NCBI GenBank assembly: GCA_030141605.1
Contig: JAQGDQ010000614.1
Span: forward strand, 1-64,000
DNA length: 64,000 nt
Reading direction: 5' to 3'
Source of the DNA: Tubiluchus corallicola
Taxonomy: Eukaryota > Priapulida > Priapulimorpha > Priapulimorphida > Tubiluchidae
Within the stretch, counting starts at the first letter, position 1; each line of letters starts with the position of its first letter. Positions 1 to 64,000 of the stretch are shown here, piece after piece. Position numbers and translations under genes: made by a program. The notes under the pieces were generated by a model. That model was not told where the DNA came from, did not search any database, and saw only the letters and a program-made list of their open reading frames with translations.

Positions 1-3000
1 TATATAGTTTAATTTTGTACAACAACTTGACAACATTACATAGATAAGGCTTCTTCTGCCTAATTTTTACTTAAGTGTAAATTCGTCATTTAAGTCAGTT
101 TCATAAGAACTCCAGATGACAAAGTTTTTATTTTTCTGCTGTTATGTTGTCAGGACACGCATATCTAGGTACCATTACTATATATGCTTGTGGCTGATAA
201 ATAAATATATCCAGTAGCATCATAAGAATTGAATACAGTAGAGCTTTTAATATGTAAAAAAATCAACCACCTTATTGAGTTATGGATAAGAATGTATTGA
301 AATACTAGCCGCATACATTTTACTCAAATATATATGTCCTTTATCTGTTTTTCTTTGTATTTTTTCCTTCTTAAAATAGTTCGGTCAGTGCACAAGTAAG
401 CAGAGCAGTTCAAATCTGGTATGTGCCAGCGATAATGACATTGACATGGTGATCATTGTAATGCGCGAGTAAAAACTTTGCATTTAGACATCTAGGTTTT
501 ATCCAACAGTTAAATTCAAATTTAAGGATTTTAAGCGACAGTGCAAACATTACAATTTTGCATAAGTGCCAGAGCATCACTAACGTACATTGACTCAGAA
601 AAGATGCAAAGTTTCGTTAATACCGAGAAGTAGTAAACATGGCAAGCTTAGTAAGTAAGTAAGTTTTTTGTCGCCTTATTACAATATGTTCAGCACAAGA
701 ATCAGTGATGTTAATTAAATAAAAACAAAATAACTTTGTGATTAATAAATTATAATCACAGTGTTATTTTGAAAAGCAGGAGTAGAATCATTTTATCTCA
801 GTGCAAGGCCCAATCAAGAACTTGTGAAGAGAATAGGTATGGCACGAAGATTTAATTTCCAAAATTGAATCAAATCCGAATCTCACATTTTTGCAGTTTG
901 CGAAACCGAACCAAATCTGAATTTTTAATCTGCTTAATTTTCTATATCAGATTGAATCCAAGTCCTTTAATTTGATGCCAGTCAGGTTTTTCATCTTAGG
1001 ATAAGTGCAGTGTTTGTTGCAATGGATGTTAATAGTTATGATGAAACATAAAGGTTTTGCTATACTCAGTAAAATTTCTGAGTTCAGATTTAGTTTTTGG
1101 GTTAGTTTATGTTTAGCTTGCTTTGTTCTTTGTACTTAGAATTAAGAGAAACTTTAGCATATTTTGTTACTGCTTTCTTATTTAAACTTCGTTAGTAAAC
1201 TTTAGAAATTAAAGAAATTAAACACAACACATGTGTAAGATATCGTGACGTATCGTCTGTGTTCAAAACAAAGCTGGTTTAGAAGCAGCATAACCGAAAT
1301 CCTGTGCAAGTTAAGTCATTATATTCCTAGTCAGTCGGTTGTTGATTTGACATATAATTTGTGTGGTGCACAACTTTTGCGGAAAGGGCTTTAAGCTCCT
1401 CAAAAAGATACATGGACTGTGATGTCATATCGCATCCCAAATATTTTTTTTAATTTTTCCACTTTAAAGACATGCCACAAGACAAAATTGGTCTTTGAAA
1501 AGTGAGCTCATGGTCTAAATCATAGACTTGCTTTCCTTCTTCGGTCCTCATTAGGCTTCTGCAATTTAGGTAATTATTTCTTCAACAAATAGTTATCAAA
1601 ACACTTTGCTTCACCAAAAAAATTATATTGGTGTTTAAAAAACAAGAGAAATCAGAATGTAATAGGCTTGAAAGATGTCTGTAGTTTTTTTTATACTGTA
1701 ACTGCATAGTTAGACCTAAGACTAGCACTCGATTTTTAATTTTTTAGGATGTTGTAAACCATCGCATCTGGTGCACACATCACATATGTGTTTCTAACAT
1801 GGCTTCGTAAGCCATTGTTATGGCTGAGTCAGCCATAGCCCAGTCCTCCACAGAGAGGTGGGTCTGTGCAGAGTACGGGATGAATGTCCATCGTATTCTT
1901 GTAACCACAAACAAACTTACCATAGCTTAAGGAGAAAAATTGTGTATTGCTACTTTTTGAAATAATTTGGTAAGTATTGGAATATTTTGATTCTTTGAAT
2001 GTTTTAATGCTAGATCTATTGTTAGATTTACTTTAGTTATGAAACAGTACATTGGTATATCAACTTCTCACTTTCTGCTTTCTCATATCTCACCAGACTT
2101 CAGTTGCTGGATATCAGTTCTAATGTAGCAATTGGTACCGAATGGATACTTCTCTCTTTACTTTTGTAATTTTTTCCTAGGTCAGTTCTCTATATACGTT
2201 CTTCCCAGTTTGGTCAAGTTAAGAGATGTAGAGGGTAAAATTTTATTGAGTTTACAAAAAAACTTTTATGTGACAATCCATGAATGTATCATTAAAATTT
2301 TTGTGTTGGAAATCTTTTTTGGGTTGTGGGCTCGACCCGAATCGCTGCTCGTTTAGATGTTGTTTTTGAAAAAAGCTTAAGGCTCGATGGAATTTGCAAT
2401 GGATCTTCACGTGAAACGTCACACGAATATACTAGAATATATTTTACACTGATTGACTGAGGCAGATTTTTAATCTGCATGTTGAATTCAAGATGGCGAC
2501 AATATCATATTTTTTCGAAAAATGCCTAAAGCTCTGCAAGTTTGCATCAGTATGAAACTCTGCAAGCACATGCTAGAATAAATTCTGTATCAACTGACAT
2601 AGTCGGATTTTCAATTTCATCTGCCATTTCAAATTCAAGATAGCTGCAAAAACATTATTTTGCAAAAGGTTTGAGGCTTCGTAAGTTCGTTTCGGATCAT
2701 CACGAAACTTTACATAGGATAATATATAGTGTAATAAAATATTACTGACATAGTATTTTCAATCTGGCATTTTGAATTGAAGACGACGGCAATAAGGTTA
2801 TTTTCAAAAAAACTTAATGCTTTGCGAATTCGCAGTGTGGCATCATGAAACTTACAGAACTATATTGTTGAAAAAAATTTGCATAGATTGGCAGAGCTAG
2901 ATTTCTGATTTAATTTGCAACAGATCCACGTGAAACTCTACAGGAATATACTAGAACGATTTCTGCATTGATTGACAGAGTCAGATTTTCGATTTGTCAT

Positions 3001-3848
3001 CATAAATTCAAGATGATGGCATTGATGTATTTATCTCTGACGCATAATCTTCAGTTCATTGAGTCCATCGGCCAATAGTTGTTTTTGAAAGTTGGCGAGT
3101 TAAGATCTTACAGATGACTTGATCGTTTTTTTAGTCTTGTATTTAAGTTGTGTACATGGTTTGGCATGTGGGAAAATAACCATTGATCAGCTTATCTTTT
3201 TGAACTTAACTCGATATTAAAAATATAAAACTAAATGTATATGCGTGATATTAGGACTATGAAACTAAATGTATATCAGAAATAGCTATTCATAATTTTT
3301 TTCAATCAAATTGTTGTGAGAATTTTTGAGATTTATTGCAGCAAAGTGAAATTAAGCATGCTTTGCTATGGTGACTAGTATCAGAATCACTGCTGTCATC
3401 TAAATGTAATAATATAATGTAATGTGACTGAACTATGCAGTCTGGTATGCTTAATTAAATGTTGTAACATTATATTGCTTTGAAATGTGCATTCGAACTA
3501 ATTTTAGATTTCCAATAATTCATGCCACATTGTAGACAGAACATTTCAGTGCTGGTACAGCAAAGTTGGCAAACTCTCACTTCTGTTTCTTATTTGCAAA
3601 GCTTTAGGGATTCTGTTTTCACTTTATTTTCAGGAAATTCTCTAAAGCTTTGTAAACCGAAAAAAAATCCTGCACCAATATCTCACTTCTAGCACTTCAG
3701 TGATTTCTTTCCGACCACATAATGAGACAGTAATAAATTAGTCACGTTTCTCTGAAATTTGGTAACAGACGACACGGAATTGGTGCTGCTCTAGTCTGAA
3801 GGTGTAAGCTCAGTGTGTAGGCGATAGCTTGGCATCTGGTTCAAGGTT
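1..3848. other. Upstream non-coding flank
   Basis: I see no convincing coding exon in this stretch on either strand; the open frames are short, and none shows a domain or a splice-bounded exon. It holds two adjacent perfect small hairpins (1799-1836) and a decayed tandem repeat (about 2370-3040). The last ~100 bases before the ATG at 3849 probably contain the 5' UTR of the CCCH gene, but no clear core promoter motif is visible. Confidence 0.6.
2370..3040. repeat. Decayed ~145-bp tandem repeat, about 4.5 units
   Basis: Successive units begin near 2381, 2525, 2670, 2812 and 2925. They share a run of sub-blocks in the same order: GCTCTGCAAGTTTG-like, ATCATGAAACTCTAC-like, ATACTAGAA-like, TTGACAGAGTCAGATTTTC-like, then TTCAAGATGGCGGCAAT-like and a run TTTTCAAAAAA. 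Units diverge strongly and the fourth is shortened. No coding potential is evident. It is an old satellite-like array or a decayed internally repetitive element. Confidence 0.7.
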
Positions 3849-6800
3849 ATGAAAATCGCACTGCAGACAAGAAATGTTCAATCATCTCTGCAGTCCTGGT
3901 TAGACAACGAGTTAGAAGTTAGAGGAATAGATGCTGTTATCTATACACGCTACATCTTGAGCCTTCTGCAGCAGGTAATATTTAATGTGACATTTTCCTC
4001 TTATAAACCACTAGAAACTCCTTTTTGGAGCTGCAAAAGGGTAAATTCATTTAGTTGGTCAGTGATATGGATTATTTTGTTGTTGATAAGCTTAACATTA
4101 CTTTACCCCTTTGTTGTCTGTTTATTAAGACTTTTGTATCTTGCTTGTAAGTTTTTTTATGTTCACTAAATGAGAAGAGAGCTTGATTCTCTGAGTTATG
4201 CCATTAGCAGCGTGCCATGTAGCAAGCCCTGATATCACTTACTGAACACAAGAAATTAAAAATCCTTACATCTGGAGTTACATTGTCAAGCTTGACACAA
4301 GCCACTACCACTGTTTTTTGCATTCAACAAGTTCTGCGAAGTATGTTTTTTTCATCAACCTGTCAAAGAGCGAAAACCAAGTTAGGACCAATCAAAAAGA
4401 AAGTCACTTCAAGAAAACTGAGATTTTCTGTTGCTGTTTCGATGGGATTTGATCTGGCTGTCCTCTAGTGGCTAGCCACAAATTATACACTGGAAAGTCA
4501 TTTAAACTAAAAACAAAGTTTTAGAAGTTTATAAAGGATTTGCAAGCCAAACATCATGGTGTAATCATTGGTGATGTACTCATAGTCGACCTTAGATCAA
4601 GTAATGTTTACTACAAATAAAATTACCATGTTGTTAAATCACCCTCACTTACACTATAAGACCGTGATGTTAATGTCGCATGATCGTGACCACATTTTAA
4701 TTCTTGTCACATCAACTTTTTGTCTTTCAAGGAAATATTCTATGACTATGAAGAGGAAGAGGCTGTGCTGAATAAGCTGTTTGAGTATCGTAAATCAAAG
4801 CAAAAGTCAGGTAGACGTAGACGAGGACCATCACCTTCATTTGGCCGACATGGCATGGATCCTGAGAAAGTAAAGAAATTGGCTGCCATCGAATGTTTAC
4901 TTTCTGCTTCTGATGAGGTATGTGCTAGCGATTGTGACAGCTATTCATTTATAGGTTGCCGTAGTTTAGTCAGTAAGTTTAGAACAGATAAAGTATGTAT
5001 TCTTTGACAATTTTGAGGCCAAAGAGATGCAACGTACAGAAGACATTGTGAATGCAACATACAGAAAACATTTTGACACTGCCAAAATTTTGGTCCACCC
5101 GAGGTCACCCAAAGGTCTCAACAGAGAATGCCTCTATCATGTCGAGTAATATACCAAGTTAAAGGGTGAGGCGAGTTTGACACTAACAAATGTTGGCCTA
5201 CCTGGGATCACCTAAAGGTCATCTACAGGGAATCTCTCAAATATATTGTGTAACAAACATATCAAATTAAAACTTAGAGCGAGATGGGTTTGACACTGCC
5301 ACATTTTGGTCCAGCTGTGGTCACCTAAAGGGCATTTACAGGGAATGTGTCAAACATATTGTGTAAGATATTCAAATGAAGCTTACACCGAGGCGGCTTG
5401 ACATGGTTCATTAAAACATCGAACGTCGTTGACAAATGACTTAATTCTCTTTATTTTGCCAAATCCTTTTGTCCTTCATCTTGGATTTGTGGCAACCTTT
5501 GCATAAAATGCATTTCAAACTGAATGACCAATGTCAAAAATATTGGGCCCTCTAGGGTCAGCTAAAGAGCATCTAAAGGGAATGTCGCAAACAATTGTGT
5601 AATAATTATAGCAACTTAAAGCTTTTGGTAAGGTGGGTTTACAAGGTTCATGGAAAGGTCAGTGGAAGAGCATCACAACAAAAGCACTAAGATCACAGGA
5701 GTAAAGGCTTCCTTTTCATAAAATAACTAATTAGGTTTTTGAAACTACTTACTTAGCCACTTACATAAATGTTTACCAATTCACTCATGCACTTACTTAG
5801 TCCAGTAGTTACTTTTGGTCTCCCAGCAATAATGATAAGAACTTCAAATGAGTGTACATTTCACTGTTATTCGCTGACCTGTGTGTGTTTCCGTAACACG
5901 GTTTTATGACTTTCTTTGTATTGTTAGAGTATGTACAATTGAATAAAATTTACTTCAAAACTTCTTGGAGTCTTGTTTTATCAATTTCAAAACAAATACA
6001 ACTTTCAGAAACCATTATAATGTAACAGTTCTCGACATGACAAAATTTTGCCCCACGCAGGCTCACCACCATTTTACATAATAGTATACGATTTTTCATC
6101 AGGGGACCTGTGCTGTCATTGATGGTGTAGCTGTTGTTGATAAACACTGCAGTGTATGACTATTAATCAAAAGTTTTCTTAATCACGCTTATATATAACT
6201 TTTCTTGCGATTAATAGCCTGATAAACATGTTACTAGTTTGTTTAAGTATGAGGAATCTTCGCTGTTGACAAAAGCTGTATCACGTAGTTCTGCCAACCA
6301 TTGTTTAGTTTGGAGAGTTCATACGTTTCCACTGCGTCCACACACACAGACGGAATTTTTCTGTATGACTCGCATAGACAAAAATTGAAGTAATAATGTG
6401 ACTTATTTATTATCATTATTAGAATCATTATTTTCTGGGCATGTCATTTTCATTGTGTTCGCACAAAAAGCCATGTACACAAATTGATACGCACTTCAAC
6501 TGAAAAGCCTTCATCATTGTGATACGCCTTTTTTCTGTGGACGTAAAATTCATTTCTGTACATGCTGTAGAGTTTAGACATTCGCTTTGTGACAAATTGA
6601 CCCTAAATACAGTCACAGAGATTTCACAAGGCAGATTTAGATTGAAATAGCTTTTGAGGCCAATGATGAAGCAGCAATATTTAGTCCTTGTTATTGATTT
6701 TACTTTTTTGAATGTTTCCATGAATTTGGGGCTGGTTTTGCAATTTTTTGATCCCTGTTGTCAAATTCATGGTAGGGATTTACACTGTACGCTATTTTTG

Positions 6801-9800
6801 CAGAATTTCGACTTTGTCCCATCTGTTAATCTATTGCTATTGCAAAACATTCATAGACCTATTGTACTTTCTTAAAATTCCTTTGCATGTATAATTACAA
6901 AAATTATAAGAAACTAGCTATTATCAGTTGTATAATATTAAAGCTGCTTTTTGTTTCAACAACTCAAAGTGAATATCTATAGGCGGTACAAAAAAGTTGT
7001 AATATATGAACGTGTAAAATTTTTAAACTAAATAAAATTCAAAAAGAGATAGTTTTGCAGTTGCAGTATGCTTGAGCACTGTTTTTCATCCATTATAACT
7101 TGTTGCAGTATTCACTGTTTCTGAAAACTGTGTGTTGTCACTTGCTGTATTGCCGATTTGCTCCTTCGTAAACCATTAAAACGAAATAAATGCTTCTTTC
7201 TCCTAGATACTCAAGTCCCATGTCAAGATTTCGTTCTAAAAATTTTACCACGTTGTAATTAAGGTTGAGATGGTTAAACGTTTAACTGACCGCTAACTGG
7301 CTGTAGCTGTTTAGAAAATCACTAACCATTTAACCATTCTTTCTTTTACATTTTAACATCACACTCGCTGTTTTTTCACAAACAATCACACAAACCACAC
7401 AGAAAATCATTGATAAAATTTGCTTTTAGTTATTGTCCTGCATAACCATTAAGTGCTTGAAGTCAAAATTCTCGGCTTTCTATTGCAATAGCAAAATACA
7501 TTTCTAATTCGTAAAACATGAAAGATTTTAGACAACATCAGAGCAATCCCATAGGCTACAGCGATTGGTTAAGTTTTTCAAACAAGTTTTCGTACCACCA
7601 GTAAAAATTAGTCTTACAAAGATCATGCATATTTCTCGATTTTGTTCTGCAATAAAACGACTAGTAATTTGTTTAAAATTGTGCACAGAAATCACAGTTA
7701 AATTATTCTAATTGCATGATGTTTCAATCGTTTTAATGATAAAGAACATTATGTGACTGAAGTGCTGAATTATTCGAATCTATAGTTTTAGGTTCGAATG
7801 GAGTTCGAACTAAAAAAATCGTTCGAATCGAATTCGATTTGTTTCATGCTCACTCCTAGAAGACATACTAAGTTGAACGAATATATATTATTATATGTTG
7901 TTAGATTTAGGCAATTTCTTCATATTAGTTTGTCATGTGAATGACGCCATCAAGAAACGTTTACATGATTCGTCGCCCGCAATTAATAACATTTAAACGG
8001 TTAACTAAAAAGCCTAACCATCTCAACCTATACTTCATAATGAGTATGGATGCAGTGAAAACAACTTGTAAATGTAAAATGTGTGGACAGAAAAATCTGT
8101 GTATGTGCATGTCAGTACGGAAGTAGTGGAAATGCGACCTTAATTAGATTTAATCTCACTGGGAATTTCAGTAGAATGCTTTATTGTTGGTGTCCCGTAT
8201 ATAAGCACTGTTCACCTAGCAGTAAAATATTGTCTGTGTTATGCCCTTAGAACTACAGTTTGCTTGCACATGCAGTAAGACTTACCAATGTTAACTCACA
8301 AATAAAAATATATAATACTAATTCATGGTAAAAGCAAGCCAAAACAAAAAGCAGTTGTTAGAAGCGCAACATACTTAGAAGTAAATTTTATAAGTGGTTA
8401 AGCACTTCAGATATTTTGTTGCATTTTATGTTAATAAGACACGTTAGACAATCGGATTGGAATGCTGGCAATATTGATGTTTAGATTGTCAGATTTGATA
8501 TTCGGTATGAGTAAAAACTGGATTCAGCACTAGCCAATCCAAACTTTGGGTTTTAATACCTACATTGAAACATATTGTAAATAAGTTGTTCTGATTCTTT
8601 GCCATCAGCTTTTACTCTGAAAAGAAATCACTGAGATGGTGAATTCGTAGTAATGTGGCAGTTGTTAAGTTTTTTATTTTATTTTAAAGTTTTTGTGATT
8701 CCCTTGCACTTGTCATATTTACCTAGTTATGAGCTTTTCATTATATGAATCCATGTTAGTCGTGGTTTTGCATTGCAAATAAACGTAGTTTGAGATGTAA
8801 GATTGTAGCTCTTTCTGTATTGATGGTGTTGTGCATATTACCATGATTCCGAAGTTTTGAAACTAAGTATCGTACTAGTAAATTGAAATGGGTTCTTGGG
8901 AGTCATTCATCTAAGCAGCTTTGATATGATTGATTGGTAATTCAGCTTTTAAATTTTTGTTACTAATCTGCAGCAAAAAACATTTAATGTGCTTGTACAT
9001 AAGTGTGTAAGTATGATGGCAAAAGTAAGAAGTATAATTGCAGCACCAAATTTGTGCCCTGCAGAATCTCTGTTTCTTATTGGTGAACATGGTGTGCTTA
9101 AACAATCGAAATCTGGTGTGTTTGAAGCCCACATCAGAGACTAGCAGATATTAGCAATCAACAATATAATTAGCATCTGTAGTAGAGTATTTATTTGCAA
9201 AGTTTGTCTTGTGTGTTCCCAGCAATATTATAAGAAAGTTTTGATTCTGCTTAGTTATCCCTGTTCGCATGTGGTCTTTTCTTGCATTAGGCCGGCCACA
9301 AAAAAAATCGTTTTTGTGTTACATTGTGAGCTCAAAAACTGTCAATTGGGAGGGCAAATTTTTTTTTAAAAAAAAACTTGAAGTTTGTGAATGTTTAAAG
9401 CTGAATCATAGAATATTTAAATTCTATTGAAACCAGTTTGTTTATTTTCCACTGGTTAGCAGTAATGTTCTAAATTCCTTCAATGTGCATTTTTTCACAC
9501 TTTGCCTTTTAGTTTTTCACACATTATCTATTATCGTATATTTTCTTTTTGTGCAGTATGAAGCCTTGAATTATCTTATGTTCTGATAATTATAGTATAA
9601 GCCGCAATACTACTCAGTCATTAATACGATAATTTCGCGGAAAATACTATAATTTTCAGCCTCCAATATAATAATCAGCACCACACAAAACAGCAATCCC
9701 GGCCCTGCCCGAGAGTTAACTATAAAAGAAAAAGACTGTGCCCTCGCTGAAACAACGATGTTATTTTGAATTAAAAAAATATGCTATTTTATAAGACTGC

Positions 9801-12800
9801 ACCAGTTACGCACCATTCCGGGCCGGGTGTACAATAAAAAATTACCTGGGGGATCAGACGGAAACAGAAATATTTTTATTGTCGGCTTTATCGGGGTTGT
9901 ATCATCAAGTTGGCAATTACTAGCAACTTGCGTACATCTGAAAATATAGAATTTGCTGGTGGGCTTAAATTCTGTAAAGTTTATATTTAAGCGTTAAACC
10001 ACTTGGAATACAGAAATGACTAAAAGTTCTGGAGAGCATCCATGTATTGTTCAGTGTTGGCAATCTTTGCCTGATGCTTACTTATTTAATGATTCTGGAC
10101 TAAGAACAGTTTAAGCCTAAGCACTTAGACTACCTTTGTTTAGGTTTTTGACAACAGATGTCACCGAGTTACTGGAGTTATTGTGCTGTCACATGAATAC
10201 GGAGAGACTTGTTAATGTGAAATTTATTGCATGTTTCAATGATTTTGACGAAGTCGGTTTTTAGATTCTTGGAAAGAGATGGATTTTTGCGTAAACTGTA
10301 ATAAAACAATTTGTGGCGTTGTTCCTGTTGCTTTCAACTTTATTGTTGCGCAATTCATAATTTGCTTATTTAACTTGAAATTGGTTTGGTTATTTTAGCT
10401 ACTTAGTAGTAAGTTTAGCATCATTGGAAACAGTGTAAATATTGTCAATAAAGAAGGAATTTGCAGTATTTAACAATAATTCAATATTCCAAATACTCGA
10501 CAGTAATCAAAATGTCTTTTTAAGATGTTCATGAACTGCTAATGACATCTAAGTGACATTACCACATGTATCGCCAGGTTTAAAATTTCCGGTGTAGAAT
10601 GATTTTTTTGCTGCTTTTTTGAGTAAATTAACGTTAAGAATGAATGAGGTTTAAATTTAACAAACAAATTAATCCAAGCAAGTTTTTTGTGAGTGAAAAT
10701 ACATTGCTAGAATTAGGATTTGGATCCCTCAGATTTACTTTTAGTTTGCCGACAATCAGTTTTACACTTGTCCAATAAAAAAATTACTTGTCACTCGGAA
10801 GCTGTAACACCAGTCGCTAATTTATTTATTTATATGTGATCAGCTTATATGAACATACAGAATGTCATATATATTCAAAAATATTCTTTGTTGAAGAGCA
10901 AATACATGCTTGCTGTGCTTTACCTGAGAAATAGTAGAGTGCCAGAACAGCAAAATTCAGATTGCTTTTAGGGCCAGTTTTAAGTTCAAAAAAACATGAG
11001 CTGTACTGTTTTGTAATTATAAAAAATGTTTTTCATTAGTTGCAGAATATTCTGTCAGTGCAGCGTGTTTCTTGGCTGTAGGCCTATATTAAATATTCTT
11101 TGCTGAGGAACAAATCAGTACTTGGTGATGTCTACCTAAGAAAGAACAGAAATGTACATCCAACTTCCTTTTGTAGCCAGTCTTGAGTTCAAACAAGCTA
11201 TACTTCTCTTAATTATAAACAAGTGATTTCTTTGTTTTGCCAATATATGGTTTAATTGTAGCGTTTATGTGTAATTTGGTAGAAGAAAATTTAACAAAAA
11301 TTTTCAAATAGGTCAATTCAGGTGTTGACAACGTGCTGTTCCTCTCCTCAGTCATGGTTAAGTTTTCTACACACACAGAAGGTCTTTGTTGAAGTTTTAC
11401 ACTGGCGTTAGTGGCTTGTTATAAAGAGCGTGCTGTTTGCTCTTCTAGTAAGTTTACAAAGCCCTCCGAACTCTCTTCTCAATGTCAGGCAGAGTTCCCA
11501 GAGTTGACTGCACGGTCTGGCTTCATGCGCTAGTTAACGTCTAAGCTGAGCATGTGACTACAGGCTTCCACTAGTTCTCTGTTTTTGATATTTTCTACAA
11601 CACTTCAGTGGACAAGGAGGTCTACGTGTGATATTTTGTACAGTAGGCCAGGCAGTATTTTCTATAATTTTAGTGCTTCTACTGTAGTGAATGTGTTTTT
11701 TACATCTTCATATATTTATAACATCACATCAGCAGACGAAGCTGAAGCTTTTAAGAGAGATGTACTTTTGATACTACATCACCGTTTAAACCACGGCTAT
11801 TCCAGTTCATTTTTGCTGTACGTGTATACCGGCTCTTTATGTATATACATATTAACTGGTACAAAATTTTTCCATGAAGCAGTGGGACTATGCTTCTTTG
11901 TTTGAAATTCTTCATCTGATTTGCTGCAGCATGAAAAGTAAGTAGGTCATTTAACTTTCTCTTCTAGCTGTAATCAACACACTGTTTCAGGGACGTGCTG
12001 TATTGCATTCTAGTTTATTGGCATGCGAAAGTGAAGCCAGGTTTTCAATGGCTTGTCCCAGAGCTGAGCAAGCTGTTGCTGTTTAGTCGGCAGTTCGTCA
12101 AACCATTGTGGGTCAAACAGCGGTTACCTTACAACCTGTTTGCATTTGTTATTTGCCTTGATGCCTGATAGTGGGAAATTTTGCTGCCAAGGTCAAGATG
12201 CCTGTGATAGTCTGTTATAGTGGTGCATTGAGAAAATAATAATCATTTTCTCTTTGGATGAACTGCCTTTCTTACTGTCTCTCTAGAAACTTCTAAGAAA
12301 ATCTCATTGAAATATTTACGTACAGTTTTGTTTAGTTGCATAGGGTGGGCATATTACTTATTCCAAAACACCACTAGTCTCCAGCTTAAAAATTAAAAAG
12401 TGGATATTTCACACTCTCACTTGTTCGTTCTTAATACTACATGTGTTCTTCAGTAATTGACAAAACAACGTGATTAAACAGAGCTAGCAGACAAGAAGAA
12501 GCAGCAAGGTGGCAGATGTCCTATTACTGCCCTTACCAGTTGATTTGAGCACAATTCACTGAATTGATAAGTAGTGTCTGTTTTGCTGTTGTTGTGTTGT
12601 TACCTTGTAGCTAATTCTTGAAACAGGAAAAACACAATGTAGACAAAAAAGAATTTTACCCCCTCCCTCAGGGAGTATACAGGAGAGGAGGCTTCTGTTT
12701 TGCTGTTGTGTTGTTACCTTGTAGCTAATTCTTATAATAGGGAAAACCCAATGGAGACAAAAAAGAATTTTATCCCCTCCCCCCAGGGCGTATACAGGAG

Positions 12801-15800
12801 AAGAGGGGTACAGGATGGTGCATATAGTGGGAGAATCCCAGTCCTTATTGAGAGGATCCAACATTGACAAAAATATTTTACTCTCTTCCCCAGGGAGGGT
12901 GACCAAGATTCGAACAATTAGAACAAAGGTGGTAAAAGCAAATTTTTTTCGACAAAAAATATCTAGTGTAGATTTTGGATGATGGGTGATATCTTTAGAG
13001 CAATGGCCTTAATAATCCTCAATCTCTCAATGGAGGATCCAGGATGGTCACTAGGTTTGTGCAGTGGAAGAATACGAGTCAGCCCAAAGTGGTGAATTAG
13101 ATTGACCTGGCATCTACAGATATTCCAACACTGACGGAGATATTTTAGCCCATCCCTATCAATATTTGTACTTGAAAAATGTTTGACCTAGTTTGACCAA
13201 ATTGCGAATCAAATTTGGTCAAAAAGAATGACCTTTTGTCAAATATCTAGAGCTTTATGGTGTCAAACATGAGAATCAGGGGATCCACTCCCTAGGTTTT
13301 TTGTGACTGAAATTGTATAAACTATATATTTTACCATGCACAATTCATAGAATCCAGGTATTTATGCTAGTAAAGTTGCAAGTTTCTTCATTTGGAGTTA
13401 GTAGAAATTTGGCATGCATTTGTGATAGTATATTTGCTGAACAAACAGGAGATATGTAAATTCGAATGTAAAATATAATTTATAGTTTTTTTTTGAAATT
13501 CATAATTGCTAATGACACGAAGCGTAGATTTATATTCTTGTTTATTTATGTATACTGTCAACTGTAATAGCTTCACTGATTTACTGATCTAGGTAAAATC
13601 ATTTTTTGTAAATTTAAAATCAACAAAATTTTACTTCCACTCTTATTAAATTTTATTTATCAGCATATTGTATTTTTTGCAGGATTGTGATGTAGAAGGA
13701 TTAGTTGAAGAACTGTATAAAAAATTACAAGAATCACAGCAACAACAAAGTTAGTGGATAATTTTATTTTCGTTTTAAATTTTAAATGATTATTCCAATT
13801 AATCAAAAATCTGGTAATGTTCTTGCAGTTTTACAAGTCATTGCTATTCTGTTTGATTTTAGGTGAAATTTGCCGTACAGCGCAACGGTGTTCGTGTGTA
13901 CCTGCATGCAACAGTCAAAGCACTTCCGATAATAATACTCCACAAGTTTTAGCAGAAAAGTAAGACGAGTCATTTTTTCTCATTCTTTGAAGTTAATTAT
14001 AACACAGTTAATTTGTGATTCCAGTTTCTTTTGTGTTGCAATTGGTAATGTTCACTAAACTGATTTCTCACTTAATTTAGGTACTATGCAGCATTTCCTG
14101 CATTGAGAGGAAGTTCTGAACCTCAGTCTTCTCCAGGTTCGCAGAGCGACTCGTCAGTAACAGTTGTATCAGTGTGGCATAAACGTAAACTTCAGCTAAA
14201 TAAAAAAGGTTTGCTTTACTTATATTCAAATATGATTTAAATTTTTCAGAGTCTCTGCACATGGCATCATTCATTTTGTTATAAGAGTGCTAAATGTTGA
14301 CGCGATTCTGATATATGCATTACAAGTAAAGCTCCTAGGTATCATTTTAAATGAATATTAGGATTGGAGCCATAAATGTGATTTATTAAAAATTGCAGAA
14401 ATTCCTAAAATGCGTCTAATTGTCAAATCGCTATTTATGTTTATTTATATCTGTATTTGGTGTGATCTGTAAATCTGTATTTCTAATGTACTTTTGCAGC
14501 ACACTTACAAATCTTACATCCCTATTCAAACAAGCATTTAGAGTTTAAATTTTAAGTGATAGTTAAGTGACTATAAAGTATAGGCTTGAATTTGTTAAAA
14601 ACTGTTCAGTTTAGCACTTACTGATTTAATTATTTTGAGTATAGCTAATTATGCATATGAAAGAAAAGACAAACAACTTCTTGCTGTCTTTATATAAATC
14701 CTGTATCTGCTAATATTAGACATTAAGCCGACAATAAAAATACTTCTGCCTCATATTTATCGCACATCCGGCCAGGAATTTCATAATTTTTTTGGATGTT
14801 CATGTACTTATCTGGCGCAATTATGTTAAAGCGTATTTTTTTAATTTAAAATATAGAATGCAATAATTATTATAACTTCGCTGTTTCGGCGAGGAGGTAG
14901 CCATATTTTTCTACGGCTAACTTTCGGCCAGGGTTGCCATTTTGTATGCCGCGAATAATCGGATTGGAGGCTAAAAGTTATCGTATTTTACGCCAAATCA
15001 GCATATTAATAGCTGAGTAGTATTGCCGCTTAACCATAATTATTAGAACATGCGTTCATACTTTACAAAAAGAGACTACATCAGAATTAATAATTGTACA
15101 TAATTTAGTAATGCGAAACGAAAAACTAAGAAAACGAAGCATGGAAAAATGTGCATTGAAAAAAATTTAAAACATTACTGCTAACCAGTGGGGGAAATAA
15201 GCAAACTTTGATTTCAACCGATTTTAAATATTCCACAATTCAGTTTTTAACATTTTCAAAGCTTTAAAAAAAATTTTGAATTTTTTATTGTTTTCCTCCC
15301 CTCCCTACTGACTCTTTTCAACTCGTGAAGCAAGACACAAACAAATCTTTTTTTGTGGCTGGCCTTACGCAATGAGATTTAATAAATTTTTAAGTAATGC
15401 AACTGAATGTCAGGTATAGTGGTCTATCACTTCACCTCCGTTGTGACGTAAGCACACTCGGACATCATTTTGAACAGCTCTCTTTGGCAATCAAAATGAC
15501 ACCTAATGTCTAATCAGCAGATAAACTGAGTGTGCTTTTTTATACACAAAAATTTGCCGAGCGTCAATTATTTTTACAAGAAATTAAAACTTCAAGTAGT
15601 CAAAAAATCGCTTCATAATTGAAGCATGATGTATTGACAAAGGTTCAAAGAACTACAATATGTAATATTTGCAATAATAAAACAAATATAAAAAAATAAG
15701 GTTAATCTGAAATCTGTCAAAAGGTGTGCTTGCTTATCAGAATGCATGTTTATTATTTTAGATGTATTGGTGCCTTGCAAAATTTGTGAAGTTGTGTTTT

Positions 15801-18800
15801 CTAAGTGCTGCCAATTTGGGTCATATGCTTGTTAATATTTTCTGGAAACTGATTGCAACATTGTTCATTGTGCATTAGTGCAATAATGTCAGAGAAATAT
15901 AACTGATTCCTTTCTTCTTATATGTACAATACTTTCTCACAAACAGGTTCAGGGCAGGAAAACGGGCAAAGTAAAAGAAAAGGCTTTCATAATTCCATTA
16001 AACGCAGAAGACCAATTCATGATATAACCAACAAAATGCCACATTTTGTTAGCAGGTATGTTTCTGTAATTTATAAAGTTTTTTTATTTTGTTTGACAGT
16101 TGTGATTTGATGAGTAAAGCGATAATTTTTGTCTGCTTTTGTTTAGAGCGCAATCTGTTCCTCACGAAGAGCCGGAATTATTGATTAAAAAGGGCAAAAT
16201 GGCACACAGTTGGCCTGAAAAATCAAGTTATGTGCAGCCACACAGGTCTAACACAAGCAAAAGACACTCGCATTTCAAAACGGTCAACAACTTTGCCAGA
16301 CGAAATGATGCTTCACAAATTGCTTCCAAAATTCATAACAGAATTAAGCTGGTTGATGAGGAGCAGCTTGTTGAGTATACTAAGGAAGCCATGAACGTTC
16401 CCAGTACTAGAGGATCTCCAGAAATTGAACATTTCTTGAGCAAAACAGCAGGTCAAAATCCTAAAAATGGGGTAGAAAAAGTTGTCACAGAAGATGAAGC
16501 TTGGTATACTAGCCCGATACATACCATGTTTGACAGTGGTGCTGGGAATGTAAAACGTTTATATAACCGAGTCCAGAATGGTGCGATAGCTTGTGGCAGT
16601 TGTAGTGACAATAGGGTAGACAAGGAAAGTAATCCTCGGGCATCTGCTCGAAGGCTTTATCAACGTGGTAATAAAACACAGGCTGATTTTTCCATTCATG
16701 ATGGCATAGTTGATCTTGGTGATCAACGTAATCAAGCACACTTAAGTGGAATACAACTTCAAATTATTGGTAAAGAATTTGATACTGGTAAGAATATATG
16801 CAGCAATTTGCAAGTTGATGAAACTAAGAAGAGTTTTGTTGATGAAAGTGCTGCTGTAGACAGTAAAGGACTAGATTTACATGAAATGAGACAAGCATTG
16901 CTATGTCTACAGGAAGAAGATCTTACTGAAGGGATTTCTGAAATGATGCAGGATAGCTCAGGTATTCTCAATAAGAGTACCTTGTCTCCTGCTTGTATTT
17001 GGAGTCCTTCTCCATCACATTCAGTTGCACATTCATTTCTTTCCAATCTTCCTGAACTTGATGCTTTGAATGTTGAATGGAATTTTGGTGATTTCAACTT
17101 CAATTTTCTCCAAGACTTTAATTCTGATTCAGCCCTAAATGATATCATTGAAGATCATTTGCTTTTGTCTCCCAATTCTATCTTTTTAGATTGTGAAAAG
17201 ATTTTTTCACATCGCGCACTTTCACCTACGTTTAGGCAGCCATGTATAGGCACTAATCCAAAAGTTAACCTTTTTGACAAGACTGTTGGTTCTAAGAAAG
17301 CTACAGCTTGTGACCTTGGAGTTTTTTCCATTAGGACACATGAATCTGAAGAAGAACATTTTGACTTTGGTAATTTAGACCTGCATGGTTTACGTCCCTC
17401 AAGTATTCAGCATGTGTACGAAACTTTATCACAAGCATCCAATGATTTTAAGCTTTGGGACATTGATCTACAGCTACCATCAGATGAACTATGGTTACAT
17501 TTTCAATCAAAATCACCTCGTGTTTTGGAGTTTTTTCTGGATTGTGATGATCATTTTGGTGATGTTCATAAGAGCTATGATGAATTTACAGTTGTCAAGA
17601 GAGAACGAAGTTTGTCTTTGGACAGTGCTGATTTGTATGGTAGTCCTGGAAAGTGGTCAGACACTTTTAATAATCGTACGGCCAGTGGTGATCTTAGTGC
17701 GTCAGAAAAGCAGAGTTTCAGTTTGCAAAAAAATTCTGTTTTTCATAGTGAGCCAATAATTTCTCTTGCTGGTACAAGTTTTTTTAATCACAGTTATAGT
17801 GAAAGTGGATTTGTTGAAGTCAGGACACTTCCGAAATCTGTGAAGGCTACATTGTTAAAACATGAAGTCAAAAGTGTGCCTACAAAACATGCAACGAATC
17901 TCCAAGATGATGAAGATTTGTTAACTTCGCCTAAAACTCATTTTCGCCCTATTCGTCCTGATGATTTGACAATTGATTGTACTACTGGAGCAGAAGGACT
18001 TGAAGATTTGGAAGATCAATACTGGATTCCAGAAGTGAGTGTTATGAGTCGGCCATTTCCTGCCGGCTGTAAACTTCTTGGAGAAGAATTTCATACTTAC
18101 CGAGTTCCCGTGGAAGAACTAACTACAGAGGAAACTTTTGCACCAAAATTTAAGAAAGTTCATCCAGATAAATATTCTCAAACTGATTTAGATGCCGAAC
18201 ATGCATATCCTCGGCAAGAACATGATGTTGAAGTGAGCAGTTTGCTTTCTGGAACGAACAAATTTGATCTGCAATCTACAGAATCTAAAGAGAGCATTTC
18301 TAATAAGGACCACATCAGTGGAAAAGCAACACCAGAAGGGATGCCTGGTCTATTCAATAGCAGCTCATTTCTTTTTGGGCTATTACCATGTTCAGTATTG
18401 TCCAGTGAGGAGAATAGTCGCAGTCCTTCCAGAAATGTCTCTGACTTTGATAATACATCAAAACTACCAGAAAATATCAATGTGGATGCACTTGACATTT
18501 CACGAGATATTTTCTACACAGCATCACACAAATGGACTGATTTTGAAAAATCTGCTGATAGGAATGAAAACATTTGGTCAAGCGTTCCATCATCGTTAGC
18601 TAATAAAATAAGCAACTCCAATTCCGGCACTCTGCATATACCGATTAAAATAGAAAATAGAACTGAATACAAGGAATTAGAAGAGAAAAGTACTTTGAGT
18701 GCAGATGACGGGATAGACGACATTTTGGAGACTGTTACTAAAGATAGGTGGTCTCAACATGTTGTGTTTGAGAAAGATTTATTTCCTTCAAGTGATGCTA

Positions 18801-21800
18801 AAGCAGCTAACAAGAGCAACTTTGCAAATTCAGATATTTCATTAGGTCACATGAAAGATTTTTTTGTGAATGAGACAACTGATGAAAGCAATAGACTTTG
18901 GCTGAGTCCAGTTGAGGACCAGCATATTGTGGATGATGGTTGCAAAAAGGCTAGTATTTGGTCTATAGGTGATGAAGTAATTCAGCTCTCAACAGATAAT
19001 TCAGATTTTGATAAAATAGCAGAAGAAGGTGAACATGTTCTTTTTGGCTATGGGACTGATTATGGTCCTCAGGAAAGAGGAAGAGGTGAATACAGGAAAC
19101 TACAACAGTCCGGTATCTGGGATTATTGCCAAGCGAGTGAAAGCACAATCAGTGTGGATTCAAAATCGAAAAGCAACCTAAGAAATCCTAATCCAGGAGA
19201 AACATTGGAGCGTCAGTGGAGTTTGCAGGAAGTGGAATGGAAAGATTCAGGTGAGTTGGGTGGATCAGAATCATTAATGACTCGCTTTGGAAAATGGGAT
19301 CCAACTTTTGCTGTTACTGGTAGTGTAGGAAGCTCGTTTAAGAACACATGGCTGTCGGAACAAAGAATGCTTTTTGACGATAAATCTTCAGATGGGTGGC
19401 TGGATACCAATGTAGATTTAGTTGAAACTAGTAAATCCTCTCTTTGGACAAAGCAGAGCAATTGTTGTGTTGGACAGTCAATATATAGGAAAGAAGGTGT
19501 TTGGATGGAAAAGAGTCTAGCCTTCAAAGGTGGCACAGCTGGATCTAATATTTATGTAACTGGTGCTGATGATGATATATTTAAGATAGATCATCAGCCA
19601 GCAAAGTGTGAAGACGAAATGAGGTATAGCCCAAAAAATGAGGAGTTTTGTGTCGGTTCAGTTGAACAAATGAAGCGTGAACTGAAACAAGAACAAATGC
19701 AACTGATGCATGACATAGACAGTCTTCGCAATGACGAACTTAAACATAAGACTGCTGATGGCCCACTTGTTGGTGTTGGTGGTAAAGGATCATTTAATGT
19801 TCTTTTAACTACTAAAGATGATGTTGGGGTGGTATCATTTGCTAGAAAGAAGAAAGGCTATGTGCAATCTGCTTACGATGATGAAGATGAAGAGAATTTG
19901 TCTTGGGAAAGCCAAGAAGATATGGAGGTATGTATGTTTTTATATTGTTTTATATTGCAAGCTAGTATTCAGCAATTAGCAGGACTTCTTTTGTTTAATA
20001 ATCTCTGCTTAATACATTCGTTGAACTGATACTGATCAAAAATTTCTTTACTTGTCAAAGTCTTTAATTGCATTTTTTTACCTGGTTTGCAGGGCGAAGA
20101 GCTACTTGGAAGTTTAGAAGCAGTTCTGCACATACCGAAAGACAAATTAATATTTTCAACAGATCTAGAGGAAGAGTGGAAAAGCAATAGCAAATCATTT
20201 GAAGTACAGGTTCCTCGCCATCGCCAGCAGCGTACCAGTAAAGGTACTTTATTCCTCTGAGTTTTTCCATAAAACTGGCGAAATTGATAGATATTGTAGT
20301 TAGTAGCAGATCCTCCTTAAAATTGCTGAGGATTGTTGTTTTTGGTGCAAAGAATTTTCTACGAAGAGTTTGGCTGGATTCTTAACAAGTGTTATGTTAT
20401 CCTTCATGCTGGTCTATATGCACAATCACTTGTCAGAACAGATCATTTTTATATGTTTTTAGGTTATTTTATGAAAGCTGTTTTTGATATAAAAACTATT
20501 CATTTTTGTTAATCTTGCAACAGGTTTTTACAAATTGTATGTGCATTTTATACATTCTTCATTTGTTTGTTTTTTTTCGGTTTTTTACTAGATTTGTCCA
20601 AGAGGCCCTGTAGCTTCTTCTTGGAAGGTAGCTGTCGCAGAGCTGACTGCAAATTTTCCCACAATATTTCGCGCATAACTTGCAGATTTTGGGAAGAAGG
20701 GAGCTGTTTTAAAGGAATCACTTGTCCTTTTCTGCATGGTTATGTAGGGTATGTCTTTACTTTTCTCCTTCCAATATATTATTATTTAAAGCATTTTTGT
20801 GCATATGTGATAAATGCAATATAGTGTTAAAAACACTTATTTCTTATTTCACTTCCATTAAAATTGGTATATTTGCTTTTGTTTTGTTTCAAACTCTTTG
20901 ATTGACTTGTAACTTTATTTCTTTTTTCTGTCCTTATAAAAATGTGTAGTGTTGTAAAATTGTCTGCAATGCAATCATAGTAATTTTATACAATTTTGTT
21001 AATACAGTATTCGCTTTCCAATTATTTTTAGTGATGATGAGCACAGACATTCAGGATCTGGCACTCCGTCGTGCATCAACACTGAGGGGGCTGTGTTCGA
21101 GTTAGAAATGGATTCTAAATGCGATAAGGTTGTGTAGTGTTTAATACTGTCTTATCCATTTTACCATTGCTGCTTTCTACATTGGTTTGAAAAACTCGAA
21201 AAAGCACATATTATGAAAGGAAAATAACACTGATAATCCACTCCTAACTGCAAAATTTTGGAAACAATTCTTATATTAATGTTTTAATGCATGTTGACCA
21301 CATTTTTGTCAAGGTACCTGAGCATATGCAAGGCGTAGTACAGTAATTTTTAAGCATTAAGTCATCTCTCTTGTCAGTTAATAGTTATGCATTTCTCTTC
21401 TTGTCATTTGCACCTTGCCAAAAGCTCAAAAGACCAGTAAGCTGCAAGATTTTTTTCTTTTGATATTATCTTTAGATAAATAAGTTCTTTTTCCTACTGT
21501 ATTCCTATTAGCTATGTGTAGGCTGAAATTAATCTTTAGTGGTTACGCAATAGTAATTTTGATTCTCAGAAGTAAGGTTTGAATGAAATAGTGATACCTT
21601 AATGTACACAATAGAAGAAATAGCAGAAAGGGATTTGCTAACAAAACAAAAGTTTATTGTTGTTATTGTCTTATGGCATTCCATGATGAGAACTGATGAT
21701 TTTAAGAACTAGTTTTGGTGAATGCTAGTCTAGCATCTCTTTTACTGTGGCCAAAATTTTGTGTAGCCTTTACTGCTGCTATTACTGTCTCTGTATTTAC

Positions 21801-22031
21801 TTCTGTTAAATTTTCTTATTGGTTTCACAGGGGTCTTCTAGTAGTAGTAGTAGTACTCCACAAGAGGCTGAAGCAGCTGACAGGTCAGACGAGTTGCGCC
21901 AGAAATCAGAGCAGCTAAAGCTAAAAGCCAATGCCGAGAGAAAGAAACTTGGCCGATTTTCAATGAGCCGATATAAAAGTTCTAAATCTCATTCCAAGTC
22001 GGCTCCTATTGACATCCAATCCATAAAGTAA
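3849..22031 (+). CDS. Large tandem-CCCH zinc-finger protein with CCDC43-like N-terminus (11 exons, 1,699 aa)
   Basis: Exons: 3849-3974, 4732-4917, 13683-13749, 13863-13959, 14081-14208, 15947-16055, 16147-19927, 20093-20243, 20592-20748, 21032-21128, 21831-22031. Every junction has GT/AG and compatible phase, and the total is 5,100 nt (1,700 codons with stop). Residues ~14-125 (SWLDNELEVRGIDAVIYTRYI, then KKLAAIECLLSA) resemble, from memory, the N-terminal domain of CCDC43. The middle, mostly one 3.8-kb exon, is acidic, Ser-rich, low complexity and dotted with isolated Trp. Two fingers follow: C1555-x7-C-x4-C-x3-H1572 and C1579-x7-C-x5-C-x3-H1597. The tail is Ser/Lys-rich. CCCH fingers usually bind RNA, so an RNA-linked role is inferred. 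I do not recognise a named orthologue. The start is the ATG opening exon 1; an additional 5' exon or a tiny exon in intron 2 cannot be excluded. Confidence 0.85.
5065..5680. repeat. ~110-bp tandem repeat, about 4 diverged units
   Basis: Units are recognisable from TTTGACACTGCCAAATTTTGG-like starts near 5073, 5177 and 5289, with a further diverged unit near 5530. Each continues with GGTCACCTAAAGGTCATCTACAGGGAATGT-like and CAAACATATTGTGTAA-like blocks, ending in AAATTAAAGCTT and a GAGGTGGG-like block. The spacing is about 104-112 bp. The array lies early in intron 2 of the CCCH gene. No protein is encoded. Confidence 0.75.
7262..8029. mobile_element. Possible non-autonomous DNA transposon (768 bp) with AGGTTGAGATGGTTA termini
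   Basis: The left end AGGTTGAGATGGTTAAACG and the reverse complement of the right end AGGTTGAGATGGTTAGGC are identical over the first 15 bases, followed by similar GTTAACCG/TTTAAACG-rich sub-terminal sequence. The interior has TTCGAATC/GTTCGAAC-rich palindromic sequence near 7790-7850. A clear target-site duplication is not visible, so the exact ends and the superfamily (hAT-like by appearance) are uncertain. It encodes no transposase. Confidence 0.45.
9290..9887 (+). mobile_element. PIF/Harbinger-like non-autonomous element, copy 1 (598 bp)
   Basis: The element starts GGCCGGCCACAAAAAAA and ends ATTGTCGGCT. Reversed, that end reads AGCCGACAATAAAAAT, an imperfect terminal inverted repeat of the start. 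It is flanked on both sides by TTA (9287-9289 and 9888-9890). A 3-bp TTA/TAA (TWA) duplication is the hallmark of PIF/Harbinger insertion. No transposase frame is present. It lies in intron 2 of the CCCH gene. A second copy in opposite orientation lies at 14726-15364. Confidence 0.75.
10870..11235. repeat. Two-unit tandem duplication (~215 bp spacing)
   Basis: Blocks AAATATTCTTTGTTGAAGAG, CTACCTGAGAAA, GCCAGTTTTAAGTTCAAA and CTTAATTATAAA occur in the same order near 10875-11030 and again near 11085-11220 with moderate divergence. Intronic; no coding content. Confidence 0.6.
12577..12810. repeat. Two-unit tandem duplication (~117 bp)
   Basis: A unit beginning TCTGTTTTGCTGTTG and containing GTTACCTTGTAGCTAATTCT, GACAAAAAAGAATTTTA, CCCCTCC and GTATACAGGAGA is present at 12577 and again at 12693 with few changes. 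More diverged relatives of the C-rich part continue to about 13150. The high similarity suggests a fairly recent duplication. Intron 2 of the CCCH gene. Confidence 0.7.
14726..15364 (-). mobile_element. PIF/Harbinger-like non-autonomous element, copy 2, inverted (639 bp)
   Basis: This is the reverse-orientation relative of the 9290-9887 element. On + it starts AGCCGACAATAAAAAT and ends GTGGCTGGCC, flanked by TTA at 14723-14725 and 15365-15367. Similarity to copy 1 is spread along its length, for example the CTGGTTAGCAGTAATGTT block, the ACTACTCAG block near the middle and the ATTATCTATTA-like region. It lies in intron 5 of the CCCH gene. Independent TTA duplications for both copies show two separate insertions. 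Confidence 0.75.
15448..15538. repeat. Small palindromic element in intron 5
   Basis: AAGCACACTCGG near 15450 is mirrored by CTGAGTGTGCTT near 15525-15536. A second CATTTTGA/TCAAAATG pair lies inside, so the stretch could fold as one imperfect hairpin. It is probably a miniature inverted-repeat element; no target-site duplication could be assigned. Confidence 0.4.
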
Positions 22032-25000
22032 TATCGATTAATATTTCTATGACCGTTCGTCATGCTGATCACTAACTCAACATGCATAATCACTCATCAT
22101 TGAACTAAACTATTTGCACTCACCTCAATTTTTGGATGGTGGGTGCCATTTGACTAACCATTGATGTGTTGGGCAGTATACTTTCATTTTTCATTGATAG
22201 AATGACTGTGCTGTGTTATGCAGCCCCACAGCAACATGTTTTAACTTCTTATTGCATTCTTGGTCATGTATATTGCTGGGCATGTGCTTATGACTGCCTT
22301 GGTGTGACTGCCTTTTAATTTTATGAAGTGGTTGCTGTGACATCCATAATACCGAATATTTGCAATGAAAATGACAGCACACAGTAAGGCAACTATGAAG
22401 AATGCTGTTTTTGTTAGTACTGATAAAACAATGTGAAGAGAATTTGCTGTTGGGTTACATAATTTCTTGTCCACAGTGTATGGTTTAGCAGTCCGTTTAT
22501 GAGTGTAGTTTACAATTCCCTAAAATAATATTTCAGAAAGTACATAAAAAATAGTAGTTTGATGGTCTTTTAAGCTGTTGTGTTTTATGACAAAATGAAT
22601 AAAAGAGCACCTTGCATAAATCAGAAAGCCTGCACTGGCTAAGTTCAACAAGATAATAGCATCTTTGTTACTTGTTAGACAGCTGTCTTTTGTAGGTTTT
22701 TACCTACTTGTGATTTTGAATTGAGTTGTTTATTTCAAATATTTATTGAAATTGAATGTCATTATATGATCACTCACAGTAGGCATTACATTAAAACAAT
22801 GTTCTATGATCTTTCCATCTTTAGCACCAACAACTGATAGATTTCAAAAAGAAGTTAAAAAATTAATCTTTTCCTTTAAGATACTTCTGTTCAAAGTCAC
22901 TGGGTTCTCAGTTTTTTTTTATAAAATGAACCTGGGGGTTGCACCTTCATAGGTAGAGTGAGCAATATTGGGAGAATGTTTGACTATTTCAGTAAGTAAT
23001 GACTAGTAAGATGGGTGTGGTGGTTATAATATGCAGCGAGTTCTTAATTTGGGATTACATACTTGAGCCTGCAGTACAAGATGGGGTTGTCTTTCTTTCA
23101 CTCACCATTTGATCACTTTTGTTTATGATGGCTTGTAACTTTCAAATTTTATGTAGTAGCCCATACACCAAAGCAAGAAATGAAAAAAATTATTGAAAGT
23201 TTTCTATTAACTGCTTCACTGGGCATACTTTGTATTGTAACTGGGAATATTTTAGGGGAAAGTTCAAGTTGCCATAGGGAATATTTAAAATAAAGGAAAG
23301 TTGCTACTGCTACAGATACTAAAACAGACCACAGATTGTGCTGTATCACTATCAATGTCATTATCAATACCTTCATCACCTCTTTTAAAAAGTAATTTTG
23401 TTTTATGTGTATAATTCAAGGCATCTTGTAATTTGTAGCATAGAGAACAAACCTCAAACACAGCAGAGTCCAGTGCACATTCAATAACAACAATTTTTTC
23501 AGCAAGTTTTGCCCACATTTTTGGCAATAGGCATTTTGTGGCCTTGTATTAACTTTTTGACGAATAGAGGACAGCACCACTGCTTATTTTCACTAGACTG
23601 ATTCATGAAGTGTGCAGTATCGTCGTTACTGGGGTACGCATTAGTTAATTTTCACATTAAGCATGATGGTACAGTTTCATTATACAGGCCAGTGGGAGTA
23701 GCATTTTCATGACTGGAGATTCTCGTCATAGAAGCAGTAAAATGGTTAATAGAAAATTGTCATTCAGTCGTTCCTGACTTACTGGCTTGATCGTTTTGTT
23801 ATTGAAAGTAGAATAATTTTTTATTCGTCTTGTACATTGACAAAATTACTAGTAAGTTTATCCTGACATTGCAAATCCCTTGATTGAAAATTATGTATAC
23901 CTGCATGAATTTAACAGAAAAGTGAGTTGTTTACCATGTTGTACACTAATCAATTATTGCTGAGTCATTGAGCAATTTATGCAGATTGCAGACTCTAGCT
24001 ATACATATTATATATCTATATATTCTAAATTTATGTATTAGAAATAATTTATTTATTAGATATATCGAGATTTATTTTCTTTCCAACTGTATTAACTAAA
24101 ACGTTCACCAAAGAAATGCTCTGTGTTTGGTTAACTACTCATTTGTTTGGGTATGTCATTCATAGGAGATTGCAAAGTGACATTTACAAGTGAATTTAGA
24201 TTTTAAAACATTCATTTGCAATGTTGCATACAGTCGACTATTAATGATATACTCTAGAAAGTGTAGGATGCTTTTTGATGATACAAAAGAGCGTACATTT
24301 ATGCTCACTAATAATAAATAGTTAATAACATGTAGATACGATGCTAATCTGATAATTTATCAGCATTATATGATATTCTATAGATTAGTAATTGAAATGA
24401 AAACTGATGTCAATGCAGATAAAATGTCTTTAGTTTGGTTGTTTAATTGGTATCATCACCGAACGTTGAACCAGCTTTTTGCATTCATCAAATGAAAGAT
24501 GAGCATCAGAACTACATACATATTGTGTACTAGCCTTCCTGTATTGCACTTTTTTGTTTTTTCAGTTGTGACTATGAAATTTTTCCTTACCTGTAGCAAT
24601 GCAGTTGGCTTTTACATTATTTGCCACATTGTGTTCCATATAAAATGAATGTCATTAATGTGTTTGATAATTTGTCTTGTATTAGGCTACGTACCACGTA
24701 TATTTTGCGCTAGCCATCTTTTTATTAAAGTTGTGTGTGCAGTGAATGTGCAATTTGTACTGTGGAAGTAGTAGTCTAAGAATTGTTTGTTTGCAGAAGT
24801 TTAATGTCCAGTTGTTTGTTACAATGATTAAAAAATCTCTAAGAAAATTATGCGATTAGCATGTGTCTGCAGTGTAGTGTTTATGTCCATTTGTTATTAA
24901 GTTCACTTAGCTATTGCTAATGTTGTTAATATCACTGTAACTTGTTAGAAGTATGCACCTATTTGTATTACATGTAGGAAAGTCGAATTATTCTTAGTGA

Positions 25001-26789
25001 AGCACATTTGCTTGGGCTGTCTTTCAGAGACTGCAGTGAAATTTACAACCGAAACGTGCACAATGTCTTGAAATAACAGCTGCAAATCTTTGTTTTTAAC
25101 ACCTATGAATTTCTGTGAGTGCACGAGAGTGACACTGTATTGTCAGTATGACTGGTGCCACATGCATTACATTGCATTTTTTTTTGTTTTTGTGTTTAAG
25201 TTTTTTCCTGCCAAGTGGCACTCGCAGCTTGTAACCTTTCCTAAGTTCTCAAATCCCATAACTTCTGGGGAAAAATGCTCCTTAATGTTGTATAAGTATG
25301 GGAGAATTTGTGCTGCAACAGTGCTGCTTTAGTCAACTATCATTTTCTTTCCTTTGAATTACACTTGTATTCCGCATTTTTGTACATTTTGTTTATTTTA
25401 TTAATGCATCTAGGTCAGGTTGCAGCATGAAGTTTTGATAGGGGTACGGTAGCTCCTAATTAATAATACAATATTTTTAGAGCATTGCCTTATGCAGTAA
25501 CAGCACAAGATATTTGTTGGCACATGTGTGCAATATTCATTAGCAGCAGCCCGTATCAATCGTCTCACGAGTACGGGTTAGATGAGCTCTGTCACCGCTG
25601 TGTATTCACAGCAACATTTGAAATGACTGTAGTCTGTGTATCCTGAAATGTTGAGAGCCACAATTATGCCGCAGGTCTGTTTTGATGTTTCGCTTTTGTG
25701 CTGTAAAATAGATTCTCGCAATTATTGTTTGCGAGAATTATGCACATGAGGTAATGTTTTAGTCTGATCTTAGGTATGTTTTACCCATTTCCTTAGTTTA
25801 ATAATGAGGAAGGGTATGTTTCTTCATTTATGTTTTGATTTCTGGGGATTGGTGCAGATTATCTGTGCAGAATTGGGAATCAGTTCCCAGCTTGCATGTG
25901 ACGCACTTGATTGTTTTTATTTGTGACATATAGAATGACTATATGAATAAGGAGTGACAGAGCTCATAGGCAATTGCTCTACAAGTTAGTGGCAGCGATT
26001 GAATTTGTTGTAATGTTCTTAAAAGTGAACTTTATTCAATAAAGCTGTCAACTGAATGTTTGGTTTTAGTTATTTTCGTTTTTTTGAAAGAAGTGCTTAT
26101 TCATGAACAACTATGATGTTTTACACCTGCACTATCAATTCACCAGTATGTATCATTGGCAAATGGCACAAATCCACAAAACGCCTACTATTCATGTGCT
26201 AATAAAATGAAATTAGGTGAATAATCTTATTCTTTCATCGTGATAAAGAGGTGTTAGCTTCTACTGCTGGCATGGGAAGAATCTGGTGATGTATCTCTTA
26301 AGCCAAAACTTGAACCTGCAACTTCTTGTTTACAAGTACATGTGGAACCGAAGACTGCTTAATTGGCATGGTATTTGCCTGGTATGCAAGAAGCCACATT
26401 TTTCAAATCCTAATTCAAGTACAAATTTTTGTATTATTTTTTTTTCAAGCATATTCTTTTCGAGGTGAAACTAACATTCAGTACACCGTGTTAATAACAA
26501 ATATATAAGCCAGAAACATAGTACAATATGAGCTAAATTATACATGTATTATTCTTATCATATTAAAGGTAATTTTTGTACACGTTTGCAAATAATAAGA
26601 ATGGACAATGTACATAAATCATTTTAGCAGTAATTAAATAAACTAAGTTCATTATATGCTAGTTGTAAAATAAATTGTAACCTATTTGCACTCTGAAACA
26701 GCACTTCTAATTAAAATAGACCTTAATTGCCAAAATGTACTTCACTAGTTTTGTGTGCTTCACACACAAAGTTTACTATAACACCACAG
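22032..26789. other. Convergent intergenic region / 3' UTRs
   Basis: Between the stop codon of the CCCH gene (+) and the stop codon of the helicase (-). I see no splice-bounded exon or recognisable protein here; open frames are short. If the poly(A) signal at 26038 is used, the CCCH transcript would have a ~4-kb 3' UTR. A/T-rich blocks occur near 24000-24070. Confidence 0.6.
26030..26044. terminator. Palindromic double poly(A) signal
   Basis: CTTTATTCAATAAAG reads AATAAA on + (26038-26043) and AATAAA on - (complement of 26031-26036), with only the central base unpaired. It lies between two convergent genes and could serve both: about 4.0 kb past the CCCH stop and about 750 bp past the helicase stop. 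A downstream GU-rich stretch is present on + (TGTTTGGTTTTAG near 26055). Use is inferred. Confidence 0.4.
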
Positions 26790-29700
26790 TCAATAGTTAT
26801 TAATGTCATCATCGAAGCCATCGTCCCAATGCAATGATCGATTCTGCCTTTTGTGGCGAAAATCCTGTTGGGGGCCTCTGCTTTTGTAGCTGTAACGGAA
26901 ATTTGTTTTGTGGCCTGGCTGTTTGAAGTCAAAGCTGTGTGATCGAAATTCTGATCTAATATGTGATTTTGGTGGTTGCATCCTTCTTGGCTGTTCAGGT
27001 CTAAAAATTGACGATAAAAAGCAGTGAAAGCATGTACAATAATTTATTTCAGTGTATTTACCATGACGCAATCTTGGCCGAACAACATCAATAATATCTT
27101 GTTGAGTATGATGAAGGTAACTGAATAATAATAACCCCTTGCAAAAGGCCTATGTGAGTACGACAAGTACTTTACAGCACGGTTAGCTGCATGCCAACTA
27201 CAATCATACTTATGCCATAACCTTTCAAATATCAAACGAGATCGACAGCTGATAATGTTTTATACACAGTTCCAAACACATGAATGCCAGAAAAATTGAA
27301 TTCTTGTAACTAAACTGCTAGTGTAGGGGCAATAATACATTGATGCGTTTCTTAAGACAAGGTTGTAGTTAACGGGGAAACAATTTTCTGGCAAAGCAAT
27401 CCACATATAAAAAGCCAGGAAGGGCCTGGATTCAAAAACGGCTGGTCTGCAGCTAGAAATGTCTAGGTAAAATTTTCAGCAACAGACCTAGAGAAAAAAC
27501 GTTGTAGAAAAGTCATAGCTAAGCAAAATAATAAAAATAGATGAAATACTGTACTAATATGCATTTTAGACAGAGCAGCACTGCAATGGCTAAAAATCGC
27601 ATTAAGCTTCGCCGACTTTGCTCTAAAGATGACAAACAGTCACATTAAATTCCATCTAATCGCAGAGCGTATGTTACAGGTTACACACTGGTATAAACAC
27701 AAATGCTATTATCAGAGACAAAGGCACTAGATCAATACATCTGATAAATCATTACAAAATTGGTAAATGCTAGTTATTAGTACAAAGGGTACAATACATT
27801 TAATTTAATTAGAGTACAATTTAATTAGTAAAAATTAAAGCAAAGGGTACAATTTAATTGGTAAAAATACTGTACCTGTATCTATAATCAAGGTAACCTC
27901 CAGGCAGAGATTGTTTCACAACAAGGGCTAGAGCAGCAGCCATTAGACGATGGCCGTTTTCGCCTTCCAAGTCCATCTAGGAAAAACAAAAGTAATACTT
28001 CAAATTCACCGCAATTAACTGCATAGACAATGGAGGCGTAAGCAACTAGACCCGATTAAAATGGAGCGGCAAATTTTGATAAATTTTATATATAAAATGT
28101 TATAGTCCTCTGCATACAAATGATACGTGAGTTTTATGTAGTGTATCTCAGTATGATTTAATATTGCATAAATAACAAGTATTTTAGTAAATTCAGTCAA
28201 TGTTATAAACTACACTTCATTGGGTCAATAAAAACATATCAATTATTATGATTCAATAATTCCACAGCTAGACTACCAATATCTTAAGTGCTGCTTAATG
28301 TTAGTTCAGTAGTGAACCCCAGTCGCAGTTCATCTCTGAGCTGCACAGATAATCATCCAAACAGGCAATCCTTGAAGTTAGTCTCTTCTTAACTTCTTAA
28401 GTTACTGACACATGAAAAATACACTAAATCCTAAAACACAGTGTTACCTGTTCTGCTGCATCCCGTGTATGCTTCAGCAAGTCCTCAGAAACATTATCAA
28501 GCTGGCTCACTGCAGACTTCACTGCTGTCTCTATTGTATTAGAAGAATCTGGCGGATTGATCTTCTCGAGTTTGACCATTCTCGAAATCTAAACAAAAAT
28601 AGGCTATATCAGTCCTCTGCATTTTCTCTAGGAATTAGTTTGCAGATAATGTAGATGTACTTGACAAACATTTGCACTTGAATGTCAGAGGTCAAAGGTC
28701 ACTAGATTCATAACTGGATGACCCTTCAGCCACTCTTTTACATGTTTGCATGGCTGCATAGATCCAGCAGCCTTAATCCCTTCGCCGGCAAGGGCGTATG
28801 CAAGTAATGCATCACAAATTTTATTACTTTTTGCAAATTTGATGATGATGATACGTAAGCTCAAAATCCCAAAAAGATTTACACGTACATTCGCTAAAAG
28901 AAAAACACACATTTTTTCATGCAGTTTTTAAAATTCAAAATGGCCCCACCATAAGGTGGTTACCATGACGATTCCTTTAGAATATATAGAATACAGAACT
29001 TATTTGTGCTGCATAAACAACAAAATGAAATTTATGTTGCTATGAATAAAAAAGAAATATGGTTGCGTGTAGTACAAATGACTGCCAAACAAGAGTGTCT
29101 GCCAAATGTTTTTACAAACTACTTTACTACGTTATATTTTATATCAGTAATAATGTATATACAGTTGAAAGGTCAACTCTTAGAACTCATTAATTTATTT
29201 GCCCATTCATTCAGTCTTTACATTCATTCAATTATCTATTAGGCCTATACTTTTATTTACTCATTTATGTTTGACATTTATTTGCTGAATAAAAGAGAGA
29301 CTAAATAATTTGGCGATGCCATCATTTGATGGCGTCATATATAGAAAATAACATTACAAAAACCATTGACTTCGAAGTGATTTTGAAAGATTTCTCATCT
29401 ATAGCTCATCTATGAAAATTATAGACAAATCCGATTACTTTGGAACTGGTTAATTCAGGTTTTTAATTTGTATCTGTACAAACAATGTAGCCATGCGTAA
29501 CTTGTATTTAACTTAGCTTGACTGTACCAACAGAAATGACTCATTGAAAGGTAGCAATATACCAAGACGTAAGATAAAAACCTCCTTAATTATCTTCCAG
29601 TCATATGGGGTTCCCTCGTGGATAAGGATAGCCAGTCCATCTCTGCCCGCTCTTCCAGTACGCCCAGATCTATGTATATAATAGTCGATGCCATTTGCTG

Positions 29701-32700
29701 GAGGCTCCACTAAGAGTAAAATGAACCTAGTTCAACTACTGCCATGTAAAAGTGACATTTTTTAAGTTTAACAAATGAAAAGCCATACAAATGTGATGCA
29801 CCAACATGAAGAAACAAAAATTTGGTCATAATCATTTAGTTCATCTTTGCCCATACAATTTTTCCTGAAATTTCAACTAGGTAGGGCTCAAGTTATATAT
29901 AAGCCTTACACCTTTCAGGACCATTGACTCGAAGCAATCAATTTGGATTTGAATTTTGACTAAGTCGCAGAAACAGCTCAACTGGCAACTCTATTTCTGC
30001 ATATTTTATTGTTAAATGTAAATTCATAGAGAAAAATAAATTACTAATCCAATCTATTCTAAGCTGCCAACAGTTCTGACAATTTGCATCAAAGTGAGTA
30101 GAATTTTCTAGAAATTTACCGAGGCAGACATGATTATAACTGCAAGTTATTTTTCAACATTAACTTTTCAAATTCAACTTCAATAATTTGTTCCTAGGTA
30201 AAAGTACTGGGTAGCTGAATTCATGTCATTTTGAAAAGACATATTGCGGTGCTATTTTGTGAAGATAGCTTTTAATGCATACTGGGTAGAAGCAGTTTAC
30301 TTTACCTTGAATAACCAAATCTACTTCTGGAATGTCGAGACCCCTTGCAGCAACATCAGTGGCCTGAAAAACACAAATGCTTAATTCTTTTCTTCACAGT
30401 CTATCCTAATTGCACACAACTTTTACATACTTGAAGACAGTAGCTGCAGGATTTATTTTTGCCTAGATTTCTAGAAATATAAATCGTCTGTTATTCATTT
30501 TTGACTGAACAATATATTTCACACACTTTGTGCCCATGACACGCAGAGTAACATATAGCTAACATAGCTATGATATACCGTAAGAATTTTGCACTTGCCA
30601 CACCGAAAATTTAGCAAAATTTTTTCACGTTGAAATTGTGAAAGGTCTGAGTGGAGAGCTTCTGCTGAAATTCCCATCCGCTTTAACTCAACAGCTGCTT
30701 GGCCTGTTTGCACTATATTAAAAAAAGTGCAGTAACATGACGAAAATAAATGTTTTCAGAGTGTAACATACCATTAAGACACAGATTTATGCTAAAAATG
30801 AACATTTAATTACAATAGTTTTTTTTGTATAAACATAATAATTGTGCTAGCTTCGTGTAACTAGGTTTTATAAAAAAAACTTATGTATGCAATCAACATT
30901 GTATTTTATGCTGAAAGGACAAAGGTTGTCTTAAAAATGTAAAATAAGCTTTATTACACTTATTGCTCTTTTCTATGTCGCCATACTAACTGTATACACT
31001 AACTAACTATTAAACAAGCTGCACAGCAAGTCACACAGGATGAAAAATAACATATATAACATAATATATTAACATATAAACGACTTACCCTTTGTTTTAA
31101 GAAATACAAGACATCTCTCTGGATTGTGCTGGGTGATCAAATCTGCAACAACTTTCAGGTGATCTGAATAAGGTGCTTTGATACACTATGTATAACAAAC
31201 AACAAAAACAAGATCTTTAATTTGATTTCAAGGTTTTATGAAGAGACCAAACAAGTGCTAAAAAAATTGTGTAAACACGTTTAGTAATACCTTATCTTTG
31301 ACAACATAAGTGGAATATTTTACATTAAAATGGTCACTAATAATCACTCAAATTATAGATTCAGAGATACATCAATGTACAAAAGAAATAATGTTGTATG
31401 GTTAGTTAAGTATCCGCTTAAAAAGATAAATAAACAACTATGTTATGATAACCACCTCGTCGAAGGTTTAGTCATATTTTCCATTATTCTTACAATTTTA
31501 ACCATATTCCACGTCTATAGTTTATATCTAACACTTAAGATTAATGAAGTGTTGCATTCGTTTCACTTTAATTGGTAAAAAAGTAAGTTTGCAAATGACA
31601 AATTAACAAGTTACCTGGTGTCGAATGGAAGCAGGTGACACAGACTCTGACTGGGCAACATTTACAAACACCGGATCATTCATAAATCTGAAAACAAGCA
31701 AGCATTTAACTTTTCAACTAGAAGCATGCAAGTTTTTAATTACAGGCTAGCCAGTAAGTTTTAATGTTTTTGTTGGTCAGTTGGGAATCAGCAATCAGAC
31801 TGTGTGAACTCAAAAGAACTCAAAACCATTTACATATTTACCACTACTGTTATCTTAATAGGCACTATACACAATATTTACCTGAGTGACTTGTTTTCTA
31901 CTTTAGTTTCACTGATGAGAACACAAGATCCATACCACACATGCACGCACACACGCACACACACAACAACAAAATTATCCTGCCAAAATTTAAAACTCGA
32001 AATACCTATGCGTGATTTCTTTAATATCATCCGGAATTGTAGCACTAAACAGCATCATCTGTTTTCCTCGTGGACTGTTTTGCAGGATTCCTTCGATTTG
32101 ATCTTTGAAGTTTGGCGTAAGCAGTTCATCGGCTTCATCCAAGCAAATGAACTGAACTTCGTTGATAAGCTAAGAAGGAACAAGTGTGAACAACAGTGGA
32201 ATCTCGGTAATACGATTTGGCTCATAATGAAATTCTCGGTAGTACGATGATTTTATTATGTGATTTATGTCCCCGCCAAGCTCATAATAAAACCTATGTA
32301 ATCAAGTACGGTTACTACGAAACTCGTTACCACGAAAACCCCATTTATACAATGTTTTCCCAAAGTCCTGCCAGTAAAATTTTAATACAAATAAACACTT
32401 TTAATACGATTTCTGATACGGACACTCTTCACCTATTGTCATGCTAACCACAGCTATGTTTTTTTACAACCATTATGCGTCATATCAGGTACAAATCAGT
32501 AATGACTAATATTAGCCCAGTATGTACACTGTTATATTTATTTAGTTATGTGTTCACTAATATGTTCAACTTATATTAAATAAGTCACACAGGTAAGGAA
32601 CAAGAAGAAAAGAAAGTTTCACAATGTTAAAATAATTTTAACATTTTGATAAACAATAGCTGCAGTGTGGTTGTCATGCAAACTGTAGCCATTGTTGCTA

Positions 32701-35700
32701 CATGCAGATATTGTTAAATAGCAGATAACATACAATACTATGGCGTTCAATGTGATCATTCAATCGTCCAGGTGTTGCACAAACAACATCAACACCACGT
32801 GCAATATCTCGCTCTTGTTTCAAGTAGGAAGCACCACCATACAAGGCAACACAGCGAACGCTTGGATCCAGCTCTTGAATGCTTCTGTAAATACAAAATT
32901 TGCAAATACAATGTATTAAGTCTTCCCTGGGAACCTTGGAACGTTTGCACAGAAGCTATAATACAGCATACCATGACAGCTCCCATCTCTATCATACTAC
33001 TAGTTGAACAGGCTTGTTTAACAATAGGCATGCAATTACATATAGTCATGTGGTAATCATTTTTGCTTCACCCAGATTAGCAGTTACAAGATAAAACTGT
33101 TAGATTACTGAACATACCAAACAAGTTTGTGAACGAATGTATAGATTTCATTAAAGTGAAAATCTTACTTCAGATTCTGGAAAAAATATACTAGATATTT
33201 GTTAAATTTTATGGAAGTTATATACTGGTACAGCAAGCACTCGCCTTCTATATATACAGTACTGGACTACTATTTGAATAGACCCACTAAACAGTTGGTG
33301 TACTGTATGATCATCATTTTTATTTGCCAATGTTCCAGTTAATGATAGTACCATTTCACGTTACAGAACAGAACAGATAGACACCGTTAAGCTGAAAAGA
33401 ATTACTATTAACGTTTGCAAAAAATCGCAGTTTGACAGCAGCAAAACATTACCCTTACAATAATCATTTGATACAATATCACACCTATGCCAAATTAATG
33501 AATATTCTATACTAATATAGTAAGCACTCACTTGTAAATCTGATTACACAACTCGCGTGTTGGAGAAACCACCAAAGCTCGTGGGCTTCTTGTTCTTGTT
33601 ACTCTTTGCCTAAAAATGAATCGAAAATAGCCAAATACAATGTTCAGTGATCTGGGCATAGCCTTGGCTTACTATAAAAAGTTATGTAATCTACTGAGCT
33701 AAGCAAAAACATTAAACAAAAAGTTTGAGAATACAAATTCAGATTTCTATAATCTAATGCCTAACAATTAATGAGGTGGAGTGATTTTAGCAACCAAATT
33801 AAGAACTATTCACTCCCTTGATACAATACAGTTCATTTAGCATACGTTAAAGGGAATATTAATAAGACAAGGTATTTCATGCTATTCTGTGATGTGTTAC
33901 TTCAAAATGAAAATTGAAGCTCGGAGAGAACTGAGAATTTTTTAACGTTCTGCATTTGAAGGTGCTCAAGCAGCCCAAAAGCTAGTTTTTATACCAATTT
34001 AAGCAGATTTTTAGAGAAAGTTTTAGTAAAATGGTTTTAGCACATCTTAAAAGCTATTTGATCTACATAAATATACATCATAAAATTTTCTGTTTGAGTT
34101 CGAGAAGAGTACAAAATATTTTCGTTCTTTATGCTACTTCACTTTCAAAATAGACTAAGTAAAATAATTCAAAAGAAACAGGATACGTACGTCTGTGAAA
34201 TCTTTTGCACAATAGGAATAGAGAAAGCCAAAGTCTTTCCACTTCCAGTTATTGCTCGCCCAATCACATCCCTAAAAATATTAAATTTTTTACTGACTCA
34301 CAGAATCTAGGGTAAAATGGGCTAACGTCGTACACTAGCTAATGTCAGATAAATGAACCTTTCTCGCTTTACTAAAAATAACAATATAATATAGACACTG
34401 TTTTTTCTCCTCTATTAATAAGGGAGAACTACTTTTACTATTTATACTACTTTGCTATTTTTAATAAAACCTGGAGCTTATAATTCGACATTAGTCAGTG
34501 TACAAATGTTAGCCCATTTTACCATTATTATTACATGACCACAATAAGCACTCACCAATGTATTAAATGGTTTTACAACTTATCTCAGTAAATGTAAATC
34601 TGAGGTACAAAAATGTTATCTTGCAGAGCCTTAATCATTACCTTCCTTCCAGTGTGTGTTTTAGTGTTTCATACTGTATTTCAAATGGTTTTGTATAGCC
34701 CAGCTCTTTCAATGAAGCCAACAAGTTTCTATTAAGTGGAAAGTCTGCAAACTCCACACTGAAATAAAACTCTCAAATTAACAAATTGGCACATTAAATA
34801 TAGACACAGTATTGACACTATATGATAAGTTGTCAATGGAACCAATGTTCTTCAGTTTGCAAATCAACGCTGTAGCCAAATTCATCACTCAAATTTGATG
34901 AACTGACAATTTTACAATTTTCGGTAACAGAAGAATTAAACATGCCAGAAAAGAGAGTAGAATGCCTATATAGGAAAAATGATATCTTGCACGAAAGTGC
35001 AAGAAATCCCAAATTAAAATACCAAAACAAACCAAGATTTCTTAAATTTTCATACTATCTTGGTGTTTGCTTGAGTAAGCAAAAAAGTAAGTAAATTACG
35101 GCTGCCTACAAAGTCGCATTAACAATTTTTTAAAATTACATGAATCAGGCAATTATGGCAAATATTTGGATAATCTGATAGATAAATTAAAATAATCTAT
35201 CTGAGGCATTTATGAAAGCCTATAAAGATGCATTTCCTGCTTTATGGCTGGCTAGTAAATATCACCTCTGCTAGCTGAAAAAACTTTTGCTGTGGAATCA
35301 AAACTGTATCAGCTGAACATTGATACTGACTCTACTAGAGGCTATTTAGGTCTGCCACTGAGTGCTGTAGTACGGTTTGCAGTGCGTCTTCATGTGGTGC
35401 ATTTATTGCATAAATGTGAAGTGCATTTATAAACTCATTATAAACTTAGGCACTTATTATAATCCTGAATTTATGATTATTTGTCACACATGATATGTGT
35501 GCTTAACTTTAAATTATTATTTCAAATTCAGGTGCTCTGCTTGTTTGATGAAAGTTTGTTCTGATCTGATAGTTTTATCATTATAAATTTTACAATGCCA
35601 CACTCACACATGTGTAAATTGTACAATTTTCAGTAAGCATAGTTGTTGAATGCATTTTTTTCTACAATGTGATTATGACAATGAAAATGGGAAACCTTGG

Positions 35701-36109
35701 AATATGTGTTAGGGATATATCCACTGCTTTTTGGCCTAATTTGGTAACTCTTGTGCCTGTTGTAAGCTTCAAATTATAGTTTAAATAGCAAAGATGTAAC
35801 AGCGCTATTGATGAATTCTTTGTTCTTAGCAACAGATTACTTTAGTTACCCATCTTCGTCCTGTTGTCCAGCAGATTCTGTACGGTGTTGTCTTTGCAAT
35901 TTTTCCAGTTGCACTTCAGCAGCCTCATCAGTAAATGACTCTTGGTCTCTGAAGGCTGTTTGATGTGTGTATGTAGCACAGTAACGTTGAGAGAAACCAG
36001 ACAAGTGAGGACTAAAGAAATCCCAAATAAAGCTGCCTGAAATAATACAATAAAGATTTCTTGATGTACAGAGTTTTCTTGACGATAAAAATTTTTGAAA
36101 GCAAAACAT
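26790..36109 (-). CDS. DEAD-box RNA helicase, DDX21/DDX50-like, probable mitochondrial form (14 exons, 597 aa)
   Basis: Exons in transcript order: 36109-35850, 34758-34642, 34271-34191, 33609-33532, 32884-32734, 32169-32006, 31687-31615, 31185-31089, 30712-30579, 30363-30306, 29709-29582, 28588-28448, 27976-27876, 27000-26790. All phases join and total 598 codons. Motifs: Q motif GYTKPFEIQ (107-115), Walker A AITGSGKT (132-139), PTREL (169-173), GG (195-196), TPGR (216-219), DEAD (240-243), SAT (271-273), RGLD in [24 protein letters not shown] (417-424). The core unwinds or remodels RNA using ATP. The core's closest resemblance, from memory, is to DDX21/DDX50 and the plant organellar RH9/RH53 group. 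Residues 1-50 have Arg, Ser and Phe but no acid before Asp31, and include FSQRYCATY, as in mitochondrial presequences. The C-tail (528-597) is basic and Arg/Gln-rich, ending in an acidic DDDINNY, with no GUCT domain seen. The first ATG could instead be an in-frame read-through of an acceptor at TTTCAG|GCAGC. Confidence 0.9.
28689..28701 (+). promoter_or_regulatory. Perfect DR1 nuclear-receptor half-site pair
   Basis: AGGTCAAAGGTCA is two AGGTCA half-sites separated by one base, the consensus for RXR, HNF4 and COUP-TF-type receptors. It lies in helicase intron 11 (28589-29581). Function is unproven. Confidence 0.35.
31936..31968. repeat. (AC)n microsatellite
   Basis: An ACAC/GCAC-interrupted CA repeat in helicase intron 6 between exons 32006-32169 and 31615-31687, close to the 5' splice site of that intron. 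Confidence 0.8.
32194..32425. mobile_element. Possible pogo/Tigger-like miniature element
   Basis: Begins CAGTGGAATCTCGGTAATACG and repeats CGGTAGTACGA, CGGTTACTACGAAACTCG and TTACCACGAAAACCCC, a vocabulary typical of termini of pogo/Tigger-type Tc1/mariner relatives. The right end and TA target duplication are not clear. It sits in helicase intron 5. Confidence 0.3.
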
Positions 36110-36390
36110 GGCTGTTATTCCTTGACAAAAAAATAATGTCGTGCAAACAGTGTAGTGACAAAAATATAACAGAACAGAATATTAGTTGGTTGAAGTTTGT
36201 CAATCTTGTGTGTTTCTCTCTCTTGTAATTTGGACTACATTAGTACTTTTCGCATTCTGGATATTTTTGTTCTAAATGAAATCAAACGTCTACTGAACTT
36301 TGCTGTGACAGTGAAATTATTATTTGTGGTTATTTCAACCCTTTAAATCTGGTATGGACTGATCCAGTTCTGCATAGTTCTTTAAACCTT

Positions 36391-38141
36391 TTGCTTGTAG
36401 AAATTAAACATGATAATCTTCTTACTCAACATGTGGATTTTCCTAGTAGAAACAAATTTTTTCTTGAACTTTTATTGTCAAACTGCTCTGATTGCCCGCC
36501 AAGTCTGGTCTTTCTTCTAGTGACCATGACACTATTACTTTCTTCTGTGGATTCAACTATTCATATCAGGTTAACTGCCCCTGGAGAGATTATAACAAAA
36601 CCTCTTTTCCGCAAATTAGAGATTATTCCGCTAATATTGACTAGTATAATATGTTCATTAATTTCGATGTAAATGGTTGTCGAACATTCTAAGATAAATA
36701 TAATAATGTGGTAAATACTTTCGTCCCTCTAAGAGGAATCTCTTCAAATTCTCGCAAATATGCTTGTGTCCCTTATTCTGCTATTATTCGAGCCAGAGTT
36801 AATAAGAGTCACTTCTGAAATTTGTGGTATATGACTTCTTTAAATAATGTGAAAGCCAAATATACAGAAGCTTCTCAGTGGTTGAAATAATCTACTCTTG
36901 ATATCAGAAAATGGTATAAAAAAGTAAGCTAGTACAATCAGAAAGAATTGGCAAAGATTTTTTTGTTATGGCAAATGCTTTTAAAACCTGTGAACTGTAC
37001 AAGCGGCATCAACAACAAGAGATCCTGCGCTATCGCATCTATTATACCGTTATACTGTCGTGATTAGGTGTTAAGCGAGTATACTAATAGAAACCCCATA
37101 TTTTTCCGTAAAATAATCGTCGATTAAGGATTTACACTTTACTGTGGTTGGTGCGGTAATCACCGTGGCAAGCAGATCATTCCATTCATTCACAATTCTC
37201 ACAGAAAATGAATATTTACGAATATCAAGATGTGACTGCTCTTTAAACAATTTTAAACCATGTCATCTAGTTTTAGAATCAATATCTACTATTGTTATAG
37301 TTCCTTTATACGAAGCTGTTGTTCTGCATTTTTTTTGGAATTTGCATCAGTTGTGAAAGGGCACTCAGCTTTGCAAGAACAAGATTCCTTCTCAAGACCA
37401 TGCAGATTCCAAACGAATCCAAACTTTTCATTGCCCCATTATTTATATGCCTGCATACTGTACCAAAAAGTGAAAAGAGAGTCATACATCAAATTAAATG
37501 TACTTCAAAACTACGCTTTACGACTAGTTCATGGCCATTCTTTGAAATCATCTCACAATACAAGTAAATATTCTGCCACCTCTTTAAAAAACTCCACGAA
37601 AATCCCGATACTAGAAGCCCACAGAGATTATCAAACTCTCCTGTTTCTCTATAAATATATCAACAATATCAATTCTCCTTTCAAAAACAATATGCCCCCA
37701 CTTCTTAAAAACCCCGGTATGAATAACAGAACACTAAATTTAAGAAACATTAGAACGAACAACCAATATGGAAAGAATTCCATTACTAAGCAAGCAATAC
37801 AACTTTGGAATTCATTACCGACATCACTAAAAACACAGCAGCTCTTTATCAATATTCAAGTCTAAATTAAAAAAAAACATTTAATGACTCGTTTTGAATA
37901 TCCGACATACGAACAAGATGATACTTACTCAAATCATAATTTCATTTTTCCTAGACCTTACTAAACTAGTTTATATTTTATTTTTGAATTATTAGTTGCA
38001 CTTATAGTTTAGCTTGCACCAGATGCATTTGCCCAGAACAGTGTATGTTTTTATATGAACTAACACTGATTGTCTGTCTTTTAATATGATGGTCAATGTT
38101 TTAAAATGGCAAATAAAGATTTTACCACTACTACTACCTAC
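36391..38141 (+). mobile_element. Broken non-LTR retrotransposon (LINE) remnant
   Basis: A frame at 36391 reads LLTQHVDFPSRNKFFLELLL, matching the end of the LINE endonuclease domain (VDFPTR...LDLVLS pattern). The reverse-transcriptase part is lost or shredded by stops. At 37404-37865 a frame reads VLQNYALRLVHGHS, FLYKYINNINSPF and ITKQAIQLWNSLPTSLKT, the usual LINE C-terminus. The 3' end has AATAAA at 38111 and a short (ACT)n tail at 38124-38141. CR1/Jockey-like in style; exact clade not assigned. Inactive. Confidence 0.75.
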
Positions 38142-38583
38142 ATTGTATAGTAGAACCAATACAATATTCGTTCGCATTTTTTGCTTCTCGAGTGACCCAC
38201 CCATGGAACTTACTCTCAGCTGATTTTTTAAATGCACAGTATATCAATAAATTTAAAGTGAATCTGAGCGTGGACAAAAGTTGAACTCTACGACGTTTAT
38301 ACCTTATACCTTTATACTTTTTCAACTACCCCATTATTTTGGCTATTTTTGAAACTTTAATTTTGGTAGTCATTGAGTAAGGAACCCATACTGGGTTATA
38401 GCATACATTCAATCTCTAAACAATCTTTTTTGTGGCGCTTGCACTTTAACTACAATGATTGTAATGATATATACACTAAATACACATACATAGAGCAAAA
38501 ACATGTAGAGCAAAAAACTAGGCATCTATAACTAAGGGTACACGTATCGTGCTGTAGAAAGATTCGGTATTTACAGACATGTT

Positions 38584-38965
38584 TCTCATGAATCCAATCT
38601 ATATTTTTTTCCTTAATGGCATTGACAAACTTTTGGATGGCCCCTTTAAACTGATTGACTGTAACTGCTTAAACAGCCTTTTGAGGTAACCATTCCACAA
38701 ATCAATTATCCTATGGCTGAAAAAATATTTCCTTAAATCCAGCTTGGCTCTGTTTTTGTACAGTTGTAACTGATGTTCTGGCATCATCCTCTCATGACTA
38801 TTGAAAATGAAGAAGGTTCCAACATCCACATCATCAGTTCCTTTAATGATTTTGAAAGCTTATATTAAATCAGCGTGCGTCCTTCCAGTTAATAGTGTAT
38901 GCAGACCTAGCCGCTTAAGTCGCTGACAATATGGAACATTCTTCAACTCTTCCACCATTTTTGTG
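38584..38965 (-). mobile_element. LINE C-terminal fragment
   Basis: On the minus strand, frames read RLKRLGLHTLLTGRTHADLI, then (after a stop) AFKIIKGTDDVDVGTFF, then LQLYKNRAKLDLRKYFFSHR and IIDLWNGY. This is the standard end of a non-LTR reverse-transcriptase protein (KRLGL..L..RR..DLI.., LRKYFFS.R..D.WN). It is a short, stop-interrupted fragment, different in sequence from the 36391 copy. Confidence 0.75.
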
Positions 38966-39453
38966 GTTTGGACATCCTCGCTCAAACACGTGTTTGACGT
39001 GATTTCATTGTAAAAAGAATACCTAAGCCTATTTTTTCGAATTTGCACCTTTTTTCTACTTCTGAGTTTAAAACATTTTTGGTTAAAATAAGTTATAGTC
39101 TATATACAATATTAAATGCATTCATATTACTGTACATTTAACACTGATTTCTACAGAATGTATGAAAACATAAATAAAATTTTAATTGTAAACTCTTAAA
39201 TGTTAACATAGTTGACCAAAATGAAACACTTGTAGAAAATGCAAAACTTGAACAAAAATACAAACTTTGATTGCTAGTGGAGCTAATGAACTTCTTTTTG
39301 CGATATACAGCATTCAAGAAAAGACATAAACGTGCTACACCACTAGAGGCAGCCATTTCAGCGTGCTCATAGACGGACACCCAACATTTTTCTGTCCACA
39401 ACAAAAGAGCATTCTTAGTTCCAAGATTTCTTTTTGCCGAGAAAAGTCTGAAA

Positions 39454-39585
39454 ACGCCATCTTGTCAGTTATTTGCTTGTTGATTGGAAGTTTGAGTGTT
39501 ACAAATTAATTTCGTTTCGAAGGAAAGTACTTTGTCTTCTTAGACAAGGTAGATTTTTTCCAAAGCATCAGCACAACCTAAAAAG
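39454..39585 (+). promoter_or_regulatory. Probable beta-catenin first non-coding exon and core promoter
   Basis: The beta-catenin coding exon is preceded by a good acceptor (TTTTTCTGCAG at 41339-41349), so at least one upstream 5' UTR exon is expected. A candidate donor AAAAG|GTAAAC lies at 39585/39586. About 130 bases upstream is CGCCATCTTG (39455-39464), a YY1-type motif (reverse AAGATGGCG) often found at start sites. The exon start is not determinable here. Confidence 0.35.
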
Positions 39586-41369
39586 GTAAACCATATACAT
39601 AGTCTAGTTTATATTTGAGATTTTTCATACGCATTTGTGTAAGCACTTTTGTGTTATTGAATTCGTGCATTATTTTGACTTAATAATATGTATAGTTAAC
39701 GCTGTCGTATAGTACTTATATTATCTTGTGCTGATACTTGGTATTTGTGTGAGCCTGTTACTGACTAAATTCATTTGTAAAAATCATTAGTTTGTTAGTG
39801 CTGTACTTTTGTTCACTTAACCAAAGTTTTATGTGGCATAGAAATGGAAATAAGGGCCCTATGTTCGCATTTTTACGTGTTTTTCATGGGTGATAATTGT
39901 GACTCAAGTTGTGTGTTTAGCTTATGTCTGTTACTTACAGATGCAATTACTTTTGGCTTCGTTTAAACAGTGTTTTATTAACAAACAAATCAATATTATG
40001 CAACATACGTTCATTTGAAGAGAAGACACAATACTAAACAAAATGCTAATGAGATATGCTAACAGATTCAGAAGAATCTATATTAAAGCCCCCCACGAAA
40101 GGTTTCATCATTCATTGCAGTTTAACATATAATTAATTCTTAAGTTTGCTTTTGTTGATTATCAATAAAAGAGAAAAACGTTAAACATGCTTGAAGACTT
40201 GTTCTTGACAAGAACTAGTGTAGTTGAAATACACTGTACTGTAAAACTACTATTATTATCCTGAGACTAAAAATTTTATTGTTGCTTAATCATTCATATC
40301 TGATTATCGTTTTCACTCGAACTAAGTACAATTGAATTTTGTACTTATTTTGTTTATTTACATATATTGAATGGAAATCTAGTTACTTCTTAACTGTTTC
40401 ACTTTTACGATTATATTTCTTAAAACAATTTAAATGAAGTTATTTTTTTAGTCACAAATAAGAGAAATTGGTCATTATTTCAGTGCGTCATAAAACTTTT
40501 TATTTCTTTTAATATTAAAGGCCTGTCAGTAATTGGTTGCCAAGTGTTACTGGCCACATTAATACTTCATTGTTCATTCAGCATATAGGAAGTTACAGCT
40601 ATCATTTATCAGCAATTTTGATTTTTGTAATGAAATATTACTGATTTCATGACTGGCGAATTTTCACTTTCTCTCTCACTATTTGTTACAGAATTCATAG
40701 AGTAAATGATTTTTATATTGTGTCTGCTAATGTTCTTTGAATAGTACTGTTTATTGTGCAACTACAATTTGTACTGTGTAATCCAGAGTAGAAAAAGTTT
40801 ATCATGCAGAAACACTTGGGGTGAATAATATAGTTAATAGTACAACTTCTTTCCATTGTCAAATTGTAGGTTCAATATTGTCTGGGTTGTGAATGTTTGA
40901 TTTGTGTAATATCTACACCTGTATAGTCACAAGTCAAAATTTTATTTGGTTTTCCTCAATTCTTTGACTTACTGAATCGCAAATATTTTGAATTTCCCAA
41001 CGTGATTTTGCTTTCTAAAAGTGAACATCCGTTCCACATTTTAATTTATATTTGGCTTACTTGACATGGTGTAAAACAGCAGTCAATTGTGCGCAGAGCA
41101 CCACTTCCTCCACTTTATTAAGTTCATTTTTCATAGCTCTATAGAATAGAGGGTTTCATATGTAATCTGGGTGTGTTATGTTTATAAAGGAATTTTATGT
41201 TGCTGGTTAATACCAATTTTGCAGCTTTTATTGTATTATTAAAATGAAGAGTTGTTGTGGTTTTAGCCTTTTCTGTTATATTGATATATGAATATTAATT
41301 CATTCTCTGTCGTTTTGTAGTCTTTTATTTGATTTTTCTTTTTCTGCAGGTTTGCTGTTAATAAGAGAA

Positions 41370-43802
41370 ATGAGCCAACAAGGCTATCAGTATCAGAGAA
41401 GTCCTGCAATGCCCCAACAGCAGGGAGGGCAACAGTACATGGATGCTGGACAGGAAATGCATGACAGCAATGCTAAAACCATGATGTGGGCTCAGAATCA
41501 GTACATGACTGATTCAGGCATCATTTCTGGTAACCCGTCACATGCTCCATCTATGAGCAGCAAAGCACACTCTGCCAATGATGATTTAGATATGGATGGA
41601 AGTGGCATGGGTTATGATTGGGATCAGAACTACCCACCACAGGGCTACACACAAGAACAGGTTGATGAAATGAATCAACAGCTAAATCAAACAAGAGGTC
41701 AGCGAGTTCGAGCAGCCATGTTCCCGGAGACACTTGACGAAGGCGTTCCCATTCCTTCTACCCAGTTTGATCCCCAGCAGCCAACAGCTGTCCAGCGCCT
41801 TGCCGAGCCGAGTCAGATGCTGAAACATGCTGTCGTGAATCTGATCAATTACCAAGATGATGCTGACTTGGCAACACGTGCGATTCCGGAGCTTACAAAG
41901 CTTTTGAACGATGAGGATCAGGTTGTCGTATCACAGGCCGCAATGATGGTACATCAACTTTCAAAGAAGGAGGCATCTCGTCATGCAATCATGAATTCTC
42001 CGCAGATGGTAGCAGCTCTAGTTCGTGCTATGACCAACTCAAATGACGTAGAGACAACACGATGTGCTGCAGGAACGCTTCATAACTTGTCACATCATAG
42101 GCAAGGATTGCTTGCAATATTCAAGTCGGGGGGTATTCCAGCACTGGTTCGACTGCTCAGTTCCCCAGTGGAATCAGTATTGTTTTATGCAATTACTACT
42201 CTCCACAATCTTCTCCTTCACCAGGAGGGATCAAAAATGGCTGTCAGGCTTGCAGGAGGATTGCAGAAGATGGTTGCCTTATTGGCCAGAAACAATGTTA
42301 AATTCTTGGCGATTACTACAGATTGCTTGCAGATTTTGGCATATGGAAATCAAGAAAGCAAACTGATAATTTTGGCTAGTGGTGGACCTGGAGAGCTTGT
42401 ACGTATAATGCGTTCTTACAATTATGAAAAATTGCTGTGGACAACCTCTAGAGTATTGAAAGTTCTTTCTGTTTGTCCCAGTAATAAACCAGCCATTGTC
42501 GAAGCAGGTGGCATGCAAGCACTTGCCATGCATTTGGGTCATCCAAGCACTCGACTTGTACAAAATTGTCTGTGGACACTGAGAAATCTGTCTGATGCAG
42601 CCACCAAGCAAATAGCACAAGAGAATATGGAGGGTCTGCTGTCAATGCTGGTGCAGCTTCTGTCTTCTAATGACATCAATGTCGTCACATGTTCTGCCGG
42701 AATTCTGTCTAACTTAACATGCAACAATCATCGCAACAAGGTACTCGTATGTCAAAGTGGTGGAATAGAAGCACTAGTTCGCACTTGCATTCAGGCGGGA
42801 GATAGAGAAGAAATTACAGAACCTGCTGTTTGTGCTTTGCGTCACCTAACCAGTCGCCATCCAGAAGCAGAAATGGCACAAAACGCTGTGCGCTTGCACT
42901 ATGGCCTACCTGTTCTTGTCAAAATGCTACACCCACCTAGCCGTTGGCCATTAATTAAAGCTGTAATTGGCCTGATTCGTAACTTAGCCCTTTGCCCTGC
43001 CAATCATGCTCCTTTGCGTGAACATGGTGCACTGCCGCGCCTGGTTCAGCTGTTGATTCGTGCCCACCAAGATACACAGCGTCGAGCTTCTATGGGATCC
43101 AATAGCAGTAGTGCATACGCTGACGGTGTGCGCATGGAAGAGATTGTAGAGGGAACCGTAGGAGCTCTTCACATTCTTGCGAGAGAAGCACACAACAGAG
43201 CTGTCATTCGAGGTCTGAACTGTATTCCGATATTTGTACAGTTGCTGTATTCTGATATTGAAAATATTCAGCGAGTCTCTGCTGGAGTTCTCTGTGAGTT
43301 AGCTGCCGATAAAGAGGGAGCGGAGATCATAGAACAGGAAGGTGCCACCGCACCACTTACTGAATTGCTACATTCTCGGAATGAAGGTGTTGCCACATAT
43401 GCTGCAGCCGTGTTGTTCCGTATGTCAGAAGATAAGCCTCAAGAATATCGGAAGAGGCTCTCTGTCGAGTTGACCAGTTCGTTGTTTCGAGCTGATCAGG
43501 AATGGGGACAACCACAAGATCTTGATGCGATGATGATGGGCGACGAAGCCTATAACGACCAGATGTATCCACCGCAGCACAATACCAGTCATGGTAGTGT
43601 TCACAGCACTCAGCATGATCCCCGATCCCAACAAGACTATGATATGCATGGGCAAACAATGGATATGGGAGGAGGGAATTATCCGGCTCCGATGGACATG
43701 GGCCCTCCAGGAGGTGATATGAACTTTGACAGTATGAATCTTGATTCCATACCACCAGCAGATAACAGTCAGATGGCAGCATGGTTTGATACTGACCTGT
43801 GA
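41370..43802 (+). CDS. CTNNB1: Beta-catenin, complete in a single coding exon (810 aa)
   Basis: Dual-role protein: links cadherins to alpha-catenin at junctions and acts as TCF co-activator in canonical Wnt signalling. The N-terminus holds the phosphodegron [14 protein letters not shown] (residues 48-61), keeping the GSK3/CK1 register S49, S53, S57, S61; the site matching human Thr41 is Ser. Lys65 matches human Lys49. The alpha-catenin contact region [13 protein letters not shown]...NLINYQDD (Tyr161 equals human Tyr142) is conserved. Twelve armadillo repeats span about 160-690, with the TCF-charged-button lysine context ([30 protein letters not shown]) intact. The C-tail ends AWFDTDL, the PDZ-binding form. 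Human protein is 781 aa; the extra length is in the Gln/Met-rich N-terminus and the tail. The start is the first ATG after the acceptor, MSQQG. Neighbouring genes have introns within the coding region, but this one has none. Confidence 0.97.
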
Positions 43803-45414
43803 GTAAACTACAGGTAATGCTTTATTGCTTGCATTAGATTAATGAACTTTTGATGTCCTCGTTTTTCTTCAAAACACATTTAAAATGAGAATTCTGAACC
43901 CACTGGTTTCTACGAATATTTTATGAGAACTCCTTGGCAAATAAAATTTTCCTGTCAAGTATGTTCTAAAGTTGCTGCATAAAAAATTCAGTCCTGGAAG
44001 AACATTCTTTTAGTGCATAGCAATTAGAAGAAATTAATAAATTTATCAAAAGCTTTATAAACTACAGGTTTTGGCTGGCAGTCTTTTGATTGCAGTCTGA
44101 TTTGTATTTGTAAATGTATTACAAAAAAAATGTTTGAATAAGTATACATGTATTATGTTTATAAACTTTATGTAATCGTTTATTTCATCTGTTGATGTTT
44201 TATCATCATTTTCTTTTTCGCGTTGTAACTGTATGTAACCTAATATCTGTATAGACTATGTGTGAGACCATTTCAACTTTATTTTCACTTTTGTAATAAT
44301 GAAAAGCACACATTTACATTATTACATGTATTGGTTTTAAAAATTATACTGTGTCATACAATACTGAAATTTTAAAACAGTTTTGTAATAGTTGTCTTGA
44401 ATGTGGCGTCTAGTAAACCTTCTTCCTAAAGTGAAGGTACTTAACCGTCTAAAACTCATATTGGTTATTTTTATACCTCTAAATAATATGCAGTTTTTTG
44501 CTTGCGACACGTTGAGGGTTGTGTTTGGACATTGTGATGGTATTGTTCCTTCTGGTTGTGACTGCTTAATAAATTATTTCCTCCTTATGAGTATAAAAAA
44601 TCATGTATTGTACAACCTTGATTATTTTTGTTTTATCTGGACAGTCAGCTAGTAACCGTTGTTCTTTTTAGTTTTTGAATGCACATTGTTTTGTAAACAA
44701 ATGTAAATTTTAAACTGAAATTGTGTAATCAAATTTATCACTTCGTTGTTTATAGTTATTCCTGTATTCCCTGATTCAATGACGAGGTTTATTGGCTGTG
44801 CAAATAATGTAGGTGTAGATGCTATCAATGTCTGGCGTCAGTTACTACCTGTATATATTTTATTAGGTTTAGTGTATTACTAACACGTGTAGTAGGCTTA
44901 TCTATCTTTAGTAATGTTAGTTTGACGGTGTGGGTGTAACTAGAGGTATTTGTAGAAGTTTAAGTATTACAACTTTGTTTGTATGTCACTTTGAACTTAT
45001 GAGTAAAGTTGTTTTGCATTGTGTCCTGTACTAATATTTTATGGTACAGTTGATACATGTACATTTTAGTTTTAACCCTTTAATGAATGACTGATACTTT
45101 GTTATGCATTGGGTAATTTCTAAAAATTGCCTAAAATGCCTATCATTTCTATTTTTTATTAGTGTACACGCTTCTGTTCGTTTTTGTAAATTCTGAAGTT
45201 AAGAGGGCATTTAATTTTGGCTTTTATTATTATTAATCAAGTCTTTTATTCACAGCTTATTAAATTGTAATAAATCAGTTTTAACAAAAATCATGTTTTG
45301 TGAACAGTGAGTGCTGACGTTAATATTTTAGTTCTCATTTATTGCTAATATTCATTGTATTGCGTTGTATTGTTTCCTTTCGTTTTAGGTGAATAAATAT
45401 AAAACAGTGTTATA

Positions 45415-46207
45415 TATTAAAGAAACATTGTTCTTGGTTACTTTTTTAGAACTTCTGTCTAAAATACTATTGTACTTGTAGAGCTATATCTACAATTTAA
45501 AAGATTTCTAATTTTCGGTAAAAGATAAATTTTCATAAATCTGGAAATTGACGTAACTAAAGCTGCAGTGCTTTTTTCTGTTCTAAGATGTGAAATTGCA
45601 ATAAATTAATTGTACATGTATGTGCCAGTAACTGCATTTCCAAAATTCCTATTATTCATGGTATAATTTCACCTACGTGGGAGGAATAAATACCTGGAAA
45701 GCTAATTGGATAATTTTGACGATTTACATATAGGCACGTGTACCTGAAAATGCCTTTCATCACTATTCCGCAAATGTGCTCTGTATTAAAGTAGCATTGT
45801 TCTTCGCTCTTTTTTTAAATTCTAATACTACTATAGAGCTGCATCTAGTTTTTAAAAATATTTCTAATCTTTGGCAGAAGATAAATTTTCATAATTGTGT
45901 TAAATCCTGAAATTGATTAAACTCAATTCAATCAATTTTAATTGATCTATCTAAACTAAAGCGGCAATGTCTTTTTCTAGTCAAAGACGTGAAAGAATTG
46001 CAAGAAATTAATCGTACTGGCATGTGCAAAATGCATTTCCAAAATTCCAATTAACAGAATACGTCCAATTAATAGAATAATGATGTCATCAACGTGGGAG
46101 GAGCAAATACCGGGAAAGCTAATTGGATCATTTTGACGGCCTACATAAAGGCGTGTGTACCAGACTACACATCTCATCAGTATCACGTGAATGTGTTCTG
46201 TTTTGCA
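45415..46207. repeat. Tandem duplication (~370-bp unit) upstream of LAMTOR3
   Basis: Copy A (about 45415-45782) and copy B (about 45783-46207) share in order: TATTAAAG..CATTGTTCTT, TAGAGCT..ATCTA, GATAAATTTTCATAA, TAACTAAAGC..CA.TG, GCATTTCCAAAATTCC, ACGTGGGAGGA, AAATACC.GGAAAGC, TAATTGGAT.ATTTTGACG, TACATA.AGGC and TGTGTTCTG-like blocks. Copy B has an extra ~50 bp. Copy B abuts the LAMTOR3 start region, so the promoter has probably been duplicated. Confidence 0.8.
46126..46190 (+). promoter_or_regulatory. Putative LAMTOR3 core promoter
   Basis: Within copy B of the duplication, about 120-180 bases before the ATG: an inverted CCAAT core (ATTGG in GCTAATTGGATC), TTTGACGG, a TATA-like TACATAAAGG near 46142, and an E-box palindrome TCACGTGA at 46183-46190, the core bound by MITF/TFE-family factors that drive lysosomal genes in vertebrates. 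The E-box is absent from copy A. The start site itself is not visible. Confidence 0.35.
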
Positions 46208-46305
46208 TGTGTACATTGTGCAATTAGTTTATTTAAATTCTCCAACAGTACGTCCTGGAGAATTGATTGTAATCGGGCGGAACTGAATTAAGTTATTTAC
46301 AAGAA

Positions 46306-49300
46306 ATGGTTGAGGTAAGTATAATCTGGTAACTAATAATCGCAACAATGTAATGTGCATTATATCGCATGTGTATTTTATAATTATTGGTGTTTTCAAT
46401 TTTCACATTTGAATGGGATTTATTATTAATCATTTTTTTTTGTTTTCAGGAATTAAAGCAACATCTTCACCGTACAATTAAAAGGTGAGAACGGGGTCAC
46501 AGAGCAAATCCGGAAAGAAGCATTGTTATTTTGGATTTAAAAGCCTACTACTACTAGTATTCAAGGTCAAAATCAATTGCAAGTGCTTTTATGTTCATCT
46601 CAACTATGTCTGAGGCTTACTGTTTCACTTACCTTGAGGTTGAATAATGGTCAGAGGTTTCCAAAGGCAGATTGTTCTAATTAGTGAAAAATTTCCCCAC
46701 AAAAAATGAGTTTCCTCATTAGTTGTCACAATTCTGTTGTAATTAAGAACTGAATTTGCTTTATTCTCCTAATTTTAACTACACTGATGTTAGATCAAAT
46801 GCCAAGATTAATTGTACCATTACTGCTGTTTTTGCACTAGAGTTACCAATTTTCTGCATTTTCTCCTCGCAGGAATTGAAATCTGCTTTGTCGGGCACGG
46901 AGTACGCCACTAGCCGAAGTAAGACACTTTCGCTAAAACGCATGCACTAAACTTGGTGCAAAACAGTGTCGTACATTGGCAACCCAAGTAGGGCACTGGA
47001 GATTTCTGTCAAGAATTGAGAATTATGACATAATAAAACATAAAACTAATTTGTTTTCGAAAAAAGTAAGTTTATAAGAATGATGGGTAATCCTTGAAAA
47101 TTTACAAATGTACTTTTTACGGTAATATCATCATTATTATTAGCTCTATTAATAGCATCGTAACATTAAACTAAGTATGTCATGCTTTAAAGACAGAAGC
47201 TGTGTAAGGCACTTAGCTCACTAGCCCGTTTACTTAGTAGAAAACAATTATTTGTCCAGGAGGTAGTGAAACGGATCACCTGTCTGTCAAGCAAGACAAA
47301 ATAAAAAGTTTTAATACCTTAAGCCAATGTTGGAATCGCTAAAAAGTGGGCTTATTTCACTTCAAAAAAGATTAATGTCGAAGCCAAATTTAATATTGGC
47401 CGTTCTACTAGCTCAGAATAAGATTCTTATATTTTATCAGATGTGTAGTAAGTTATTCAATGTGTGTGACATTTTCAATTATTATTATTAATTAAACAAG
47501 GACAACGGATGCTGCCAGTACGGTTAACGATTCAATTCGTGACGTGTTTTTAGTGTCCTACTTGGGGAGCCCATGTACGAGGCGGCGTCCTTGAGTTAGC
47601 CCATGTACGATGGGTCCTACTTTGCTAGCCTATGTGCGCCAATTGCCCTACTTCGGCTAGTGTCCGACTCTGCTCCCAGCAAGCTTTATATTCTGCTCGC
47701 TTACGATATGAGGAGTATCTTGCAAATTGACTTAAGTAAGAACGGTAAAGAGTTTTACCGTTATAGTAAACACTTCCTTAAAGTCCTAATCGTTTTACTA
47801 CTATTAATGATTCTTTTGTTTCTTTCTTCACTGATGAACCTGATGATGGTCCCTTACCGACTACCTAGCATCCACTTGACATGTGACGAATTACAAATTA
47901 TGATGTTACTATAGCAATGGTATGAAAGTATCAATTTATTTCAATATTGTGTGCTGCTAGGAAAGGATTGGAAACCCTGGTTTATGACAAAATGGTCAAA
48001 ATATACATGTCATGTTAGCATCACGCAACATTATGGTTTTGCCAACTTTTGTCTGAGCTTTGATTTGAACTTATCGAAACTCTGTGGAGTGCTTCTTGAA
48101 CTAGTGAATGTGGCATTCCGTGTTCGTTTTAAAATAACAGTAATTGTGATTTTTTTGCATTACAGGGTAGATGGTCTGCATGCTATCATTATTTCTGACA
48201 GAGATGGAATCCCTGTTATTAGAGGTTCGTATATTCTCTTTCCCAATTCTTTAATCATTTGATGAGTTTCTAGGGGCAGTTAGCAGCTGACATTTTTAAT
48301 TCCTCTCTTAATTTATTTGACAATTTCAGCTGCAACCGAGAATGCCCCTGAATTTGCGCTGAGACCTGCTTTCCTTGCAACATTTGGAGCAGGAACAGAA
48401 CAAGCCGGCAAATTAGGGTTGTCCAAAAACAAGAGTATTGTTAGCATTTATTCAACATATCAAGTAAGTATCAGGTGATTGTTTTTTATTTTTGTCGATC
48501 TAATGTAAAGCTACAATGAATTAGGTTCTAAGTTTGTTCTTGTTTTAAAAGCATTTTATAACATGGGAGTTCCAAAAAGAATAGCACACTTAAAAGTAGG
48601 AATGAAAACTGAGGTCAAGCGTTTCAAACCTATGATTCATGGAATTTTTTTAGCGAAAAATTGTCATGATTTTCACCATTGAAAAGTATAATTATGTTGG
48701 ATAGGAAGGACGCACCAGTAAGTTAGGCCTAGCATCTATGTCAACTTCAACTCCAAGGTCATGGTCAATGGTCCTCACAAAGGAATCTGTTGGAAACTTT
48801 TTGTGAGATTGTTATATTATATAAGTCATCTATAGCTAACTCACTTAAAAGTGGGGATGAATATTCAGATTCCAGGGTCAGACAACCCTCTCTAGAATAT
48901 ATCAACATGGTATTTCAGAACTTGTACTCTACCTAGCGTGTGCGTTTACAATTCTTCAAAGTTATTACATAGATAGTAATCCAAGTGCAAAAATACTAGT
49001 GAATTAATTCAATTGCAGGTGTATGAATGTAGTTTATTTGCATATGGTCTGTATGTAATTTTATAATGCTGTGGCTAAGACTTTGTAGTTTACAAGTCTC
49101 TGATTGTGTTGTTTTTGTTTACTTCTCAGGTAGTACAAATAAATAAGCTTCCACTTGTATTGAGTTTCATAGCAAGTAGCCAGGCAAACACAGGTAAATA
49201 ACTGAATATTATGAAATAGTAATATTTATAAAATTCAGTTATATCATTAGAATATTAATTGGTGAAGTGTGTCACCTGAAGGTTATTTTATATATATATA

Positions 49301-49643
49301 TATGCTGGATTTGTTTGAAGATTATGTGAGACCTATTTCAATCATACTTCGACCTATTGTATTGCGTGTTTACCTTCCCTTTTCATAGCTGCGAAAAAAT
49401 AATAATAACAGAGTTTTATATATATATACCTGAAATATATTTACGGTTCTTGTTTTACTTTGTTAATAACATAGACCTATGTATATATGTAGGACAAAGA
49501 GACATTTGTTTTCAACTTATGGATGTCATACTTGTTAGCTTTTACCTGCTGTTTTTATTGAAGGTGCGTTGCTAGGATTAGAAGATGAACTAAACGACTT
49601 GTTGGAAGACATAAAAATTGCTGTTGAAAGCTCAGTGTCTTAG
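46306..49643 (+). CDS. LAMTOR3: LAMTOR3 (Ragulator subunit p14 partner, MP1), 6 exons, 126 aa
   Basis: Exons: 46306-46314, 46450-46484, 48166-48224, 48330-48463, 49130-49193, 49564-49643; phases join and total 127 codons with stop. The protein is a single roadblock/LC7 domain: MVEELKQHLHRTIKR, then VDGLHAIIISDRDGIPVIR, ENAPEFALRPAF, KLGLSKNKSIVSIYSTYQ, VVQINKLPLVLSFIASSQAN and a C-terminal helix. It matches human LAMTOR3 (124 aa) along its length. In animals it pairs with LAMTOR2 in the lysosomal Ragulator complex, which docks Rag GTPases and mTORC1 and scaffolds MEK/ERK. The first coding exon is only three codons long (M-V-E). Intron 2 carries a fold-back element; intron 5 carries one arm of a 108-bp inverted repeat. 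Confidence 0.96.
46885..47695. mobile_element. Fold-back element with internally repeated ~30-bp units (LAMTOR3 intron 2)
   Basis: The outer arms are inverted copies: CACTAGCCGAAGTA (46911-46924) on the left, and TACTTCGGCTAGTG (47649-47662) on the right. Within the right arm, units of about 29-30 bp repeat: GTCCTACTTGGGGAGCCCATGTACGA, then a GTCCTTGAGTTAGCCCATGTACGA form, a GTCCTACTTTGCTAGCC form, and a CCCTACTTCGGCTAG form. The left arm contains the inverse of the same units. The centre is unrelated AT-rich sequence with no transposase. Target duplication not resolved. A 103-codon frame over the right arm is not believed to be a gene. Confidence 0.55.
49303..49410 (+). repeat. 108-bp inverted repeat, left arm (LAMTOR3 intron 5)
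   Basis: The reverse complement of 51311-51418 matches this segment at 107 of 108 positions by eye; the single difference is T versus C in GAGACCTATTTC / GAGACCTACTTC. The arms enclose LAMTOR3 exon 6 and part of a LINE. It ends in a short AATAATAATAACA tract. Confidence 0.9.
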
Positions 49644-50421
49644 GTACTACTACTACTCGTTTCTTCCATTGCTGCCATTTCCATAGTTGTACATATTGTA
49701 AATATTTGTTATTAGAATATTAGTTTGCAGAAAAACATGGGGGTTTCTAATTTATGATTACACATTTTGTACAATCTTGCTTACATTTCTACCTTTTTGT
49801 TCTCACTGAAACTTGTTGAAAAAATGTCATTGTCTATAATAATCTGTCAAGAATAGCAGAAAGTAATGTTGTTATAAACTGTGCCTGATCTTGCATATTA
49901 GGTTTATATGCATGTTAATTAAAGAATTAATAATAATATATATTTTTAGTTTTGGGATTATCAATGTTTGGTTATTAATAACAATGAAGTAAACCTTCAA
50001 TTATTATTTTGGAAATGTTTAATTTAAAAAAATAGACAATTATGAGTTATTGCACTGTATCAATGTGTTATTCTTCATTTTACAACTGATTAAAAACTAT
50101 GGTAATTATTATAAATGGCTTGTGTTTGTTTTATCGTGCGGTATTTTTATATTCATTTTTCAAATTTTGACAAAATTTCAGGACAGTTATATGAACGAAC
50201 AGTTCATCTGCTTTTAACTTTCTAGTTAGCTCTTTGATTAATAACATAAACGTTTTACCCTAATACTTTTTACCGTTGAAAAAATGGGGTTATAAAGAGA
50301 AACATTTTGTCATCTCACTAACTGATTATTAAAAACAAGTTTTGATATAGGCTGGACATCTTTCGTATTTTTAAATTTTGCTTTATTCATAAAACCATGT
50401 TTATACATTGTTGCTCTGTGT
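49644..50421. other. LAMTOR3 3' flank
   Basis: AT-rich sequence after the stop codon. No gene is visible. Candidate 3'-end signals include ATTAAAGAATTAATAATAA near 49918. The LINE copy may begin anywhere from about 50280. Confidence 0.5.
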
Positions 50422-52215
50422 TTGTGTGTGATGCGATTGATCCAGGCTTTTATAGATTTGTGTATACTGTATACCCCCTTTGATACTGTACAACATGATA
50501 TTTTATTAGCCAAACTTGAACACTATGGTATCAGAAGCCTGCCTCTTCAATTGCTGCAGTCATATTTACACAATAGAAAACAATATACATCTATTGCATC
50601 TAAAAACTCAGATATTAATAGATCACAATCTTTCATGGAAAGCACATATACAATATATTGTTATTAAAACTAGTAAAATTATAGGTATTTTTTCAAAAAT
50701 TAGGCATTTCCTGAATTGTGATTCGAAAAAACTTCTATATTTAGAAGATAGCATACTTACATATGGCTCAGCACCCCATTCCACAATGTATCCCCTAATT
50801 ATTAATCAAAATAAATTTATAAAGCTTTGGACAAATACCAATAGAAGAGTCCATGTTACACCTTTATACCACCAGCATAAAATCTTAAAACTTCAGGATA
50901 TATATAAATTAGAGATGGCCAAATTTTTATATAGATTTAAACATAATATGCTTCCTGAAATTTTTCAGAATTACTACAAATCCGTAGCCCAGATGCACGT
51001 GTATCATACACGATTTGCCACTAACCAAACTTTCTATGTATAAAGATTTAATACTAACAAAGAGCAAAAATCTCTATCTTATCAAGGTGCTCTGTTGTGG
51101 AACAGTCTGTCTAATGATCTAAAAATGGCATCTTTAGCTGTTTGATAATTAACTATAAATCCTTCCTTATTTCTAATTATCATGTGTGACTTTTCTGCTA
51201 AGATCTAATTCTAATAAATCGTCTCTGTTAGTTTTAATTTATTCCCCTTGAACTAATCTATTAACTATAATTATTTTATCATAGTACATCTTTTCATCAA
51301 AGTGTAAAACTGTTATTATTATTTTTTCGCAGCTATGAAAAGGGAAGGTAAACACGCAATACAATAGGTCGAAGTATGATTGAAGTAGGTCTCACATAAT
51401 CTTCAAACAAATCCAGCAACTACAACATTTTTTCTCATACATAATTTTTTATAATTTTGCCTGCTCCACTTATGTTTTTGCTTGCATATTATGCTTTTCT
51501 CACTTCATATATATTCACGTTATTATAATTATTTTGCTCATTGTTTCACAGTTATCATTAAGTTTTACTATATTTTTGAGCCATGTTGTCTATTTAGTCA
51601 CATACTGATGTTTCACTACATATTTTGTTTACTCCATTTTTCTGCACTAGTTCTTGTGTTCCATAGTACTTTATTATTAGGCTTATCATAATTTGATTAA
51701 ACGCGATTGCATATTTTTGTTTCATTATATTTTGTTTGATTTTATCATGCATATTTTGTTTCTTTCACTGATTCATTTTTTGAGTTTTATTATTTCTTTT
51801 GGTCTGTCTTTTTCTAGGTATTTTATGTTTTAATGGGTTAGTTAAATGCTTTACATATTCTGTTAATCATCATTTCATATTTTTCATTTTATTTTTATGC
51901 TTCTTTGTTGCATAGCTTATTTAGTTATTTCGCTTTCAAGTTTAATTTATTCCCCCCCAAATTTATGTTAACAGTTGATTTTTGCTAATCTACTTCATAA
52001 CTATATTACACCTTTTAATTAGCAGCACTACAAATTACAAGTTACACTAGCCTGAGAAGGATAGCAGACTTGATGACCAATTGGTCTTTCGCTACCCGTT
52101 CTCCTGCACCCCCTAACTCTTTCCTTTATGCATAATTTATCCATTTTAATTAATAACTATAACAATAATGGTCTACTTGTATTCTGGTGTAAATATGGAG
52201 ATAAATAAAAATGTC
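50422..52215 (+). mobile_element. LINE copy with internal deletion
   Basis: Frame 50422-50667 reads FDTVQHDILLAKLEHYGIRS and LPLQLLQSYLHNRKQYTSI, a reverse-transcriptase core (FDTV.H..LL.KL..YGI). A switch of frame then gives SWKAHIQYIVIKTSKIIGIF, GIFSKIRHFL, LILTYGSAP-like, YKLEMAKFLYRFKHNMLPEI and, near 51090, GALLWNSLSNDLK, the C-terminal part. The segment between (YLDD box) is missing, so it is a deleted copy. The 3' part contains GATGACCAATTGGTCTTTCG (52073-52092) and ends GAGATAAATAAAAATG near 52205, both shared with the minus-strand LINE at 58826-60270. Confidence 0.75.
51311..51418 (-). repeat. 108-bp inverted repeat, right arm
   Basis: Partner of 49303-49410, in inverted orientation 1.9 kb away. 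It begins TGTTATTATTATTTTTTCGC and lies downstream of the LINE C-terminal frame, within what should be the LINE 3' untranslated part. Confidence 0.9.
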
Positions 52216-52562
52216 TATGCGTATTTTTTGCTGTATTAATAATGTGTCATGTTGTATTCACGAATTTTAAGTAGTGGATTATTGTTATAATTATTGTCGC
52301 CAACAATTTTCTTGTGGCTACCTTGTTGCCAGTTGTTGGAACTTAATTAGAACCAATATGGAGTCGTCCCTGTCGTTACCCGACTGTTGTACATTTTCTC
52401 TGTAGAACGCAGTAGATGGCGCAGCATGAACACAGTTTTCGACTTTTCTGTTGAGGAGAAAATATTGTGGTTTTGGTATATGACCGATATAAAAAGCATA
52501 CTAATGTTAATTGTTTAATTATGTAGTGTTTCTTAGCTTTGTTTTTTGTAACGGTTGTCAAC

Positions 52563-55500
52563 ATGTCTCTCGCAGGATTGAAAAAGCAGATAAATAAAGC
52601 TAATCAGGTAAAGTATTATTACATTAAACTCAAAAGTTGATCAAACGTAATCGTACGATACTCAGTTGACCATTTCCTATTATTATATATTTATGGTGTT
52701 TTTAAACACTAACTAGGCCTCATTCAGTTTATTCACTGAATATGTAGTATAATTGTCCTTGCGTTTGACTAAGCTCACTATCTAGTACTAGGGTGTGCCT
52801 GTTTGTGTAGTTAGTTCAAGTGTCATACAGCAGCCTAGGACTATAGTAGCTGGAGTACTAAATTGTAAATGTGGTATAATGTAGATAGTAGATTATTTTA
52901 CGTTATCAATTATGTTCCAAATTATTTTACCATTCCATTTTTTGGATAAAGTAAAGTATTTGGTAAAATGGGGTATTTGTGGCATTATTGTAGATAATAA
53001 ATTTCTATATTTTTAAATAATGCTGTTATATAACAGTATAACCGCAACAAATCACAATAAATTGAATTAAAGATAGGAAATCACCAGGCCAGACTTGAAA
53101 ATATGCTGCATTGCTCGGTAATGCCTATGCACTACAAATGCGCCACTGCCCTATAACATCGCTTTCCACGCGACATATCTGTGTGTCAATGCCAAAATAC
53201 GTGTCTCTTCCGGCAACTTCAAAGAAAATTCACAGTGACTGAGTAAGTGAATATAAAAATTAAGCGTTCATTGAGTAATCTTATAATGTGAAATAATTGT
53301 TATTATTTATAGTTACCTTCAGAATGATTAGGTGTGCTAGCACTGTGGTAGGCACTCACACCACTCCGTAATGATCACCGTGTGGGGTATCATAGTGCTA
53401 GGTTGGCAGTACTGTATAGTATGAAACCTTACTTCGTACCTTATATTGCACCATAATTCTTTATCGTGCCTCAAAATTGAATCGTACCATACTAGTATGA
53501 TAAAATATCTTACCATAATTCCGTTCCAAGTGCTTGTATGAACTCTAAAGTTAACTGTACAGCGATAAATTTATCAATTCTCATTCTGAATTTATGTATG
53601 GTATAAAACAGAACTGCTATTTGAACTTCCATATTATTTATTATAGGTAACAAGAGCTATGCAATACGTATATATATATATGCAATATATATTATATACA
53701 AAAGCAGGCTGGTGATAATGATTATAACAAACACAAATGACATTAAAAAAGGCAGTTACTTGTTGTTTATTCTGAAGATGAAAAATTACTGTTTTGCACA
53801 GATCGGCAAAGTTCTAAGTGTTCCATATTAACAACATAATTTTGAAATATTCTTGTTTCAGCAGAAGCTGCATAGCTTCAGATGTTTAGTAAATTACTGC
53901 ACAATAGCTAGGAATAACAGTTAAAACAGCAGAGTTATATAAATTGGTATCAAGCTTGGAAAGCAATCTGTAAACAATAATATAATAAAAGTAATTTATG
54001 AGAACTGGTAACTGATTGTTTCAAATAACTTGTGGCTTTTGCATTCAAAAGGAACAAATTTAGTGACTTTATGTGTGTGTGCTCTGTGCTAATTGCAGCA
54101 GAACAATAAGTCCCACCCACGAGCAAAACTGAGGATAAATGGTACAGAAAAGGTACAAAAAACATAATTTTGTATCGTACTGTTGAAAAAATACCATACC
54201 ATAATTTACAAAAAACATAATTTTGTATCGTACTGTTGAAAAAATACCATACCGTAATTCCGTACTGTAACTTTAAGCATTTTTCCTACTGTACCGTACT
54301 GCCAGCCTTGTCATAGTGTGTTTTGAAAAATTGGTTAAATTCTTTTTTTAAATGAAATAAGTAATGTTACCATACTGCCAGCCTTGTCATAATGTGTTTT
54401 GAAAAATTGGTTAAATTGTTTTTTTAAATGAAATAAGTAATGTGTCTTCTTATTCTATGTGTTTAGTGATGCAGCTGTCACGCAGACAGATGTAACGCTT
54501 ACGTCAATTCTCAGATACCACGCCCATACCAACAAAAATTTGCACGCCCAAATTTATACCAAATTTACCGCACTAGCTCCAGCCTGGCCATCAGACATGT
54601 TCCTAAGACTGTAGTATTAGGAGGACTATGAAAAATTACAATGAGATTTACAACAAGCAGTTAAGTGTGTTACCAAGGAGCAGCTTAGTAGCATTAACAA
54701 CAACAGCCAGTAGTGCCAAATTTAATATGTTCACACATTCATTGTACTATTTGCAGGGGAGTGCTTATGTGCATTGATATGTAGTTCAGATTATGAAATA
54801 ATACAAAATTTTGCCCTGTAAGAACTCCTCCAACACCTGTTTTAGGCACATAACTAAAAAAAATGTCATTGAAATCTATACCATAATAACAAATCAGTCA
54901 CATATTTAAACACTACAATTGATACTGTTGTTACTAAAAGCAAAAATTACAAACCGTTTTGGTAATCAACAGTCCATCATGATTACGAGACTGTCTGCAG
55001 AACCCTGTTCTATAAAAGGGTAAAAAATAGATTTTGTTTGTTTTGGTCTAATTGTAGTTTACTTAGACATAAAACTTATTCATGATGATGTTTACCAGCA
55101 AAGTAATAAGTGAATGCTAAAGCATTATGCTGCATTTGTGCATTGTTCACGTGAGAGTGTCTAAGTATGTGGAATCCTGAGTCCTTAATAAAAACAGTCA
55201 TGAATATTAAAATTGCCTTTTAAGCCACAGCAATAATCATCCTCAGTTTCCAAGAAACTTGTCGAATACTTATAAAAATTTTCAGGAATTATGCTTTAAT
55301 AATAATAAGTTTGTGCAAATAAAGTTTGTTGATTACAGAATAGCTTGGGCACATAGTTCTTAGAGAACTCATATGTTTAAGGCTATTTGACATCAAAACC
55401 TAATGATTTTTAAACCCATCTAAGCTAATAACTAACAAATGCAAAGTTATCAACACAAAAAATGTTGTCCTCTATTGCTGATTAGCTTTAGAATGTGGTG

Positions 55501-58500
55501 GTGTTTGTATTCTGTATTCACTGTGCTGAACAAACAATAATGTAAAGATGTTCATGTATCACTAACCTACTGTGAATTAAAAATAACTCATGTTTTTAGA
55601 AGCATCCATGTTATTATGTTAGTAATTTATTCTTTGGAAAAATCTTTCTAAAAAATTTTTTGAGCTTTTTTTGTTCAACTTTGAACATTAGCAGCACTTC
55701 TAAAGTTTAAAGGTTTTCAGTTATTTTAATTAAGTTCAGATTAGAACTTGCTTATTTCAGGAGCAAACCTTTTATAATTAATTCAACTTACATTACAGTG
55801 ACTCTGAGAAAAAAATTAAGAAAATTGAAGGTGGCACATTGATATTTTGATCTCATGTGTAAGTAGCAGTTTAAAGCTCTTGCATATATTTTTTCATTTT
55901 TCAGTACCTAAGCGAAAAAATTGGTGGAGCTGAGCCTACAAAGTTGGAAGAAGAATTCGTTAACTTAGAAAAGGTGGGCACTTTTTGCGTTGTTGTCTTA
56001 TGCAATGTTATTGGTAACATGATTAACATCTAAGTTGCATGGTAGCCAGTTCTTTTCAGCTGTTTACTTCACAATCTGTCTAACTAACACAGTGTAGGCA
56101 TTATTATAATAATAACTCTTTATTTCGTATCAAAGATACAGTACATCATAAAAAGGTTACAATAAAATACAATGAAATTACAATACAATATAATCAAATT
56201 TACATCTAAAAAATTACAGTGTATATTTGTAAGTATATTATTTCACAGATGGTTTCTGATGTTCAGGTCCTTATAAAATTTATTTTCTACTAGATGCTTT
56301 ACATTAATACAAGACAAGTTCAGTGGTGTCTAATATCTCGCATGGACGAATTGACCTGGCTTATTAATTTCATAGAGGACTATTATTATTAGTGTGACTT
56401 GTGGGAGTTTTCATATGATTTGTGTCTTCTAAATCGTACAAGAGCATTATAAATCTTAGAAATCAAAAGCAGCAGATGAGTTGATGTCTTTAACATCTGA
56501 ACTAATCATTAAAACTTCTGAAGAGTCTATATTGGTATTCATTTTGTCTACACTGCACTTTGTTCTATTAAAGAATAATATTTTTAACTATGATTCTAAG
56601 CATGTGTTCATGGTTCATGACTCTCAAGTCAATGTAACTTGTGGCAATATCTTCAAGCTTTATAGCTTAAATCTGTGAGAGACGATAAGATCTACTCTGT
56701 TTATTGCAAAAACTGTGTTGATAAATTGGTTGGCCTTAAAGTGACCACGTTTTTATTAACACCTAGCTAAAATTGTAGGTGCTTATTTTAAGACATATCT
56801 TATCATTCATATTTGTAAAATAGCTTTCTATTACTTTTACAAAACTGGCAAAATGCAGAGGAACTAGTTCACAATGATATTGTCTCAATGCTAAACTATT
56901 ACAATAGTCTCTGCTTTGGATAGTATACATGTTCAACATTCTGCTGCCATTTAAATACGCAAATGCTAATTTGATTGTTACAGCAATGCTAAAAGATTTT
57001 CGTTGATTGCCTGTCAAGGAGAGAGTGAAATAAAAAATAAAGTGAAGTGTACCCTTCCTCATAAAGGTTGAATTGTATTGAAATGAATTATTTTATTCTG
57101 TATTTAAATCATTCTTTGTGTATTTCCTAATGATGACTGCAAGTGTGCAGTGGAAACGTTGAACTTTCTCTAATAAAAAGTTAATAAAAGTTATAATATA
57201 GTGGGTTGTTTGTGAAATGGAATCACATTGTTTACATGTAACCTCCCTCTATATGGAATTCACTCAGCGCTGTGCAAAACTTTGCAAGATCTATTGCAGA
57301 GCTCCCTTGCTGTTTTTAGAAACAACATTAATTAGTTGGGATCATTGGCTATGCTTAGGTTTAAGGAGCTCTTCAGCTACGTTTAGGTTGAAAGGACTTT
57401 ATTGACATTACTGAGTCCTGCAAAGTGAACCTTTTAACACTAAATTAAATAATGCGTTTTTGGGATAACTTGCTGGTTTTGGTGTGTGCGTGTGCATGTG
57501 TGTGTGCGTGCGTGCATGTCTGCGTGTATGTTGACCGTAGTTAAGCATTGCCTAACCTGATGAGACACTGGATGGTTTAGCATAAGAAAGACTGTTTCCT
57601 GGTTTTTATCTACATTGTTATTCTGCCTATTTGTCTCATTATGAGAGAATGTTTACACTGGGTTGTGGCTAAGATGCCTCTTCTGACTCATCACCTCATC
57701 GTTGAGGCTTACCCTTGATAGTGAGCCACAATCTTGTACATTAAGTATACGTTTCTAGGTCCCAGATTGCAAAGTACTGGTTTGTACAATATAGGGATGT
57801 ACATTAACTGATTTCCACTGTAAACATATATGCATGTAATATTAAACTGTCCTAACATATTGAAACTTTGAAGCTGTGTTTTAAACCTATGTTTATGAAT
57901 TAGTTCCTACCAAGTGAAGGTTCTTGTCAAAAAGATAATGCCGCATATGAACATGTATTATAATAATTTTAAGGTGAGGATTATGTATATTTCAGAAATC
58001 TCATATAGGTAAAGTTTTAGTACTGTGATAGTTTTAAGTACTGTGTTGAAACAATTTTATTATTGAAAGCTTTTTATAAGTAACAACATGTTATTTGCTT
58101 GCGCTGGTAATTGCACATTTTCTCATCTCCGTTCAATAAATTTTTTGTTTTGTTTATGTGCAAAATCTGAAATTTTTGTACACTAAACAGTTATGTTTCA
58201 ATTTTAGGCCAAAATTACTATTAGCAAATTACTATTATTTTTGTTTAAACTAGTTACTGTGTATAATTAGTGTTAATTATCTAATTAACTAACACTATGT
58301 CTGGCGAAGCACCATTTTTGTTACATTTTCATGCGAATTTTAAAATGTTGGTATGATCATTTGCTTTGAGTGAAGCTTTTTTTAAAACGAAGAAGCTCTA
58401 TAGTTCCACAATCAGTAGACTAGCTTTGATCATAATTTTTATGGAGTTGCAGAGAGCCCAGCTAAGCGTTCATTAAGTGTACAGAGCGGCAACAATGGTG

Positions 58501-61500
58501 TCAGCTCAGCAACTTGGCTTCCCAAGAAACCTTTCATTATTAAAGGCTTCTTGTGTGCATTTCCTGCAGTATTTGCTTGATGGATGCTTCTTACTTTCTA
58601 CATTATTGATTGGCTGCCAGAAATAACTGTTCCTGGGCTAATAAACGCATATTTTATCACCCTGTGTTACCCAAGCCAGGCTCCATTATTTTGTAGCTAA
58701 GGGAGGTTGGACTTGTTAAGAGCTCAAGTTGGTTATTTGCAGCTAATAATTATTGCAACTCAAATACTGACTCCCATGATAACCATACTCAGCACATTAT
58801 TCGAGTTTTGTCATTACATAGAATGAACATAACATAACATAATCTTTTATTTATCTTGCAACGCACATACAGTTATAGTACAAATAATAATTTAAAAAAA
58901 ATTGTGAAGAAAAGGCAGCGAAAGACCAATTGGTCATCTAGTCAGCTGCCCTTTGGTTAGTAATGAACATTTTTAAAGGCTACTGTGCAACTGCTTATAA
59001 TTGGAATTTAATTCTTACAAATAACATGAAATTGATCTGTTTATAACTTGTTATATATAACACATTAATACAATTCATATACGCAATATTAATAAGTGTA
59101 TAATAAAAAATCAAAGAAGAACTGAAAATAAAAGTCTGACAGTGGAAATATAAGAATAATGGCAACTGAAATATACTTCATGACACAAGCATAATTTTTG
59201 ACAGTCACAAAAATAAATTATCATGCAAATAATGGAACTGCAAATTATCTATATTTTGGTATCAATACTATATATTACTATATTGAAGTATATTAAATTG
59301 TGGTTAATTTTCATGCACAGGCATACAGAAATTATAATTTACAAAACAAAAAACGGATCATGTGAAAAAACAGCCAGAGTCCAAAAATTACATTGCAAAC
59401 AATATTGTAAGTTGTGTGTTATAATCGTGCATAAGCAAGCCATTAAAAATTACAAAGCAATTTTCGATGATCTGAGGTAAAATTTTTTAACAGATATTTA
59501 AAGCACAAAAAATTACTTGGATGACTGCATGAGGAGATTGACAATTGGAGTCCAGACTTCAAAATATAAATATTCTAGACTTTACAAACTTGAAATTGAT
59601 CTACAGAAGTTAGACAATAAACAAATTAAATATTGAAATTAACTGAACATGCTATAATAGTAGTTGCTCGTGCATGCAGTTAGACAAATTACTGCAATGG
59701 GCAAAAGGAATAAAAGTTGTTGGAAAAATACTGTAAGCCTGCATGTAGTTAATCTCGGTAATAAGTTTGCAAGAGTTGATATTTATATAATTTACTCAAG
59801 CGACAGATACTAGTTGACAGCTAAAGATCATCCGAAAGTATATTCCATAGAGTTGTACCATTGTGTTTTAAAGTGTTTAGACCTTTCGTTGTCTTAAGTC
59901 TTTCCTGAAAATAATTTTGTTTGTTAGCTGCTCTAGTAGATTATTGGTGAACATCACTAATCTTTCTGAAATAATTGCAGTATAACTAAGGTAGAATGCC
60001 CTTTTTGTAATTGAACATGAATTTCGGTAACTCAAGCTTATGAATTTCATTTATTTTTAATACTTGCAAAGCATAATAAGAAGAGGTAGTGCGATCTCGG
60101 AACCCAGCTAAAGTCATTATTTTGATAATTTTGTTATGTGCTGCTGTAAGTGGTTTCAGAACGGATTTTTTGCTGAATCCCACGACAAGATACAATAGTC
60201 AGTGTGTGGGTACACTATGGCAAAGTAACAATGGCAATGAAACAAAAACAGAGTTATTGTGGATGGGAGAGAGAGTGGGGTAGGGGGAAACAGGGCAAAT
60301 TTGTTGCTAATAATCTTCTGCATGGTCACATTTTCTTTTTGTTCTTTCAAAAAATATTTAAATGAGCCCTGTTTGAAATTCCCACAGCTCTTTTACTCAC
60401 TGCAGTTTAGGATGCAGTTTGATACTAATGTTGTTGGGTAACCTTTATGACTGCTGCAAAACACGGGATTTTGCAAAGCGCTAGATGAACAAAATTGCTA
60501 TTAATTTGTAATAACTAATCTGTTATGCAGTGGTGTTTTAATCTTTTAAGTTTTTTAAATTATGTATTTCTTATCTGTGTATATAATTTATATAGAGCAA
60601 CAATACATTTCACAATTTCCCTAAAGCTACAGTGAATGCTTTTTTTAATAGTGTTGTAACGACAGTTTTTGTCTGTTCATTAAATGTGCCACAGATGACT
60701 TGTTGGAGATAATTACACAGTGATATGTGTGTTAAATAGCCACAACAATAAATTGGCATTTAACTGGAATGCAAAATCAATGTGAAAAGGGTGAGATGGA
60801 AGGACTCACTGTATTTTCAACTGCTTTTGATACAGTGTGATGAGAGTACTAATAACAGCTACATTTCTAAGTCTTCATAATAAAAATTCAGATATGCTAT
60901 TCACTTTTTTAGAAAACAGATGTCACCTGTGAACTTGTCGAAGATCTGCAAACGAAAACGAAGGAATACCTTCAGCCAAATCCAGGTTTGACAGTTGCAC
61001 ATTATTTTACATGCGGCATGTTAATACCTGGTTACTTGTTTTAAGAATTTATGAAATAGTTGATTTAATATAAGTTTTAGCACAGCCATTACAACACCCG
61101 GGGCTGTACATCACCGAGATTAATATTGCCCTGTGCGATCGCACGATTCCCGACAATATCTTGATGAAATGGGATTTATGGTGAATCTCAAGCTTTAGTT
61201 CAATTGGAAATGTCTGAACGAATCAATATCAATCATGAGCCGCATGACGGCTTTTTCTTCCTACATCTGGTGATGTTAAAAAGAGGGGATAATTTATATT
61301 GAAGAGAAATTAGAGGATCATTTATTTTAAAAAGGCATCTTTAAAATAACTTAGCACTTGCCTAGTAATATGTCTAATTTACTAATCCAAATGTGAAGAA
61401 ATACTGAAAAAAGTCTATTGAATATCTGTAATAAAATGGTTGTTGGTATTGAAAAATTGGTATTTTGTATACTTATTTCTAATATAAGTAGTTACACGTT

Positions 61501-63616
61501 GTTTGATCATGTTAGCTTGTTACTGTATACTGTCACAAACAGATTGTTATCGTCTAATAATTGCATTACATTTTTGTTTACAATATCCTACATTTTTTCC
61601 ATTTTTATACCGAATCCTATGCATTTCTTGTCCTCCTGGATTACAGGTAGTTTTAGCTTATGATCACAAAGTTTTATCTTAATTAGCTTCGCTTTGTCCC
61701 CATAACGTCAGGAGCAGTTGTGCATTATATTTGATATCCCAGAAGAGACATTTTCTGCGAATTCTCTGCAAAATAATTGCAAGCGCTGTCTAAACATTGA
61801 AAGTTGTTGACGAAAAGTCTGGCATTGTCAGTTTCGCATTTACTCTTGTCCATAGAGAGTTTGTGTTTGAGAAACGAATGCAGGTTTCCACTTTCATTCA
61901 AAGATTTCCTGTTTAATAGCAATGCAAGACTCTTCGATTTTTTGCCCGGGATGTCGCTTCATAAATCAAGCCAATTAATCTTTGAGGGACTATTTCAAAG
62001 TTAATGATCTAGAGTCTGGAGTCTAATAGAATAACTGTTGGTATATGTATGTATAGGTAGTATTTAATTTCATAAAGCTGAACTTCCTAAAGATGAACGC
62101 CAGCTTGACTAATCTCAGTGATTACCAATGCATCATATGTATGCATTAGTTGTGAATAGAACCTGTCGTTATTTCCTTATGTTAATGAACTGAGTGTCTT
62201 ACAATTGACCAGATGATACAGATTTTGTTTGTGATTGACTCCTGTCATGTCTTCTAGACTTGTGACCAGTGTAAACCACATACTCATTCTTTTGTCAAAT
62301 GTGTATCACAAACAAGGAAAACAATAGTGGATTAAAAGTATGTATTTTTAAAATTCTGATGAAAGCCTGCTTATGCAAAAGATTTTGGTATTACTGTACA
62401 TGTGAATGATTTTCGGTCTGGATCTATTTTATTGCATTCCCTGTTTTACACCAATCGAGCATGCTCATTATATCACATCTATTTCTCTTATTGAACAAAA
62501 CTAGACAGACTGAAGTATTTTAGTCAAACGACAACTGAAAAGTTGTAACTTTATTCAGGTAATGCGGAACAGATTATGGAATGTTCATGTAGTGTTTTGT
62601 TGTCAGAGAACTACATTACTTAACAACTGTGTAAGCATTTATTTAACATTTTAAGAAATACAAATATTGGTATACAGTTCTGGATTTCATAGAAATAAAT
62701 GGTACTAGAAAGCAGAAAGAAGTGGACTATGATAATGTTGTAACAAAAGTATGTGTCCAGAAACATATTGTTTCTAAATTCATTTCTCACCTATATGCTA
62801 AAATTTGTGTGCTGGAATTTTAAATGCACTGTCATTTGTAAACATTTTTTTGTGTAGCCTCACGAGCAAAGATGTCAGCCACAAGTGCCATCTCTAAGAT
62901 TCGTGGCTCCTCAAAGTACATGCCTTATCCACAACCAGAGGGTGTTTTAGGAGAATCTATGCTGAAGTATAGCAAAGAACTGAGCGACGACTCCCCATTT
63001 GGTATGTATTTCTGGCTTTTACTGTTGCATGAACTATAGGGCTGCCTTGTTGCTGATCACCGATAAATGCCATAGTACACCAACGTTTAAATTACTTATT
63101 TTATATGGCTTACATGTCCATTGTACACATTTTTTTAAATATTATGAGGATTGAATTAATTTGTAATTGTTAATTATATTCTGTTTAATTATATACTTGT
63201 TAAAAATTGATTACTTGCTTCGAAATATGTACTTGTGAGACTCAGTGTTTCCCAATTTAGCCACTTAAATAATAAAATGTTAATCATATAAACATTTTAC
63301 TAGAAGTTGCTGCTTGGAATGTTATTATAGCTTCTAGAGGATTTGCAAGATGCATGTGTGAAGGGAAGGGTTGGATAAAGGGGTTAATTTCATTTTACCT
63401 TGACAGTGTGTCTCTCAGTAGTGAAGTCATACCAGTGCTTTAGTTTATTTTCCTCATGGTAATTTTTGAAATTTGTTTGCAGGAAATGCTCTAAGCGAGG
63501 TTGGAGAAGCGATGAAACAGCTTGCTGACATTAAGTATGCCCTAGAGGATAATGTTAAGCAGAATTTCCTAGAGCCATTACATCAGTTGCAAACTAAGGA
63601 GCTAAAGGAAGTAATG
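52563..63616 (+). CDS. SH3GL: Endophilin-A, 5' portion (5 exons, 155 aa read; gene runs off the right edge)
   Basis: Exons: 52563-52607, 55905-55973, 60913-60985, 62858-63001, 63483-63616; the last ends at ATG|gtgagt in phase 0. Sequence [98 protein letters not shown] and [20 protein letters not shown]. This matches the N-terminal amphipathic helix H0 and first half of the BAR domain of endophilin A (SH3GL1-3). The insert helix around PNPASRAKMS is the family signature. Endophilin binds curved membranes and, through its C-terminal SH3 domain (not in the window), recruits dynamin and synaptojanin in endocytosis. Introns are long (3.3, 4.9, 1.9 and 0.5 kb). The three vertebrate paralogues cannot be told apart here. 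Confidence 0.95.
54155..54260. repeat. 53-bp tandem duplication
   Basis: ACAAAAAACATAATTTTG... begins at 54155 and again at 54208; the two 53-bp units run through GTATCGTACTGTTGAAAAAATACCATACC and are almost identical, so recent. Confidence 0.9.
54293..54443. repeat. 76-bp tandem duplication
   Basis: ACCGTACTGCCAGCCTTGTC (54293) recurs as ACCATACTGCCAGCCTTGTC (54369), each followed by TGTGTTTTGAAAAATTGG and AAATGAAATAAGTAATGT. Only a few bases differ. Confidence 0.9.
56105..56470 (-). mobile_element. Possible LINE 3' end fragment (endophilin intron 2)
   Basis: On the minus strand the sequence ends GATACGAAATAAAGAGTTATTATTATAATAATG: a poly(A)-type signal followed by a short TTA-rich tail, as in the other LINE 3' ends here. 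The reading frame upstream is too decayed to identify. Low confidence. Confidence 0.3.
57481..57530. repeat. (GT)n microsatellite
   Basis: GTGTGTGCGTGTGCATGTGTG-type repeat with GC and AT interruptions in endophilin intron 2. Confidence 0.85.
58826..60270 (-). mobile_element. LINE copy, C-terminal half and 3' UTR
   Basis: Minus-strand frames read [59 protein letters not shown] and [17 protein letters not shown], the C-terminal part of a non-LTR reverse transcriptase. The 3' UTR contains GATGACCAATTGGTCTTTCG (complement of 58923-58942) and ends AGATAAATAAAAGATT followed by (ATGTT)n at 58826-58845. It lies in endophilin intron 2. 5' truncated and stop-containing, so inactive. Confidence 0.7.
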
Positions 63617-64000
63617 GTGAGTACGAAATTTTTAATGAGATATAATCTAAATTTAGTTCACTGCAAAAAAAGTTCATTTAGCAACGTTAGGCCATAGTTC
63701 TACTGTGTCTACACCAACATGCCATAATAGGGTTTTCTGTCCGCACGTTTTACGTCCGCAAAGGTTATTACCATCACATCCGTAGACATGAGACTTTCTG
63801 CGAGAAAGAAGCATTTATTTAGTTTTAGTAGTTAAAGAAAGGTCAAATGAACAATACGACAAGTGACAATATCGATTTTGTTTTCACTCAGTTTTCGAAA
63901 ACCATGAACATTGCAACAAACTATAATGGATGAAGAATAGTGACTGTTTTTTTAAGAATGCAACCTGCAACAACTTTTCGAACTTTACTTGATTTGCAAA
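63617..64000 (+). other. Start of endophilin intron 5
   Basis: Begins gtgagt and continues to the window edge without another recognisable BAR-domain exon. The remaining BAR helices, linker and SH3 domain must lie beyond the window. Confidence 0.7.

Follow-up and report, generated by a model that had tools for sequence, protein, structure and literature searches.

The window, by which we mean the whole stretch of 64,000 nucleotides analysed here, harbours an 11-exon gene that, by its sequence, is a KIAA0232 homologue of the DUF4603 family, apparently single-copy, from an invertebrate bilaterian. DUF4603 (Pfam PF15376) is the family of human KIAA0232. The gene encodes two intact CCCH zinc fingers, and its product is probably an RNA-binding adaptor. 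The new part is this finger tail, encoded in exon 9 and apparently joined to the DUF4603 body by in-frame splicing, whereas the vertebrate counterpart seems to be finger-less.

Gene model and DUF4603 membership

The eleven exons (3849-22031), rebuilt from the DNA, add up to 5,100 nt and encode 1,699 amino acids plus the stop codon, with zero internal stops. The features of the gene are the following:

3849..3974, + strand, exon 1: residues 1-42, where the N-terminal DUF4603 domain begins, with CCDC43-like word order; rebuilt from DNA
4732..4917, + strand, exon 2: residues 43-104, comprising an acidic stretch, a basic patch and the LAAIECLLSASDE helix; exons 1 and 2 together match DUF4603 with E 3.3e-15
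4918..13682, + strand, intron 2: 8.8 kb, holds a diverged interspersed repeat (12500-13100); DUF4603 match unbroken into exon 3
13683..13749, + strand, exon 3: residues 105-127, GLVEELYKKLQE; the DUF4603 score rises
13863..13959, + strand, exon 4: residues 127-159; rebuilt from DNA
14081..14208, + strand, exon 5: residues 159-202, with the words YYAAFPAL and SVWHKRK; DUF4603 match reaches residue 167
15947..16055, + strand, exon 6: residues 202-238, basic; rebuilt from DNA
16147..19927, + strand, exon 7: residues 238-1498, long protein middle, with a weak DUF4603 stretch at 831-921 (THFRPI..)
20093..20243, + strand, exon 8: residues 1499-1549, linker, zero Met
20592..20748, + strand, exon 9: residues 1549-1601, carrying the pair of CCCH zinc fingers; nearest solved structures are CPSF4 fingers 1-2
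21032..21128, + strand, exon 10: residues 1601-1633; rebuilt from DNA
21831..22031, + strand, exon 11: residues 1633-1699, protein end rich in Ser and in Lys/Arg, and stop codon
22598..22603, + strand, AATAAA: the first one past the stop codon

GT-AG borders were found in all ten introns, and exon 7 is located in a stop-to-stop open reading frame of 1,303 amino acids. Codon scores favoured the used frame in ten of the eleven exons, each of which outscored about 95-100% of the intronic stretches; the training set consisted of exon 7 and the neighbouring beta-catenin open frame, and exon 7 thus scores itself by construction. The exception was exon 9, where the used frame was not the best one and 15% of the intronic stretches equalled its score. 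This low score fits the unusual Cys-rich codon use, and coding by chance was excluded because of the two CCCH matches in this exon. Within the open frame, no Met other than that at 3849 precedes the N-terminal domain, and an additional coding exon may lie further upstream. The original prediction of eleven exons in phase, encoding one protein of 1,699 amino acids, was borne out by the GT-AG borders throughout and by the absence of internal stops.

The full protein matched DUF4603 with an E value of 1.2e-24 (86.4 bits; cut-off 27), and the earlier statement of "no standard family" was therefore wrong. Residues 13-167, distributed over exons 1-5, are colinear with profile positions 16-161. Exons 1-2 scored 55.1 bits, which increased to 73.9 bits with residues 105-122 (18 residues of exon 3) and to 88 bits with exons 3-6 added, to residue 224. 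Since the match continues unbroken over the 8.8-kb intron, with a gain of 19 bits from exon 3, exons 1-5 belong to one gene; the junction of exons 2 and 3, for which confirmation had been sought, joins two sides that are adjacent in the profile. The DUF4603 model has 1,297 positions, and beyond the N-terminus only positions 1093-1185 were matched, by residues 831-921 of exon 7 (weak; 10.8 bits alone, E 0.08). DUF4603 was the one family listed for this segment, its order is colinear, and the stretch was counted in the full-length scan too. The profile scan gave no DUF4603 match in exons 8-11. The PF15376 search of the 344-Mb genome detected this gene at 3885-3974 (30.9 bits versus a cut-off of 27), and no second DUF4603 gene was found there.

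Similar to KIAA0232 (D5Ertd579e in mouse), the protein is long, with 155 colinear N-terminal residues, a weak colinear stretch in the middle, and no further domains between. Unlike KIAA0232 as described in mammals, it possesses a pair of CCCH fingers, located in about 200 C-terminal residues beyond the DUF4603 match, and human KIAA0232 is probably about 300 residues shorter. The suggestion that the protein is lineage-specific does not apply to its body, which belongs to the DUF4603 family, but it is possible for the fingers.

The repeat in intron 2 (12500-13100) contains a 114-base tandem duplication at 12590-12806, and seven other copies were seen elsewhere in the genome, with 70-78% identity.

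Relation of the N-terminus to CCDC43

The N-terminus had been described as a CCDC43-like domain. Its word order (SWLD..LE..G.D..Y..YIL..LQ) is real, being present in SWLDNELEVRGIDAVIYTRYILSLLQQ at residues 16-42, although DUF4603 scores the same residues far better. The genome possesses its own CCDC43, a separate gene on another contig (C1977). It can be aligned with residues 13-60, with a gap left by the unequal lengths of the acidic stretches. This alignment is weak (BLASTP E 0.38), and five of 5,000 shuffles were as good. At most, CCDC43 is remotely related to the first ~45 residues, and the weak resemblance may reflect a single helical segment of distant common origin.

It is highly improbable that the protein is a new fusion in which a CCDC43 domain was joined to CCCH fingers and which lies outside all standard families. 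Such a fusion would agree with the word order, with the alignment to the genome's own CCDC43 being better than all but those few shuffles, and with a search in which a human CCDC43 bait ranked exon 1 second among all places of the whole genome (E 0.48, 52% of 27 residues); this bait served mainly to find the genome's own CCDC43, and the conclusions rest on the latter. However, DUF4603 accounts for these residues with E 1e-24 and the pairwise alignment with CCDC43 is weak. Furthermore, the remaining coiled and charged part of CCDC43 is missing here, and the intron after residue 42 is without counterpart in CCDC43 exon 1. Membership in CCDC43 was rejected in view of this alignment and of the length of 1,699 amino acids, compared with a short protein that has a charged, coiled C-terminal half. 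In both, the protein opens with the helical word order and continues with an acidic stretch, whereas CCDC43 is a short separate gene with no fingers, no DUF4603 match and another intron position.

The Pfam scan of the genome's own CCDC43 gave neither a DUF4603 match nor a match to a CCDC43 model, and that of the N-terminus gave nothing but DUF4603. A PWI profile was absent among the Pfam matches up to E 10, a range in which HMMER filters may drop weak ones. Nothing significant was obtained for the N-terminus in the PDB (best E 0.12), and no relatives were found in viral contigs, as expected for an animal gene. RBM26 and RBM27, which combine a CCCH finger and a PWI-like N-terminus within one protein, are a precedent for such an architecture; unlike the present protein, in which no RRMs and no PWI model match were found, they carry RRMs. 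In a BioID study, RNA-binding proteins were reported as neighbours of human CCDC43 (PMC12266347). Such neighbours would be consistent with RNA-protein complexes as a common place of action, by an analogy that is only suggestive.

Tandem CCCH fingers and proposed role

Two CCCH fingers, six residues apart, were found at residues 1555-1597. Finger 1 has the spacing C-x7-C-x4-C-x3-H (Cys/His at 1555, 1563, 1568 and 1572), and finger 2 the spacing C-x7-C-x5-C-x3-H (1579, 1587, 1593 and 1597). Both agree with the definition C-x4-15-C-x4-6-C-x3-H of the CCCH motif (PMC2478707). The zinc ligands are intact in eight out of eight positions, and zf-CCCH was matched with E 7.8e-11 by the finger stretch alone and with 29.3 bits (cut-off 20.5) in the full protein, in line with the tandem finger predicted at the C-terminus.

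The nearest solved structures in a PDB sequence search were fingers 1-2 of CPSF4/CPSF30 (E 8.7e-8), and finger 2 has the KG..C.FLH pattern of CPSF30 finger 2. In the same genome, the nearest sequences resemble ZC3H3 and CPSF4, with about 50% identity over 46 residues at most; the fingers were thus not copied recently from any other finger gene that the search could detect. ZC3H3 and CPSF4 are RNA-processing proteins, and CPSF4/CPSF30 belongs to the mRNA 3'-end processing machinery. Both have the nearest fingers by sequence; unlike the present protein, they are without the DUF4603 body, and they carry more than two fingers. No relatives of the fingers were found in prokaryotic genome contigs, as expected for an animal gene. 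Without an alignment, AlphaFold modelled the finger exon too poorly to be of use (pLDDT 53).

Exons 8-10 encode no Met ahead of the fingers, the first being residue 1627, past them. Likewise, no AATAAA is present between 18602 and 22598, hence none from exon 7 to the fingers. Exons 7 and 8 are joined in phase 0, and introns 7 and 8 have 165 and 348 bases. With neither a Met nor an AATAAA, a separate finger gene could start only from a hidden first exon, which would have to lie in intron 7 or intron 8, inside exon 7 or further upstream. We consider it very unlikely that there are two genes, of which the first, a DUF4603 gene, would end after exon 7 by reading through to the stop at 20029, and the second, a small CCCH gene, would comprise exons 8-11 and a hidden first exon of its own. 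The DUF4603 similarity does end ahead of exon 8, and exon 7 can be read into intron 7 as far as a stop 33 codons on. Against this stand the phase 0 join with good GT-AG sites, an intron 7 of merely 165 bases, the lack of an AATAAA before 22598 and of a Met ahead of the fingers, and the clearly coding exon 8 according to the codon scores. The splice signals, the phase and the absent start codon suggest that exons 7, 8 and 9 are linked and that the fingers do not easily make up a gene of their own. The view that exons 1-11 are one gene and not two merged ones is supported by the colinearity of exons 1-5 with DUF4603, the phase-keeping GT-AG joins and the Met-less exons 8-9.

The exon 7 frame remains open for 33 codons into intron 7 (19928-20029), and retention of this intron would yield a finger-less protein.

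As an RNA-binding adaptor, the protein would bind a protein partner with its folded N-terminal domain (residues ~13-125) and hold single-stranded RNA with the C-terminal tandem fingers. The middle of about 1,300 residues, probably mostly disordered, would tether the two. CPSF30 finger 2 is among the fingers reading the AAUAAA signal. Because finger 2 of the present protein keeps its pattern, one might start by guessing at an A-rich target, which is reasonable but no more than a guess. The earlier suggestion of a poorly described, probably RNA-binding protein gains support from the tandem fingers and from their nearest relatives, which are RNA-processing proteins. Among short partner motifs, no PAM2, eIF4E-binding or PP1 motif was found in the protein, and there was one weak LxxIxE-like match.

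Some CCCH fingers bind protein and not RNA, and it is conceivable, but unlikely, that the fingers serve only protein binding or stability in a scaffold not acting on RNA. They align with fingers 1-2 of CPSF30, the first of which binds protein partners. Nevertheless, the two close fingers carry aromatic and basic residues, as do those of tandem RNA binders, and both nearest relatives in the genome are RNA-processing proteins.

In mammals, KIAA0232/D5Ertd579e was described in a 2026 preprint as having no recognizable domain and as associated with autism, with social and synaptic plasticity defects in the knockout mouse; nucleotide binding or transferase activity was guessed as its role (PMC13252388). 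D5Ertd579e is not among the 58 genes of a survey of mouse CCCH proteins (PMC2478707). As far as the literature consulted shows, the finger-bearing form is a variant of a known family, and it may be routine in invertebrate annotations. Tentatively, KIAA0232 proteins could ancestrally have been RNA-binding adaptors with a CCDC43/PWI-like N-terminus and tandem CCCH fingers, of which vertebrates lost the fingers and kept the partner-binding body. If this is true, an autism-linked gene without known domains gains its first molecular role. The invertebrate homologue with intact CCCH fingers points to RNA rather than to nucleotide binding or transferase activity, which is a first testable hint of RNA handling in the family.

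Other observations in the window and the genome

The window also contains a beta-catenin homologue at 41292-43802, a single open frame of 836 residues with Arm repeats (E 1.5e-49), which ends in AAWFDTDL and whose coding part is apparently intron-free. An exon at 47915-48262 includes a LAMTOR3-like (MAPKK1_Int) stretch, VDGLHAIIISDRDGIPVIRG, with 20.5 bits, below the cut-off of 25. When judged by eye, open frames at 37257-37865 and 50510-51043 resemble non-LTR reverse transcriptase C-termini; they gave no Pfam match.

At least 118 homeodomain matches were found in the 344-Mb genome, several of which resemble Hox1, Hox2, Hox3 and central Hox by eye. These matches make an invertebrate bilaterian the best reading of the genome, in which a search for COX1, intended to use the mitochondrial code, gave no match. 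Two ZFHX-like open frames, of 1,933 residues (C1925:306718-309168) and 2,118 residues (C1789:791256-794063), possess four homeodomains each.
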